Source: Pelagomonas calceolata (taxonomy: Eukaryota > Sar > Pelagophyceae > Pelagomonadales > Pelagomonadaceae). Taken from it: a DNA stretch of 64,000 nt. The stretch lies in the NCBI GenBank assembly GCA_918797485.1, contig CAKKNE010000004.1, forward strand, positions 2,914,001 to 2,978,000, given 5' to 3'. Below are positions 1 to 64,000 of this stretch, piece after piece. The position numbers and the translations under genes were made by a program. The notes under the pieces are model-generated. The model was given only the letters and a program-made list of their open reading frames with translations, ran no database searches and was not told the origin of the DNA. The stretch's first letter is position 1. Every line of letters begins with the position of its first letter.

Positions 1-649
1 TCGCCGGGCTGTTCGACCGCGAAGGCGGGCCGTCCGAGGCGTCGGTTCTAGGAGACCCGCAGAGGCCCATGGCGCCGGCTAATTCATCCGCTGGCGTCGG
101 CCCGGCGACGCCCGACGGCGGCGAGCTCACCTCGACGCGGTCGACGGTGATGTCGACGATGGGCGACTTGGGCGGCGGCGGCGGCGGGTCGCCGCGCGCG
201 AAGGCGTCGAGCAGCTCGACGACGTCTGTATGACCGTGGATCTTCGCGATCTCGCGCGCGAAGGCCGTCTCGGCGCCGCGCGAGAAGCCCCGCGCGAGGA
301 GCAGCGCGACGATGTCTGCGTGGCCGCCGCGCGCCGCCGTGTTCAACGCACTCAAACCAGATGTCGTCGGCGTCGCGATCGACGCCCCGCGCTCGATCAG
401 CAGCTCGCAGACGTCAAGCCGCCCGTTCTGGCAGGCGACGAGGAGCGGCGTCGTGCCGTCGCGCTCGCGGTCGACGGCGGCGCCCCGCAGCAGCAGGAGC
501 TTGGCGCACTGGTAGTGGCCGCCGGCACATGCGTACCACAGCGGGCTGCCCCCCGCCTCCCCCTCGTCGTCGACGCGGCAGCCCTCCGCGTCGAGGAGGC
601 GTCGCACGTCGTTCGTGCGGCCGCTGCGGGCGGCGGCGACGAGCTCCAT
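1..649 (-). CDS. ankyrin-repeat protein, 3' part beyond window
   Basis: The reading frame starts at the ATG at 649 (complement) and stays open to the first base of the window, about 216 codons, so the C-terminus is missing. Residues 1 to about 140 form four ankyrin-type repeats, recognisable by TPLLVAC, ALNTAARGGHADIVALLL and similar helices with the usual roughly 33-residue period. A proline run (six P) follows at about residue 155, then a low-complexity Ser/Pro-rich stretch. Ankyrin arrays bind proteins; nothing here points to a partner or an enzymatic domain. The next gene lies upstream on the same strand, and the intervening 213 bp hold a CTAG-bounded promoter motif. Family assignment is secure; function is unknown. 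Confidence 0.8.
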   Translation of the reverse strand, partial: MELVAAARSGRTNDVRRLLDAEGCRVDDEGEAGGSPLWYACAGGHYQCAKLLLLRGAAVDRERDGTTPLLVACQNGRLDVCELLIERGASIATPTTSGLSALNTAARGGHADIVALLLARGFSRGAETAFAREIAKIHGHTDVVELLDAFARGDPPPPPPKSPIVDITVDRVEVSSPPSGVAGPTPADELAGAMGLCGSPRTDASDGPPSRSNSPA

Positions 650-756
650 TCTTGTTTGACGGGGCAGCCCTAGGTTGCGTTCCTCCCCTTTTGGCTGTGA
701 TTTATCCTCGGGAGAGCACCCGGGAATCCGGATTTTCGGGAGAGTGGCAGAGCTCA

Positions 757-776
757 CTAGTGTGTCGACACGCTAG
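757..776. promoter_or_regulatory. CTAG-bounded upstream motif, copy 1
   Basis: CTAG, GTGTCGACAC core, CTAG. It lies 108 bp upstream of the ankyrin gene ATG. It belongs to the family described in the findings; the core is a perfect palindrome in this copy. Confidence 0.5.
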
Positions 777-810
777 CTCCGACCTACGACTTGATTAGAG
801 CTACTTGAGT

Positions 811-825
811 CCTAGCACCGTAACA
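811..825 (-). promoter_or_regulatory. TGTTACGGTGCTAGG motif, copy 1
   Basis: Reads CCTAGCACCGTAACA on the plus strand and sits just upstream (gene sense) of the CTAG-bounded motif at 757. The same 14-15-mer recurs near 37853 and 48388, each time upstream of a minus-strand gene. Confidence 0.4.
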
Positions 826-862
826 ATGTGCAGTACAGGAAGGTGGCTACACAAAAACAGAA

Positions 863-1591
863 TTACCCAGAACCAGCCTCGACCTCCGCCTTGCTCCGCT
901 CCATCACCCCCATGAGATCCGTCGCAGCCCTGACGACGGCACCCGGCGGCGCCTGGCCGCGGCCCTCGAGGAACTTGAGGTACGCGACGAACGCGTCGGC
1001 GGCGTCGCTCGCGCAGACGAAGCGCGCCCAGGCGTGCGGCGCGGCCGCGGCCTCGGCGCGCCGCGCGACCGCGCGGCCGAGGAGCGAGAACGTCTGCGAG
1101 TGGACCGCCATCTGCAAAAAAGCCGAGCGCCGCTCGTCGCCGTCGCAGGCGTCGCGCGCGACGGCGGGCGCCGGCAGCGCGAGCCGCACCTGCAGCGCGC
1201 GGTCCGCGTACTGGACCATGGCCGCGACGACGCTCTCGATCGACGCGTCCGGGATCGCGCCGCCGGCCAGCGCCGCCGCGAATCCAAACACCGCGCGGTC
1301 GTAGTAGCGCAGCACCGCGCGCCGGCCTGCGGCGTCGTCCGCCGGCGCGCGCGCGTCGAGCGCCACGGCCATCTTCGCGTCGCGCGTCGCCTCGAGGGCG
1401 CGGCCCCGGGCCGCCGACTTCGCGTCTCTTTCTGCGCGGCGCTGGGCCGCTTCGTCGTCGGTTGTGTCCGTGCCGTTCAGGACTTCCTGCAAAGCTTTTT
1501 CAGCGGCCGCATCGGTCACCTCTAGTGCGGCCATGGCGGCGCCCAGCTGACCTATCGGGGCGAGCAGCTCGTCCATTTGGTCGCGGTCCAT
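863..1591 (-). CDS. unknown helical protein, 242 aa
   Basis: A complete single-exon frame of 242 codons on the minus strand. The product is Ala-rich and predicted largely helical, with a charged segment at about residues 40-75 (many R, K, D and E) and no signal peptide, membrane span or cysteine cluster. I recognise no domain. The frame is bounded by intergenic stretches with promoter-type motifs on both sides (757-776 downstream of its stop, 1752-1774 upstream of its ATG), which supports it as a real gene. Antisense and shifted frames over the same bases read Arg/Ala-rich and look like shadows. It could be a structural or vesicle-associated helical protein, but that would be a guess. Confidence 0.6.
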   Translation of the reverse strand: MDRDQMDELLAPIGQLGAAMAALEVTDAAAEKALQEVLNGTDTTDDEAAQRRAERDAKSAARGRALEATRDAKMAVALDARAPADDAAGRRAVLRYYDRAVFGFAAALAGGAIPDASIESVVAAMVQYADRALQVRLALPAPAVARDACDGDERRSAFLQMAVHSQTFSLLGRAVARRAEAAAAPHAWARFVCASDAADAFVAYLKFLEGRGQAPPGAVVRAATDLMGVMERSKAEVEAGSG

Positions 1592-1919
1592 TGTTGTACA
1601 GGGGGCTCTGGCCTAGCTCCAGCTATGCGCTAAGGCTTCCAGCTGGACGCGGAGCAGCTAAGTAGCGTTGCTGTCGCCTGCCTGACAACGCCGAAGAGTG
1701 CGCGCTTCCTGTCCTGCCTACAAAAAGCGCCGGCGCCGTGATTTTCTCGCGCTAGCGACACAGTAAGACACTAGGAAGCGAAGCGCTTTTGGGCAAAGGA
1801 GCTGTTAAAGAAGCAGTTACGCGCGTGAAAACGCGCCACGCAGCGTCTCTACAGCAGCGCTACAAACGCAGGAAACCGCGACAAAGACGCGAAAGGCAGC
1901 GCACGAGCACCCTTGCAGC
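1592..1919. other. divergent promoter region
   Basis: This 328-bp gap separates the 5' ends of the unknown minus-strand gene and the plus-strand aspartokinase gene. It holds one CTAG-bounded motif (1752-1774). I see no further gene, tRNA or repeat in it. Confidence 0.5.
1752..1774. promoter_or_regulatory. CTAG-bounded upstream motif, copy 2
   Basis: On the minus strand it begins CTAGTGTCTTAC and ends GTCGCTAG. It lies about 145 bp upstream of the aspartokinase ATG and about 160 bp upstream of the opposing gene. Confidence 0.5.
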
Positions 1920-3527
1920 ATGGCCAAGACCAGTGCTTCCGCACTCGTTTGGGCCCTCGCGGCCGCGCGCGGATGGGCGCTCGTGGCGCCGAGCGCCGCG
2001 AACCACAAGACGCGCCTGCCCCCTTTACAAATGGGCGACTGGGCCGAGGCGAACGCCGCGAAGGCGCTGGACGCGCAGAAACGCATCGTAATGAAGTTCG
2101 GAGGGTCCTCCATCAGAGACGCGGAACGCGTCACGCACGTCGCCGATCTCATAGCGTCCAAAATTAGAGAAGGATTCACTCCGGCCGTGGTTGTGAGTGC
2201 CATGGGGACCACTACGAATGAGTTAGAAAGGGCCGGAGCGTTAGCTTTGGTCGATGGCATTGTTAGAGTAGACGAGATGCGCAAATTACATTTAGAAGTC
2301 TTGGATGAGCTCGAACTCCCAGCAAACGTGGGCTATGAGGTGAGACAACTACTCAGAGAGCTCGAATCGCTCTTAGATGGCGTGAGCATGGTCAGGGAAC
2401 TCACGCCGCGAACGAAGGACCTTTTAGTCAGTTTTGGAGAAAGGATGAGTTGTCGGATTGTGGCAGGCCAATTGAAGGAAGCTCATGACATCACGGCAGT
2501 CCCGATCGAAGCCTGGAATATAGGGTTAAGGACGGAGGGCGGCCACGGCGAAGCGCGGGTCGACGAGGAGTGTTACGACGACATCGCGCGAGCGTTGCGG
2601 TCGTCCATCGTCGAGCGGAACGAGGTACCAGTTATCACTGGTTATGTAGGGCACGACGCGGATGGTAGAGTTACGACTCTCGGTAGAGGTGGTAGCGATT
2701 TGACAGCTACTACATTGGCAAGAGCAGGGGCATCAGAGACACAGGAACCGCTCTTTGCGGAGGTCCAGGTCTGGAAGGACGTCGACGGTCTCATGTCTGC
2801 GGATCCGAAAGTCGTGTCGAACTCCGTCAACGTGCCCTTCGCTACCTATGAAGAAGCGGCGGAATTAGCTTATTTCGGGGCGTCTATTCTACATCCCACG
2901 GCTCTGAGACCGGCTCAAGTAGGGCAGTGTCCCGTTCGTATCAAAAATTCGTACAACCCGGACCATCCTGGTACGCTCATTGCCTCTCCGTCGAAGATCG
3001 ACGAGGAGCGGTCGCTGAAATCGTTAGAAAGGCCCGCATTGACGGCGATCACGGCGAAACGAGGCGTGACACTCGTGGATATTAGTTCTTCAAGGATGCT
3101 GGGCCAGCCCGGGTTTCTCGCGGCGATCTTCGAGGTCTTCGAGACGGACGGGGTCTCGGTGGATGTGGTGGCTACTTCCGAAGTTTCAGTCAGTCTGACG
3201 CTCGACCCCAAAGCTCATCTCGGCGACGAAGCTAAAAGATTTTTGTCGCCCAAGGGTCTGAAGCGCCTCGAGGACATCGCGCGCGTCGACGTGCGCGACG
3301 GGCGGGCCATCGTGTCCTTCATCGCGGACGTGGCTCGGTCCACAGAGTTGATCGCGCGCGTCTTCACGGTCCTCGCGCAGCGCGGAGTGAAAGTGGAGAT
3401 GCTGAGCCAGGGCGCGTCCAAGGTCAACATTTCATTAGTGGTCTTGGACGCCGACGCCGAGGAAGCTCTACGCATCATCCACGACGAGTTCTTTTCGACA
3501 TCGAAGGAGGCGGTCGCGTCGCGCTAA
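1920..3527 (+). CDS. aspartokinase, predicted plastid-targeted
   Basis: Phosphorylates L-aspartate to aspartyl-4-phosphate, the first step towards lysine, threonine and methionine. The 535-residue product has the amino-acid-kinase motif KFGGSS at residues 59-64, further conserved kinase segments (GRGGSDLTAT, VWKDVDGLMSADP), and two C-terminal ACT domains at about 375-430 and 455-510, the usual sites of feedback control by lysine or threonine. The first 20 or so residues are a hydrophobic signal-type segment followed by ALVAPSA, an ASAFAP-like cleavage site, so plastid import across the four membranes of a secondary plastid is likely. The ATG at 1920 is chosen because it yields this presequence. 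The last 60 coding bases overlap the tail of the convergent dephospho-CoA kinase gene. It is monofunctional: no homoserine dehydrogenase domain follows. Confidence 0.93.
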   Translation: MAKTSASALVWALAAARGWALVAPSAANHKTRLPPLQMGDWAEANAAKALDAQKRIVMKFGGSSIRDAERVTHVADLIASKIREGFTPAVVVSAMGTTTNELERAGALALVDGIVRVDEMRKLHLEVLDELELPANVGYEVRQLLRELESLLDGVSMVRELTPRTKDLLVSFGERMSCRIVAGQLKEAHDITAVPIEAWNIGLRTEGGHGEARVDEECYDDIARALRSSIVERNEVPVITGYVGHDADGRVTTLGRGGSDLTATTLARAGASETQEPLFAEVQVWKDVDGLMSADPKVVSNSVNVPFATYEEAAELAYFGASILHPTALRPAQVGQCPVRIKNSYNPDHPGTLIASPSKIDEERSLKSLERPALTAITAKRGVTLVDISSSRMLGQPGFLAAIFEVFETDGVSVDVVATSEVSVSLTLDPKAHLGDEAKRFLSPKGLKRLEDIARVDVRDGRAIVSFIADVARSTELIARVFTVLAQRGVKVEMLSQGASKVNISLVVLDADAEEALRIIHDEFFSTSKEAVASR

Positions 3528-4190
3528 GTAAGAGAATGTATAGATTAGTACTGCCACGAAGATGAATCCGGGAAGGGACACGAAGTACCGCCTCCTCGCT
3601 CTTTTTTGTAAACGTGGGAGGACGCCCCTTTCCAATAGTGCGTGCAGCGCGACTTTGGAGGTGTCGTTTTGTAGAGCGACGTCGCATCTATCCAATTTCA
3701 GCGCGAGGGGCATCTGCGCGTCGATGCGCTTCTTTGCGGCCTCTTCATCAATGTTGTCTCTATTCATAACGCGTCGCAGCTGCGTCTCGGGCGCCGCGGC
3801 GACGACAATTGATAAAGCGCAGATTTTGTCGAGCTTGAACTCGAAGAGCAGCGGCGCATCCAGAATCACCAAAGACGTGCCGACACAGAAGTGATAGCCG
3901 ATGGCCTGGATCAGCGTTTTCGCAATAAAGGGCCGCATGACGGCGTCGAGCTTCCTTCTTTTCGCGACGTCGCCGAAGATGGCCGCGCCGAGCGCCGCGC
4001 GGTCCAATGTGCCATTCTTCACGACGCCGGGGAAGGCCCGGTCGAGCGCCCGCGTGCACCGCGTGCCCGGTTTCTGCAGGTCGTGCACGAGCTGGTCGCA
4101 GTCGATCACCTCAACATTTTGGGAGCGGAACCAGGCGGTGACCGTGGACTTGCCCGTGGCTATTCCTCCGGTTAAGCCGACTAGCAGCAT
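3468..4190 (-). CDS. dephospho-CoA kinase with C-terminal membrane anchor
   Basis: Catalyses the last step of coenzyme A synthesis, ATP-dependent 3'-phosphorylation of dephospho-CoA. Starting at the ATG at 4190 gives 240 residues, close to the usual family size; an in-frame ATG at 4331 would add 47 residues without homology. The P-loop GGIATGKS lies at residues 8-15, VIDCDQLVHDLQKPG follows, and the lid/CoA region includes LDAPLLFE. A hydrophobic stretch near residues 205-223 is followed by a basic tail, suggesting anchoring to a membrane by the C-terminus, as in some eukaryotic members. The stop codon lies inside the aspartokinase frame, so the two convergent coding regions share 60 bp. Upstream is a divergent promoter shared with the dynamin gene. 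Confidence 0.9.
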   Translation of the reverse strand: MLLVGLTGGIATGKSTVTAWFRSQNVEVIDCDQLVHDLQKPGTRCTRALDRAFPGVVKNGTLDRAALGAAIFGDVAKRRKLDAVMRPFIAKTLIQAIGYHFCVGTSLVILDAPLLFEFKLDKICALSIVVAAAPETQLRRVMNRDNIDEEAAKKRIDAQMPLALKLDRCDVALQNDTSKVALHALLERGVLPRLQKRARRRYFVSLPGFIFVAVLIYTFSYLARRDRLLRCRKELVVDDA

Positions 4191-4630
4191 CTCTGCTGGC
4201 TGCTTGTGTGCTGCGGAGTGTTGCTGAGTGAGTGCTGCACAGGCGGTGTGAGGTCTTGTCGATGGCGTGAAGCGCTGCTGACCGGTCGACAGGGTCCAGT
4301 ACGCTTCAGAAACGATTCGAATCGTCTTCAAGGCCCACCGTTATAGCCCAAAAACCAAGGGCCTGAGCTCAGTGATCTAGCGTACCGACACACTAGCTCA
4401 GTTTTCATACTAGAAACCTGTTTTGGCCGCGGCATTTGCGCGGAGCCCTCCACCGTGTGGCAGACCCTCGCGAACACCTGGCACGCTGTGAACGACGCAG
4501 CGGTTGTAGCCGTCGCAGCGAGACGCCTCACGCGGTCCACAAAGACCAGCGCGAGCCGCATAACTCCTGTTCTACATCTAGTCGTTGGACCCGCGATCGG
4601 GACCCACAGCCCCCGTTAGGCAAAAACACA
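4191..4630. other. divergent promoter region
   Basis: These 440 bp lie between the 5' ends of the dephospho-CoA kinase and dynamin genes. They contain one CTAG-bounded motif (4377-4396). I find no other gene; the open frames crossing it have no recognisable content. Confidence 0.5.
4377..4396. promoter_or_regulatory. CTAG-bounded upstream motif, copy 3
   Basis: The minus-strand reading begins CTAGTGTGTCGG and ends TACGCTAG, differing from copy 1 at only a few positions. It lies about 190 bp upstream of the kinase ATG and 235 bp upstream of the dynamin ATG. Confidence 0.5.
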
Positions 4631-7080
4631 ATGGCCACGCCCCAACAACCGACGCGCGTTGTCGACGGTGCCGTTGTCGACACGCTCGCGCGGCTCCAGC
4701 AGCTCGCCGCGACGCTCGGCGCCACCGACGCGCTCGATTCGCTACCCCAGATTGTGGTCTTAGGCAGCCAATCAGCAGGCAAGTCCTCGACGATCGAATC
4801 GTTGGTAGGATTGTCCTTTTTACCTCGAGGCACGGGCATCGTGACGCGCTGCCCCCTCTTGTTACATTTAAGGCCGAGGGACACGGGGCCGGCGGATTAT
4901 GGGGTGTTCGGGCATGGGGGCGGCGCCCCGATCAGTGACATGGAGGCTATCAGAGCGGAGATCGAGGCGCAGACGGCGAGATTAGCTGGCGATGAAAAAG
5001 ACATTTGTGCTACTCCTATTGTTTTGAGATTGCACGTGGCCGGCGCTCCCTCCTTAACGTTGGTGGACCTACCCGGTGTCACAAGGGTTCCAGTCCGAGG
5101 CCAGCCCGACGATATTGGCGAGAAGATCAAGCGGTTGTGCCAGCAGTTCGCGCGGAACCCACGAGCCGTATTACTTTGTGTGAGTGCGGCGAACGCTGAT
5201 TTGGCTACGTCCGAGGCGTTAGTGTTGGCGAGAGAAGTAGATCGGGCCGGCGATCGCACCATCGGCGTGCTCACGAAGACCGACCTGATGGACCCCGGGA
5301 CGGACTGCGCGTCGATTCTGCGAAACGAGGTCTTTCCTTTGAGATTGGGCTACGTCGCTGTGGTTTGTAGGGGCCAGCGCGATTTGGACGAGGGCGGGAC
5401 TGTTGCGGCAGCGCAATCCAGGGAGCGGACGTTCTTCGCGAATCATGAAGTGTACGGTGCGCCTCGCCATCGAGAGTTGCTGGAACGGAGCTGCGGCATC
5501 GCCGTGCTGGCGCAGAAGCTCTCAGCTTTGTTAGTGGCAGCTACTCGAGAAGCGGCGCCTCATTTAAGACAGGCGTGTCGGGCGCGGCTCGACCAGGTCG
5601 AGAGCCGTGTGGAAATCACACCATCGACGCGACGTTGTCGCCGTGACCGCGTCGGTTCGATGGAACCTCACTGGTTGAATTTACACAGGTGGAGAGCCGC
5701 GCGGCGCAGCTGGGCGAGGAGGACTCGACGGGCGATCCCGCCCGAGTCGTCCTAGAGGCCGTTTTATTATACGCGAAGACGTACGCGACGCTGGCGCGCG
5801 ACGGGGCCGTCGGCGACGCGCGGTGGCTCGGGAATAGCGGCGACGCCGAGCTAAGGGGTGCTGCTCGACTCGCCCACGTCTTTGAACGCGTCTTCGCGGC
5901 GTCGCTGGCGAAGGCCGATCCGTTGGACGGTATTTCGGACGACGACGTGCGAGCCTGTCTGCTGGCGACGTCGGGTGCGTCGCCCGCGCTCTTCGCGCCC
6001 GAAAAGGCCTTCTACGCCTTGGTGCGGCAGCAGATTCAAAGACTGAGGGACCCGGGCCTGGAGTGCGTCGACCTGGTCTGCAGGGAATTGGAAAATTGCG
6101 CGGCACACGTGGCCGAGCCGCCCGTGGCGGACCAGAACGACGTGGTAGGCGCGGTGCCGGCGCCGTTAGCTCGATTGCGCCGGGCGCCGCGACTGCGAGG
6201 CGCGGTCCGCGAGGCCGTCGTCGAGATTGTACGGAAGGAAAAGGACGGCGCCAAGGAACGGGTCGCAGATTTAGTGGCTTGTGAACTCCAACACATCAAC
6301 ACGCGGCATCCGGACTTCGTGGCGGCTCTGTCGGACGTCACTGTTAGATTAGGTTGCCTCTCGGCGCCGTCGGCGGACTTCTCCGACGACGACATCGAGG
6401 ATAGAAGGATCGAGGAGGAGGAGCTCGAGGACACTTCCCCTGCTGAGCCCGAGCGGCGCGGCTGGTTCGGCGGGCTGCGGGGCGACTCCGTGACGCCGCC
6501 GCGGCGGTCGAATCGCCGCGAGTCGTTCGTGCTGAAGGATCAGCTCAAGCCGCGGCCCTACCAGAAGCCGCGGAAAGTCAAAGCGGATCCTTCTCATGTG
6601 GATGTGGTCAAGGCTCTAGTGCGGGCCTACTTCTCCGTCGTGCGCAAGACCTTCTGCGACCTCGTGCCCAAGATTGTGATGACCCACGTTGTCCACAAAG
6701 TTGAAGAGAAGATGCAGGCGACCCTCGTGGGTAGAGTTGCGGGCGCGGAGCACGCCGCTCTCTTGGAGGAGGACGCCGCCACCGCCCAAGAGAGAAGGGA
6801 GACGGCTCGGGCGCGCGACGGTTTGAGGGATGCGCTCCGCTTGCTCGACGACGTCCAGCACGCGCAGACGCCCGTGCGACACAGGGAGCGCGCGGACTCG
6901 CTCGAGGGCGGCTCGAGTCCCGCGCCGCTCACGCACAACAATGTTTCTACAAGAAGGCGGGACCGGTCGCCGGGGCCGCAGGGCTTCGCGCCTTCTCCCT
7001 CAAAGACGCCGCCGCGGAAGGGTGGCATCTCGGGCCTCGTCGCCGCGCGCAAGGAGAACTTCATGCGTGGGCGGCGCTGA
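4631..7080 (+). CDS. dynamin-family GTPase (DRP-like)
   Basis: Two exons, 4631-5596 and 5689-7080, give 785 residues. The GTPase domain shows P-loop GSQSAGKSS at about 45-53, the DLPG switch II motif at about 147 and TKTD at about 215. A helical middle region follows, and a GTPase effector domain at about 624-710. Between the middle and effector regions lies a variable acidic/basic segment in place of a PH domain, as in organelle-dividing dynamin-related proteins. Such proteins polymerise around membranes and constrict them; mitochondrial, peroxisomal or plastid division are all possible here. The 92-nt intron joins codons in phase 0 (LDQ|VESR). Its splicing is inferred because the downstream frame continues the dynamin homology and the ends match the introner family. 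Confidence 0.9.
5605..5688 (+). mobile_element. diverged introner in dynamin gene
   Basis: An 84-bp element starting CCGTGTGGAAATC and ending TTGAATTTACACAG. It is flanked by GTCGAGAG (5597-5604) and GTGGAGAG (5689-5696), an 8-bp target duplication with one mismatch. The intron is 5597-5688: the 5' duplication supplies the GT donor and the element's end supplies the AG acceptor. It resembles the longer copies at 29729 and 57820 but is internally shortened, suggesting an older insertion. Confidence 0.8.
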
Positions 7081-7144
7081 TCCCTCTATTCCCTTCTCCC
7101 ATCGAGTAAGAGTATTGCTTATGAACAGGGGGTAATAGTATGTA

Positions 7145-9038
7145 TCAGAAGTCCTCCGGCGCCACGTGGACGACCTTCGTGTTTTCGAACTCCTCCTCCG
7201 CCATCATCGCGCCGAAGCGGTCGAAGTAAACGATGACGACTATCATGTAGCACAGCGGCAGAGCGATCATCGCGCCGAGGTCGAGGTAACCCGCGACTCG
7301 ACGGGCAACAATCTCGGACGAGTCGCTCAGCTCGTGCTCCGTTACCAAGTCCTCCAGGCGCACGTTGGCGCCGAGACTCGCACCGCCGCCGCTCGGGGCC
7401 TCCTGGGCCTCCTCGTCGTCGCCGCCGGCTTCGGTGCCAGGGTCCGCAGGAACAACGCGGCGCCTCAGACCGGGACTGCTTAGCATGAGCGTCTCAGCGT
7501 CGCTACTCACATCTTTCCTATCGATGGCCGCTTGGACGCGCCGCAGGACGAAGTCCTTCCGGCGTTTTCTCTCGAGCTTCACAAAGGGCGCGAGCATGAG
7601 TCCAATAATTGGCGAGTGATAGGCCGCGAGACCGTCCGTCTGATAGATGTCTCCCACCAAATCATACCAGACTGGCAGCGTTATGCTCTGCCCGTGAAGC
7701 GATTCCAATTTCTTTCGGAGCTTGAAAAACTTGGCCGAAGGCAGTCCCAACTTTTTGACCGCCTCTTCGACCTCTTTCTTATCGAGCACGCCGCTGTGGT
7801 CGTGGTCCGCCTTGACGAAGGCGCTCACCAGCTCATGCTCGCTCATCACGCCAGTCGAGGTCTTCACGCCGTAGAGCGACACCGACAGCACGGAGACGGC
7901 GAGTGTAGCCCAGGAGAACGAAAACGAGATGACGTGGAGCATGGAGATGATGGTCATATTACCCGTCTTTGGCAGCACCTCGAACGCGACAATATAGATC
8001 GCGGCGCTCGTGAGCAGACACGTGATACCTGCGTGACGTCGGCGGGTGACGCCATCCCCGCGAGACGTCAGCAATTTTAATTTCAAGGACGCCGGGTCGC
8101 ACCGAGCGAGATCCGCTCCCCAGACTGGGGGTTCGCAACGAATGCCAGGAATCCCGCCAACGTGGTCAGTATCATCGGCACGACGAGGCCGTAATTGTAT
8201 GTTTCGCTGTGGCGCCGCATTCGAAACTTGTACTTTATTATCGGGTAGGGCTCAGGACAGCAATCGTAAAAGCCATCAACAGCCGCGGTCCGTACCTCCA
8301 CTAAATCGAACTCAGGATTCGGCTGGTACGACTCAGCGAATTTGAAGGGTATGGGTTCGTCTCCCCCTCTAGGCTTGATGTCGACCTGTAAGCCGTGCAT
8401 ACTCCAGCTGCCGAATTCGAACGTACATTCCTGCTGATCGAAGGGGAACGTCCGAGGCTTCATGGGGCAGGGTAATCTCGATTCGACGGGCACGGACCGG
8501 GCGACATAGCCGCTCGAGTAGACGTTCGGCTGGACGCCCCCAGGCACCTGAAATACGCTTTCCACAGCATCGTAGATGATGGTGTCTGGGATCCAGATCT
8601 GCTTGTGCTCGTCGTTGCCTGCGTGGATCAGTTTTTTCACGCCGACGAGCAGACGCGAAGTTAGTTCTACGCCGCGGCGGTACCGAAGAACGTGAGTTCC
8701 GTGATGCCGCCCCAGTCCGCAGGGTCCCACGCTAATCGAAGATCCGTCCACGAGTGCCGCCACCAGGAGAAGAATTGGATCTCCTGGTTAGTGGTGTCGA
8801 GCTTTTGGAATTGTTGCAGTGCCAACTGCACCGAGACGAGCGCTCCGCGCTCCGAACCAAAGCTCGGCGGTTGTACCGTCATGTCATAATTGGCGAGCAA
8901 GGCCTGTTTGAGCAGGGTCTCGTTCCTTTGCTTGTAGCATTCCGCATTTGTGCAGGTGGTATCGAGAGCTAGGCCGACGGGTCCCCCAGCATGCGCATGG
9001 GGCAGCCCCAGAAGGAGCAGCGCCCAGCTGGTCGCCAT
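7145..9038 (-). CDS. nicotinic-receptor-like Cys-loop channel with EF-hand, paralogue 1
   Basis: Three exons (9038-8684, 8618-8103, 8028-7145) give 584 residues. A signal peptide is followed by a ligand-binding domain with loop-D-like RLAWDP, loop A WIPDTI, a 13-residue Cys-loop (CPMK...FPFDQQEC, about 169-183) and loop C with vicinal cysteines, FYDCCPEPYP, near residue 240. M1 holds the conserved Pro. M2 reads GERISLG|ITCLLTSA, with E at -1', S2', T6', L9' and E20', the pattern of cation-selective nicotinic channels. After M3 comes a cytoplasmic loop with a canonical EF-hand (DHDHSGVLDKKE, about 363-374), then M4. Inferred role: ligand-gated cation channel at the cell surface or an internal membrane, possibly Ca2+-modulated. 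The second intron splits M2. The ATG at 9038 is chosen because it begins the signal peptide. Confidence 0.9.
8029..8102 (-). other. spliceosomal intron inside M2
   Basis: A 74-nt GT-AG intron, phase 1, between the codons for RISL and ITCLL. The paralogue at 48475-50288 reads straight through this site, which defines the boundaries. The ends do not resemble the introner family. Confidence 0.85.
8619..8683 (-). other. spliceosomal intron in ligand-binding domain
   Basis: A 65-nt GT-AG intron, phase 1, between LTFF and NDEHK. The paralogue has uninterrupted LTFFGHDEHK at this point. CTAAC and CTGAT in the intron could serve as branch sites. Confidence 0.85.
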
Positions 9039-9442
9039 GGTGTGCCAAGGGGCAGGATCCCACGTTTTTGACAGTTTTAGACGCAGCCTCCCAGAACACA
9101 CTCGCGAATCCCACGCTTTGACGACAGAGTTTGAGAGTTTGACGACAGGAATGGCGGCGCTGATGCGAGAGCGTGCGCGTGCGGGTCGCGCCGCGCGTAC
9201 ACGCGGCTTCAGCAAGTGTCAGCGAGGGTGATGTGATGATACGTACCTATGGAATGATGAGGATTTAAGGGAGCTGTTTGAAATGGCGCTGAATTGGCGC
9301 TGCACAAGCTGCCATTGCGGCCGCCACGACGAGAGGTGTGAAGCCGCGCGGGCAGCATAAGTGCGCTGCCCGGACAGCGTTTCATCGAGCGACGCGACGA
9401 ACCAATACGACTTTGCAATTGTGATATGGCAGCGCATGGATA
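9039..9442. other. divergent intergenic region
   Basis: These 404 bp separate the 5' ends of the channel gene and the multi-pass membrane protein gene. I see no CTAG-bounded motif, gene or repeat here. Confidence 0.4.
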
Positions 9443-10456
9443 ATGCCAGCCTCTGCTGATGAATTGGCTGATCTGGAGGCCCGGCTCCTAGCCAAGCAGC
9501 AATTACAGTTCGATGCGCTTCAGAAGCGACTGCTGGGCAGCGTCGCCGCGCCGACGGCAGAGGAGATCGACCAGCCCTTTGCCGAGTATGCTCGGAATTT
9601 TTATGTGACCGCCGCTCTGATGCTCTGTCTCGTCGCATCGACGGTCTACCTCGCGTTCATCACCGCCGGGCTATACGGTAATGTGAGCCAAGTCACAATG
9701 CTTGCCTTCATGCCCTTTGTATATACAACGGGCTTTGGCCTCGTCTTCACTACGCTCGACTGCGAGATAGCAGGGAGGCGGGCTGTGCAGCTAGTTCGTG
9801 GATGTCACATCGGCATGATGCTGGCTGCACCAATTGTTTTTTGGCGCGCCGGCGAGCACGGTGATGCTTTAGTAATGTTCTTCTCGTTCGCATTAGATTC
9901 CATTTTATATCCCTGGCTCCTCAAAACTATCTGCGGACTCCTGAGAACGCGGTACGAGGGTTCGTTAACCGCCCAGGCGCAGTTTTACACCAGTCGAGCG
10001 CTCAAGATAGCCGGGTTCCAACTCGTGCTGTCCGTGTCCGCGGCGGCCCAGGGAATTGATGGGCTTGATACTTTTCCTCGGATTTGGGCAACGTTGACTT
10101 TTAGCACTGCGCTCCCACAGGTGTGGATGTTCCTGATTGGGGTCTTCGACGCTTGTGGGGTGGACCACCACGCGGCAGCTAAGCTTCGGGTCTCTCCCCT
10201 CCAAGCTGCGGCGCTCGCCTCTTGTGGCGCGCTAATCCTCTCGGGTTTGGCCGGGTACGTGCTGGCTGAGCAAAGGGACCCGAGCGAGAAGGCGGCGAGG
10301 CTCGTTATGTACGTGATGTTTATCGCGGTGTACCTTTGCATGCTTTTCGTCGGGAGGCTCCTTTGTGGCGCCCGTAAAACGATCTCCGGCGCGTCCCCGA
10401 GCGTGAAGCCGAAGCCGGCCGGGGGATTGGATGTGTTCGATATCCCCGGGGCATAA
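9443..10456 (+). CDS. unknown multi-pass membrane protein
   Basis: A single-exon frame of 337 residues. The first 45 residues are polar and helical (DLEARLLAKQQLQFDAL). Then come about eight hydrophobic spans, the first at about 52-75 and the last near 290-310, and a short polar tail. I recognise no family signature. An upstream ATG at 9436 is out of frame and stops after seven codons, so 9443 is the start. It lies head to head with the Cys-loop channel gene, and its 3' end is 30 bp from the stop of the dynein-like gene. An accessory membrane partner of the channel is conceivable from position only; the sequence does not show it. Confidence 0.75.
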   Translation: MPASADELADLEARLLAKQQLQFDALQKRLLGSVAAPTAEEIDQPFAEYARNFYVTAALMLCLVASTVYLAFITAGLYGNVSQVTMLAFMPFVYTTGFGLVFTTLDCEIAGRRAVQLVRGCHIGMMLAAPIVFWRAGEHGDALVMFFSFALDSILYPWLLKTICGLLRTRYEGSLTAQAQFYTSRALKIAGFQLVLSVSAAAQGIDGLDTFPRIWATLTFSTALPQVWMFLIGVFDACGVDHHAAAKLRVSPLQAAALASCGALILSGLAGYVLAEQRDPSEKAARLVMYVMFIAVYLCMLFVGRLLCGARKTISGASPSVKPKPAGGLDVFDIPGA

Positions 10457-10486
10457 TTAATAACAAAGAGTATCTTACTCCACAAA

Positions 10487-13400
10487 CTAAGTGTCCACGA
10501 TAACCGTCGCCGGCGGCACAGCGAGCACTGCGGCGACGCCTCGGACAATGAAGAACGGCTGGTCCAGCACCTTGCCCGCGTCGCGTTCCGGTCGCGAGAG
10601 GCATTCGGACGCCGTCCGATTTCGCTCCGCGGTATTTTCGTATGCTTTCAGGTTGATCCAGAACAGAACCTCCGTGTGGCGCGTCGACGCGAAGACGGGG
10701 CAGCGGTACACGCCTTTTGGCGAGAGTCTTTCGGCCTCCTCGTCCTCATCGAAGAAGGCTTCTCGGGCGAGGGGAATGAGACTGACCACCGGCGCCGGAT
10801 CAAACGGCCCGTCGATGCGTTCGCACTCCCGCAGCGCCCCGCCGTCCGGCGCGAACTGGTCCCAGCGCGCGCCCTCTATCGTCATGCCCGTGATTGATAC
10901 GACTAGTTTGGGTGGCTCGACCGGCATTTTCTCATCTATGAGATCATCGCCGGGCGTCGCCGCGCGGCTCGCGGCCGGCGTCGACGCCCGCGACCGGGAC
11001 ACCTCGTCGCCCTTGAACGAGTCGAGGTCGCTCTGATCATCGTCCTCTTCGGGCTTGGCCCGCGAGTCGAGCCAGACCTCGTCGAGCGGGACGCCCCAGT
11101 GGCGCGCCGCCTGCAACCGCACTGCGTGCACAACGGCAGCTGGTTCCGCGAGTAGATCTAAAGGAATAGGACTCGGCGGCGCCAGGGCTTCGTACCAACC
11201 TGTGAGCAACCGCGCTCTGGCTTTCACGTGGTCGAACCAATCGCCGAGCGAGGCCATCGTTTCCGGTGGCGCCGATGCGTTGCGCCAGGCCGCGGGTATT
11301 TCGAGGCGCCGCAGCGACGAAGCAACATCTCCCAAACGTAGGCGCTCCTCGTCACTCGCTGGCGCCGAGCCCACGAGCGAACTTTGTAAAGCAGCCACGT
11401 CCGCGAAGACTTTGGAAGCCAAAATACGCAGTCTATCACGCTCCCGCAGCAATATCCCGTCGAACTCCGTCGGTGGGTCCGGCGCCTCGGTATAATCAGG
11501 CTCATCGGGCTTCGCATTTTTTGTGCGTCGCGCCCAGGCGCACGCGGCCTTGAAGGCCTGTTCGCGCCGCTTGGTGCACATGGCCACAATATCTTCTTCG
11601 ACGGAACCGACGGCCGCTTTCACGTCGGGCCTCGCTGCAGCGCCGGGCGCTTCGTCGGCGACGGGCGCATCGTCGGGCTCCAAGGACACCTGGCGGGGCG
11701 CCTCCTCGTCGAGCCTGGGCCCGAAGACGTCCGCCGCCTTGAAGCACAGGTCGAGCGTCGCCGCGAGCCGGACGTCGTCGAGCACGGTCTCGGGGAAGTA
11801 GGAACCGGCTCGTGCCGCCTTTGACGTCGCTGACGCAGATTCAGCGCTGCCGCGAAGGGCAGCAAGAATGGGCGCACCGCCGACCTCCTCCGCAGCTCGT
11901 TTCTCGGGCAGCTCCGCCGTCGTCCACGTCGTGGCGTCCTCGGGCCAATCAAGCAACTGCTGTGCTTTCGTCGAGCCGATCGACTTAGCGACGAATTCCA
12001 GCAACCGCTGGTCCACGTCACCGCCACAGCTAGTCGCTCCGATGCCCACAATGAGAGTTTGCAATTCCTTCCACCTCCCGCCTTTGACGGCGCGGCCGAC
12101 GGCTTTGAGCAGCGACCGACGGCCCGGCGGAGTAATTTCGGGCGCAATAAAAGGCCAAACGCCTTGGATGGCGTGAGAAGCCGCCCCTGAGAGTTGCGAC
12201 ACGCCGCCACCGTTCCAACCCAGGGACCCGAGGGCATCGCGCCGCTCGCCGCAGACCGCCAGAGTCGTCGCGCACCGCAAGGCCGCTTCTGATATGCCTT
12301 CATCATCACCAACGAGTGACGTCGTGCGTTCGACGGACTCGGCGAGCGTCCGCGGCGCGTCGAGCGCGACGACGGTCGACGCCGCGAGCAGCGCCTGCGG
12401 CACCGCCTTGACCGACGGCGCGGACACCAACCTTAGCGATGTGAGCGAGTCGACATGTGACTCCTCGCTAACGTCCTCGACGACGCTCAGCCAGAGCCGG
12501 AAGGTCGCGTGCGCCGGTTTGCCCGCGACGCCTCGCTCGACGAGCGGCTGGTCGACGGCGGCCCAAGCCACCGCAGATAGGATTTCAGGAGATGCAGTTG
12601 CGCAGTCTGTCACCAGCAGCCAGGCGCCCTCCGAGGCCGCCTGGGCGACCGCGCGGGCCGCGTGCGAGTCCGCGCCTACGACCACTAGCCTAACGCCGTT
12701 CGCGTCCGCGACGCGCTGCAGCGCCTCGCGACCGTCGTCGGCCTCCGGCGAGACGCGCAGAATGATAGGCGGTGCCGATTCGTCGTCCAGTGAAGCTGCT
12801 TTTTCGAGGGCAGAATCTTCCTCAGCTTGACCGAGCTCGGCCGCCGCGAAGGCCTCGAGCGCCGCAGCTAGCGCGTCGAAGCGGACCGCGCGTATGACGC
12901 AGAGCCGCTGCAGCGGGGTTAAATCCGCGTACGGGCTCGGGAACTCTTCATCATAAGGCGTCGCCGACTCCAGGACCTTCTCCCAATTATCGAGCGTCTT
13001 CTCGAGCCCCGCGAGCGCTGGAAGTGTGCCGCAGGCCTTGGCTCGTGCCCGCGCGTCCGCTGCGAAGAGCCAGTGGCCGCAGCGCGTCTCGTTCGGTAAC
13101 GACGCCCGGCGCGCGAGCTTGAGGTCTTCCAGCCGCCGTTTCGCGCCGCCGACGAGATTATTCCCACTCTTGAGCGCCATGAAATCCTCCTCGACCGGAT
13201 CCGTCGCGGGCCCGACCTCGCCGGTAAGCACGAAGCGCCATTCATCTCGTTCGGCGTCGCTCCAGTCCGGCCGGGCACACAAGCGCGCCTTGAGCGCGGT
13301 GAGTTCTTTACTGAGACATCCGCGGAGCGCCACCGCCGACGCCGCCCGGACGACGGCTTTACGAACTGCGGCGACGCGTTTGTGGACCTTCTCTTCTTCG

Positions 13401-15775
13401 TTTTCTTTCGTAGGCGCTTTGGGAGGCAGTCGCGCCGGCGTGTTGAGCGACGCGATGGCTCGACCGGCGCTCTGGAAGAGGAGATCCGATCCGATGGCGA
13501 GGCACATGGCCCCCAACCGCGCCGCGACCGGCCTTAAAGGTGCCAATGCAATCCTCCCTTGCCGGTCCTCCTCCCGCATCTCCGCCAGCTGCCCCCGCTT
13601 GAACCCCAGGTCCTTGATCGTCTCCTCGGCGTCCATGAGCACCTCGCGGTCGTCGAACAAATGGGCCGCAATGCCGGGACCGCGGCGATCCCTGCCGCAG
13701 AGCTTCCAGACGTGGACGTGCTTGCGCATCTCGGCCTGGAAGTCGGGCTTCGCCGCGGCCAGGCGCCCCTCGGCGTTTTTGAGTTCCTCGGCGATCGCAT
13801 TCGTACCGATCGCGTCGTGATCTCCTCCAATCGCCTCGCCGTCCGTCGGCGCCGCGCAGGTGACAAGGGCGCCGAAGAGCCGGTCCTCGGCCGCTTGGGC
13901 TTGGCGGTCCGCCACGGCCCGTTTGAACGCGAGCCGATCCAACGTGCTTGCTAGGGACGGCAGCTCGTGCTGCGCGACGCACTCCCACATGGCACGTGAA
14001 GATAACGCCGCACTCGGGTTGATCTTGACGACGTTGCAGCAGCCTCGCAATCTCGCAGATATAGAATCATCATCTGCAATCAGAAAGAGGTTGAAATTTT
14101 TCGGAGCTACCGCCCGGCCGCCTTGCACGACCGGGAGGAGCTCGAAGGGCAGCAGCGCCTCCCCCACTCCCTCGACGATGAGCCAGTGGCCATGCAAGGC
14201 GTCCGCGAGCGTTTCACTAAAATCCGCGTGCCCTATCCGGCACGAGAGCACGCCCGGCTCCCGCTCGCCCGTCTCCTCGTCGACGAACGTGCCGCGCTGC
14301 GGCCCCGTGGCGACGGCGCATCGCATGATGAACTTCCGCGCGACGCGCAGCGGGTCGATCAGTAAGGGCCACCGCGCGCACAGTAACGTGCAGGCCGCCG
14401 AGACGCCGCTCCCGGGCTCGTCGGCGTAGACCGCGCCCAGCCGCCACTCGAGCGTATCTCTCAAAGCGCCGAGCGTCGCGACCGTCAACGCGTCCGGGTC
14501 CTGGTCACCATGGGAAGGTTGTTGCGGGGCGTCCTCGAGCGCCGCCGGTTCGGATAGAGGAAGCACCTCATCGATACGCTTCCGCCACGCCTCCCAGAGC
14601 TCTAAGCGCTTCTCTAGATCGAGGCTCCCGAGATACGCGCCGGCCGCGCCCGCGAGGAGCGCGTCTCGACATGCATTCTCGCGCGCTGCTTTCAATCCCT
14701 CATATTCACAAGCCCAGCGCACGGCGTCGGCCGTCAGAGCCTCGGCGAACTGCACGGCAACCGTGGACCGCCGCTCGGCAATACCCTTCGCGTCGCCCTG
14801 GGCGAGGCTCGTCTCCTTCGCTTTTCTGTTCGCTTCGTCCAGATCATCCATGCGCTGCGAGATGGCCCCCAGCTCCTCGCGGCATGAGTCCTGCGTCGCC
14901 GCGTCTCCACTCTTCAAAGCCGCGGTCAACTCGTCGTTGAGCTCCGAGGCGCGGCCCTCGAGCGCTTCCCGATCCGCTTTCGCCTTGGCCGCGGCTTTCT
15001 TCTGCTGCGCCGCGATTTGCCCGGCGTTCGCCGTCGCCCACTTGAGCTGCGCCGCGGCCGTCTTCGCCGCGCGCCAGCACGTGAGCGCGCTATTCAAACG
15101 ATCGAGGCGCCGCCCCGTCTCCGCCACCCTCGCTGTATGAGCGCGCGCCGCGTCCCGCAGGAACGCGTGGAAGTGGCCCGGCGTCGCTTTGACATATTTC
15201 GCTGATATCGTGTGGAGGTCCGCCGCGAGCTGCGGCGCGTCCTCTGGCCACTCGGTTAACATAGAACGAGCCAGGTCCGCGCGCGCCGCGGCGTCATCAG
15301 ATCCGCAGCGCACGACGCACGCCGATGTAAAGAGAGCGGGCTCGCGCGCGGCCAGCGCCGCCGTCGCGCGGTTGTCGTCGCCGACCGTCGCGCAGACGAC
15401 GACGCGCAGGCGGCCACGGACGCGCGCCGCGCGCGCCGCGGCTTTCCCCGTGCGACTCGCATCGAAGTCGTCGTCGTCGGCCGTGGCCGCGGCCTCATCA
15501 CAAACCATGGCGGCCGCGAGCGCGCGCCACGCCGCGGCGTCGTCGCCGAGCTCGTCGTCGCCCACGACGATCGTCAATAGGTGCTGCTCGGTGGCTTCTG
15601 TTGGAATTTCCGCCGCTTCCTTCTTGGCGCGCTTTTTCTTGCCCTTCTTGCGAGCCTTCCGGGCCGGCGAGGGCGTCCGCGCGCGACTCTTTTTGGGTTC
15701 TGATTGAGGGGGCGCCGGGGCCGCCGCCTCCTCGACGGCCGGCGCGGGCGCGGGCGCCGGTGATGGTGCTGGCGC

Positions 15776-15807
<32 letters not shown>

Positions 15808-18800
15808 GCGCCGGCGCGTCGACGACCGGGGCCTCGTCCTCGATGACCGTGGGGAGGGGCGGCGGCACCGGCGGCGGCTTCGGCAGGCCGACGGGGCTCG
15901 GCTCGACGTCGCCGAGGCGACTTAAAGCCTGACACAGCGCCTCGCGGAAACTTGATGAGCCCTGCGTCCTTATTAAGTCCGACGCCGTCATGACCTCGCC
16001 GCCGATCAACCGGCACGCGAGCCGCGCGACTGTGCGGCGGCCCGACGCCGCTCCACCTAATAAAACGACGTGACCGCCCGGCCGGCGCAGGCACCGCGCC
16101 ACGCGCATGACGTCATGGATACACCGACTGACGGGATGCGCTATTGAAACATCCTCCCGCAGGGACTCCTTCACAAATGCGCCGTGGCAAAGCTTTGCGC
16201 GCGCGGCCGCCGCGTAGACCGGCGTCTTTTCTAAGCGAGCGTAGGCGCGTCGAGGTGGTGCCGCTTCTATGAGATAAGGCTTGGCCCGGGGCGGCGGAAT
16301 GTACGACGGCACCGACTCCTCGTCGACCGTCGACGCCTCTCCTCTTAATTTCCGCATGACATCATCCACCCCATCGTCGCGCAGCTCCGTCGTGAAGTAC
16401 GGGTCCGCGCCGAGCTCTCCCTCTTCTTCATCCGGCAACACCATGTCGCAAAAGTCAAGTTCTGAATCTTCGGGCACAATCGTCGAAAACTCCTGGCCGC
16501 CCAGCTCCTGCGGGCCCTCTTGAGATGCGGCGTCCTTCAGGAGGTCCTCGAAGTCGGATTTTGAGAATGAACCCGTCTCTGATAATCTATCCGCGAGGCA
16601 CCGCCGACACTCGTGCGCCCAGAGCCGCGTGAGCTCGGCCGCCTTCGACGGTGGAACGAGCAAAAACCCCTGCAGGATTCTTACCAAATCTCGTCGTCCG
16701 TACTGCAGGCCGCCCGTGTCCAGGACAACTTGTTGAGAAGAAGCGGGCTGTACCAAACCGCGGGCAACTTTGGCGCACTGCTGCACGAGCTCCACTGTGC
16801 ACCTCGCCAAGGCATCGATCGTGCGTGCCGGTTGACCTACTACGACGGACGCGAAGGCCGTCGCCAGGCCCAGCGCGCCCTCATCATCAACACGCAGCAC
16901 GCACATCCTCGACGCCAGCCGCGGCGCGATCTCCTGGAAACACCAGGGCGCGTGGCGCACCTCGCCCCTCTTCTCGACTCGATCAAAGTCGAACGGCAGC
17001 CCGTCCGACGCCGTGGCGACGACGGACACGTCTTCCAGTCGCATCGTACCCTCTCCAGTCGTATAGCTCTGCGCGTCGAGCACCTGTCTTACAAACTCCG
17101 ACGGCCCGCGCGGTAATAAAGCGACGTCGTCCATTCTGACAAATAAGGGTCCACCAATACCACCGAGGACGCCCCGCCGCCGCCGGTCGAGGCACCGCTC
17201 GAACGCACTCCGCAGATCCGCGGCCGTCGTGCCCAATGACGAATACACCGCACACGCATCGAAGGGCCGTTCGGCGGGCGGCAGTTCGCCGCGCCCCGGC
17301 GGCAGAACTACCGGCTCGGCACCCTCCAGGGCCTCGAGGGGCGCCAGCTCTATTTTCATATAGGCGCCCTCGGTGACGCCCGGCTTCTTCTTCTTCTTCC
17401 TCTTCTTGGGCGACTTTTGTGCCTGTGCTTTGAGCTCCTCCTGCGTCGTGATCAGCGCGCGGTCGAACTGCGTCGCGACGCCGTCGACGCAGCCCAACAA
17501 ACCTTGGAGCGCGGCCTGCGCCCCAGCGACGGCGTCGCCGTCGCGCATGCCGTCTATTAACAAGACCGAAGCGTTGCTGCACATGGCGAGCCGCGCGAGC
17601 CGCGCCCCGGCGGCGGCGGCCGGCGTCGGCAGGTAGATGGCACCGCAATGGTGTGTCGAAGGAATCGGGAGAGGAGGCGCCCGGGAGACCTTGGGCAAAC
17701 AGTCCGCCCACGGCACCCAGCGAGCTCTTCCAATATCGAGGCAGTAGCCATAAAGGTTGTCCTCCGGCAGGGGCGGGTAGAAGTCCACCAAAGGCCGCGC
17801 CTTGGCCACGAACTCCAGCTCGAAAGCAAGGCGCTCCTGCTCGGGTTGCACCGAGCCAACGGCCCACAGGAGCGCCCAGGCCACCGCACTATTCACGACC
17901 TCCGGCGCCCGCGCGCAGGCGCGTAGCGGGGGCAGCGGCGCGCCGGGCCGCGGTCGTAGGGGAGCGAGTAATAACCCATCCAAAAGAGCGACGAACGTCC
18001 CCGCGCACGACCCGCTCGCATGCTTCTGGAAGGCGCACGGCGCCAGCAGCGCTATGGCGGCCTGGAGCTTTGACTTGAGGGAAGGCATCGCGTCGGCCAT
18101 GACGTCGTCGACCAAGAGCGCAACTCTAGAACTCACGTCGAGCGTCGCATCATGTGAAGCGTAGTGCACGACTTGCAGCCGATTGATGAGCGCGGGCGAC
18201 GCGTTGGACAGGTCGTCCGTCTCGACGATGATGCGCTTGTCCATCATTGAGCTCCGGTGCGCGCCCTGCGCCGTCGGCGCCCCTATGTTATCAAGCGTCG
18301 CGCAGAGGACATCTCCAATCAAACCGTCAACAACACCATCGACGACGACGGTCTCGCACGTCTCCGACTCTTGCCACTCTCGGATCCGGTTCAAGTGCAC
18401 GTCGACGTGTTTCGTCCGCGTCCGGAGGACGGCGTCGAGCGCGTCCGGCGAACTGAGCGCTTGCGGGTAGACGCGCGTCGCCTTTAAAGAACGGAGTGCG
18501 CGCGACTTGCCGCAGCCCGCGGGTCCGACGACGCAGACGGCGCGCTTCGCTGCGAGGGCCTGCCGCGCCGCGACCAGCACATCAATGGCCTCGGGCCGCG
18601 GGTCGCAGCCCGCCTCGACTAGTTCCTGCCGGGCAGCTTCGCGGCCGTCGTCAGTGTCGTCCGGCGGTGCCACGTCGCCGCTCCAGTCGGCGAAGGCGTC
18701 CCGGACCAACTCGCGCACTAACAAAGAAGCGTTCTCCGAGGTAGATGCAAGCTTGAGGGCGACCTTGACGAAGGCGGCCGCGACAAGTTGACCGTCGCCG

Positions 18801-21800
18801 CGCGCGAGCGCGTCCTCGTCGTAGGCGGCGCGCGCCGCGGCCGCCGCGTTCACGCACGCGACCACGACGCGGACCGGGCGCGCCGACGCGAGCGCCGCCA
18901 ACGCGGACCACGCGGCGGCGCCTTCGTCCGACCCCGTCCGCGCGGCGGCGGCCGCCCAGCTCGCGTCACCTAGAAGTCTGATGGCGGACGCGAGCCGCCG
19001 GCCGCCGTCGATCGCGCCGGCCGACGTGAAGCCGTGCGCGGCGAGCGCGAGCGCCGCGACGCGGTGAAGGTCGGGCGCCGTCCGCAGAATTGGCCGCGCC
19101 CGCGCCGCCAGCGCGGCTGGGAACCGCGTCGGTAACCCGTCGAAGCAGAGGATGACCGCCGGGCCGTCTTCTCTCGATCCGGGCGGGGGCCGCCGGTGCT
19201 TCGGGCCGTGGGCCTCGTGGGGATGATGCGCCTCCGCGCGCGTCGCGTTTTCCAGTGAGGCGAGGTGCTGCGCCAGCGATGCGATCACATTAGAAGACGC
19301 CCTGGCGACGCCCGCGAGGACTAACCACAGACCGCCGTTCTCGAGGCCCGTGCAGACGCGCCTCAACAACGATTCGTCCACGTCCATGCAGTGGAGGCGG
19401 ACGACGGGCTGCGCCAGCATTTCTCCTAATTTCTCCGCTAGGCTCCGTTTGCCGGTGCCACCGCTGAGTGACGCAGTAACACCAACTCGCAGCGCCGCCA
19501 GAATCTCGAGCATGCATCTTTCACAATTCGGCGTGATGAACAGCGCCTCGCCCGCCGCGCCCCCTCGGTACTCGTCGCCGCAGAAGCGGCGACTCAACGC
19601 CGCCTCGGCGACGACGCGCCCCGCCTCCACGCCGTCCATGGCGATGGCCGCGGGATTCTCGAAGTAGAACCTCAAACGAGCAGCCCAGGCGAAGTCCTCG
19701 CAGGAAGCACACACGCTTTCAATTAACGAATCCGCCGCGTCTCGACCTTCGACCTCGAAGGCCGCAAAAGTTTGCAATTTCTGGAAAGTGTGCCTCGCGT
19801 GGTTTTCTTTCAGGCGTCGCGCCACGGAGTTGATGCGTACGAGTTGCCTCCTCTTTAACTCGTTCGTGCCCACGAAGCCTCTGTCCGTCAACAAACCCTC
19901 GGCCTCCGCCGTGAAGGCGCACCGCGCCGCCAGCAATCCAGAAGCCGCCTGCTGTTGTAAACACCAGGCGCCTCTCCCTGGTTCCTTGAGCATGGCCTCG
20001 GCAGAAGCTTGCGTCAGAGCTTGCACGGCCTCTTTCATACCTTTCTCGAGCTCGTTCAGCCACAACTCACAACGGCCGCCGGCGTCCACATCCTCGGTCT
20101 TCGCGAGTTCCAACGTTTCATGGATATCTTCCTCGTCAAAGGTCGACAGGTCGGCCTTCTTCGCGTAGGGCTCGTGCCGCGCGACCAACGCCTCGATCCT
20201 CAGCGAGTCTCCCACAAAACGGACGTCGGAAACGCCCGGGAAGCACAACACGACAGCTTTCCTCGCTCGTCTTTTCGTTTCGCGGGGGTCCTGGTCGGGG
20301 TCGCCGATCAACAAATCCCACAAGTCTTGTTCCGAGACCATGCAGAGCCGCGCGCAAGCTAATCTGCGAGCTTCCGCGAAGTCATGGATACCGCGCGTGG
20401 CCTCTTCCACATCAATCAAAGCGTCTTCTAATACGTTTTTCAGAGGAGCAAGTCGATCTTGAACTTCAATCACCCTCGCGCGGCCATTCACGCCCTTCGC
20501 GGCAGCACAGCACTTCGCGAGGGCCCTGGTGACTTTCGAGAAGGTCGCCGCCTCGTGGGGCAGCTGCTTCCTTAGGGCGTCGCCGCCGGCGGCAAAGACG
20601 GTAGCCAGGGCCTCCCACTTCCCTTGGACGGTCGCCCACCTTTCTAGCGTTTCCTCGGCTGCGCGCAATCGCGACGCGAGGTTCTTTACAGAAGCGTCGG
20701 CCATGACCGAAGGCGAATTGTCTCCTTCACCTGATAACGGCCCCGTGCGGCAGGCGTCGAGCTCGACCAGACACGTGTCGAAGGCCCTGAACAGCGCCTC
20801 CAACTTCACAAGCTTGTTGCCCGCGACGACGACCTTGGGGTCCTTCATCTTGCCGCTCTTGGCGCGCTCCGCGGGCCTTGTGACTTGGTGAGGCACGATG
20901 TCCAAGAGCTGATTGTTCCAGACGGCCTCGAGGCGGCGCGCCAGCGCCAGGGCCCGGCGGCACCTGTGAGCAGCGTCCGCGAGCCTTGCGACGGCGTGGC
21001 GGTTCTTGACTAAGGAATCGGTGATCCTCCGCACTTCGAAGCCCCTACCAAGAGGAAAGCCTAATAAAGCAGCGAGCTCGGCGCCCCACATTTCGAGGGT
21101 CGAGCACTCGTCTCCTTTTACAACCCAGTCCCGGTCGCCGCCGGCCGCCAGGCCCTTCACCACATAAGTCACGGCGTCGACGACGGGCTTTGCTCGAAAC
21201 GCCGCGGCGTCGAGCCCGCCCTCCAAATCTTGAACACATCGCGCTAGCCAGACCTGGCGCTCCGCCGACGCGACGACGCGCGCCGCGATCAATGACTTCG
21301 TCCAGGCCGGGCCCGCCGGCGCGTCGACGAGGCGGTCGACGTCGCCGTAACTCTCCCTGAGCTTTCCCGCGCCGCACCAGTCGCAGGCCGCGACGACGGC
21401 CGGGTCCTCGCGCGCCACGAGTCTCTCATTAAAAGCCTTCTTCGCGTTCGCGGCGTCCAGCAATGCTTGCCGGTCCGCGAGGATTTTCCCGCCGCGCCGC
21501 GCCAAGTCATAGGTCGGCTGCAGGTGGGCCAGGAAGGCCTCGTCGCGCGCCTCGCCGAGCCTCATGCTGGCAAAGGCGTCCGTCGCCTCGACGTTGTGCT
21601 CGCCAGCCGCGGCGAGGAGGCGGTGGGGCTCGAAGGCGTCGACGAGCGCTTCCAGAGAATCCGCCGGCGTCGGGTCTTTGCTGAGAATGCCCTCGCGCCG
21701 GTTCAAGTCGGCAAGTTCCTGCGTCAGCGCCTCGATGCTCTCCTGGGCGTCCTTGCAATCAGTTGACCGTTTCGCGACGGCCTTCAAGGCCCCGTCGAAG

Positions 21801-24800
21801 GCCGCGTCGCCCCGGAATCGCGCGGCGTCGTACTGGCACGCTTTCCGCACGAGCACCGCGGCCTCGGCCAGGCGCTCCTCGTACTCCGCCCTATCATCAT
21901 CTAAACGTTCCGTGTGCTGCGCGCGCATGCGTACGCATTCACCCTTGGCGCGTTTCAAGGATTTCAGCACTTTTGGTTCCCACGCTCTATCAGCTCGCGC
22001 GATGCACATGCCCTCGACGGCGTTGAGGGGCCTTCCATGTAACGCGCAGAGCTCCGCTATATTAGACGCGTCTCTGGCTGTGGCCAATATAGGCTTTATG
22101 AGCTGAGGCACCACTTCCACGAACTTTTCAACAGCCACGGTCGTCTCGGCGTCCGAGCAGGGCGTATCTAAAACAGCTTTGATTTTGCGCCATCGCGTCT
22201 CGCACCACGTCCCGATCAGGTAGCATTGGTCCGCGTGGCCATCCAACGTGTCGCGCCGCACGCCATGCAACGCGCGCAGCAGCGACCGCCGCGCGATGCT
22301 AGCGTCGCACTCCGTCAGGGCGCAGAGGCGCCGCGGCGAGGCGTCCAACGATGCTGACGCGGACTCGATCGTGGTCTTGCCTTCATTAAGTTCCCGGGCG
22401 ATCGTGCGGACATCTTTCGGGAGCGCGGGCGGCGCGGGGCCCAATCCTCCCTTCTTGACGGCGTTGCGCGCGCGACCCAAGGACGTGTCGGCGGGCTCCA
22501 GCTCGCACTCTTCATCATCAAGGTCGTGCGACCGCACATCCTCGGCATAGTTCCTTTTTAGTGACAGCTCGGCCGAGTCGCGGCCGCGCATCTCCCGCTC
22601 AAGCATGGCGCCGACGTCCCGCACATAAGTCGCGACCGGGTCCGCGGCCGTCGCCGCGCAGGCCCGCAGGCGCCGGAGGGCGTCGCGGACCCACGCCGGC
22701 TGCGCCTCCGACGCGCCGTCCCAGGGGCACGTGATCGCGCGCGGCGGCACGTACTGCAGATGACTTAGGGCGGAGACGCAGGGGTCGCCGCAGCGCGCGC
22801 AGCCCTCGAACAGCTTCTGGAGCGGCATGACCAAAGCGGCGGCGATGTCGGCGTCGCGGAGCTGGCCCTTCTTCGCAAAGGACCACTGCTTCTGGACCTT
22901 GCGCTTCTCCGAGGCCGTCATGTCGTCATTTAGATCATCCTTTATGTCGATGTCGAGGTCGAGGCGGAACCAGGGTTTTCGTAGGAATCGATCGTCCCTA
23001 CAAGTCTCCTCGACGGCTTCGACGTATCTCGCAGTCGCGATCCGCAGCGCCGTATCCAGCTCCGTGGCCATGGCGTACCGCGTCCGCTCCAGCAAGCGCC
23101 GCAGCGGCTCCTGGGGCGACTTGCGCGTGTCGAAGAGGTCCCCGTGGTACTCGACGCGCGTCGGGTCGAAGCACGGCTCCACGAGGCCGGTCAGGCCTGT
23201 CCGCAAGGCCTCGCCGACGTCCTTCGGCCAGGTTTTCTCAACGGCCGGGAGGCCTTTACTCAGGACCTCGGAGAAGAGGCGCTGAAAGGCCGCCGGCGAG
23301 AGCTGTACAGGGCGGTGGACAAGGAATGTGGCATCTAACGAATGCGTCGCAATGATCTTTTGAGCCCCCTGCGTCGCGCACAGAGCAAATCTGGAGCCCA
23401 CAAACGGGTGCAATTCGTTAAAATGGCCGTCGTCGTGCTTATCAACCACATCATCAGGAAAATGGATCTCCCGCGTCAAGCCGGCCTTGAGCGGCAGGAC
23501 GACCGGTTTTCGAGCGGGCGAGGCATTACCATCAATACGGTAGCCCTCGTCCGCCGTCGGTTCGTCAGAAGTGCCCCACTTACTTGAAATCCAATTCGCA
23601 TGTTGTCCCTCCTCCACATCCTCGTCATCAATCGCTTCCGAAGCCTCAGGAGCGACGTGGAGCAGGGCGTGCTTCGCCAGGAGGAACCGCCGGTGCGTAT
23701 CCTTCGAAACGAAGGCGTCCCTGTCAAAATCATCAAGTTCGGCCGTACAGTAACCCGGCGCGAACTTGACCGCCAGGGCATCCAACGCAGGCAAATCTAA
23801 TGTCCCGTCCGACGAGAGGAAGCGCACGTCTCTCGATGGAGCCTCGCCGGCGAAGGCTGCCTTGGCCAACTGGGCGAATATAAAACCCTGCATCTCGATG
23901 ACGTAGTCGCGCTCGGCCTCGTCCATTTCCTTGGCTAATTGAACATCGTTGCGCCAGGGCTTCGTTTCTCTATGTACACGTTCGTCTAAAGTGGGAAAGA
24001 GCTCGTTCCTCAAATTTGCGATGACTTTTTTGCACAAAGGCGCCGACGCGAAGAAGTGGCGGAGGCGTAGTCTTTCTTCACAAGCGGCGCGCCTTATAAG
24101 AGCCCCCTGCAACCGATTGATCGACACGAACCGGTCCTGCCAGGCACCGATCGTCGCGACGGCCGGGACCCAACTTTCAGGCGGCCAGGGGTCGTCGAAC
24201 CATTTCACGCGGTGGTTGCGCCCGTCGCCGTCGTCAGAATGCTGCAAGATGGTACAGGGCACCCACCGCCCCAACCTTCGTTCAAAGTCCGAGACCTGAT
24301 CACTCGGCGAGCGGTCCTGCCGCAACGCGACGGCCACGGGCTTTCCACCATACTTCCGCCAAGCTATGGTAGCGACCTCGACGTGGTCCGCGTCGTCAAA
24401 AATATGTAGGGGTAGCTGGGGCGCGTGGCTCAGGATCGCGCCGCCCTCTTTTGTGGAAGCCCAATCGGACATGAGCGCCCGCGCGGCGTCGCCTAAAGGC
24501 ATTTGATGGATCTCCTCGAGGCGCGCGGCGGCCTTGCGTTTCTTAATAGCGTCGCGCTGCTTTTGGGGCATCGCCGCCTTCCGAGGCCCGTCGATTTTTT
24601 GGGACGCGGAGAACTCGCTCCGCGGGTCCAAATGGGGCGGCTCGCAGCAGCCGACGCCCGGGTCCCGCTCAATTATGATAGGAGGCGGCGGCGTCTTCGG
24701 GCGCGGGGCCTCGAGGTTATCCAAGTCCATTGGTTGAACCACCCTCTTTCTTTTACTTAACTTGATGGGAGTGGGCTTTCTCACTCTAGGAACACTCCCA

Positions 24801-25819
24801 CTAATATGCGTCTCGGCGTAGCGCCTTAATAAAGCCTTGGAGCCGTCGTCGGCCTTCGCCAGATCGGAAAACGTGTCGACGAAGGCAGAAGCCGTCGAAA
24901 AAGCTAACGCAGCACCGCGCGCCTCGGCCTTATTCGGTCTTCCAGTATACCGCTTCTTTTGTTTAGGTTGGTAGTAGACGCCCGGCTTCTTCTCAACTTT
25001 CGGCTTCTTCTCCTTGGTAGCACCAGAGGGTGTAGTCGCCCGCGACTCCAAACCGCGCATTTGTTTGGAATATTCCGTCAATTGGTGCATCTGGGGCCCG
25101 TGGTCCTTCATGAAGTGCATGAACTCGTCGACGTCGACCAGGCCTGAAAAATCAACATCCAAAGCCCGCCAGAGGCCCCGCAGTTCGTCCAACGTTAAAT
25201 CTGCTTCACTGAGGTTGAGGCCGGGGTCCCGCATGCGCGTCACACCTTCGAGTTCTTCGAAGCCCATTCTTCCCGATTCATCGGTGTCGAAGTGGCCAAA
25301 AATTTTGAACCAGTTGCCGTCCGTGACACCGCTGCCCTCCTTCGAATATTCATGTACACATGCATCGTTCAGCTGCTGGCAGATGCGTTGTAAAGTTGCC
25401 TTCTGGAGCACGGGCCAGTCATCTAATATGAGCAAGTAGCAGGCGTGCTGGAACTCGTCGATGGTCACTTCGCCGCTCTTGTCGTGGTCCACATACGCCC
25501 ACAATCCTTCCAACTCTTCTTCTTTTATCTCCCCTTCCTTCCGGGGGACCTTGGAGTCCTTGCTTCGGATCGGGATCTCCAGCACGTCGGTGAGCGCGGT
25601 CTTGAACTCGTCGTAGTCGAGGCGGCCGCTCTTGTCCGTGTCGAGGCGCTCGAAGAGTAACGACCAGTTCTTGCGCATGCAGCCCTTGACGTCCCACTTC
25701 TCGTAGAGCTTGGGAAACGCGTCGTTCATGCGGAGCACGACGCTCCGCAGCACGGGCGCCGGGAGGCCGCTGGTCTCGTGCTGGTCGTGCCGCGTCGGGC
25801 GGCGGTTTTCCGAGACCAT
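10487..25819 (-). CDS. dynein-heavy-chain-like giant protein with EF-hands, motor signature lost
   Basis: One intronless frame of 5110 residues. Four EF-hands open the protein (loops at about 60-71, 111-122, 178-189 and 221-232). A long helical tail and linker follow, then a dynein ring. At AAA1 (about 2115) the Walker A reads LSGGTGKR instead of GPAGTGKT, and the Walker B position reads VLAGVAR instead of a DE-containing CFDEFNR-type motif. AAA2 keeps an intact GPAGCGKS (about 2433). AAA3 has no P-loop (LLIDGMRDGD, about 2755). AAA4 has GGAASGRRT (about 3256). The stalk region (about 3570-3730) is a continuous coiled coil with no room for a microtubule-binding head. AAA5 (RWPLLIDP) and the dynein C-terminal domain (GMTIEGARWD, CPVF) are recognisable. 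Most likely a non-motor dynein relative; DNHD1 is one family to compare. Confidence 0.88.
15620..15840 (-). repeat. Pro/Ala dipeptide and basic low-complexity insert
   Basis: Within the AAA4 region of the dynein-like gene, a PAPAPAPG-type run of about 35 residues is followed by a Lys/Arg-rich stretch (KKGKKKRAKK) near residues 3325-3400. The DNA is a GGCGCCGGTG-type tandem repeat. It breaks the AAA4 fold between Walker A and the rest and has no counterpart in ordinary dyneins. Confidence 0.8.
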
Positions 25820-26307
25820 GGCTGTGTATTTATGTGTGCGCTTACTATCACTGCTGCCTTGATTTATGCGATGCGGCGCTGCCTGCTTGGCTCTCAGCTA
25901 AGGCAGCACTGTGCTCGGCCGACTGCGCTTCTGCGCAGGAATCGACGAGCGTGCCGCAGGAATGGGAAAAGTGGCAAAGGGCAGCGTCTCCCGCACGACT
26001 GCCCGCCCTCCCGTCCGCAGAGCTGTGGCTTTTTGCACGGCGCTGAATCAAAGGTACGGGCTGCGCTTTCTTGCGGTGAAAATCCCCGATCGCAGGTGTA
26101 AATCTACGTCTCGAAACGTGCAGCCACCGGTCAAGGATCAACAAGCAGGGGACAAAACCAAGCGTCTTTAGCGCCTCTGCTCTCCGAGACGCGCGCGGCC
26201 TCTGTCCGCGTCGTCGGGCTGCCCTCGACGAGAAGTCGACGCGCCACAACACCTATCGCAGTCGCGTCCCGCTGGCTGCCCGCAAGGAGTCACAAGTTGG
26301 AACCCCT
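25820..26307. other. divergent promoter region
   Basis: This 488-bp gap lies between the head-to-head dynein-like gene and the 648-residue unknown gene. No CTAG-bounded motif, tRNA or further gene was seen. Confidence 0.4.
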
Positions 26308-28254
26308 GTGGCTGCCCAACCTCTTGCAAGCAGCACCATGGACGAACTACCGCCCAAGACCCCGATGACCCCCGGCGTCGGGCCGCGCTTCGGGCTGGAG
26401 GAGGAGACGTCCTTCGCCGGCAACACCGCGCCGACCGTCGTGAGCTCCGAAGGGACGTCTACCGTCGCCGAGCGGCTCTGGCGCGCCAAGGTGGCGAAGA
26501 AACTGCAAAAGAAGGCCTGGAACCGCTACTGGAAGAAGGACAAATTTTGCGAGGCGGCCGGCGTGCGCGACGCGGACTGCAAGAGATATTTGGAGCTTTC
26601 AAGAAGACACAGCGACGAGCTCTCGTACGACGAGGAGGACGAGCTGGCCGCGCTCCAGAAGCGCATTCACCAAGGCGGCGCGCGGGCCGTGCGGCCCGAG
26701 CGGACGATGCAGCCCTGGGAGGCGCGCCTGCGGCGGCTCTCGTCGGTGGTCGAGGAGGCGCCACAGCCTCAGCAAGTGCGACGCAAGAAGAAGACTCGCG
26801 TCGGCCGGCCGAGGTCCGCCGCGGACAACTCCCTGACGGCGAAGCGCCTCAAGGACGTGCGCAACCGCGAGCGGCGCGAGCTCGCGGCCCGGACGGAGGA
26901 CGGCTCGCTCGCGTCCCAGGTGTCGCACGACGGCGACGTGCGCGCGCACCTGGCCATGACGCGGGCGGCGGACAACGCGACGTCGATCCCCGAGGCCGCT
27001 ATGTTGGTGGCGCCGCCGATCGAGTTCCTCCACCCGCAAGGTCTCCCGCCACAACACCTACTCGTCCCCGTGCGCAACCACCACCCGCCGGAGTGGGTCA
27101 AGCCCACGGGCAAGTCGCCCCCTCCCTCCTTAGAAGCGACGTCCGTGAACGACACGGCCTCACTCACCACTGTAGAGACGGCCGCGACCACTCATACAGA
27201 GATGACGCCGGGGACGCTGGACACTGTTGAATCACCATTACGACTCAAGGCGACGCGCGACACGCACGGCGAGCACGTCTCGCACCAGGAGCACCACCAG
27301 AACCTCGCCCACAACAAAATGGTGAAAAACGTCAAAAAAGCCGTAGCTTTGTTTGGACACGCGGGCAAGTCCGGCGCGGCCGTGGCCTCGTTCAAGGCCT
27401 TTGGGAAAATACGGAGTAAGAGAAGGGGCAAGGACCAGGCCCGAGAAAGGATCCAGCTGAGCCGCCGGGATCTTGTTGACTTGAATCCACAGCACATTGT
27501 GGATTTGTTGCGGCACACGTCGCTCGAGGAGCTGAAACGCGCCGCCTCCAGCGCCCCCTACCGGGAAGAGGCTCGTCAGGAATTACAAAAAGCGCTCGAG
27601 CAGTGCCGCGTCTGCCGCAACCGGACGGACTTTTGTGAGGAGTGCAAGAAGTGCGCGAACGGCTGGTTTTCGCGTAATAGATGGGCCCTGGAGCGCATCG
27701 AGAACGAAGTGAGCGTGGAGACGCGGCGCGTTTTGATGGAGACGGAGAAGGCTTCTGTGTTTGAGCCCTGCCGCCGGTCGCTCGACGACACGCCGCCCAA
27801 GGAGGAGGACACGCGGCGCAAGAAGATCGCCCAGACCATCGTGAGGGAGCAACAACGTCAGTACGACTGGTTAGATAAACATGACCGGAAGCGCGAGATC
27901 GTGTCGGAGAGAGACACGCCCATGAAGAACCGCTTCGATAACAAAGATAAGCGCATCGCCATCCCGGCGCCCGTCGGCCCGACCGGTTTGATAACAAAGA
28001 AGATACCGCTGGAAGGCAAGGCCGTCTACACCAAAGTCGACGAGCTCAGGCAGTGGGACCATCATTTATCAAACGGCCGGCAAGGGACGCCGGCCGAGTG
28101 GCCCAACTGCTGGCGCAAAACCAAAAAGGAGCTCGCCGAGGAGCTCGCCGCGGCGGAGAACCGGGCGTCGCGGGCCAGCTCGCGGGCCAACTCGCGGCCG
28201 GCGACCTCGGGGACGAGAGTGAGTTTCGCGGTCGCGGACGACCGTCTAATGTGA
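26308..28254 (+). CDS. unknown protein with Cys cluster, head to head with dynein-like gene
   Basis: A single-exon frame of 648 residues from 26308; a second in-frame ATG at 26338 is an equally good start. The protein is basic and largely disordered, with KKK/RRK patches at about 158-175. One compact region near residues 430-455 has the spacing CRVC-x6-CEECKKC, a possible zinc-binding cluster. The C-terminus is Ser/Ala/Arg-rich (RASSRANSRPATSG). There is no signal peptide or membrane span, and I recognise no family. Sharing a 488-bp divergent promoter with the dynein-like gene hints at co-expression and perhaps a cytoskeletal or flagellar role, but that is inference from position only. Confidence 0.7.
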   Translation: MAAQPLASSTMDELPPKTPMTPGVGPRFGLEEETSFAGNTAPTVVSSEGTSTVAERLWRAKVAKKLQKKAWNRYWKKDKFCEAAGVRDADCKRYLELSRRHSDELSYDEEDELAALQKRIHQGGARAVRPERTMQPWEARLRRLSSVVEEAPQPQQVRRKKKTRVGRPRSAADNSLTAKRLKDVRNRERRELAARTEDGSLASQVSHDGDVRAHLAMTRAADNATSIPEAAMLVAPPIEFLHPQGLPPQHLLVPVRNHHPPEWVKPTGKSPPPSLEATSVNDTASLTTVETAATTHTEMTPGTLDTVESPLRLKATRDTHGEHVSHQEHHQNLAHNKMVKNVKKAVALFGHAGKSGAAVASFKAFGKIRSKRRGKDQARERIQLSRRDLVDLNPQHIVDLLRHTSLEELKRAASSAPYREEARQELQKALEQCRVCRNRTDFCEECKKCANGWFSRNRWALERIENEVSVETRRVLMETEKASVFEPCRRSLDDTPPKEEDTRRKKIAQTIVREQQRQYDWLDKHDRKREIVSERDTPMKNRFDNKDKRIAIPAPVGPTGLITKKIPLEGKAVYTKVDELRQWDHHLSNGRQGTPAEWPNCWRKTKKELAEELAAAENRASRASSRANSRPATSGTRVSFAVADDRLM

Positions 28255-28598
28255 CTTCTGGTATGAATGTTTACGATAACTCCCGAAAGACGCATCCGAT
28301 TGCCTCCAGAGCACGTCGCCCAGGTGCGCGACGGCTGCCGCCCGGCCCCTAGTGGCCGCGCCGCGAGGCTTGGCGTCCAGCCAGCGCCTCGGCACTCCCC
28401 GACGGCCCGGCTGCCCGCACTTACCAGAAGCTGCCCCGGCGCTTGGAAAGTGTACCAGACACCATTCGTGGCCCGTGACCCGAAGCGCTCCTCCAACGTT
28501 TGAGTTACGAGCTAGAAACATTGCTGCCCAGGGCCATACCTTGCAAGTAAGCGCGCGTTGGCGACCCCCAGCGGTGCAGCCTCGACGACGACCATACC
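28255..28598. other. intergenic region
   Basis: These 344 bp lie between two plus-strand genes and would hold the 3' end of one and the promoter of the next. I see no gene, repeat or CTAG-bounded motif. Confidence 0.4.
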
Positions 28599-30897
28599 AT
28601 GGTGACGCGCTACGAGTACTTCGACAGCCGCAACAACCGCTGGAACCCCTACGACGCGGCGACGTGCGCGTTTCTGGAGAGCGCCGAGCAGGCAAACCCG
28701 AATGCGATCGTGCAGTTGCAGGGTTTGCCCTTCCAAGTGCGATTTGGCCAGAATGCCCGCTCCCAGAAGATGGTGTCGTCGACGGGCATTCTCCAAGTGA
28801 ACGTCAATACCGAAAACTCGCGCGACGTCCGGAGGGTGGCACCGATGCAGCCGCAGCAACAGCAGACGGTGCAGGTCCAAGTACCGCCCAACGCGTATCC
28901 CGGCATGCACGTCCAAGCCCGGATCCCCGACGGCCGGACGATCGACGTGCCGATCCCGGCGGGGGTCATGCCCGGCCAGATAATCTCCGTGGCCGTACCG
29001 GCGCAGGCGCCGCCGATGATGCCGCGGCTCCAGAATCCGGGCGCCGCGCAGCGACCCCAGATGCCGGCGGTCGGCGGCCCCGTGATGCCGCAAATGCCGA
29101 CGATGCAGCGCGGGAATCCGCAGATGCCGGCGATGCCCGGGCAGTACGCGCGGCCCCAGCACGCCGGCGACTTCGTCGGTCCGCCGGCGCAGCGACCCGT
29201 CGGCGGCGGCGCCGCCGCGGCGATCTGGACGCAGCTGGAGATGCGCGACTGCCCCGAGATCGTCGGTCAAGCGCTGAATGAAATGGGCCCCGCGGTCTTC
29301 GCCGAGACGCCCATGGACAACATGCGGCGGACCATCGTCCACAAGGCGTGTAGCTTCGGGCGGCTCCAGACGCTGCAGGCCATCGGGGCCGTGCTGCAGG
29401 CCGCGGGGCGGAACGCGCTGCTCAACCAGCAGGACGCGACGGGCAAGCGCAGCATCGACTACGCGGCGAAACGGGGCCAGGCGCACGTCGTGAAGTGGCT
29501 CCTCGAGCACGGCGCGCCGGTCAGCCAGGCCCAGTCTTTAGGTGCGCAGCACCCCGCCGTCGCGGCGCTCTTCGGCGCGCAAGCGCCCCAGGGCGGCGCC
29601 GTCAACGCGGCGCGCGCGCTCGCGAGCTCACCAAAGCCGGACGACGACCTCACGGCGTTCCTCAAGGAATGGGGCCTCGAGGAGCACGAGGCCGACTTGC
29701 GAGGTATTGGGGTAGACGACGTCCGGACCTGTGTGGAAATCAAAATTTTACGGCGCGTTCGTGCTGAATCATCGCATCGTCCTCCACGCCATCGACGCGA
29801 CGCCTGCTCGATGGCGTGGCGATGCCAGTTCCTCACCGCTCGACCGAGCCAGCACGGCCACGTCATCGCCGAGAAATGACTTAGTGAAGAATTGTCGGGT
29901 GCACCCGACGCACTGGTTGATTTTCACACAGGTCCGGACGCTCGGAACTTTTGAAGAGCACGAGCTGAAGGGCATCGCCAATGAATTAGGAATGAATTTT
30001 GGCCACGGCCACAAGTTCGCGGACGCCTGCAAGCAGGTGCGGAACAAGACGCACGCCCCGCCGCCGGGCTTAGGTGATGACGCCGCCGCCCTGCTCCTGC
30101 AAAAAATGAACGCCATCGAGCAGCAGGGACAGGCGCGCGACAGGGCCATCGCGGACGTCACGCAGGGCCTGCACCACATCGACGAGGGCGTGCACCACAT
30201 CGACGCGACGACGACGAAGACGGCGCAGAGCGTGGAGCAGATCAAGGCCAAGCTCGACGAGGTCGTCGCGAAGACGCGCGGCCAGACGCGCCTCCTGGCC
30301 GACCTGTGTAGTGGCACGACGGAGTGCCCGAAGCTCGTGTGGATGGCCCGCGCCGACCCCAAGGGCCTCGCGAGCTGGATCTCGCCGAGCGCGTGGTACG
30401 GGAAAAAGGTGAAGATCCAGTTCGTCTGCCCCGTATCGATGAAGGTCGGCCCGGGGCCGGGCTTCGAGTTGACCCTATCAAAGGACTGGATGAAGAAGTA
30501 CGGCGTCGCGCTCAACGTCTCGCTGGGCATCCTGCGGCTGGCGATGCAGGTCGGCGCCGCGGCCATGGGCTGCCACCACTGCCACATCGCGGACATGTCC
30601 GTCGACCGCGCTCGATTAAAGAACGCGGACGACCTCTACGCCGAGGTGACCAAGGGCCTGGACAAGGACCAGCAGGAGGCGCTCGAGAAGGGCGCGCCGC
30701 TCGGGAAGCAGCTCGCCGAGGCGTCCTTCCAGATGCTCCTGCGCGACATCATGAAGGAGCACGGGGAGCACCCCAACTTCGGCCTCGTCAAGGTGGTCTG
30801 CGACAAGTCGCCGAACGAGGGCGTCGAGTGGGTCCACCCGGACTGCGTCGAGGCGTTCCGGGAGAAGGGGCTGTCGTTGCTGCGGCCTAAGAAATAG
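28599..30897 (+). CDS. WWE / ankyrin / SAM-like protein
   Basis: Exons 28599-29720 and 29932-30897 give 695 residues. Residues 3-80 look like a WWE domain (RYEYFDSRNNRWNPY ... RDVRRV), a module that binds poly- or iso-ADP-ribose in ubiquitin and PARP proteins. At 91-135 are two copies of a VPP.-YPG/DGR motif common in protist proteins. Ankyrin repeats occupy about 240-320, and a SAM-like helical domain about 350-411 (FLKEWGLEEHE ... GHGHKFADAC). A coiled coil follows at about 427-494, then a folded C-terminal domain with FVCPVSMKVGPG that I recall from large protist signalling proteins but cannot name. The introner splits the SAM-like domain in phase 0 (VDD|VRTL). This is probably a scaffold in ADP-ribose or ubiquitin signalling; the function is inferred from domains alone. 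Confidence 0.82.
29729..29931 (+). mobile_element. full-length introner, sense orientation
   Basis: A 203-bp element with terminal inverted repeats CTGTGTGGAAATCAA and TTGATTTTCACACAG. It is bounded by a perfect 8-bp duplication, GTCCGGAC, at 29721-29728 and 29932-29939. The intron is 29721-29931: the donor GT comes from the duplicated target and the acceptor AG from the element. Inside is a hairpin-forming pair, CGCCATCGA and TCGATGGCG. The copy at 57820 aligns over the full length at roughly nine identical bases in ten by eye. No coding capacity, so non-autonomous. Confidence 0.93.
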
Positions 30898-30940
30898 CAA
30901 CTAGGCAGTCCTACACTCCCCACGCGCAAGTGTCCGCCAC

Positions 30941-32020
30941 TCAGTCGATGCGGTACAGCACCTTGCCCGTCGACGCGCCGCTCTCGAGGTACTTGTGGCC
31001 CTCGGCCGCCTGGTCGAGCGGGAAGGACGTGTCCACCGAGACCTTGAGCTGCCCGCTCTGGAGCCAGCCCATGATCTCGTTCGAGCGGTAGAGGAGCTCC
31101 TCGCGGTTCCGCGTGTAGTCCAGGAGCTTCGGCCGGCACATGAAGCTCGACTTGGCGATGTGGCGCAGCGGCGGGTAGGCCGGCACCGCGCCGGACGCGT
31201 TGCCGAAGGACACGAAGATGCCCCGCTGCGCGAGGGACCCGAGGGACATGTCGAGCGTCGCCTTGCCGATGCCGTCGATCACGGCCTTGCAGCCCGCGCC
31301 GTCCGTGATCTCCAAAACCTTCGCGAGGCCGTCGACGGACTCATAATCCTCGTAGGCCGTGCCCGGCGCCTCGTCGTACAGGATCAATTCATCAACGCCC
31401 GTGGCCTTGCCGATGTCGCCCTTGCCCTTGGCGCACGTGCCGATGACCTTGTAGCCGCGGATCTTCGCCATCTGCGCCGCCCACTGGCACGTGCCGCCGC
31501 CGACGCCATGAACCAACATCCACTCGCCCGGCTGGATGAGCTGCGCGTGGGCGTCCGACGTGAGGTAGTGCGCCGTCAAACCTTGCACGACGCAGGACAC
31601 AGCCACATCCATGGGCACGTCGTCGGGCACGGGCAAGCACTTGGCCGCGGGCACGGCCGTGTACTCCGCGTAACTGCCAAAGACCGAGTAGGCGACCTTG
31701 TCGCCGACCTTGACGTCCTTGACATCCGAACCGACGGCGACGACCTCGCCGCCGCCCTCCTGGCCCCCCACAAAGGGCAAATCGCGGGCGTACAGGCCCG
31801 AGCGGTGGTACGTATCAATAAAGTTGATGCCGGCAAAGGCGTTCTTCACGAGCACCTGGCCCGCCGCGATGTCGGGCACGGGGAAGTCACTTTCTACTTT
31901 AAGCGCGTCGGCGGCGCCGGGTTCGCGCACCACAGCAGCCTTCATGACGCTCGGGACGCTCAGGCGCCGCGACGACGCGCGGCGCGCCGTCATGCGCGAT
32001 GCTAGTCTTAACGCGAGCAT
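30941..32020 (-). CDS. NADPH:quinone oxidoreductase (zeta-crystallin-like MDR family)
   Basis: A zinc-free medium-chain reductase that passes electrons from NADPH to quinones or enones. From the ATG at 32020 the protein has 359 residues. The first 25 are basic and Ser/Arg-rich (RLASRMTARRASSRRLS), fitting a mitochondrial presequence. GroES-like domain: VKNAFAGINFIDTYHRSGLY and GGQEGGGEVVAVG. Nucleotide-binding Rossmann fold: HGVGGGTCQWAAQMAK. The quinone reductase signature continues with VIDGIGKATLD and SLAQRGIFVSFGNASG. Longer in-frame starts up to 32251 add only non-homologous sequence. It converges on the WWE gene with 43 bp between stops and diverges from the lectin gene. Confidence 0.9.
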   Translation of the reverse strand: MLALRLASRMTARRASSRRLSVPSVMKAAVVREPGAADALKVESDFPVPDIAAGQVLVKNAFAGINFIDTYHRSGLYARDLPFVGGQEGGGEVVAVGSDVKDVKVGDKVAYSVFGSYAEYTAVPAAKCLPVPDDVPMDVAVSCVVQGLTAHYLTSDAHAQLIQPGEWMLVHGVGGGTCQWAAQMAKIRGYKVIGTCAKGKGDIGKATGVDELILYDEAPGTAYEDYESVDGLAKVLEITDGAGCKAVIDGIGKATLDMSLGSLAQRGIFVSFGNASGAVPAYPPLRHIAKSSFMCRPKLLDYTRNREELLYRSNEIMGWLQSGQLKVSVDTSFPLDQAAEGHKYLESGASTGKVLYRID

Positions 32021-32048
32021 GGTACCTGCGCATGATTGGTGTGGCGTA

Positions 32049-32203
32049 GCGCGTTGCGACCCTCTCGCCCCTCGCGCAATGCATATGCAGTGTGCAGCGT
32101 CGCGTTGATGGCGTCGAGTCGAGGCGTTTCGTATTCCCAAGCGCGTTGCGACAGCTCGCCCGTCAGGGAGAGCATGCAATGTGCAGTTGTCGATGGCGTC
32201 AAG
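32049..32203 (+). repeat. two-unit imperfect tandem repeat
   Basis: Units 32049-32118 and 32141-32203 both start GCGCGTTGCGAC, share CTCGCCC and a GCAT..GCAxTGTGCAG core, and end GATGGCGTC(A/G)AG. They lie in the promoter between two divergent genes. Confidence 0.55.
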
Positions 32204-32327
32204 CGGTGAGTTCATGTGCAAAAGGCGATTGGTGAAACGCTGTGCATGCACCAGTCAGTGATTCTGCAGCGGAATGCAGTCGATGGAGCCCAAACAAAGC
32301 TGCAACCTCGTGACAGGACAGGCTGCG

Positions 32328-32349
32328 CTAGTGTCTTACAGGCCGCTAG
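32328..32349. promoter_or_regulatory. CTAG-bounded upstream motif, copy 4
   Basis: Begins CTAGTGTCTTACA and ends GGCCGCTAG. A partial inverted copy (CTAGCGGCCTCTAAGAC) follows at 32417-32434. Located about 270-310 bp from both flanking start codons. Confidence 0.55.
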
Positions 32350-32621
32350 CATTGCGAGTCCTGCCCGCGAAACGAGCAATTGGCAGGTGTCGAGGGACGT
32401 TTGGGGAACCAGGTGCTAGCGGCCTCTAAGACTGCCATCCTTGGTGCCAGCAAAAAATAGAGGCGGCCCACATTGCAAATTCGGGGTGCCGCAGCGCTGG
32501 AACAGAGCGGAAAGGCTGCGGCCTCGAACATTGGTGCAACGCGCGCTGCTGCATTGTACGGCGTGGGGGCAGCCCCAAATTTGGTGCAGTCCAACATCAG
32601 GCCTAGCTTCGGCACAAGACG

Positions 32622-33968
32622 ATGAGGCCGCTCCTCGCGACCCTCCTCTTGGCCGCAACGGCTGACGAGCAGCACGCGAAGCATGGAATAGCACCATTGA
32701 ACGCGGGCGGCTGGATTAACAAGGACGACGCCGAGACGCACACGGCGATGCTGTACTTTCATTCCTTCGTGCCGCCCTTTGTGAGTATAGACGAGAACGC
32801 CACTTTAACGGTAAGCGACCAGTGGCGCGCCCACGGCGACACCGAAGTAAGGCAGAGCTTTGCGCGATTGACACCTTTTCAGGAGAACTCGGCGGGCGCT
32901 TTATGGTCGGCGTTTCCGTTTGGAGATGCGGCGAATTCCGAAAGATTGAGTATTGTGATGACGTTTCGGCTGTCGGGGCGAGCCCAAGCGCTGGACGCGG
33001 GCGAAGGTTTGGCGTTGTGGTTAAGGGAAGGACCCTTTGTAAGTGGAAAGGCGTTTGGCGCGTCCGACAGATTCGTTGGGGCTGCCGCTCTATTTGATAC
33101 GCGCGTGAATCAGGTGCGGCTGGTCGCCTCGGACTCGCTGCCGGACGATCCCAGTGACCGAGAACCTATATTGGAAGCTGCAGCATGTGATGTATCATTG
33201 CGGAAGGACGCGTCTAGGGACGATTATAATCATAGAAACAAGTCGCGAGCACGACTCGTCGCGACGCCGAATCGCCTGCGACTCTTAATAGACGAGGCCA
33301 ATCAAAACGAGTGGCGCCTGTGCGCCGACGTCGAAGTGCCGAAGAGGGTAGCTGAAAGGGGTGCGGCCTGGCTCGGCGCCGCCCACCTAGGCGTGTCCGC
33401 GGCGACGGGGACGTCCAGAGACTCGCACGACGTCGTCGGCGTCGAAGCCTTTGCGGATAGTAGAGCACACGACGCCCACCTACAAACGGGCTGGCGCAAG
33501 TTCCTACCAAGAGGCACGGAGGCGCCTTTGGACAATGAGCGATTGAAGGCCATCGAAAAAATGGTCGACTGGATGAGTTTCAAGCTAGATCATCTGAGTC
33601 ATGTCTTCGAGCACTCCACAGCCGCGTTTAGCGCACAAGTGGACCGAGGCGAAGACGAGTTCGAGGCGATTGTGGATGATGAGCACAACCGCCTCATGCA
33701 GCTCGACGATAGCATCGAGGCGTCGCTGTCCGAGGATCTCGAGCGGCGCGTCCTGGAGCTGCAACTCGCCTTCAAGTCGAATTTTGAAGATAAGGTCGCT
33801 GACCCCGAGAACGGCCTCGACGCGACGCTGTCCGAGAAGGTCGTGCCCGAGGTCTTGCAGCCCTTCGAGGACTCGTGGCGGCGGCCGTTCTTGGTGCTGG
33901 TCGGCGCGCACGTCGTCTTCGGCGTCGGGGTCGTGGTGCTCATGCGGCGCGTGCGGAAGATGGTTTAA
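32622..33968 (+). CDS. L-type (legume-like) lectin, ERGIC-53/VIP36-type cargo receptor
   Basis: 448 residues: signal peptide (about 1-16), luminal lectin domain to about residue 300, a coiled-coil stem with many acidic residues (about 320-410), one transmembrane span near 425-443 and a short cytosolic tail, RRVRKMV. Lectin-fold hallmarks are visible: SFVPPF near the start, RLTPFQENSAGALWS, FRLSGRAQ, ASDRFVGAAALFDT (metal/sugar-site Asp), YNH and TGTSRDSHDVVGV. Family members bind high-mannose N-glycans on newly made glycoproteins and move them between ER and Golgi. The tail ends RKMV, not the classical KKFF export/retrieval pair. The stop is only 6 bp from that of the convergent SET-domain gene. 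Confidence 0.88.
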   Translation: MRPLLATLLLAATADEQHAKHGIAPLNAGGWINKDDAETHTAMLYFHSFVPPFVSIDENATLTVSDQWRAHGDTEVRQSFARLTPFQENSAGALWSAFPFGDAANSERLSIVMTFRLSGRAQALDAGEGLALWLREGPFVSGKAFGASDRFVGAAALFDTRVNQVRLVASDSLPDDPSDREPILEAAACDVSLRKDASRDDYNHRNKSRARLVATPNRLRLLIDEANQNEWRLCADVEVPKRVAERGAAWLGAAHLGVSAATGTSRDSHDVVGVEAFADSRAHDAHLQTGWRKFLPRGTEAPLDNERLKAIEKMVDWMSFKLDHLSHVFEHSTAAFSAQVDRGEDEFEAIVDDEHNRLMQLDDSIEASLSEDLERRVLELQLAFKSNFEDKVADPENGLDATLSEKVVPEVLQPFEDSWRRPFLVLVGAHVVFGVGVVVLMRRVRKMV

Positions 33969-33974
33969 CAACAG

Positions 33975-35180
33975 TTACTGTGCTAAGCGTAGGCGGCGCC
34001 GCTCCCAGAGTTTGCGCCACTTCCTCTTCCGCCGTTGGAGGGCGTACTCGAGGACGTGGACCGCGTCGTTCAGAATCCTCCACTGGCCGAGCCGGTAGAT
34101 TGCGACCGAGGCCTCGGGGCCCGGCGGAGCTAGCAGCGCTTTGTCGCGGCGGCACGTGGCGTCGAAGGGTCCCACCGCTTTGCGGCACGCGCGGAGGATC
34201 GCGGTGAGCACAATGCGCGTCTCCGGTTCTAACCGCACGCGGTCCTCATTCCGCCGGAACGCCTGGAGTACGAGCGCGCGAGCGTCGAGGATGACCTCCG
34301 GCGAGGAGGCGAAGCTCTCGTAGAGCCCCCAAGGAAACTGGTCGTCGCCGCCGGCCGGACAGATGTCGAAGATACCGCTGGCGACGCTGAGCGCAAAGGT
34401 CTCGTGTCGCGAGCCCCGGAGCGCGAAGCCATGCGACATCAAGTGGTCCGCGTTCGACACCTCCCCGTAGTTTGTGACGATCTCGGCGCCCACCTCAATT
34501 CCCGGAGCACAAAGCCGCACGTAGCCGTCCGAGGCCCGCGGCGTCGCCTCGGCCGCGCCGTCGGCGTGATTCCGGAGGTCCAGCAGCGGGCAGAGCACGC
34601 CGCAGGCGCCGCCCTCGTTATTTAAGATCTCGGCCCGGAACGCGCGCGTCACGACCATCTCGCGCGCCCAGCGCACGTCCGCCGCCGACAGCTCGCCGAA
34701 GAGGTCCGGCCGCGCCTCCCGGAGCTGCGGGAGCAGGTCGCCGATGGCCGCGCGCACCTCGCGCCGCTCGCGCTCGACGCGGTCGCCGAGGGCCGTACCC
34801 TTCAGGAGTCGTCTTGCGGCTTTGGAAAACGTGCTGGCGCTTTGGGAGCCGGCCGGCAGCGACGCCAGGTAGGCGTGCTGCGGGTGAGTGGCGTCGGAGC
34901 GTCCCGTCGCCGCGTCCAGGACCAGCACAAATTCATCGGCGCAGTCCGGGAGGACCTCTCTGGCAGCGCGGCCGACCGGTCTCGTAAGAGCGGCGGTGGC
35001 CGTCACGCAGCACTCGACGGGTATGCGTGCGATCGACGTCGTCTCGACGGGTGCCGCGAGGAAGACGCCCAAGCCGCCGTAGGCCGTCCGCTTGACTTCT
35101 ACGTTGTCGAGGCCTTCGGCTCCGGCCGCGCGGAGCCAGGTGAGCATCGCTTGTGTCCTTGCTAGCTGGGAGTGCTCCAT
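33975..35180 (-). CDS. SET-domain methyltransferase, SETD3/RuBisCO-LSMT-like
   Basis: 401 residues. The N-terminus has GGLGVFLAAPVE, the usual opening of a SET domain (GxG near the AdoMet site). The split SET core follows: RAFRAEILNNEG ... LLDLRNHADG near residue 200 and GAEIVTNYGEVSNADHLMSHGFAL near 230, with the NH and NYG motifs expected for AdoMet and substrate binding. The remaining 150 residues are helical, as in the RuBisCO-LSMT substrate-binding domain. Such enzymes methylate lysine or histidine on non-histone proteins (actin, RuBisCO, aldolase). I cannot tell the substrate. No clear targeting peptide is visible. It is convergent with the lectin gene and divergent from the J-protein gene. 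Confidence 0.85.
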   Translation of the reverse strand: MEHSQLARTQAMLTWLRAAGAEGLDNVEVKRTAYGGLGVFLAAPVETTSIARIPVECCVTATAALTRPVGRAAREVLPDCADEFVLVLDAATGRSDATHPQHAYLASLPAGSQSASTFSKAARRLLKGTALGDRVERERREVRAAIGDLLPQLREARPDLFGELSAADVRWAREMVVTRAFRAEILNNEGGACGVLCPLLDLRNHADGAAEATPRASDGYVRLCAPGIEVGAEIVTNYGEVSNADHLMSHGFALRGSRHETFALSVASGIFDICPAGGDDQFPWGLYESFASSPEVILDARALVLQAFRRNEDRVRLEPETRIVLTAILRACRKAVGPFDATCRRDKALLAPPGPEASVAIYRLGQWRILNDAVHVLEYALQRRKRKWRKLWERRRLRLAQ

Positions 35181-35192
35181 CCCGTCTTCAGA

Positions 35193-35320
35193 CCGCCTTA
35201 TGACGCTGCAGCAACCTTGTGCACGATCAGGCCGCCTTGCACAAGGTTGTGAGGCTGCAGCAGCCTTACCTAGGTAGGCACAAGATCAGTCCGCCTTATG
35301 AGGCTGCAGCAGCCTTGTGC
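35193..35320 (+). repeat. three-unit imperfect tandem array
   Basis: Units at 35193, 35232 and 35291 each begin CCGCCTT and contain GCTGCAGCA(A/G)CCTT; the first two end in GATCAG. The units have different lengths (38, 59 and 30 bp). Confidence 0.65.
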
Positions 35321-35382
35321 ATCGCGTATCGTGCATTATTTGCAGCAATGCGGCCTACAAAAGTGCTGGAGGCAGGAGCTTG

Positions 35383-35403
35383 CTAGTGTCTTACTGCCGC
35401 TAG
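35383..35403. promoter_or_regulatory. CTAG-bounded upstream motif, copy 5
   Basis: CTAGTGTCTTAC, TGC, CGCTAG. Here the inverted arms extend outward to GCTTGCTAG and CTAGCAAGC (9 bp perfect), so a stem-loop of 35378-35408 is possible. Located 85 bp upstream of the J-protein ATG. Confidence 0.6.
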
Positions 35404-35487
35404 CAAGCCCCGGCACCGCTTTAGTTTTTTTGAAAAAACGTAGCCTTTCGGCCCTCTAGAGACACCATCGCTTGCACGCAAGCAGCC

Positions 35488-36267
35488 ATGGCCTCCACCG
35501 ACCTCTACGCCCTCCTCAAAGTGGACAAAGACGTGCAGCCTCCGCAGCTCAAAAAGGCGTACTACGCACTGGCGCGCAAGGTGCATCCCGACAAGCGCCC
35601 CGGGGACGAGCAGGCGAAAGCGGACTTCCTGGCGCTGAAGAAGGCCTACGACATCTTGTGCGACCCGGTGCGCCGCCGCCGCTACGACCGCACGGGCTCC
35701 GTCGAGGACGACGCCGACTTCGCGGCGGCCTACGAGCATTATAGAGGCATCCCCGTGTCCGAGGAGGACATCCGCGCGACGGAGGCCGAGTACCGCCACT
35801 CGGACGAGGAGCGCACCGACGTGGTCGAGTACGCGCGGAAGCATTCGGGCGACGTGGCGCGCATCCTCGAGTCCATCATCGGCTCGACCGACGACGACGC
35901 CGAGCGCTACCGGACGATTCTCGAGGACGCGCTGCGGGCCGGCGACCTGCCGAAAAAGCACAAGAAGCCCATCGCCAAAGCCACGATCCTCACGCTCGCC
36001 GAGCTCGAGGCCGACGCCGAGGAAATGTCGTCCAGCGAGGAGGACGACGACGACGACGAGAAGGTCGACCTCGCGCCGCCGGCGGAGGTCGCGACCGCGC
36101 GCGCCGCCGCGGCCTCGGACGAGCCGTCCTCGGATTTATTGGCCATGTTCGCGTCGCGGCGCGCCGAGCGGCAGCAGGGCTTCGACGCGTTCGCCGCGAA
36201 GTGGGAACGGATCTCTGCCGAGGAGGAGGCAGCGGCGCCGAAGAAGAAGTCCAAGAAGCGTCGGTAA
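35488..36267 (+). CDS. DNAJC9-like J-domain co-chaperone
   Basis: 259 residues. The J domain spans 4-66 with HPD at 33-35, the Hsp70-stimulating triad. After it, the sequence follows the DNAJC9 pattern: EEDIRATEAEYRHSDEER, then VVEYARKHSGDVARILESIIG and a further helical hairpin. An acidic run (SSSEEDDDDDE, about 175-190) and a Lys-rich C-terminus, KKKSKKRR, follow. In animals DNAJC9 is a nuclear histone H3-H4 co-chaperone; the acidic run and nuclear-localisation-like tail fit a nuclear role here. Its stop is 13 bp from the convergent JmjC-like gene. The call rests on the extended post-J homology, not the J domain alone. Confidence 0.85.
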   Translation: MASTDLYALLKVDKDVQPPQLKKAYYALARKVHPDKRPGDEQAKADFLALKKAYDILCDPVRRRRYDRTGSVEDDADFAAAYEHYRGIPVSEEDIRATEAEYRHSDEERTDVVEYARKHSGDVARILESIIGSTDDDAERYRTILEDALRAGDLPKKHKKPIAKATILTLAELEADAEEMSSSEEDDDDDEKVDLAPPAEVATARAAAASDEPSSDLLAMFASRRAERQQGFDAFAAKWERISAEEEAAAPKKKSKKRR

Positions 36268-36280
36268 TTTAGTATTTCAA

Positions 36281-37675
36281 TTACAACTCCTCCCCGCTCA
36301 CGAACTCCCTTCCAGAATCCGCCGCGGCCCACCGCTCGGTCCCCAACCTAAGTGCTTCGTCGAGCGCCCGGTCCGTCATCGACGGCTTCCCCGCGGGCCA
36401 GACCTCGCCGAGCTCGCGCTGGACCCAGGCCGCTAAATCATCATAGGTCGCGTTCAGGGACAGGGCTCTATGAAAGGCCGCGGCCTGCGCGACGGCCACG
36501 CCAACTTCCTGGCGCGAGATATGTCGGTCCCCATTTAAATCGATGTCGCCGTAGGCCAGCCGCTTCCTTTCTGAAGGCCGCTCGCGCGGCGCCGGGCACC
36601 TTGATTGCGCCCCCGGGCACTCGCGCGAGAACCGCGACTCGACGGCGCACGCGGGCGGGTGCGCGCCGGCGTTGAAGATGGCGTCTGCCAAATGCCACGA
36701 CGGCGGCCGCGCGCCCCGCGCGGACGCGTCGTCCAGCGCGCCCGCAATATCTAGACACAGCAAACAGGGGTCCGTCACCTCGGCGTCCGGCGCGCGGCCG
36801 TGGCCGCGGTAGCCGCACGTTCTAGCACCTAAAGGTGCCAACCGATGCGTCATCGTCTCCACGTACTTGTCGCAGAAATCCCGCAGCAACCTTTTTTTGT
36901 GCGCATGGTCGAAGAAGAAGCCGAACGCCGCGACGATGGGCTCCTCCCCCATAATTTTTGTCGCCCGCAGCGCCCCAACCGGCGCGTAGACCCAGTCGCC
37001 TGCTTTGGCAAGTGTTTTGTACAACGTCACGTTCGCCTCGTTTAATGCACTATCATCAAAAGCATCGAACGGCCCGTTGAAATCGGGGTTCGGGTCGTTG
37101 ATGATCAACGGGTCTGAACCGGTAGCGAACTTCGGCCGCCACTCCTCGATGCGCATGATCCGTATATCGACTTTCCCGGCTACGACCTTGAACCACCAGG
37201 GCAGCATCTGGTCGCTACCGTGCATCTGCGTCCCGCCGTGCTTCCGCCCCAGAGCTAGCGACGGCCAGTACTTCCTCTGAAATTCGGAGAAGCGGTGACG
37301 GTCGTCCCTCAGAAACGGCGGCATCGACACGTCGAGGTCCGGGCACCAACACTTCAGATCCAAACCCATGCCGTACTTGGCCGACTCGTCTTGTACAAAT
37401 TCGTGGACCGTGCAGGGCTTCGCATCACTAAAACCCGCCCAGCCCTTGCCCTCGGCGTGTAGTTCATAGGCCTCCATGGGCCCGTCGGGGCACATTTCTC
37501 CTAGTTCATCGAACGTCGGGCCGTCCTCATTTCCCCGCATGACGACGGGCAGCCCCTTCCGCGCGTAGCGCTTTCTAAAATTCTTGGCGCTGAGCCTGTT
37601 CGCTTCGCCCTCCTCTGGCATGTCTTGGACCAGTGCCATGGCGCTGCCTAGGGCAGCCCATAGTGCCCAATTCAT
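36281..37675 (-). CDS. JmjC-like cupin protein with EF-hand, probably not catalytic
   Basis: From the ATG at 37675 the product has 464 residues and begins with a hydrophobic signal-like segment (NWALWAALGSAMALV). KGLPVVMRG and the following layout match the start of JmjC-type cupins. The iron-site region reads GGTQMHGSDQMLPWWFKVVAGKVDI, giving H-G-S in place of the usual H-x-D. The strand carrying the second His reads GDWVYAPVGALRATKI, without the W/H pair. So two of the three iron ligands appear lost. A Cys-rich segment follows, then an EF-hand (DLNGDRHISRQEV, about residues 395-410). Secretory location is likely; no hydroxylase or demethylase activity should be assumed. It is tail to tail with the J-protein gene. 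Confidence 0.72.
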   Translation of the reverse strand: MNWALWAALGSAMALVQDMPEEGEANRLSAKNFRKRYARKGLPVVMRGNEDGPTFDELGEMCPDGPMEAYELHAEGKGWAGFSDAKPCTVHEFVQDESAKYGMGLDLKCWCPDLDVSMPPFLRDDRHRFSEFQRKYWPSLALGRKHGGTQMHGSDQMLPWWFKVVAGKVDIRIMRIEEWRPKFATGSDPLIINDPNPDFNGPFDAFDDSALNEANVTLYKTLAKAGDWVYAPVGALRATKIMGEEPIVAAFGFFFDHAHKKRLLRDFCDKYVETMTHRLAPLGARTCGYRGHGRAPDAEVTDPCLLCLDIAGALDDASARGARPPSWHLADAIFNAGAHPPACAVESRFSRECPGAQSRCPAPRERPSERKRLAYGDIDLNGDRHISRQEVGVAVAQAAAFHRALSLNATYDDLAAWVQRELGEVWPAGKPSMTDRALDEALRLGTERWAAADSGREFVSGEEL

Positions 37676-37800
37676 GGCTGCTGCGTCGCAGCGATGGCGT
37701 GTCGGTGGCGCCGCGACCCCGTCGACGCGTGCCAAATCCCGTCACAATCGCCACACGGCGCTTTCGTGCGCCGGAGACGATCGATCTTCCACAGAGCGGG

Positions 37801-37867
37801 CTAGAGGGGCTACCTAGGTCAAAGACGTAGCGTAGGGGCTCCACCCACTAGTTCTAGCACCGTAACA
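37801..37867 (-). promoter_or_regulatory. composite upstream module (CTAG pair plus TGTTACGGTGCTAG)
   Basis: CTAG-AGGGGCTAC-CTAG at 37801-37817 and, at 37834-37867, a block starting AGGGGCTCC and ending AGCACCGTAACAT. The latter block recurs with very few changes at 48369-48402. It lies 126-190 bp upstream of the JmjC-like gene. Confidence 0.45.
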
Positions 37868-37939
37868 TGACTGACGTAGCCAGTTTAGGCATGGCGAGCC
37901 GCCAGGAGAAGATCAACCTAGAAAACTCTTAGTACGGCC

Positions 37940-39673
37940 TCAGTCGGGCCGGGCCGGGCTGAGGAGCGCCTCGTTCGCGCGCGAGTCGAAGGGCGTTTTT
38001 GGGCGGTGGATCGTGACCTGGCGCCGCGCGCCGACGGTGCGGTCCACGGGCAGGTCGAGGTTGCCTCCATGAAAGCCGACGGCGTCCGAACTACTGGAAA
38101 GGCGCCGCCGGCCCGTCTTCGGCGTGGCCGTCGCCTCGAGCTCTGAGGTGGTTGGCCGCCGAAAAGTTGAGGTCCGGCGCGGCGCGATGGCGTTCGTCGC
38201 GAGGCGGCCGCGCGTCGGCGTTGTTTGTTCTTTCAGGATAGATCGAGGTCGCACCAACGGCCGCGGCTTGACGCACGGCGACAGCACCAAGGAAGACGGC
38301 CGCCGCTGGACGTGCGGCACCTCCAGAGCATCGAGCCCGAGCTCCTCCCTTGCTTTCCGCTCCCGCACCATGGAGTAGCTGTCTTTACCGCGATGCTTCG
38401 ACGGCCTGTACCCTCCCCGAAAGGACAAGCGCACGGCGTCCCTCTTGGGCGCGGCGCCGTCGTGCAACGCGACGAAGGACGCCTTCAGATCGACACTACC
38501 TTCCTCCAGCGTGTCCATGGCCGGCGGTTCATGTAAAACCTTTCGCAATGACAGGGCCTTCTCGTTCGCGGCACGCTCGACGTTCCGCGCGTCCTCCATA
38601 AACGTCGCCCAGCCGTACGTGAATTCGGTGGAATCAATACAGCCGTCGCCGCCCTCGGCGCCCGTCCTTGCGGACTTGTCAAACGCTGAAAACACGGCGC
38701 CCATCTCCTGGGGGGTCATGCTCAATTTGTAGGACTTTTTCAGCTGGTCCCTTAATTCTGCGGGCGTCATCGTCCCGCCGAAGGATCGGCGAGCCGCCAC
38801 GTCGCCGACCAACCCCCGGTTCGACGCCGCCTCCCGCAACTTCTTCCTCGCAGATGCTTCATCTTCTGCGGTAAACGGCGCAGTGACAACTTTATATCTT
38901 TCTCTCAGGTCTTCAGAGGAACTCCGGTTGAATTTTTCAACGGCCTCCTGGCGCTCTTTTTCAGCTACAGCTTGTAACCTATTCAGCTCGACCATGCGCA
39001 GCCGATAGCCTTGCGCGAAGAACCACTGGACAAACTTTGGACCATCAAAGTATTTTTCATCAATTTCAAAGTGGTCCGCGAAGGCGTTCGCCTCCGACGT
39101 CGTCAGGTGGCAGTTCGTCGAGATCCTTATTCTACGTTTCACGTCTGTTTTCAAGAACTCAGCGCCTTCGAACGCAACAAAAGCCGCCGACGGCTTGAGT
39201 AAACCCTTCGGTCCCGACCACCCATCAAAACCGGACCCGCGCGCGAAGAAGACGGCCGCCTTTTCCAGTTTTTGTATTGCTCTTTCCAGAGCCGCATCTT
39301 TGTTCTCCCTCAGAGCCTTCGCGTCCGGAGCTTCGAGCCACCGCGTCGTCTTGAGTCCCGGCGGGTCCGACTCGATGACCAGATCCTCGACACCTTCATG
39401 AATGGCGAACGCATCAAAAATCGTCGGCTCGCGCTGCGCGACCTCGTGCCGCCGGCGCCTCGCTCTTTCATCCGCCAAGGCGCGCTTCATCTTGCGCAGG
39501 GGCTGGACCTCGTCGAGGGCCGAGTCCAATAACCCGGACGTGAGGAGCTGGCTCGTCCGCGAGAGCTTCTTGCGCCTTACGACCGACGCCTGGGGGCCCA
39601 CTAGAGCTTCATCCGCGGGGGGCTGCCGTTCCAGCGTGCGGAGCATGGCCGCGTGGCAGCCCCAGGTCGACAT
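37940..39673 (-). CDS. EF-hand protein with basic disordered tail
   Basis: 577 residues, single exon; a second ATG at residue 10 (39646) is possible. The first third is charged and helical, with KFVQWFF. Around residues 310-365 there is an EF-hand-like pair: SYKLSMTPQEMGAVFSAFDK followed by a loop with a Gly/Glu insertion, GGDGCIDSTEF. The C-terminal 180 residues are Arg/Ser/Pro-rich and probably disordered. The RDQLKKSYKLSMTPQEM type of EF-hand is seen in flagellar and cytoskeletal proteins of protists, but I cannot assign a named family. No signal peptide or membrane span. Confidence 0.7.
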   Translation of the reverse strand: MSTWGCHAAMLRTLERQPPADEALVGPQASVVRRKKLSRTSQLLTSGLLDSALDEVQPLRKMKRALADERARRRRHEVAQREPTIFDAFAIHEGVEDLVIESDPPGLKTTRWLEAPDAKALRENKDAALERAIQKLEKAAVFFARGSGFDGWSGPKGLLKPSAAFVAFEGAEFLKTDVKRRIRISTNCHLTTSEANAFADHFEIDEKYFDGPKFVQWFFAQGYRLRMVELNRLQAVAEKERQEAVEKFNRSSSEDLRERYKVVTAPFTAEDEASARKKLREAASNRGLVGDVAARRSFGGTMTPAELRDQLKKSYKLSMTPQEMGAVFSAFDKSARTGAEGGDGCIDSTEFTYGWATFMEDARNVERAANEKALSLRKVLHEPPAMDTLEEGSVDLKASFVALHDGAAPKRDAVRLSFRGGYRPSKHRGKDSYSMVRERKAREELGLDALEVPHVQRRPSSLVLSPCVKPRPLVRPRSILKEQTTPTRGRLATNAIAPRRTSTFRRPTTSELEATATPKTGRRRLSSSSDAVGFHGGNLDLPVDRTVGARRQVTIHRPKTPFDSRANEALLSPARPD

Positions 39674-40120
39674 GGTTGCCGTGCTTCTCGGTGCCCAGCC
39701 TTTGTAGCTTGTGTGCCGTGCGCCGTGCGAGAGGGGCGCGCCTCTTGGCGCTGCAGCTGGGAGACGAGGCTAGAGCGTTACCATCCGGGTAGCCGTATCG
39801 GTCCTAGGCATGTTTCTTTATTACGTTTTGGGGGCTTCAGATACTTGTGCTGCGCAAGGAAACCCGCACTCTGGAAAGTAGAGACCTGAGGAGCAAGCTG
39901 GAAAGTATCGTACGCGGCGTGTGGACCAAAAAAATATAGTCTAGACTGGGGCACAACCAGGCGGCACCTCGGCCCGTCGAAATCGCCATCGATCCGCAAC
40001 GATTTTCGCTATTTTGCTGCAGGACTGTTTTTTGCCCAGGGTTTACGCGCGCGCGCCGCCTCATATCAGCACGGATTCTCCTCATATCAAGGATTCTCCG
40101 TCTCGCGCAGGTCTTCCGCA
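39674..40120. other. divergent intergenic region
   Basis: These 447 bp separate the EF-hand gene and the small secreted protein gene. A weak CTAG/GTAG-bounded segment is present near 39769-39795. A CTCATATCA..GGATTCTC pair repeats just before the secreted protein's ATG. No gene recognised. Confidence 0.35.
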
Positions 40121-40447
40121 ATGGCTCGCCTCGTCAAAACCATCTTCGCGCTCGCGCTCGCGTCGGCGGCCGCGAACGACTCGACCGTCACGATCGACGG
40201 CCACAGCTTCGACGGCGGTCCGTGCACGCCTGAACAAAACCGGTGCAGCGACGGCGCCTGCTGCTATTCCGACGCCTGGTGCTGCGAGGGCATGCCCGGC
40301 GTCGGCAAAGTATCGGTCAACGGAAGGACGTGTTACCAGATGAACGACGAGGGCCAGTGCGGGAGCGGGGGCGGGAGCGACGCCGCGGCGCCGCGCGCCG
40401 GCATCGCCCTACTCGCCCTCGGGGCGCTCGCCGTCGCCGCCGCGTAG
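40121..40447 (+). CDS. small secreted Cys-rich protein, probably GPI-anchored
   Basis: 108 residues. A clear signal peptide (MARLVKTIFALALASAAA) is followed by a short mature region with eight cysteines between about residues 35 and 86, including the adjacent pairs CC at DGACCYSD and WCC. A Gly/Ser/Ala spacer follows, then a C-terminal hydrophobic stretch ending the protein (AGIALLALGALAVAAA), the usual layout of a GPI-anchor signal. The mature domain of about 65 residues is probably disulphide-bonded. It resembles small cell-surface Cys-rich proteins, but I recognise no named family. Real-gene support comes from the signal/anchor architecture and the well-spaced cysteines. Confidence 0.75.
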   Translation: MARLVKTIFALALASAAANDSTVTIDGHSFDGGPCTPEQNRCSDGACCYSDAWCCEGMPGVGKVSVNGRTCYQMNDEGQCGSGGGSDAAAPRAGIALLALGALAVAAA

Positions 40448-40477
40448 ACGGCCTAAAGGGCCGCTAGAAGAAGTTAC

Positions 40478-42337
40478 TCACGCGTCCCACCGCTTGCTGT
40501 GGACGTAGTCCCCGGCGGGCCCGCGCACCGTCGCGTGGTTCGACTTCTCCTTCTCGGCCTGGACGAGCGTGCGCCACTCGGCCATGACGGTCTCGTCTCC
40601 CTTCATGTCGTGCGCGTCGAGCAGCTTGGCGCCCTCGTCGGCGTGGCGCAGGTCGTCGCCCGCCTCCGCGCGCAGCAACGCGAGCTCCGACTCCTTCGCG
40701 TCGAGCTCGGCCTGCTGCCGCCGCACGGACGCGCCGTGCGCGGCGCGCTCCGCGCCCAAGGCGCGCTGCAGCGCCGCCAGCGCGTCGGCGTAGGACGCGC
40801 AGTCCGTCCGTAATTCGTCGGCCGCCGCGCGCTTGTCGCTCAGCACGAGCTCGGCCCGCCGCGCCTGGGCCATGGCCCGCGCGTCCGTGAGGTCGTCTCT
40901 TACGGAAGCCTGGACGGGCTCCTCGCCGTGGTCCACGACGACGGCAGCCATGGCCCGCCGGTGATCCTTTTCCAGGGCCGCCAACCTATTTTTCTTGTTC
41001 TGCAGCGCGGCCTCGGCGCGTTTATTGGCTTCAGCCAACAACCGTCGTAGTCGCTCCGCCTCGTCGTCCAAGCGGCGCGCCGAATCGTCCTCCGCCACTA
41101 ATCTATCGCAGGCTTCGCGGCCCTCGCGCCGCGCGCGCTCCGTCGCGTCCAGGACGGCCTCTTCCATTTCACGCGCGCGCCGCTTCCTTCGCTTCTCTAA
41201 AGCTTTCTTCCTTTCAGCCTGCAGTTTTTCCAGATCCTTGTCGCGGCGCTGCTCCAGGGCCGCTCGATTTTTGGGAGCCTCCTTGTCTAGTTTTTTTGCT
41301 GCGTTTGTCGCGTCCTTGATGATCTTCTCGAGGCGCGCCATCGCATCTCTTAACGACGCCAGGTCTCGCGCCTGCTGCTCTCTCTTAATTCGGGCGTCGG
41401 CCTCGAGGGCGTCCACCTCCCCATCAGCCGCGGCCTCGCGGCCGTCGCTCGCCATTCTCAATTCGTGCGCGTGCGTCTCGCGCCGCCGCTTCATATCGGC
41501 GTCGTGCTGCTTCTTCGCGTCCTTCAAAGCGCGGTCATGTCTCTTCTTCGCGTCGGCCAACGCCTTCAGCAGCGCCTCGATCTCGTCCTGGAGCGTTTTC
41601 TTCGCGCGGTCGCCCGCTTCATTCTTGGCTTTGAGCTGCCGCGCGAGCTCGGCCTGGGCCTGGGCGAGGGCGTCGCGCGCCGCCGCCGCGACCTCGGCCG
41701 CGTGCCGCGTCCGCTGGTCCTCGAGGCGCCGTTCTAACCCTTCGAGGTCGATCGTTAAGTTCGACTGGTCCCCCTTTAACAAGTCCCGCTTCGATCGGGC
41801 CTCGTCGATGAGGCGCTTTTTCGCGTCGAGTTCCTGCTTCGACGCCGCCTCGAGCTTGGACCTTAATAGCAGTAGTAATTGGGTCTCGAGCGTTTTTACA
41901 GAAGCGTCGTAGGTCGCGTCGACGTCCGCCAGCGACTTTTTAAAAGCAGTCTGCTCGCGCTGCAGCCCAGTCGCTTCCTTAGTTTGCGCGTCGCGGACCT
42001 CGGCGACGCGCGTCCGGTGCGCGGCGCGCGACGCCGCCGTCGCCCGCGTCAATTTGTTGTACTGGGCCTTCAGACCGTCCAGGTCCCCTACAACATCGTC
42101 GGAGTCGTCGTTGGTGAAGAGCACCTCCTCGTGCTGGGACCGGTGCGCCTCGCGCGTCGCGTGCGCGGCGTCGAGCTCGGTCGTTTTCGTGGCATATTTC
42201 AACTGGAGCGCGGCGAGCTCGCGGCTGTGCACGGCGTCGGCGGCGACCTGGTGGCTCAGGATCTTCGAGGCGAGGTTGGCGTCTTCCAGGCCGGCCGTGA
42301 GGTGCGTCGTCGTGGTGGTGGTGGCCATGGTTGCCAT
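40478..42337 (-). CDS. long coiled-coil protein
   Basis: From the ATG at 42337 the product has 619 residues; the frame is open upstream to 42616 but that part is Arg-rich and non-repetitive. Nearly all of residues 30-560 is charged heptad-type helix rich in A, K, R, E and D (for example DEIEALLKALADAKKRHDRA), with no Pro breaks except near the middle. The N-terminus has a Thr run (TTTTTT). No enzymatic or membrane segment. Coiled-coil proteins of this kind are common in cilia, basal bodies and centrosomes, but the sequence alone does not place it. The 3' end is 30 bp from the stop of the convergent secreted-protein gene. Confidence 0.75.
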   Translation of the reverse strand: MATMATTTTTTHLTAGLEDANLASKILSHQVAADAVHSRELAALQLKYATKTTELDAAHATREAHRSQHEEVLFTNDDSDDVVGDLDGLKAQYNKLTRATAASRAAHRTRVAEVRDAQTKEATGLQREQTAFKKSLADVDATYDASVKTLETQLLLLLRSKLEAASKQELDAKKRLIDEARSKRDLLKGDQSNLTIDLEGLERRLEDQRTRHAAEVAAAARDALAQAQAELARQLKAKNEAGDRAKKTLQDEIEALLKALADAKKRHDRALKDAKKQHDADMKRRRETHAHELRMASDGREAAADGEVDALEADARIKREQQARDLASLRDAMARLEKIIKDATNAAKKLDKEAPKNRAALEQRRDKDLEKLQAERKKALEKRRKRRAREMEEAVLDATERARREGREACDRLVAEDDSARRLDDEAERLRRLLAEANKRAEAALQNKKNRLAALEKDHRRAMAAVVVDHGEEPVQASVRDDLTDARAMAQARRAELVLSDKRAAADELRTDCASYADALAALQRALGAERAAHGASVRRQQAELDAKESELALLRAEAGDDLRHADEGAKLLDAHDMKGDETVMAEWRTLVQAEKEKSNHATVRGPAGDYVHSKRWDA

Positions 42338-42628
42338 GGCTGCTTCGGGCTTGGCGTGGACTTCGAACCGAGGCTGCCCTGCGTCTTTTCCGGGGCGCGG
42401 GCACACCGAAATCCGTGCCTGATTTCGTGTCCTCCTTGTGCAGAGGCAGCCAATTCGTCGAACCCCGTCCCTTCTCCGGACGCGTCCCAGCGAGCATGGA
42501 CCGTCTCCGGGCGCCGTCGACCTCTCGCGACGCTTGCGAGCAAAATGCGTCGTTGGCCTCAGCGCCACTGACAACGCGGACGCGAGCCGGAACGACAGAT
42601 GAATCAGACACAACAACTATGTTTAAAC

Positions 42629-43630
42629 TCACGGCCCACCGCCGCGCCGCCGCTTCTCCCACGTCTGCTGCGCATGCTTCTTCCGCCGCTGCTCGTCGCG
42701 GCGCGCGCGCCGCTCGCGGTCCGCGAGGCGCCGCCGCGCGCGGGCCACGGCCCGCCGCCAGAGCCCGCCCCCGACCTGGCGGATGATGTTCACGAAGAAC
42801 GGCAGGAGCCGCGGGTTCTGGAGCACGACGCGCGCCGCGATGCCTATGACGGCCGTCGCGAGCGGCGCGACGCCCCGCAGCACCCAGACCGCCGCGCCGG
42901 GCCACCTTAACAACACGAGCGCGGGCACGACGACGCTCACGATGAGCCCCGACCGCCGCTTGACGACGTCGAGCGCGTCGCCGAGGCGCCGGTGCGTCAC
43001 CGCCGCCGAAAACTCCTCGACGTCCTCGTCGAGCGCGGCGTACTCCTCCTCCCACCAGGCCTGGGCCGCCTCCAATAACGCGCCGGCGTCGGCCCAGGCC
43101 TCGGCCCACGTCGCCGCCGCCTGCGCCGCGCTCTGCTGCGCGCTCTGCTGGCGCGGCCGGCCGTAGCCGGGATCCGTGTCCTGGAAGCGCGCGCGCGCGT
43201 CGTAGGCCGCGCGCGCGCCCGAGTCCTTGATCTCGTCGTAGGCCGCGGAGAGCTCCTGGAACTTTTTGGTGGCGGTCGGGTCGTTGGGGCGGAGGTCGGG
43301 GTGCCACTCCTTGGCCTTGCGCAGGTAGGCGACCTTGTAGTCGCGGTCCGTCAGGCCGCGCGCGACGCCGAGGACCGCGTACGCGTCGGGCGCGCGCGTC
43401 GCGAGGTACCGCGCGACGACGGGCGGCGGCGGCCTCAAGCGCGCCGCGTCGCGCGCGCGGTCCACCGCGGCGACGAGTGATGGAGCGCGGTCCGCCGCGG
43501 CGACGAGTGATGAGGCGTGGTGCCGCTGCGTGCTGATGCGTAGGAGCAGCGCAGGACGATGCAGGCGTCCCATGACGGCCGCAGCGGTGCACGAATGGCT
43601 CCATTGTTGCGCGCGTCGGGCCAGTAGCAT
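42629..43630 (-). CDS. J-domain protein, possibly mitochondrial membrane
   Basis: 333 residues; the first 75 are Arg/Ala/His-rich without acidic residues until about 48, which fits an organellar presequence. The J domain spans about 82-150 (DAYAVLGVARGLTDRDYKVAYLR) with HPD at 110-112 and a standard third helix. A Gln/Ala-rich linker follows. Hydrophobic stretches near 230-285 could be one or two membrane spans. The C-terminus is strongly basic (RRRLADRERRARRDEQRRKKH). It would recruit Hsp70 to an organelle membrane; which organelle is not determined. Its upstream region carries a CTAG-bounded motif shared with the opposing small gene. Confidence 0.78.
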   Translation of the reverse strand: MLLARRAQQWSHSCTAAAVMGRLHRPALLLRISTQRHHASSLVAAADRAPSLVAAVDRARDAARLRPPPPVVARYLATRAPDAYAVLGVARGLTDRDYKVAYLRKAKEWHPDLRPNDPTATKKFQELSAAYDEIKDSGARAAYDARARFQDTDPGYGRPRQQSAQQSAAQAAATWAEAWADAGALLEAAQAWWEEEYAALDEDVEEFSAAVTHRRLGDALDVVKRRSGLIVSVVVPALVLLRWPGAAVWVLRGVAPLATAVIGIAARVVLQNPRLLPFFVNIIRQVGGGLWRRAVARARRRLADRERRARRDEQRRKKHAQQTWEKRRRGGGP

Positions 43631-43707
43631 TGTGAAGCGGCTATGTATTCACGGCAGAGGTATCCACGGCTTCCATGCGGCGCAAATCGACGAGTTAAAA
43701 CGTTGAC

Positions 43708-43726
43708 CTAGCGGCAGAGGTACTAG
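43708..43726. promoter_or_regulatory. CTAG-bounded upstream motif, copy 6
   Basis: Minus-strand reading CTAGTACCTCTGCCGCTAG, shorter than other copies but with the same CTAGT start and CCGCTAG end. Lies about 80 bp upstream of the J-protein ATG and 180 bp upstream of the plus-strand gene. Confidence 0.45.
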
Positions 43727-43908
43727 CCAGTTTCGTGTTTGTGTTTTCGAAGGCCAGCACGAGACGCAGGCACGCCGGGCAGCCCAACGCGAAGTCAAGC
43801 ACGTCCACACGCCCCATTGCTGCGCGGGAGGCACCAGTGGGCCGCCTTGCATCCCTAGTGTACCAGCGGGCTGCATAGGACACGCATCCGAAAGGACACG
43901 CATCCGAA

Positions 43909-44232
43909 ATGAAGCCCTCGTCGGCCCTCATCATCGGCGGCGCCTACCTCTCCTACACGATTGCGTCGTGGTCGCCGGAGCGCAGGGAAGCCGTGGTCCA
44001 AATGATAAGAGACGGCGTTTCCGGAGCGGTCAACGCGTTCCTCGAGGACCCGGTCGGGTGCCTGCGGCGGTTCTGGGACGAAAAAAAGCGGTCGCCGATG
44101 CTCCTGCTGGCCCTCGCGTCGAAGCTCATGGCCGACAACCTGCGGCGAAAGAGGCTGAAGAGGGAGGCCGCGGCCGCGCCGGCCGCGACCGCCGCGAAGC
44201 CGGCGGCGCCGGGCAGGAAGAAGCGGAAGTAG
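43909..44232 (+). CDS. small basic protein, unknown
   Basis: 107 residues. A short hydrophobic N-terminus (ALIIGGAYLSYTIASW) is followed by an amphipathic helical middle (FLEDPVGCLRRFWDEKKRSPMLLLALASKLMADNLRRKRLK), an Ala-rich spacer and a KKRK end. I recognise no family. It could be a small membrane-associated protein. It starts from a divergent promoter with the J-protein gene and precedes the fusion-enzyme gene on the same strand by 252 bp. Confidence 0.5.
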   Translation: MKPSSALIIGGAYLSYTIASWSPERREAVVQMIRDGVSGAVNAFLEDPVGCLRRFWDEKKRSPMLLLALASKLMADNLRRKRLKREAAAAPAATAAKPAAPGRKKRK

Positions 44233-44484
44233 TCGGGCCGGCCCCGAGTCGTATAAAATAGTGTCAATAGATCGCTCGGGCCTAGGCTAATAAAACGGGT
44301 TTTGCCGGCCCTTTTTTTTTGCGCAATCGAGCGCAAATCGACCTTGCTGGGATCAATTCTTAGCGTTTCGTATACCAGAGATCGCAATTCTTCGCTGCCG
44401 CCATCGGTGCCACTTCGCAGGAGGCTTGGGGGGCGCCAGGGTAGGCTGCAGCCCTCAGCCAGACTGCTGGGACTACGCATCGAA

Positions 44485-46830
44485 ATGCAGCGGCCAGACG
44501 AAGACGACGACCTGGACCTACCGCGACGGAAGCGCCCGCGCGCCGCGGCACCGCTCTATTACTCCGAAACTGACGTCTTCCGAGGCGCCGACGCGCGCGC
44601 GGTCGATGCCGCACTCGCCGCGCTACGAAGGGCTGCGACAACGGTCGAGGACGGGCCGATGCGATCCGTGGCGATCGCGCCGCTCGCCGCGACAGCGCCG
44701 GGCGCCGGGGCGGTCTACGGCGCCCTGGCCGACGCATTCGCGGCGAGCGGAGCGCCGCGGCCGCGGCGGCTCGCTACGGCGCAGTTAGCCGTCTACGAAA
44801 CCGGAGACCATTTCAACACGTGGCATGTCGACGAGACAGAAGACGAAGGGCGTCTCGCCCTCGTCGTCTTCCTGAGCGATCCCACAGACTACGAGGGCGG
44901 CGAGTTCGACGCCGAAGGCGACGTCGTACTACCAGCACGACCGCCGGCGCGCAGCTTCGTCGTGTTTGACGCGTCGCGCCTGCGTCACCGCGTGCGCGCC
45001 GTGCGCCGCGGCCGCCGCGAGGCGTTGCTGTGTTGGACGGCTTCGGCGCACGACCCGGCGCCGGCCGTCGCCGCGCCGCCGCCGACGCGCGCCGCGCCGG
45101 CGACCGTGAAAGTGATCGTGTGGGACTTGGACGGCACGCTCTGGCACGGCGCGCTGGAGGACGACGACCGCGTCGAGCCGCGGTGCGCGCTCGTAGATCT
45201 CATCGGCGCGCTCGCCGACCGCGGCATCGTGTCGAGCGTGTGCTCGCGCGCCCCGCGGGCGGCAGCCGAGGGCATGCTCGACACGCTCGGCGTGCGGGAA
45301 CTATTGGTCTTCAACGAGTACGACGTCATGGGTTCCAAGGGCGCGCGCGTCCTCCGGACGCTCGAGGCGATGCACCTGTCGCCGCGCCACGCGCTGTTCG
45401 TCGACGACGAGGCGAGCAACCGCGCCGACGTCATGAGCCGGTGCGAGGGCATCGGGGCGCTCGCGCCCGATGATTTAGAGGCGCTCCTGCCGGTCGCCTG
45501 GGGCGCGCCGGACGCTCGCGAACGCCTGGCGCGCTACAAAGTCCTGGAGCGCAAGCACGAAGCGCGGCAGCCCGAGGAGGAGGACGACGCGTTCCTGAGA
45601 CGCTGCGCCATCGTCGCGACCGTTAGCCGTGTCGCGGCGCTGGACGGTGACGCGGACCGGCTCGTCGAGTTGTTACAGCGATCGAACCGACTCAACTACA
45701 CGAAGGACGTCGACCGGCCGGACGCGACCTGGGACGTGCTCGACGTCGCTGCGGGCGCTTACGATAGCTACAAAGACGAGCCCGGCGAGCGGATTTGTTG
45801 GAAGGTGACGGTGAGGGACGCGTTCGGCGAGTATGGGGTGGTGGGCGTTGTCGCGGCGAGTCGCACCGGTGATGCCTGGCGGCCGCGGCACTTCACGTTC
45901 AGCTGCCGCTGCGCGGGCATGCGCGTCGACGCGGCGCTCGCGGCGTGGCTCGTCGCGCAGTTGGATGCGTCGGCGCTCCCGGCGGCGGCCGAGGGGCTCC
46001 TCGCTGTCGACGCGTCGGCGGTCACCATCGTCGTCGATGACGAAGCGCTAGCGGCGCCACCGGTAACACACGCGCGGCGCGCCCTTTTACGCGGCTGGTG
46101 CGCGACGCAGCAGCTCGCGCCGCTGTTGGACGCGTCACCGACGTGCGTGCCTTCGCGCTACGCGGCGACGCGCTTCTCGTCCGTGCACTTCCTTCGCGCG
46201 TCCGCGCGCGACCCGCGCCTCGCCGCCGCCGCAGCCCGCTCGCTTGCGGCGGTCGACGCGGCGGCGACGGCGCCCTCGAACGATCTGCGGTCCTACGACG
46301 TGGTCGTCCAGGACTGCGAGGTCGACGCGCTCTGGCCGGTCACGTGTGGCTTTCCGGTGGATCTTGCTCACACTGACGTCGCGTGCGCCCCGGGCCTCGC
46401 CGACGCCTGGGCGTCTCTCTGGCGCCGGGCCGTGGCGCCGCCGCGCGACGCCGTCGCCGCGGAGTTCGGAACCCCCGCGGATCTCTTGACGCCGGCGGCG
46501 ATAGCCGACGACGCGCGCTGGCTCCGCGCCCAGGTCGCGCCGGGTGCCGGCTTAGTCTTGCTCCTCACGCCGGATTTGTGGGACCTAGGCCTCGCGGCGC
46601 CGGGCTGGCGGGAGCGGCTGGAACAGATCCCGGCGGCGCTCCGCGCGCGGCTCTCTGAAAGGCTTCGGCAGGTCAACGCGGCGGTCTCCCGCGTCGCGGC
46701 GGATTTGCCGAACACGGTCGCCGTGGACCGGACGGCGCTGCTCCGGCCCGGCGAGGTGCAGGAGCACACGCACGTCTGCCGCCGCGCCCAGGTCGCGGTG
46801 GCGGACCGCGTCAACGAAGCGCTTTTGTAG
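44485..46830 (+). CDS. 2OG-Fe(II) oxygenase / FkbH-like HAD phosphatase fusion with SGNH-like tail
   Basis: From the ATG at 44485 the product has 781 residues (the frame is open back to 44302 but without homology). Residues about 25-185 form a prolyl-4-hydroxylase-like oxygenase: HVD (H114, D116), YEGGEF, H168 and an Arg ten residues on for 2-oxoglutarate. Residues 205-340 are a HAD phosphatase of the IIIC/FkbH type: VWDLDGTLWHG (D214, D216), a Lys in GSKGARV and FVDDEASN. The FkbH C-terminal part follows (QRSNRLNYTK near 398, VRDAFGEYGVVGV, FSCRCAGMRVD). The last 200 residues look SGNH-hydrolase-like, ending THVCRRAQVAVADRV. FkbH proteins load glyceryl units onto carrier proteins in polyketide pathways; an oxygenase fused in front is unusual. 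All catalytic residues named are present. Confidence 0.8.
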   Translation: MQRPDEDDDLDLPRRKRPRAAAPLYYSETDVFRGADARAVDAALAALRRAATTVEDGPMRSVAIAPLAATAPGAGAVYGALADAFAASGAPRPRRLATAQLAVYETGDHFNTWHVDETEDEGRLALVVFLSDPTDYEGGEFDAEGDVVLPARPPARSFVVFDASRLRHRVRAVRRGRREALLCWTASAHDPAPAVAAPPPTRAAPATVKVIVWDLDGTLWHGALEDDDRVEPRCALVDLIGALADRGIVSSVCSRAPRAAAEGMLDTLGVRELLVFNEYDVMGSKGARVLRTLEAMHLSPRHALFVDDEASNRADVMSRCEGIGALAPDDLEALLPVAWGAPDARERLARYKVLERKHEARQPEEEDDAFLRRCAIVATVSRVAALDGDADRLVELLQRSNRLNYTKDVDRPDATWDVLDVAAGAYDSYKDEPGERICWKVTVRDAFGEYGVVGVVAASRTGDAWRPRHFTFSCRCAGMRVDAALAAWLVAQLDASALPAAAEGLLAVDASAVTIVVDDEALAAPPVTHARRALLRGWCATQQLAPLLDASPTCVPSRYAATRFSSVHFLRASARDPRLAAAAARSLAAVDAAATAPSNDLRSYDVVVQDCEVDALWPVTCGFPVDLAHTDVACAPGLADAWASLWRRAVAPPRDAVAAEFGTPADLLTPAAIADDARWLRAQVAPGAGLVLLLTPDLWDLGLAAPGWRERLEQIPAALRARLSERLRQVNAAVSRVAADLPNTVAVDRTALLRPGEVQEHTHVCRRAQVAVADRVNEALL

Positions 46831-47028
46831 TAACGTGAGATTTGTTGTGCTTTTGCTTTGCTTTGCTTAGAGCTAGGCCGCCTAGCCACCACGTGCGACC
46901 GACGCGGGGCCCTCCAATCGCCCCGAGTGTTAGCTCGGAGGGCGGCGACGGCCGGCGGAGGGGGTTGTTGGAATGCCACACGACGTCGCCGCGGCCGCCG
47001 ACGAGGAAAAAAATAACAAGATAGCAAA

Positions 47029-48156
47029 TTAGACACTCCGCGACGCGCCGAATAAATCGCCCACGGCGCCCTCGACCTCGCGCGCGCGCGCGCGCGTCAT
47101 GCCCACGGTCTGCTCGCCGCTCGCGTCCTCGAGGTTCAGCAGGTCGTGGGACGGCCCCTCCGACGGCAGCACCCGGCCGTGCGTCGGGTGCCACGGCGGC
47201 AGCGTACTAAAGACGCTCTCGCGCTTCTCGAGCGCCCAGGACGTCGGCACCTGCATGTACCTCTCCAAGAACCTCCTGACAAAGACGTGCATCGCCGGCG
47301 GCCGCGCGTCGTTGTGGTCCCCTTCTACCGACAGGATGAACTTGTCGCCGGCGTAGGAGCCGTGGAGCAGCTCCGAGTGCTTGTTCGCGATGAACGAGTC
47401 GCCCTTGACGACGCAGAATAATGCTGGTACGTATAATTTCGGCGTGTGGTCGATGGCCGAGATGTCGTTGATGTCGATCTTGGCTCTCGATCTAATGGTC
47501 CTTCGGACGATCTGGAGCATGCCGCTGACCGCGAACTTTGGGATTTTTGTGGACGTCTGCTCCGTGGCCCGCTCTACGAGCTCTTCCGCGAGTAGTTTGA
47601 GGGAGGCAAAGGGCGAGTCCAGGACCATCGCGTCGACCATATTATCCTCGTCGGCATATAACAGAGCGGTGACGGCGCCCATGCTTCTCCCCCAGAAGGC
47701 TATTGTCGATGTCTTACCTTCCGCCCGCAGATAGGTTACTACGGCTCGACAGTCTAATCGTTCGTTGGCTCCCAACGTGACGTACTCGCCGTCTGACAAC
47801 CCGCTCCCCGCAAAATCAAAGGACACGACGGCCACGCCCAGCGACAGGAGTGTCCCGAGCTGCGGGATCGCCTCGAGCCGCGCCGACGCGTTGCCGTGCA
47901 TGAAGATAAGGGTAGGTACCATCGGCGGCCTTTGTTCCGCGGCCCAGCGCGAGCAGACGAGGCGCTCGTCCTTGACGTTGTGGACCTCGAAGTCCTCTCT
48001 GATAAAGGTTCTTCCTAAAAACTCGAAGCGCCGCGGCCCGAGGTGCCGCTCGTCGTACGTCGTCCGCGGCGGCCGGATGATCGCGCAGACGACCTGCTCG
48101 TAGGCCGCCTTGGCCTGGTCGATGATGCCGGGGGTCCGCTCTGGTTGCTCGGCCAT
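47029..48156 (-). CDS. alpha/beta hydrolase (ABHD/BEM46-like serine hydrolase)
   Basis: 375 residues. The oxyanion/HG motif FMHGNASARLE, the strand-turn VVSFDFAGSGLSDG, the nucleophile elbow WGRSMG near residue 155, an Asp in VVKGDSFI and a His in VEGDHND make a complete Ser-Asp-His triad. The layout resembles bacterial-like serine hydrolases of the ABHD17/BEM46 type, which includes protein depalmitoylases and peptidases. An extra 80-residue C-terminal tail is polar and probably disordered. No signal peptide; the N-terminus has a mildly amphipathic helix. Substrate unknown. Convergent with the fusion-enzyme gene (198 bp between stops, containing a CTAGGCCGCCTAG palindrome at 46873-46885). Confidence 0.86.
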   Translation of the reverse strand: MAEQPERTPGIIDQAKAAYEQVVCAIIRPPRTTYDERHLGPRRFEFLGRTFIREDFEVHNVKDERLVCSRWAAEQRPPMVPTLIFMHGNASARLEAIPQLGTLLSLGVAVVSFDFAGSGLSDGEYVTLGANERLDCRAVVTYLRAEGKTSTIAFWGRSMGAVTALLYADEDNMVDAMVLDSPFASLKLLAEELVERATEQTSTKIPKFAVSGMLQIVRRTIRSRAKIDINDISAIDHTPKLYVPALFCVVKGDSFIANKHSELLHGSYAGDKFILSVEGDHNDARPPAMHVFVRRFLERYMQVPTSWALEKRESVFSTLPPWHPTHGRVLPSEGPSHDLLNLEDASGEQTVGMTRARAREVEGAVGDLFGASRSV

Positions 48157-48337
48157 TTGTGTTTTGTGGCAGTCTTTTTTTGGTTCGCCTCACAGCAAGC
48201 TCTCTGCGCCTCGTGCGCGGCGCTTGCTGCCGACAGCTGCTCTTGCGCGGTGCCAAGCACTCTCGCAGCCGTTTGATCGGCCGCGTAGGCGCGCGGGCGT
48301 GCAACACTCTGCTCGTTTTGCCTAGGCTTGCCTCTTG

Positions 48338-48357
48338 CTAGTGTCTACATACGCTAG
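48338..48357. promoter_or_regulatory. CTAG-bounded upstream motif, copy 7
   Basis: CTAGTGTCTACATACGCTAG, about 180 bp upstream of the hydrolase ATG. Confidence 0.5.
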
Positions 48358-48368
48358 CTACGCCCTGC

Positions 48369-48402
48369 AGGGGCTCCGCCCACTAGTCCTAGCACCGTAA
48401 CA
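48369..48402 (-). promoter_or_regulatory. TGTTACGGTGCTAG block, copy 3
   Basis: The plus strand begins AGGGGCTCCGCCC and ends AGCACCGTAACAT. It is nearly identical to 37834-37867 and sits just beyond motif copy 7, about 215-245 bp upstream of the hydrolase ATG. Confidence 0.45.
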
Positions 48403-48474
48403 TCGACGCCCTGCAGGACGAATCTACTAAGATTATACGAGCAGGGGGGTGTATCGAAGGAAGTGTCGGAAGTG

Positions 48475-50288
48475 TCAGAAGTTCGCCGGTGCCACGTGGT
48501 TGATCTTCGTCCCCTTGAACTCCTCTTCCTCCGTCATCGCGCCGAAGCGGTCGAAATAGACCTGCGGGGGAATCGGGTTGAAGGAGAGAAGTTGCGCCGA
48601 GAAATGACACGGGGCACGACGATGACCACGATCATGTAGCACAGCGGCAGGGCGACCATCGCGGCGAGGTCGAGATATCCCGCGACGCGCCTTGCGACGA
48701 TTTCCGACGAGTCGCTCAGCTCGTGGTCCGTGACGAGATCTTCGAGGCGCGCGCCGCCGAGGCCTTCGCCCGGGGCCTCTTCGTCGCTGCCGCCAGCTTT
48801 TGTGCCGGGTTCGGGAGCGACGGCTTTCGTCGACGGTTGGCGGCGCCTCAGGCCCGGACTGTTCGACGAGTTTGCTTCCGACATGGTGCTTTCGCTGAGG
48901 TCCTTCTGGTCGTTGGCCGCCTGGACCCTTCTTAGCACAAATGCCTTGCGTTTGCGCCGTTCGAGCTTCACAAAGGGGATGAGGATGATCCCGACGATAT
49001 ACGAGTGATAGGCCGCTAGGCCGTCCGTCTCGTAGATGTCGCCCACAAGATCGTACCAGACCGGAAGCGTTAATCGCTGTCCGTGGAGCGAGTCCAGCTT
49101 CTTTCGTAGTTTCTGTAGCTTAGCTGGTGGCAGTCCTAACTTCTTGACCGCATTCTCCACCTCTTTTTTGTCGAGATCGCCGCTTTCATCGGTGTCGGCC
49201 TTCACGAACGCGCTGACCAGCTCGTATTCCGACATCACGCCAGTCGAAGATTTCACGCCATAGAGCGATACGGATAGCACGGACACGGCGAGTGTCGTCC
49301 ACGAAAACGCGAAAGAAAGAACATATAGCAAACTAATAATCGTCATATTACCTGTCTTCGGCAGCACCTCAAACGCCACAATGTAGAGCGCTGCGCTTGT
49401 GAGCAGACACGTGATCCCGAGCGAGATGCGTTCCCCTGATTGTGGGTTTGCCACGAACGCCAGGAACCCTGCGAGCGTCGTGAGGATCATGGGCACGACG
49501 AGGCCGTAGTTATACGTCTCGCTGTGACGCCGCATTCGAAACTTGTACTTTACTATCGGGTAGGGTTCCGGACAGCACCCGTAAATGAAATCAATAGCTG
49601 CAGTTCGTACCTCCACTAAATCGAACTCGGGGTTCGGTCGGTACGAGGCAGCGAGGGTAAAAGGCGCGGGTTCGTCTCCCCCTCTAGGCTTGATGTCGAC
49701 CTGGAAGCCATGAGTTGACCAGCAACCAAATTCGAATTCACATGTCTGCTCGTCGAAGGGAAACGTGCGCGGCTTCATAGGGCAGGGTAATCTCGTCTCG
49801 ACAGGAACGGATTGCCACACGCCGCCGCTCGAGTACACGTTAGGCTGCACGCCGCCTGGTACCTGAAACACGCTTTCTACCGCCTCGTACACGATTGTGT
49901 CCGGGATCCAGATCTGTTTGTGCTCGTCGTGGCCAAAAAACGTTAACTCGGTGATACCGCCCCAATGATCCGGATTCCACGCTAATCGAGGATCCGTCCA
50001 CGAGTGCCGCCACCACGAGAAGAATCTTATCTCTTGATTCGTGGTATCGAGCTCTTGGAATTGCTGCAGCGCCAACTGAACCGAGACGAGTGCGCCGCGC
50101 TCCGAACCAAAGTGGGGTGGTTGTATCGTCATGTCGTAATTAGCGAGCAGCGCTTGTTTGAGCAGGGTCATATTACGCTGCTTGTAGCATTCCGCATTTG
50201 TGCAGGTAGTGTCGAGGGCCAGACCGACTGGGCCTGCCGCGTGGGCCAGTGGAAGCGCGACGAGGATTAGCGCTGCCCAGCCCGCCAT
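48475..50288 (-). CDS. nicotinic-receptor-like Cys-loop channel with EF-hand, paralogue 2
   Basis: Exons 50288-48621 and 48561-48475 give 584 residues, the same length as paralogue 1 at 7145-9038 and collinear with it. Signal peptide; RLAWNP; WIPDTI; Cys-loop CPMK...FPFDEQTC; loop C FIYGCCPEPYP with vicinal cysteines; Pro-containing M1; M2 GERISLGITCLLTSA with E-1', S2', T6', L9' and E20'. An EF-hand DTDESGDLDKKE sits in the M3-M4 loop, followed by M4. The two introns of paralogue 1 are absent; instead a 59-nt intron interrupts the end of M4 (VIV|YFDRFG), after which the last 28 residues resume the paralogue-1 alignment. Without that intron the frame would run into a short unrelated tail. Inferred role: ligand-gated cation channel under Ca2+ influence. 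Confidence 0.9.
48562..48620 (-). mobile_element. intron at the end of M4, possible decayed introner
   Basis: A 59-nt GT-AG intron absent from paralogue 1. On the gene strand its end reads GATTCCCCCGCAG, close to the introner end GATTTCCACACAG, and CCGTGT lies 8 nt after the donor. The segment CGCCGAGAAATGAC on the plus strand also occurs inside the full-length introners. The 8-bp flanks match poorly (GTCGTGCC against GTCTATTT). Splicing is secure from the paralogue alignment; introner origin is tentative. Confidence 0.5.
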
Positions 50289-50464
50289 GGTGGTCCTGGG
50301 ACAGCCCTTTGTAGAAGATTCTGGCACTGGCGACTGGCACTGGCACTCTGCAATTGCTCTGCACGTGAAATGCGGTGCCTCTCAAGTGGGCTGCCGCATG
50401 GGCGCGTGATCTGCGCATGGCGCCCAATAATCGGAACGTGTCCAATGTACGAAGAGATTACTGA

Positions 50465-50475
50465 TGTATATATAC
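50465..50475 (-). promoter_or_regulatory. possible TATA-like sequence
   Basis: TATATATAC in an otherwise GC-rich region, about 180 bp upstream of the paralogue-2 channel ATG. The only AT-rich tract of this kind noticed in an upstream region, so weak evidence. Confidence 0.25.
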
Positions 50476-50525
50476 TACTTCTTAGTATGTTCAACTAGAC
50501 ATGATGCGACGGTGCGAATAATCGA

Positions 50526-50990
50526 CTACGAGGCGAGCCGCTTGCGGCCCTTGAGCCGCCGCCGCTGGAGCACGCGGCGGCCGTGGCGGTCCGAGAGCCG
50601 CCGGAGGAAGCCGTGCTTGCGCTTGCGGCGGATGAGCGACGGCTGGAAGGTGCGCTTGATGGCGCGGAGCGGCGCCGGCGCCGGCGCGTCGTCGCCGGCG
50701 AGGGGCGGCGCGTCGTCCCAGTGGTGGAACGGCGGCGGCGCCGCGGCGGGCCAGCCCGCGACGACGGCCGCGTCGGGATAGGACTCGACCTCGTCAGCGG
50801 GGGCGTCGAGCCAGGCCGCGACGATGTCCTGGGCCGACCGGAGCGGCGGCGACGACGCCCGCGCGTGCGCGTGCGCGACGTCCGCGAAGGGGTTCTCGCG
50901 GTGGGCGCTCAGGATGGCGTTGTTCGTGTTGCACCGGCGCAGCGGTGCGCAGCGCACGGTGCGCAGGAGGGTTGCGACGCCGCGGCGCAT
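50526..50990 (-). CDS. mitochondrial (organellar) large-subunit ribosomal protein bL34
   Basis: From the ATG at 50990 the product has 154 residues. The last 43 are a near-complete bL34: [17 protein letters not shown], then [21 protein letters not shown]. bL34 binds 23S-type rRNA in the large subunit. The first 25 residues ([19 protein letters not shown]) are a basic, Ser/Thr-containing presequence typical of mitochondrial import; no plastid-type signal peptide is present. Between the two lies an Ala/Pro/Asp-rich linker of about 85 residues, which presumably includes the processed part. The frame remains open upstream to 51260 but that extension has no organellar features. Confidence 0.85.
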
Positions 50991-51269
50991 CTTGCTGTGC
51001 ACAGCTTTTTTGGTGCAGTACTTGTTCTTGCCTCTGGAGGCACGCCGCGACCAAACGCGGCGCCCCTGCAAAATACGGATGCTGCGGAGTGGCAAGAGAG
51101 CAGTCCAGTACGCGTCTGTTGCTTGGGGAGGGAGCGCGGCAGTAGCGCGGTCGTGTGCGTGAGCAGCAGATATTACGGCTTGCAGCTGCGAGGGTGGGGG
51201 AGGCAGCGACCACTCTTCCCAGCCCGCGCAGGAGATCTCCTCGGACAAGACGAGACACACAAAACGCGC

Positions 51270-51968
51270 TTATGGCGGGTCCTCCTCTTCGTCGCGGTCG
51301 AGCAGCATCCCCCACAGCGGCGCGTGGGCGCCCCGCGTCCAGACGTGTGTGTCGTCGCCCGACACGTCTCGGCGAGAGTGGAAGGATAGCCCCGCGCTCC
51401 GCAGCGTCGCCGCCGTGATGCCCGACGGGACGGGCTTGTCCGCGAACGCGACGGGCGCCCGCACGACGATGGCCCGGTCCACGAGCCCCGCGCTGAGGAA
51501 GTAGCGTGCGGTCTGCGGGCCGCCTTCGACCATGAGGTGGTTGACGCCTCGCCGATGGAGTTCCCGCAGGACGCCCGGCAGCGCGGCCGCGCCGGCGCCG
51601 TCGAGGCCGTCGTCTTTGGAAAACACCACCGTCTCCAGGCCGTCTGTGAGCAAGCCCGCGTCGGCCGGCGCACGGCCCAGCACGACGCGCAGCGGCTGCG
51701 CCGTCCGCGGCGCGAGCGGCACGCGCCGCACGGTCAGCGAAGGATCGTCTCGTGCGACCGTCGACGCGCCTACCAGCACGGCGTCGCAGTGGCGGCGCAG
51801 CCGGTGGACGGCATCCAGCGATGCCGGCGACGTGAAGCGCTCCGCCTTGTCGCCGAGGTCGTCGACGGCGCCGTTTCTATCCATGGCTAATTTCAGCGTG
51901 ACTTCGACATTCTTTTGCGGTGCTGTGAGCGCGGCGGCGGTGATGGCTAGTGCGAGTAGCGCGCGCAT
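51270..51968 (-). CDS. RibD C-terminal-type reductase (riboflavin pathway), plastid-targeted
   Basis: From the ATG at 51968 the product has 232 residues. A hydrophobic signal (RALLALAITAAAL) ends with TAPQ, an ASAFAP-like site, so plastid import is likely. The rest matches the reductase half of RibD: VTLKLAMDRNGAVDD, ERFTSPASLDAVHRLRRHCDAVLVGASTVARDDPSLTVR, PLRVVLG and NHLMVEGGPQT near the end. It reduces the ribosyl side chain of the pyrimidine intermediate using NADPH. The N-terminal deaminase domain of bifunctional RibD is absent here, so the deaminase must be encoded elsewhere. Upstream is the promoter shared with the La-motif gene. Confidence 0.85.
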   Translation of the reverse strand: MRALLALAITAAALTAPQKNVEVTLKLAMDRNGAVDDLGDKAERFTSPASLDAVHRLRRHCDAVLVGASTVARDDPSLTVRRVPLAPRTAQPLRVVLGRAPADAGLLTDGLETVVFSKDDGLDGAGAAALPGVLRELHRRGVNHLMVEGGPQTARYFLSAGLVDRAIVVRAPVAFADKPVPSGITAATLRSAGLSFHSRRDVSGDDTHVWTRGAHAPLWGMLLDRDEEEDPP

Positions 51969-52770
51969 GGGTGCTGCAGGTCTGCTGGCACACTGCACCC
52001 TGTCGACACCAAGCGCAGCCGCAGTGCTGCCGAAGTTGACCTTCGTCGTTACTGTCGGTCGTGTGCAGTTCAATGGTCGATGCCTATGTCGCATGCATCA
52101 TTCGCGTACGTCGATGCCATCGTGCGGGTTCACGCGTTTTCATCTCCGTCAGTTGCAACCACGATGGTGGAGGTACGGGATGTGAGGCGAGGATGAGTTA
52201 GACGAGCGGCGCTAGACCGTGCGGGTATCACCGTATAACGCGGCTTAGCTTGTTTGTAGGGCTCCCGCGAGGTGCATGCATCGGCTGCCTGAACATGGCT
52301 TGGGCTGCCCAGGTCATGGAGAGGAGTAAGGCAAGTTAATCGTCAGGTCATGGGCGGCGGTGCCAGCAAGCGCGCACGTGGTCGGGTTTATCGCGCGGTA
52401 CCGCTGAACGACCATATGCCCCTATGCAATGAGAGTACGTGTGTGATGCTCAGGCTCAGGCTAGTTACGTCGCGGGGTCCCCCGTACCCCTCCCGCTCCC
52501 CCCGGATGTAGGCTAGTGTGTTACAGGCCGCTAGCTAATCTTGCTTGCCGGCGGAGCCGAAGTGCATAGTCGTCTCAGCTGAAGCCAGAGTCACACTCTG
52601 AACTGAGGACTGCACCCCCGCAGCCTGCCCGTCCCTCGGGGGCTGAGCCCTTGTGTGAATTTTGCCGTGAGAACAGGGTATCCTTGCTTAGCTGATCGAG
52701 GGCGGCAGTAGCCACGTCGTAAACAAGAGGGCAGGGCATCTTGCTGCAAGCAAGCGGGATAGGATCCAAA
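51969..52770. other. long divergent intergenic region
   Basis: At 802 bp this is the longest gap in the window, between the reductase and La-motif genes. It has one CTAG-bounded motif (52513-52534) and a pyrimidine-rich tract around 52475-52505 (CCCCCGTACCCCTCCCGCTCCCCCC type). I see no tRNA, gene or transposon remnant. Confidence 0.45.
52513..52534. promoter_or_regulatory. CTAG-bounded upstream motif, copy 8
   Basis: Begins CTAGTGTGTTACA and ends GGCCGCTAG, near-identical to copies 4 and 9. About 235 bp upstream of the La-motif gene ATG. Confidence 0.55.
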
Positions 52771-54063
52771 ATGCCTGAGGATGCCCCACCCCCGCCACCG
52801 GCCGCGGACGCCGCGGAGCCGATCCCGCTCGACGAGACGGCGCTCACCGCGCTCGGGACGGTGTCGCCGCGCAAGCAAGCCACAATCCTGGCCAAGCTCG
52901 CCGCGAAGCGAGCCGAAGTCAAGAACCCGTCGGCCTACGCCGTGCGCTCCGTCGAGAACGCGAGGAGAGAGGAGGCCCGCCACGTGCCGACCGGCACCGT
53001 ATACTACGTGCCGTTCTACGCCGACCAGGCCCCGAACGAATACGCGGAACCGCCACCGGGCTTCGAGCCGCACCAAACGACGACGCAGGACGAGTGGCGC
53101 GACTGGGACGAGGCCGACGCGCGCGCGTTCGCCGCGCTCGACCCGAAAGCCGCGGCGGCGCTGCAAGCCCTCCCGCCGCCGACGGCGGCGCGCATTTTGT
53201 TGAATCTTCGGCGCCGCGGCGGCGTGCGTAATCCCTCAGCCTACGTGATGAGGGCCATCATGAACGACCGCGCGGGCCTGGATCCGCGGCGCCCGTCGCT
53301 CGGCGACATCGAGGAGGTGCCGCGCCAGCTCGCGGATCTCGCGGTCGCGGACCTCGCCTCATGTCTGGAATGTGACGACGTCGCGACGTGCCAGCGGCGG
53401 GGCGCCGTCGACGCTGCGTTGCGCGACGCGCCGGCGCGCGCCGAGGGCTGCTCGCTCGTCTTCGCGACGCCGGGTTCGGCGGCGGTCCACGCGGCGCGCT
53501 GCGCCGCGCGCTGGCGCGGGCGTCGCCCGCGGCCGGTCGTCGACGCGCCGCGGCACGTCGAGCCGCCGGCGCCAGCCGCCGGATCGCTGGTCTGCGCCGG
53601 GGCCGACTGCACGGCGGCGGACCAGGTCGCGTGTGCGCGCCGCAGCCGCGTCGCCGCGGCGCTCGCCGCTGTCGGGGCGCAGGCCGGCGCCAAGGACTGC
53701 GCGCTCGTCGCCGGGGCAGCCGCCGTGGACCCGGCCGCGCTCGCCGAGGCGCTCGCCGAGTTACCCGCGGGCGACCGCGCAGCGTTAGCCGTCGCGGATG
53801 ATGAATTAGCACGTGGCGTGGCACTCGTTCAGCAAGTACAGCACTACTTCGCGCCGGCGAACTTCGCCAAGGACACTTACCTGAAGAGCCTGATGGACCT
53901 GGAGGGCTACGTCGACCTCGCGGCGCTCGCCGCGTTCCCGCAATTAGCTGCAATGACGGCTGGCGTCGACGAGCTCGCGCGCTTCCTCACATACTCGCGC
54001 CTCACCGAGCTCGACCCCACGCGCACCAAGGTCCGGCCGCGCCCGCGCGCGGCGGCGGCCTGA
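52771..54063 (+). CDS. La-motif (LARP-like) RNA-binding protein
   Basis: 430 residues from the ATG at 52771. Near the C-terminus is a La motif: VQQVQHYFAPANFAKDTYL, then MDLEGYVDLAALAAFP and a third part ending SRLTELDP, which in LARPs binds RNA 3' ends or poly(A). No RRM follows. Two copies of a short motif, VKNPSAYAVRSVENAR (about 49-64) and VRNPSAYVMRAIMNDR (about 150-165), sit in the N-terminal half, each preceded by a helical ILxxLxxR stretch; this pattern occurs in RNA-associated proteins of protists. A Cys/Ala-rich middle region has two ADC-type Cys clusters. Role in translation or mRNA stability is inferred. Confidence 0.78.
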   Translation: MPEDAPPPPPAADAAEPIPLDETALTALGTVSPRKQATILAKLAAKRAEVKNPSAYAVRSVENARREEARHVPTGTVYYVPFYADQAPNEYAEPPPGFEPHQTTTQDEWRDWDEADARAFAALDPKAAAALQALPPPTAARILLNLRRRGGVRNPSAYVMRAIMNDRAGLDPRRPSLGDIEEVPRQLADLAVADLASCLECDDVATCQRRGAVDAALRDAPARAEGCSLVFATPGSAAVHAARCAARWRGRRPRPVVDAPRHVEPPAPAAGSLVCAGADCTAADQVACARRSRVAAALAAVGAQAGAKDCALVAGAAAVDPAALAEALAELPAGDRAALAVADDELARGVALVQQVQHYFAPANFAKDTYLKSLMDLEGYVDLAALAAFPQLAAMTAGVDELARFLTYSRLTELDPTRTKVRPRPRAAAA

Positions 54064-54332
54064 AATCGCATCGCTCATCGTCCATCGAATTGTCTATCGC
54101 ACGCGCGTCGTATCTGCGCATCTGTCGTCGTCGTTTTCCTGTCGTCCTGTCGTCGTCTAAGCATCGTTGCCTGTAATTGAAAGAGACGATTAGGGATATT
54201 TACACACGTTATCTGGATGATACAATGAGCACAACGTCGAGGCGACACGTGGGCACGTTGGTCCGATAGTTCGATGGGATAAGATAGGGTCGATGTTCGA
54301 TCGATGTTCAGTCGATGGAGTTGTCGATGGAG

Positions 54333-55646
54333 TCAGCGGCTCGACACCGCCGGCCGGTCGAGCTCGGCGACGCAGACGTCGCGGTGGCGCCCGCCGAGCG
54401 CGAACATGAGCTCGTGCCAGAGCGTCTGCGCGCGATCGGCATGCCTCGCGGCGGCGAGCGTGACGGTGTCCGCGCAGGCGACGGAGTCGTGCACGCCGGC
54501 GGCGACGTGGCGGGACAGTTCGCCGGGCGCCCACTCGTAGCGGCCGACGAAGAAGGCGAAGTCGTCGGCCTCGGCCTCGCCGCTCGCGACCAACTTCGCC
54601 GCCGCCGCTGCACCGCCAACAAATACGCCGCAGCCCGGCGCGAGCTCGCGGGCGCCGGGGAGGCCGGCGACGCCGTGGACCACGACGGCGCCGCCGGTAC
54701 CCGCGCGAGCTGCGTCGCCGCGCCGGCCCGCGAAGACGGCCACGCGATTTCCGAACGCGCGGTCGAAAGACTCGAGCCCCACCTCGTCGCCGTTCTTCGC
54801 GAGCGCGGCGCAGAGTGACGCGCTGAGCTCGCGGCTGCCCTCGAGGCGCGCGTCGACGCCGCGACCGAGCGCCACGCCGGAGCTGCCCCGCGCGTCGTCG
54901 TGGGTCAGAAGCAAGACGACTTCGTGCCTCGCGTCCAGACAGCGGCGGTGCGCGTCGAGGAAGGCGACGTCCTCGCGCTCGAGTCTGCGCGGGTCCGCGG
55001 ACCCGACGGCGACGACGCGGCGCAACCGGTGCCGCAAATAGCGCTGCGCGTCGCGGTAGCGGCGTTTGTTCAGGCATGCGGGGGGCTCGCCGCAAATTCG
55101 GGCCACCTCCCTCGCCGGCACGCAGAACTCGCGCGCCGCAGCCATCTCGCGCCGCGTCCGCTGGCGCCGGCCGTGCGCGCCGACCAGCGCTGCCCAGGGC
55201 AGGTCGTCGCGCAGGAGCTGTGTCTCGAATGAGCTGCGGAGCAGCAGGCCGCCGGCCTCGGCGCGCGGCGTTGCGTGTGCCCAGCCCCCGACACGCGCGG
55301 CCGCCCATTTTTCTGCGCGCCCGCGAGCGGCGCCGTCGCTCTCGCCCGTCGTCGCGAGGCCTACGGCGCAGAGCCGCGCGCGGACGTCGCGCCATTCGCT
55401 ATTCGGCGCCTCATGCGATGGTGCGTGCGCGGGTGGCTCCAACTCCCAATCGTCGTCGTCGTCGTCAGCGGAGAGCGGCCGCGCCGCGCGCGCGGCGGCT
55501 CGCGCTGCCATCTCGAACGCCTCGTCCTCGTCGACTGCCGCGCGTGCCACAGTCCTCCCGAGCCGCCACGGGCCCGCGCCGCCGGGCCGCAGGGCGCTGC
55601 CTGCGTGCAGCAGGGCCACGACGAGGCCCAGCGCGCGGGGCGGCAT
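54333..55646 (-). CDS. UPF0301/AlgH (DUF179) family protein, plastid-targeted
   Basis: 437 residues. Signal-peptide-like start (ALGLVVALLHAGSAL), with ALRPGG after it suggesting plastid targeting. The C-terminal half carries the YqgE/AlgH signature: GGAVVVHGVAGL, then GVFVGGAAAAAKLVASGEAEADDFAFFVGRYEWAPGELS and LWHELMFALGG. The middle region has a Cys-containing conserved block (FCVPAREVARICGEPPACLNKRRYRDAQRYLRHRLRR) of unknown meaning. Plants and algae have plastid members of this family; its biochemical role is unsettled. The competing minus-strand frame at 54190-55395 is Arg-rich and is a shadow. Confidence 0.8.
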   Translation of the reverse strand: MPPRALGLVVALLHAGSALRPGGAGPWRLGRTVARAAVDEDEAFEMAARAAARAARPLSADDDDDDWELEPPAHAPSHEAPNSEWRDVRARLCAVGLATTGESDGAARGRAEKWAAARVGGWAHATPRAEAGGLLLRSSFETQLLRDDLPWAALVGAHGRRQRTRREMAAAREFCVPAREVARICGEPPACLNKRRYRDAQRYLRHRLRRVVAVGSADPRRLEREDVAFLDAHRRCLDARHEVVLLLTHDDARGSSGVALGRGVDARLEGSRELSASLCAALAKNGDEVGLESFDRAFGNRVAVFAGRRGDAARAGTGGAVVVHGVAGLPGARELAPGCGVFVGGAAAAAKLVASGEAEADDFAFFVGRYEWAPGELSRHVAAGVHDSVACADTVTLAAARHADRAQTLWHELMFALGGRHRDVCVAELDRPAVSSR

Positions 55647-55961
55647 CCCTGCGGCTTCTCTCTGCTACCCACAGCACAGCCTGTCCTTCAGTAGTGTCCA
55701 ACGCCCATGCACTGCCTTCACCCTTTGTTCGCCTTGACCACTGTCTTGAGCTAAATGAGTACTCTACACTCTGCTAAGTTGGCCCCACACGGCGCTCTAA
55801 GCGCTATCAGCTACGGACACCGCACGCCGTCAAGTGCTTTTGCTGGGATGCCTAGTGTCTTACTGGCCGCTAGCGATTTCCTAAACGCGGCGTACACGCT
55901 GCACGGCTCCGCACAGCACGGGTTTTGCTCGGAGATATACAAAGACTACAATCAAAAATTC
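55647..55961. other. intergenic region
   Basis: A 315-bp gap between the UPF0301 start and the end of the secreted-protein gene, containing the CTAG-bounded motif at 55852. Nothing else recognised. Confidence 0.4.
55852..55873. promoter_or_regulatory. CTAG-bounded upstream motif, copy 9
   Basis: Begins CTAGTGTCTTACT and ends GGCCGCTAG; about 205 bp upstream of the UPF0301 gene ATG. Confidence 0.55.
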
Positions 55962-58900
55962 TTAAATCTCGATCTGCACGGCGAGCGCGTCCTTGTAGTG
56001 GCAGTTGTGCCCGTAGAAGCCCTGGAAGCACTTGCACTGCCCCGTCTCGTGGTCGCAGAAGCCTCGGTTCGAGCAGTCGACGTGACAGAGGTTGCCGGGC
56101 TCGCCGACGCCGTGACCGCCCTTGGCGAGCACGCCCGTGCAGTTCGTCTCGTCGCGCGCCGTCATCGGGTCGTCGCCCGACGGGCAGTGCTGCGCCGCGC
56201 AGGTCGGTCCAAAATATTCGGGCTCCTGCGTCTCGCCGGGCCCCAGGCCGACGGGCCAGGACGAGTCGCAGACGCAGCCGTAGAGGCGCATCGCGTCCCA
56301 CGTGCCGTCGTCGCGGCCGTGCGCGTGGTGCTCGTAGTAGGGCACGTGGTCGCCCGCGTGGTAGCCGCTGACGTTGTTCTTCGAGAGCGGGAGCGCGTTG
56401 GGCAGCATCGAGAGCTGCTTCATCGTCGCGCACGTGCCGTGGCCCGAGCAGTCGCCCGTCTCGGCGCTCCCACCGGGGCAGACCCGCCGCTCGCACGCTG
56501 GGCCGAAGAAATTCGCGAAACAACTGCATTTGCCGGCGGCCGTGCAGAGGCCCGCGCCCGAGCAGGGCAGCCGCCGGTAGTGGGCCCACGTGTTGTCGCC
56601 GGCGCCTCCGGGATGCCAGGGCAGATCGGCCCAAGCCTGTGTAGAAATCGAATGTCTGCCCCGCGCCATAAATGCGTCTGCTCGACGGCGCGCCGATTTC
56701 CACACCGGTCGGAGCCATGCCCGTCGGACAGTTGATCGCCTCGCAGCTGTACGACGTGTACGAGTTGTCCACCGCGCTGTGGGCGTGCGGGCACCGGCAC
56801 GTGGACGTGCAGTGGTCGCACTCGCCCTTGCCCGTGCAGAAGCCGAGGGACTTGCAGCCGTCGCCGATGGCGTTGGCCTCGTCGATGGGCCGGGGCGCGA
56901 CGACCTCGACGCCTGACACGTACGTCGAATCGATTTCCAGCGTGTGGTCCAACGTGTCCTTCAAGAGGAACACTTTTACCCCGTCCACGTGAGCCGCGGC
57001 AGTTGTCCCGTGTTGCGCCCGGGTTACGGTCAATGCGTTAGTAGCAACGTTAGTTATCAACATAACCTCGCTGCCGATCAGGATGTACGAATTCACGGCC
57101 GCGCCAAGACCAGCCGTGTTCAAGTCCACATTTACGGTTGTAGCACTATCAGTAAGTGCACCATCTAGAGTTGACTCAGTTAATCGATATACCATACTCC
57201 CGTCGGTGTGATCAACAGCCGTCGTACCGTCTTGGGCGCGGGTCACGGTCAGATCGTTAGTAGAGACGGCCGTAACTAACATAACCTCGCTGCCGATCCG
57301 GATGTAAGAATTAACCGCCGCAAACAGACCGGGATCATTCAGAGTCACCGAAAGGGTAGTATCAGCAGCAGCCAAGTTCGCATTACCGTCCCCGGCATCA
57401 CTAACAGTCGTCTGGGTTATGCGATATACTTTCGCGCCATCGGCGTGCGCGGCCGCGGTCGTTCCGTCTTGACCCCTTGTTACTGTAAGATCGTTCGTAG
57501 ACACGGCCGTGACCAACATAACCTCGCTGCCGATTAAGATGTAGCTGTTGGCGACCGCACCAAGAGTAGTTCCAGAAGTCACCGTAAGCGTGGTATCACT
57601 CTTGCTAAAGGCGGCGCCTTCATTAATAGTTGTCTCCGTTATCTGTTTTGCGTAGGGCTCCATCACTGTTTTCACATTGCTTTTGAGCAGGAACACCTTC
57701 GCCGCGTCGAGGTGTGTAGTAGCCGTCGTTCCATCCTGTCCGCGGATTACGGTCAGAGAGTTCGTCGAGACGGCCGTGACTTTGAGAACTTCGCTTCCGA
57801 TCAGTATATAAGTGTTCGCCTGTGTGTGGAAATCAAAGTCTTACGGCACGTTCGTCCTGAATCGCCGCGTCGACCTCCACGCCATCGACGCGACGCCTGC
57901 TCGATGGCGTGGCGATGCCGGTTCCCCACCGCTCGACGGAGCCAGCGCGGCCACGTAGTCGCCGAGAAATGACTTAGTGAAGAATTATCGCGTGCACCCG
58001 ACACACTGGTTGATTTCCACACAGGTGTTCGCAGCCGCGCCGAGACCGCCGGTGTTGAGATCCACATTAACGGTCGTGGCACTATCAGCAAGGGCTCCGT
58101 CGAGGGTCGACTCCGTCAAGAGATATACTTTCGCTCCGTCAACGTGTGCAGAAGCAGTCGTTGAGGCTTGAGCTCGGGTTACGGTCAAAGCTTCACTAGA
58201 TACAGCGCCACTCACTAACATAACCTCGCTGCCAATTAAGATGTAGGAGTTTTGAGCGACACCGAGAGCGGTATGACCACCGGTAGCCAGCGTAACAGTT
58301 GTAACAGCATTATCAATTGCACCGTCTAGAGTATTCTCAGGGTACGCCTTCTTGACGTACTCGTAGACCCGCTGGCCCGCCCGGCGCACGGACATGGTCT
58401 GGTTTACGTAGGGCCCGGGCATGCCGCATTGCGGCCGGAGCTGCTGCCGGGGCACGATGACCTCGACGGTCGTCCCGGCGCGGATGTACTGCAGCGCCGT
58501 GAGCACGAGCGTCGAGTTCAGGAAGCCCGCGCGGTGCGCCTCGTAGCAGCAGCCCTCCTCCCACGAGCCCGAGAGCCACGTCGAGTTGCCGATGACTGCC
58601 AGGTCGTCGCGGACCGCTACGTAGTAGTCATCGCTCCCGGGTATGCCATCAGCCTTCCCCGAGGTCCAGCCAGCCATCTGAACGCGGACGCGGTCGCCGA
58701 CGTAGAGGTGGATCGCGCCTGTGTTCAAGTCAACCAGTGAGTCGGGGATTCAGAGACGCGCCGCGACAATTTGATTTATGCACTGATTCGCACTGCGGAA
58801 ACGGACCTCAATCTGCGCTGACTCCTTAGGGATCGCCGGTCGGAACTTGAGACGCGTGTCCGTCATGTAGCATGTCAGGTCGACGGCGTCCGACTTGTTG

Positions 58901-59394
58901 ACCGGCCGGATGTACTGGGCCTTGGCGTCCTTGTAGACGAAGCCTTTGACGCGCATCAGTGAGCTGTTCGCCGGCGAGCCGCAGTTCGGCCGGATGTCGT
59001 TCGACGCGTCGATGACGACCGTGTGCCGGTAGCCCGCCGTGCCGATCACGTCATATTTCGCCTTGAGGATGATATACGAGTCGTTGTACATGTTGTCGAC
59101 GCTCCCCTCGTAGTACTCGGCCTGCCACTCGTCGTTGCCCGACGGCGCGCCGAGCAGCACGAGGCCGTCGCTGATCTTCCCGCCGTTGCCATTATTACAC
59201 CCGCCCCTGGTAAATTGGTTTAGGTAGAAGTAGACCGTGTCCAGGTGTTGCAGGCCGCCCGCAATCTCGAAGGTTAGTGTTATCTCGGTCGGCGCGCACT
59301 TCTCGGGCGGCGGCGGGTAGAAACTTATCTCCGCATAGTCGATGTCGCCCCGCACCAGGAGCGCGAGGAGGCAGCCCACGAGGCGGCGGGCCAT
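55962..59394 (-). CDS. secreted protein with tandem repeats and EGF-like modules
   Basis: Four exons (59394-58794, 58718-58033, 57819-56716, 56636-55962) give 1021 residues. A signal peptide is followed by two related N-terminal domains (RHTVVIDASNDIRPNCG, GTTVEVIVPRQQLRPQCG). Five tandem repeats of about 75-90 residues follow, each with a SYILIGSEVMLVT-like core and LTVTRAQDGTTAAAH. The C-terminal third has Cys-rich EGF/tenascin-type units, including the protist consensus CPTGMAWADLP...CSGAGLC and CSNRGFCDHETGQCKC. The last residues are DALAVQIEI, with no membrane span, so a secreted or wall protein is likely. All three introns are introner-like and all joins keep phase and restore domain consensus, which is the main support for the model. 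Strongly shaped by internal duplication. Confidence 0.8.
56637..56707 (-). mobile_element. short introner in EGF-like gene
   Basis: 71 bp; on the gene strand it starts CGGTGTGGAAATC and ends GATTTCTACACAG. Flanks are GCTCCGAC (56708-56715) and GCTTGGGC (56629-56636), five of eight matching. The intron is 56637-56715 and must use a GC donor (ATG|GCTCCG) to restore the motif CPTGM|AWADLP; a GT donor at GGTGTGG would shift the frame. Confidence 0.75.
56950..58330 (-). repeat. coding tandem repeats
   Basis: Five DNA-level copies of a segment whose plus-strand core is CATAACCTCGCTGCCGAT, near 57061, 57280, 57519, 57787 (diverged) and 58219. Spacing is about 220-270 bp in the coding sequence (the 57787-58219 interval includes the 213-bp intron). 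They encode the SYILIGSEV repeat of the secreted protein. Confidence 0.85.
57820..58024 (-). mobile_element. full-length introner, antisense orientation relative to copy at 29729
   Basis: 205 bp on the plus strand, CTGTGTGTGGAAATCAA to TTGATTTCCACACAG, with a perfect 8-bp duplication GTGTTCGC at 57812-57819 and 58025-58032. It lies inside a minus-strand gene, yet the open frame resumes exactly after removal of element plus one duplication. The gene-strand intron (58032 to 57820) starts with GC and ends AG. It lies in the same plus-strand orientation as the 29729 copy, whose host gene is on the plus strand, so the element splices in either orientation. Confidence 0.9.
58719..58785 (-). mobile_element. 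very short introner relic in EGF-like gene
   Basis: 67 bp; gene-strand start CAGTGCATAAATCAA and end CACTGGTTGACTTGAACACAG. Flanks are GTGCGAAT (58786-58793) and GCGCGATC (58711-58718). The intron is 58719-58793, a GT-AG intron of 75 nt, phase 1, restoring RFR|S|AIHLYVGD. The end sequence matches the full-length introners closely, the start less so. Confidence 0.75.
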
Positions 59395-59871
59395 CCTCCC
59401 GACGGGCGGCCCCGCTCACGCCTGCGATAACTCTGCCCGCGCCAAGCGCCGCTCTCGTCCCGACAGGCAGCTTCGGCCACAGGTCTGTTACAACTCGTCC
59501 CGACGTGCAGCCTCGGCACGCCGGGCTCTGGCAGCCTCCCAAGCGTCTCGTCGTCGACCGAGCAGGGGTCACGCTGGTCCGGGCGGTCGGTGGGCTCCAC
59601 ACACGTTAATGGGATGAGTCAGCCCCCCGATCGGCTGAGCTCCAAGCGTCCAGCGGCACTCGAGGCAATCACGCTGCGCTAGGTGTAACATACTAGAGCC
59701 GCTGCACGGTTTGCGCACTGCCGCCGCATACGGGGCTGCCAAACGCCACCCGGCGCCTCGACTCAAGGCCTGATAGTACTTCCTGTGCCGCCCCGCGCCG
59801 TCGGGCAGCCGTCGTCGTCCTTTTGTCGCTGTGGGCAGCAAACCAGCAAACTTGTGCAGCAGACCAGCAAG
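59395..59871. other. divergent promoter region
   Basis: A 477-bp gap between the secreted-protein and Tudor-like/EF-hand genes; it holds a CTAG-bounded motif at 59679-59696. No other gene seen. Confidence 0.4.
59679..59696. promoter_or_regulatory. CTAG-bounded upstream motif, copy 10
   Basis: CTAGGTGTAACATACTAG, most similar to copy 7. About 180 bp upstream of the Tudor-like/EF-hand gene ATG and 285 bp from the opposite gene. Confidence 0.4.
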
Positions 59872-62800
59872 ATGGCCCCCAGCCTGGCGGGAGCGGCCCA
59901 GGACCTGCGCGACGAGCTCGGCGCCGTCGACGTGCACAGCGACATCTCCGAGCCGGACACGAGCGACGACGAGGTCGCGCGCGCGACGGCGACGGCGAAG
60001 CGCACCGCCTCAAAGGACCTCGAGAGCCGCATGGCGCGCATCCGGGAGCAGGGGAAGAACAAACCGCCCACGAAGCCGCACTGGACCCGCGCGCGGCCCG
60101 AGGACGACGGACCGAGCGAGATGTCGGCCGCCGCGGCGGAGCTGCGCGGCGCGTTCGACGCGGACTACGAGGCCGAGGAGGCCGAGGAGGCGTCGCCCGT
60201 CCGGCGCCGGGCCGACTCGCCGGCGATGCCTCGCGCGCGCAACGAGACGCAGGTCATGCTCGAGGAAGCGGCGAGGCGCCTCAGCCCCGAGCCCCCGGTC
60301 CTGAGCTGGCGCCGCGGCGACGCCGTGAGCTGCAAGTTCCGCGCCACGGGCAAGTGGGTCGACGCGACGGTGCTCGGCCCCGCCGCGGCGACGGCCAAGG
60401 GGCCCGCGGGCTACGACGTCAAGTACGAGGACGGCGGCGTCGTCGAGCGCCACGTGCCGCCGACGCTCCTCCGGCCGCGCGAGGGCGCCGAGCGCGACGC
60501 CGGGCCGTCGAAGGGCTTCGGGCGCGTCGACGCCGCCGCGGCGCCCGCGGCGCCCGCGGCGCCGAAGCCGCCCCGGCCCGCGCGGCCGGCGCCGCCGCGG
60601 CCCAAGGCCGCGCAGGAAGCCAAGGCCGCGCCGCCGGCGCACGTCGCGCAAGACTCGGCGCCCCGGCCCGAAGCCAAGGCGCCGCCGCCCGCAAATGTGG
60701 CGCAGGACGCGCCAGCTGGCCCGCCGGAACCCAAGCCGGCTACTGACGCGCCCCCTGCCCAGCCCGGGGCCAAGGCGCCGCCGCCGGCGCACGTCGCCCA
60801 GGACGCGTCGTCGCCGGCTCCGCCGGAGCCCAAGCCGGCTCCCGCGGATGCGCCGCCCGCCAAGGCCCCGCCGCCCGCAAATGTGGCACAAGACGCACCA
60901 GTGCCAGAGCCCAAGCCGGCTCCTGCGAACGCGCCACCTGCCCAACCGGAGCCCAAGCCGGCTCCTGACGCGCCGCCCGCCCGGCCGGGGGCCAAGGCCC
61001 CGCCGCCGGCAAACGTGGCACAAGATACACCACCTGTCCAGCCGGAGCCCAAGCCAAGCGCCCAGGACGCGCCGGCGGCCAAGGCCCCGCCGCCCCCGAC
61101 CGTCGTACAGGACGCGCCGGTCCCAAGGCCCGAGGCCGCGGCGCCGCCGCCCCGAGCTGTGCCCCGGCCGGCCCCGGAGCCGGAAAAGCCTTGGGTGCCG
61201 AAGCGCGCGGACCTCGCCGACGAGGAGGAGAAGGACGAGCCGCTGCCGTCGGACGACGAGCCCTCAGCCGACGAGGCGGAGGACGCGGAGCCGCCGGTCT
61301 TCGTGGCGGCCGAGGATCTCGCGCCGCGCTGGCACCGCGGCGACCGCGCGCTCGTCCGCGACGGCGGCACGTCGAATTTTCTCGAAGGCAAGGTCGCGCA
61401 CACGCTGCCGAACGGCGGCGCCGCCGTCAAGTTCGGCACGGAAACTATTGACGTCGACGCGGGACGCCTCAAGCCGCCCCAAGACGTCTTCGCGCGCGCC
61501 GCGGCGGCCGCGTCGGTGCAGCTCCGCGCCTTTTTGTTAGGACGCAGCGGCGGCGGCACGCCGCAGGAGCAGCGGCGGAACTTAGTAAAGGCCTTCAAGG
61601 CCGCGGACGCCGACCGGAGCGGCACGATGGACCGCAACGAGTTCCTCGCGCTCCTCAAGGACGCGGGCCTGCGCGTGGACGTCGACCGGGCCACGGCGCG
61701 CGCGGACGTCAGGATCGTAAAGTGCCCCGCGCCGCGGGCGCCCGTCGAGCTCGACCACGCGGCCGTCGCCGTGCTCGTGGCGCGCCGCGCGTCGGGCGAC
61801 ATCAAAGCCGGGGACGAGCTGCTTAGTATCGGCGAGAAGACCGTGAAGCGCGAGGCGGACCGTTTGAGAGGCGACGACGACTTGGACCTGGCGACGCTGC
61901 CCGCGGCGATGCTCAAGCACAAAGGAGAGTGGCGCGTGCGGCGCACGACCGCCAAGTACCTATCAAAACGCGAGGCCGACGCGCTGATGCGATGCGTCGG
62001 GCTCTCGCTCGACGACGCGACGTCGCTCGAGAATATTGTGAGCTTTGCCTTTGACGACGCACCGGAGGGCCAGGAACCGGAGTTGGCCGTGGCCATGGAC
62101 GCGGCCGCCCGGTGTTTACGGGGCAACACGGAGGACGACGTGGACGCGGCCTTCGACGCGTGTCGAAAAGCCCTCGGCACGACGGCGACGACCATCGAGA
62201 CGACGAAGCTCGTATCATATCTGTGTCAAGCGGACCTGGACTTGCCGGCGCCCGGCTACGGTTTAGGCGGCCCCCAGGACGACGAGGGGTCGTCGAGGCG
62301 GGGCCTCACGCCGCGGCAGGCCCACCTCGTGGTGCGGCGCTGCCTCGACCCGTCGGGCGACGGCGTCGTCACGAAGGACGAGTTCTCCGCCTTTGCGTTC
62401 TGGCCGACGCGCACCGTCGAGGGTTTGAGGAGAGCGGCGCTGACGGCGGCGTTTCAATTGCCGGACGACGGCGATTTGACGCCGGGTAGGAGGTTGTTTA
62501 CGGCCCTGGACGAGGACGGCAATGGGTGTTTGGGAAGGGCTGAATTAGCCCGCGGCCTGGCGCGATTGGGCGCTCCTTTACTGCCGAACGAGCGCCGACT
62601 GTTATCGCAAGCGCTGGATGTGGATGGAGACGGCGCGACGACGCGCAAGGAGTTCCTCACGTTCTTGGGTGAGAAAGTTGATGATCTCGACGACAGGATT
62701 GTGCCCACGCCGAAGAAGGTGCCGGTGGTGCCGAAGCCGTCTCCCCGAAGACCGCGCCGGCCCGAGGCGAGTTACCACCCCAAGCCCAAGGTCAGCGAGA

Positions 62801-63606
62801 AGACGAAGGAGGCTTTGGCGGTCTGGATCACGCGCTGTCTAGCATTGGAGGAGGACAACAAGGGTCTGAATCGGAAGGTCCGCGAGCTGGCGCGGGACCT
62901 GAAGAAGGCCGTGCGTCCTAAAGCGGAGGAGCCCGACCCGGAACTCGCGATGGAACTAGAGGCGCTGGCCGCGAAGAACGACGCGCTCGAGGTCCAGGTC
63001 GCCGAATTTGAGTTGTGGAAGACGGAGACGCTGAAACAGCACGACGACGAAAAGACTACGATCAGGGCGGAGCTCGAGGAGTCGTACCGCGAGCGCGTCC
63101 GCACGGCGGAAGCTGGCCAGCGGAAAGACATGTTAAACGCGAAGCGCTTGCAACGCGAGCTCGCCGCGTTGAAGGCCCAGAAGGAGACGAAAGTAGTAGT
63201 AAAAGACGCCTACTTCAGCCGCAAGGGTTCCACGTCGATCATCAAGGAGAAGGAGGCCCTCCAGGCCAAACTGAAAGATAGGGACGCAGAGATCGCCGAT
63301 TTGAAATACCGGATAGAGCGCTACAAGAAGGGCGAACGGGCCCTCCATCGGGCGTGGCAGAAGGCTTGCGTCAGAGGCGATAAATATCGCGAGGCCGCGC
63401 GGGCGACGGAGGTCGACTGCGTGAATCGACTGCGACGGACAAAGTCGCAGATGGACGAGGCGTGTTTGAAGGCCGAGGGCGCCGTCGACGAGTCCGTCCT
63501 CCCGTCCGAGGAGGACGTGCAACGCCTGACCAAGCAGGAGACGCGCGCGTTTCGGGGCCGGCGCCAGTTCCCCGCGGCGAGCGCGTCGACGGTCGAGATT
63601 TCCTAA
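59872..63606 (+). CDS. Tudor-like / EF-hand / coiled-coil protein
   Basis: From the ATG at 59872 the product has 1244 residues. Two Tudor/agenet-like barrels: WRRGDAVSCKFRATGKWVDATV (about 145) and WHRGDRALVRDGGTSNFLEGKV (about 485), with YDVKYEDGG following the first. Between them is a long Pro/Ala/Lys repeat region (60545-61180) built on AKAPPPANVAQDAP-type units. EF-hands follow: DADRSGTMDRNE, DPSGDGVVTKDE, DEDGNGCLGRAE and DVDGDGATTRKE. A possible PDZ-like segment lies at ASGDIKAGDELLSIGEKTV. The last 270 residues are coiled coil. The layout suggests a Ca2+-responsive scaffold, perhaps cytoskeletal. No catalytic or membrane region. Confidence 0.75.
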   Translation: MAPSLAGAAQDLRDELGAVDVHSDISEPDTSDDEVARATATAKRTASKDLESRMARIREQGKNKPPTKPHWTRARPEDDGPSEMSAAAAELRGAFDADYEAEEAEEASPVRRRADSPAMPRARNETQVMLEEAARRLSPEPPVLSWRRGDAVSCKFRATGKWVDATVLGPAAATAKGPAGYDVKYEDGGVVERHVPPTLLRPREGAERDAGPSKGFGRVDAAAAPAAPAAPKPPRPARPAPPRPKAAQEAKAAPPAHVAQDSAPRPEAKAPPPANVAQDAPAGPPEPKPATDAPPAQPGAKAPPPAHVAQDASSPAPPEPKPAPADAPPAKAPPPANVAQDAPVPEPKPAPANAPPAQPEPKPAPDAPPARPGAKAPPPANVAQDTPPVQPEPKPSAQDAPAAKAPPPPTVVQDAPVPRPEAAAPPPRAVPRPAPEPEKPWVPKRADLADEEEKDEPLPSDDEPSADEAEDAEPPVFVAAEDLAPRWHRGDRALVRDGGTSNFLEGKVAHTLPNGGAAVKFGTETIDVDAGRLKPPQDVFARAAAAASVQLRAFLLGRSGGGTPQEQRRNLVKAFKAADADRSGTMDRNEFLALLKDAGLRVDVDRATARADVRIVKCPAPRAPVELDHAAVAVLVARRASGDIKAGDELLSIGEKTVKREADRLRGDDDLDLATLPAAMLKHKGEWRVRRTTAKYLSKREADALMRCVGLSLDDATSLENIVSFAFDDAPEGQEPELAVAMDAAARCLRGNTEDDVDAAFDACRKALGTTATTIETTKLVSYLCQADLDLPAPGYGLGGPQDDEGSSRRGLTPRQAHLVVRRCLDPSGDGVVTKDEFSAFAFWPTRTVEGLRRAALTAAFQLPDDGDLTPGRRLFTALDEDGNGCLGRAELARGLARLGAPLLPNERRLLSQALDVDGDGATTRKEFLTFLGEKVDDLDDRIVPTPKKVPVVPKPSPRRPRRPEASYHPKPKVSEKTKEALAVWITRCLALEEDNKGLNRKVRELARDLKKAVRPKAEEPDPELAMELEALAAKNDALEVQVAEFELWKTETLKQHDDEKTTIRAELEESYRERVRTAEAGQRKDMLNAKRLQRELAALKAQKETKVVVKDAYFSRKGSTSIIKEKEALQAKLKDRDAEIADLKYRIERYKKGERALHRAWQKACVRGDKYREAARATEVDCVNRLRRTKSQMDEACLKAEGAVDESVLPSEEDVQRLTKQETRAFRGRRQFPAASASTVEIS
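60545..61180 (+). repeat. Pro/Ala/Lys-rich coding repeat
   Basis: At least six imperfect units of the AKAPPPANVAQDAP / EPKPAPADAPPA type in the Tudor-like/EF-hand protein. At the DNA level they share GCGCACGTCGC/GCAAATGTGGCGC-like stretches, showing repeated local duplication. Confidence 0.8.
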
Positions 63607-64000
63607 GGTACTTGAATTTAGTCCGACCTCCGAGTCGGAACGGTAAAGGCGCGAGGGGGAGGGGGGCGTGCGTGCGCGCATCATACGCGCCGCTCCACGC
63701 GCCGTGGAACCGCCGCGCCGCCGGCCGGAAGACGACGGCGACGGGCGCCTCGTCTCGTAATAAAGCCGACAGGCGGTGCCAGAGCCGCTTTCCCACAAAC
63801 CGGAGGAGCGCCCGCACGACCTCCCGCGGCTCCTGATCAGAAACGAGCAGCTCGCAGGCCGCCGGGAGCGCGACGACGCGCCGCCGCTCGTCGATGGACA
63901 CGCAGCCCGGCCGGTCCAGGAACCGCGCGCAGGCCGCATCCAACGTCGCCGGCAGCGTCGCCGGGTCGGCCTCCATGATCGTGGACGGGAAGTCGCGCGC
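63371..64000 (-). CDS. possible gene truncated at window edge
   Basis: A minus-strand frame open from the window end (64000) to 63371. Its first in-frame ATG is at 63976, but the frame is also open upstream of it, so the true start may be outside. Residues from 63976 to about 63610 look protein-like: LDAACARFLDRPGCVSIDERRRVVALPAACELLVSD and VVRALLRFVGKRLWHRLSALL. The remainder, inside the neighbouring gene, is Arg/Pro-rich antisense-type sequence, so the true 3' end is probably before 63606 or behind an unrecognised intron. I recognise no family. Confidence 0.35.
   Translation of the reverse strand, partial: ARDFPSTIMEADPATLPATLDAACARFLDRPGCVSIDERRRVVALPAACELLVSDQEPREVVRALLRFVGKRLWHRLSALLRDEAPVAVVFRPAARRFHGAWSGAYDARTHAPLPLAPLPFRLGGRTKFKYLRKSRPSTRSPRGTGAGPETRASPAWSGVARPPRTGGRTRRRRPRPSNTPRPSATLSVAVDSRSRPPSPARPRDIYRL

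Follow-up and report, generated by a model that had tools for sequence, protein, structure and literature searches.

Cationic-type Cys-loop receptors have been described in Aureococcus, Emiliania and ciliates, with an origin placed before the metazoans (Jaiteh et al, 2016; PMC4795631). According to the same authors, a biological role is known for no pentameric ligand-gated channel (pLGIC) of a unicellular organism, and the main text of their paper does not contain the words "EF-hand", "calcium" or "vicinal". A survey of diatoms mentions Cys-less pLGICs in that group (PMC11085791). A search of the open-access literature by title and the start of the abstract found no EF-hand described in a pLGIC and no protist with a complete nicotinic site.

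Here we analyzed a 64-kb stretch of DNA (the window) that holds two genes, A and B, of the same receptor class as the published protist sequences. Aureococcus perhaps belongs to the same algal group, and the published set, which we compared by description alone, may contain orthologs of the two genes (PMC4795631). The alpha-7 nAChR (PDB 43sn/7eki) shares with genes A and B the Cys-loop, the aromatic box W55/Y93/W149/Y188/Y195, the CC and EPYP residues of loop C, and an M2 of the form GE[K/R]ISLGIT.LL with E-1', S2', T6', L9' and E20'. Identity with alpha-7 in the extracellular domain (ECD) is 31% (64/204), and loop E differs. Unlike alpha-7, genes A and B have an M2-M3 loop without the animal insertion, carry an EF lobe past M3 and stand apart in our trees. 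Mouse 5-HT3A (PDB 4pir; ECD identity 27%, 58/213) is likewise a cationic Cys-loop receptor with SGER before M2, but it has no vicinal cysteines, carries N for Y93 and I for Y188 and, to our knowledge, lacks an EF lobe. The EF lobes of centrin and calmodulin are helix-loop-helix pairs, as is the predicted lobe of genes A and B, which differs from them in having one canonical loop only and in forming part of a channel's cytoplasmic loop.

As far as our searches of the open-access literature show, the receptor class is known, and what is new is that a complete nicotinic site occurs together with a built-in EF lobe. An earlier note on this DNA, made from the sequence alone, had overstated the novelty of such a receptor in an alga, since protist cationic Cys-loop receptors were published in 2016 (PMC4795631). 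The most likely reading of the two genes is an onium-gated cation channel with Ca2+ feedback, in which we infer both the ligand and the feedback.

Two paralogous receptor genes

Gene A (7145..9038; minus strand, as are all features of both genes given below) encodes a cationic-type Cys-loop receptor subunit of 584 aa in three exons (9038-8684, 8618-8103 and 8028-7145), whose frames we read and joined at GT-AG borders; the earlier note had placed the gene correctly. Intron 1 (8619..8683) is 65 nt long, and intron 2 (8029..8102), which lies within the M2 codons, is 74 nt long. Both Pfam domains of the family scored above their cut-offs (Neur_chan_LBD, E 9.5e-43, 146.6 bits; Neur_chan_memb, E 2.4e-7, 31.7 bits). 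In a PDB search with the gene A protein, the alpha-7 nAChR ranked first (E 8.7e-42, 146.6 bits) among the best 60 of 339 distinct sequences, followed by alpha-6, Torpedo alpha and alpha-4, and then by beta subunits, 5-HT3A and nematode nAChR-type receptors including a betaine receptor. The protein also carries the marks of the Pro-loop superfamily (the FPFD tip, R254 before M1 and P266 in M1), which identify it as a pLGIC. Its Cys-loop (C169-C183; 8425..8469) has 13 residues between the cysteines and an FPFDQQ tip; gene B has the same 13-residue spacing, which is that of eukaryotic Cys-loop receptors. A probable signal peptide (residues 1-18, ending in AHAG; 8985..9038) was recognized by eye as a hydrophobic N-terminus, with 10 of its 18 codons specifying the same residue in gene B; the AHA that follows the hydrophobic stretch is visible in both genes.

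A Pfam scan of the other open reading frames (ORFs) in the window identified a second ligand-binding domain at 48534-50327. The gene modeled there, gene B (48475..50288), is a paralog of 584 aa with exons 50288-48621 and 48561-48475. Its single intron (48620-48562) is missing from gene A; a donor 3 nt deeper, which would lengthen the protein by one codon, is also possible. Neur_chan_memb scored 28.8 bits on the longer ORF and 26.3 bits, below the cut-off of 28.1, on exon 1 alone. The two proteins share 476 of 577 aligned residues (82%), and identity ranges from 93% in M1-M3 and 85% in the canonical EF-hand to 53% in the acidic linker. The dN/dS ratio (NG86, own script) is 0.129 overall, 0.119 in the ECD, 0.037 in M1-M3 and 0.262 in the acidic linker; the values for the canonical EF-hand (0.079) and its partner (0.083) are rough because these short segments are near synonymous saturation (pS 0.69 in the canonical EF segment). 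Both genes are under purifying selection.

Gene B reads continuously across both intron sites of gene A and so provides independent support for the two splice joins; together with the overall dN/dS, this led us to reject a mis-spliced model or a pseudogene. Since gene B lacks both gene A introns and gene A lacks that of gene B, introns have turned over since the duplication. The intron of gene B also rules out a simple intronless retrocopy. This conserved sister gene, missed by the earlier note, makes the observation stronger than originally stated. No third receptor copy was found in the 64-kb window by blastn or tblastn. Searches of the window by tblastn with genes A and B otherwise gave weak matches only, the best of which (40673-40999, with gene B; E 0.003, 26% identity across 118 aa) is interrupted by a stop and does not represent a receptor.

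The window has a GC content of 64.6% and long open frames, one of them 5110 aa long; it contains no tRNA and no Rfam match at gathering scores. Two 204-bp repeats (29730-29933 and 57823-58026), which are 91% identical and have terminal inverted repeats, show GT-AG ends within coding frames that, judged by eye, rejoin. This two-copy pair represents introner-like elements. For Pelagomonas, a GC content of 63% and an average of 0.45 introns per gene have been described, with intron lengths that peak near 210 bp, a peak attributed to Aureococcus introners (PMC9481584); introners with terminal inverted repeats, and introners in Aureococcus, are also described elsewhere (PMC9860276). The elements fit an alga such as a pelagophyte, which we consider the likely source, and the non-animal eukaryotic source assumed earlier is borne out. 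For the introns of gene A themselves, we rejected an introner origin because the window has no repeated copies of them. GC3 is 0.75 in gene A and 0.67-0.86 in ten other window ORFs (gene B included); this match to the neighbors, with the introner-like elements, led us to reject an animal contaminant contig. Elsewhere in the window, an aspartokinase at 1920 has a signal-peptide-like leader, a motif scan found no heterokont-type plastid leader motif, and a dynein heavy-chain ORF carries N-terminal EF-hand pairs.

Ligand site and pore

Loop C of gene A reads FYDCCPEPYP (8242..8271), with vicinal cysteines 238/239 and tyrosines 236 and 243, and that of gene B reads IYGCCPEPYP (49557..49586); the equivalents of alpha-7 C190/C191 are kept in both. 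All five residues of the aromatic box are present in each protein: W55 in loop D, Y93 in loop A, W149 in loop B, and Y188 and Y195 in loop C (alpha-7 numbering). These are the positions that we take to form the box of alpha-7, mapped to genes A and B by an alignment in which the second loop C cysteine of Torpedo is displaced by one column. The earlier note had thus read loop C accurately, as it had the putative signal peptide, the 13-residue Cys-loop and the M2 residues listed below.

The prokaryotic homologs that we sampled lack this site. The loci were collected via PF02931 and GLIC from five genome sets that overlap through their starting genomes (positives in 5/6, 7/398, 13/292, 6/148 and 7/199 genomes, plus the locus L006). 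No prokaryotic row has more than two of the five box residues (n = 34), and among 35 loci none has CC or C-13-C spacing in the matched region, or an EF site in the ORF. The CC count was first made after the motif [FY]PxD/E, which is missing in L014, L015 and L027; a recount over the whole region again gave 0/35. A loop C pattern, Y[GDE]CC[PKS]EPY, and a second alignment-derived peptide pattern matched 64 stretches in genome contigs, with no relative among them. In viral contigs, the gene A protein found 18 stretches and a four-row alignment 42, again with no relative, and tblastn against phage records returned zero matches.

On the complementary side, the alpha-7 loop E contacts N107, L109, Q117 and L119 correspond to Q, N, A (gene A) or W (gene B), and S. 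Because all four are replaced, acetylcholine itself may not be the ligand. With the box kept and the complementary side changed, the onium end would be held as in nAChRs and the tail of the ligand would rest on other contacts. We therefore regard acetylcholine as a candidate and not the leading one, with choline, betaines or DMSP probably no less likely. In pelagophytes, DMSP is reported to reach 13.79 to 233.81 mM (PMC11306096), which is relevant here if the window comes from that group.

GER precedes M2 in both genes, as is characteristic of the cationic-type clade, with which they group at 100/99. The M2 helix of gene A (S284-E307; 7979..8124, interrupted by intron 2) is GERISLGITCLLTSAAIYIVAFE, and that of gene B differs at one position. 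In the prime numbering as we understand it, set by alignment to alpha-7, gene A has E-1', R0', S2', T6', L9' and E20'. Since E-1', S2', T6', L9' and E20' are those of alpha-7, the channel is predicted from this signature to be cation-selective; Jaiteh et al likewise inferred, rather than measured, the cation selectivity of protist receptors (PMC4795631). The animal-type start of M3 is missing (MT-IISML in gene A versus VPLIGKY), and there is no one-residue insertion before M3. Typical of metazoan cationic members is a set of P29', G26' and Y/F24' together with that insertion (PMC4795631), and the absence of this M2-M3/M3 signature from gene A agrees with a position on the stem of the cationic branch.

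An EF-hand and its predicted lobe between M3 and M4

Our analysis identified a predicted EF lobe in gene A by motif, sub-threshold Pfam scores, AF2 and Foldseek (residues 352-418; 7646..7846), made up of a canonical EF-hand and a degenerate partner, and a corresponding lobe in gene B by sequence, Pfam and PDB search (49035..49235). The canonical loops, DHDHSGVLDKKE in gene A (residues 365-376; 7772..7807) and DTDESGDLDKKE in gene B (49161..49196), differ at positions 2, 4 and 7 only. Each has 12 residues, with ligands at positions 1, 3, 5, 9 and 12 and G6, and the model places helices on both sides. Each gene has one PROSITE-type EF site, according to the PS00018 pattern as we understand it. 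In gene A the site lies between M3 (about residues 317-345) and M4 (residues 541-559; 7223..7279), both placed by hydropathy; the EF-hand in the M3-M4 loop is therefore where the earlier note had put it, and a loop outside this segment, which that note had named as an argument against its reading, did not occur on sequence grounds.

Shuffling the whole gene A protein produced the pattern in 32 of 20,000 trials, and shuffling its M3-M4 loop did so in 54 of 50,000; the former rate, together with retention in gene B, led us to reject a chance motif. A six-frame scan of the window identified nine EF sites: genes A and B have one each, the dynein heavy-chain ORF and the ORF at 59785-63606 have three each, and the ninth lies at 36541. 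In the full gene A protein, EF-hand_6 reaches E 0.002, under the Pfam gathering score, and the cut-out EF segment also misses the curated cut-offs (22.1 bits versus 25.4 for EF-hand_1; 22.0 versus 25 for EF-hand_6). A phmmer search of the PDB with the 81-aa EF segment of gene B matched 28 sequences up to E 0.1, all of which we take from their names to be EF-hand proteins. The top match, radial spoke protein 7 (9.3e-8), sums several weak stretches of which none passes alone; centrin (1.8e-5) has one stretch that passes, and calmodulins lie at about 0.05-0.1.

An AF2 model of the 81-aa EF segment, made from a two-row alignment (mean pLDDT 74), has four helices and one bridge residue per loop. 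The module is thus predicted to be a paired lobe with one canonical and one degenerate loop, the second loop having no canonical ligands. Foldseek with this model returned 345 matches at E up to 10, the best at 0.053 and none reaching E 0.001. The best 50 of the 345 (probability up to 1.00; TM 0.41 to 0.61 on query length) are, going by their titles, presumably EF-hand chains or complexes containing one, and the matches listed include Cdc31/centrin, a myosin-bound light-chain-type chain, calmodulin, ALG-2 and CDPK chains. The lobe begins about ten residues or less past the end of M3. In animal receptors, MX occupies the position just past M3. Beyond the lobe, gene A has an amphipathic basic stretch, seen in the sequence and its moment (residues 429-450; 7550..7615), which is a long helix in a gene B model predicted by AF2 from the single sequence, a poor model globally (mean pLDDT 43); this stretch could be a displaced MX helix. 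If the lobe acts as a Ca2+ sensor, this would be the first pentameric channel that we know of to bear its own Ca2+ feedback module in the M3-M4 loop.

The degenerate loop, the sub-threshold EF-hand scores in Pfam and the non-nicotinic loop E would each suit an ordinary cationic Cys-loop channel that gained its CC and box independently and whose inserted EF-hand has no role in Ca2+ and is either decaying or structural. We consider this unlikely: a joint chance gain of five box residues, CC and EPYP is hard to obtain, and the EF side-chain ligand positions are unchanged despite a 15% residue difference over the 34-codon EF segment (pS 0.69). A different alternative has the channel work in an internal membrane or a ciliary one, such as that of the flagellum, where it would supply Ca2+ for movement instead of acting as a surface chemoreceptor. 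Both the dynein heavy chain with N-terminal EF-hand pairs in the same window, of flagellar or cytoplasmic type, and the radial spoke and centrin proteins at the top of the EF sequence matches point that way. However, a neighborhood of unrelated genes is weak evidence in a eukaryote and a centrin-like EF-hand carries no information on location, and we judge this alternative rather improbable.

Origin and proposed mechanism

We placed genes A and B in a 45-row tree (LG+C20, PMSF) with nine animal references and 34 prokaryotic rows, after dropping L017 (177 aa, below the length filter) and the poor rows L006 and L029, and omitting L001-L005 as duplicates of L007-L011. The pair grouped with the animal cationic receptors at 100/99, beside nAChR+AChBP+5-HT3 at 93/45. 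In a 42-row tree without AChBP, which is soluble, and two long prokaryotic rows (L027 and L034), nAChR and 5-HT3 formed a clade that excludes genes A and B at 96/97. This clade recurred in three sub-alignments (100/97 without loop C, 96/93 with the ECD alone and 95/94 with the TMD alone); the TMD alone, however, gave no single clade for cationic plus anionic Cys-loop receptors. Vertebrates supply seven of the nine animal rows, eight of the nine entered the 42-row tests, and the alpha-7 row ends at the start of M3.

AU tests, with groups named after the first tree had been seen, gave p 0.043 for genes A and B within nAChR (a weak rejection), 0.016 with alpha-7, 0.017 with alpha-7 and alpha-9, 0.028 with the three CC-bearing alphas and 0.186 with 5-HT3; the eight animal receptors as one group without genes A and B gave p 0.0065. 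Since the animal nAChR+5-HT3 clade excludes the pair and nesting within nAChR is weakly rejected, old inheritance is favored over transfer from an animal nAChR. With few animal rows in the trees, the favored placement of genes A and B is nicotinic-like and outside the animal nAChR family. The animal-type nicotinic architecture claimed earlier therefore holds for the vicinal cysteines and the cation-type M2, to which we add the complete box, and on these few animal rows does not extend to membership of the animal nAChR clade; and of the two origins that the earlier note had offered, the old eukaryotic one is favored and acquisition from an animal nAChR disfavored.

For transfer from a recognizable animal nAChR, with the EF-hand gained later, one can cite alpha-7 as the best PDB match, the nearly identical CC/EPYP loop C and the AU value for 5-HT3 alone, which leaves some room for a place among the animal cationic receptors taken together. 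Set against these are the recurrent nAChR+5-HT3 clade without the pair, the four lower AU values, obtained with eight animal sequences only, and a codon composition that fits the neighboring genes (GC3 0.75 versus 0.67-0.86), and we find such a transfer quite improbable. From the tree position it follows that the split between anionic and cationic Cys-loop receptors predates the split between this lineage and animals, or that the gene moved very early. If the stem position holds, the common ancestor would already have had the vicinal cysteines and the box, and 5-HT3 would have lost them, which suggests that receptors of nicotinic-type design existed before animals and nerves did.

We propose that the products of genes A and B are subunits of a pentameric, cation-selective Cys-loop channel in the plasma membrane. 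A small extracellular onium (choline, acetylcholine, a betaine or the sulfonium DMSP) would sit in the nicotinic-type aromatic box, covered by a loop C that is capped by the vicinal disulfide. Binding would open the GER-type pore and admit Na+ and Ca2+, and the incoming Ca2+ would reach the EF lobe directly below M3 and alter gating or desensitization, so that each channel would bear its own Ca2+ feedback sensor. Both genes would descend from the stem lineage of the cationic Cys-loop branch, predating the nAChR/5-HT3 split of animals. We put the probability of this model as a whole, from the onium ligand to the stem descent, at roughly 0.55.

More tentatively, and as a possibility that we would not call probable, the complete nicotinic device of box and vicinal disulfide may come from a pre-animal unicellular eukaryote. 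The 5-HT3 and non-alpha lines would later have lost it, and algae would have kept it for sensing oniums in the environment, here in fusion with an intrinsic EF-hand Ca2+ sensor. If true, an acetylcholine-type binding site predates synapses, and one can begin to test what such receptors sensed before there were nerves. With its EF lobe, the channel would also be a naturally occurring ligand-gated pentamer able to read its own Ca2+ signal with no need of calmodulin, and could help to explain the control of gating by the M3-M4 loop and to build sensors.

A second receptor copy

The window holds a second copy of the receptor gene, absent from the earlier note. This paralogue, gene B (48475-50288, minus strand), lies about 40 kb from gene A, the receptor subunit gene at 7145-9038. 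The two copies differ in their intron sets: two introns in gene A have no counterpart in gene B, and one in gene B has none in gene A. Both proteins carry a conserved extra cysteine pair, CTNAEC, at residues 29-34 of gene A and N-terminal to the ligand-binding domain, which may form an additional disulfide.

Neighbouring genes

Divergent to gene A and about 400 bp away, a plus-strand gene (9443-10456) encodes a protein of 337 aa that appears to contain several membrane helices; a Pfam search of this protein returned zero matches. The plus strand at 1920-3527 encodes an aspartokinase that has ACT domains and carries a leader resembling a signal peptide. EF-hands are plentiful in the window, occurring in both receptor genes, in N-terminal pairs in a divergent dynein heavy chain (10487-25819, minus strand; an uninterrupted 5110-aa ORF), and several times in a 1273-aa ORF (59785-63606, plus strand).

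Introner-like elements

Two 204-bp repeats, at 29730-29933 and 57823-58026, are 91% identical to one another. Because both have terminal inverted repeats and GT-AG ends, and coding frames resume across each of them, we identify them as introner-like elements. Several stretches of 90-350 bp within 56957-58251 resemble one another at 68-77% identity, and probably represent a repeated protein domain surrounding one introner-like copy.
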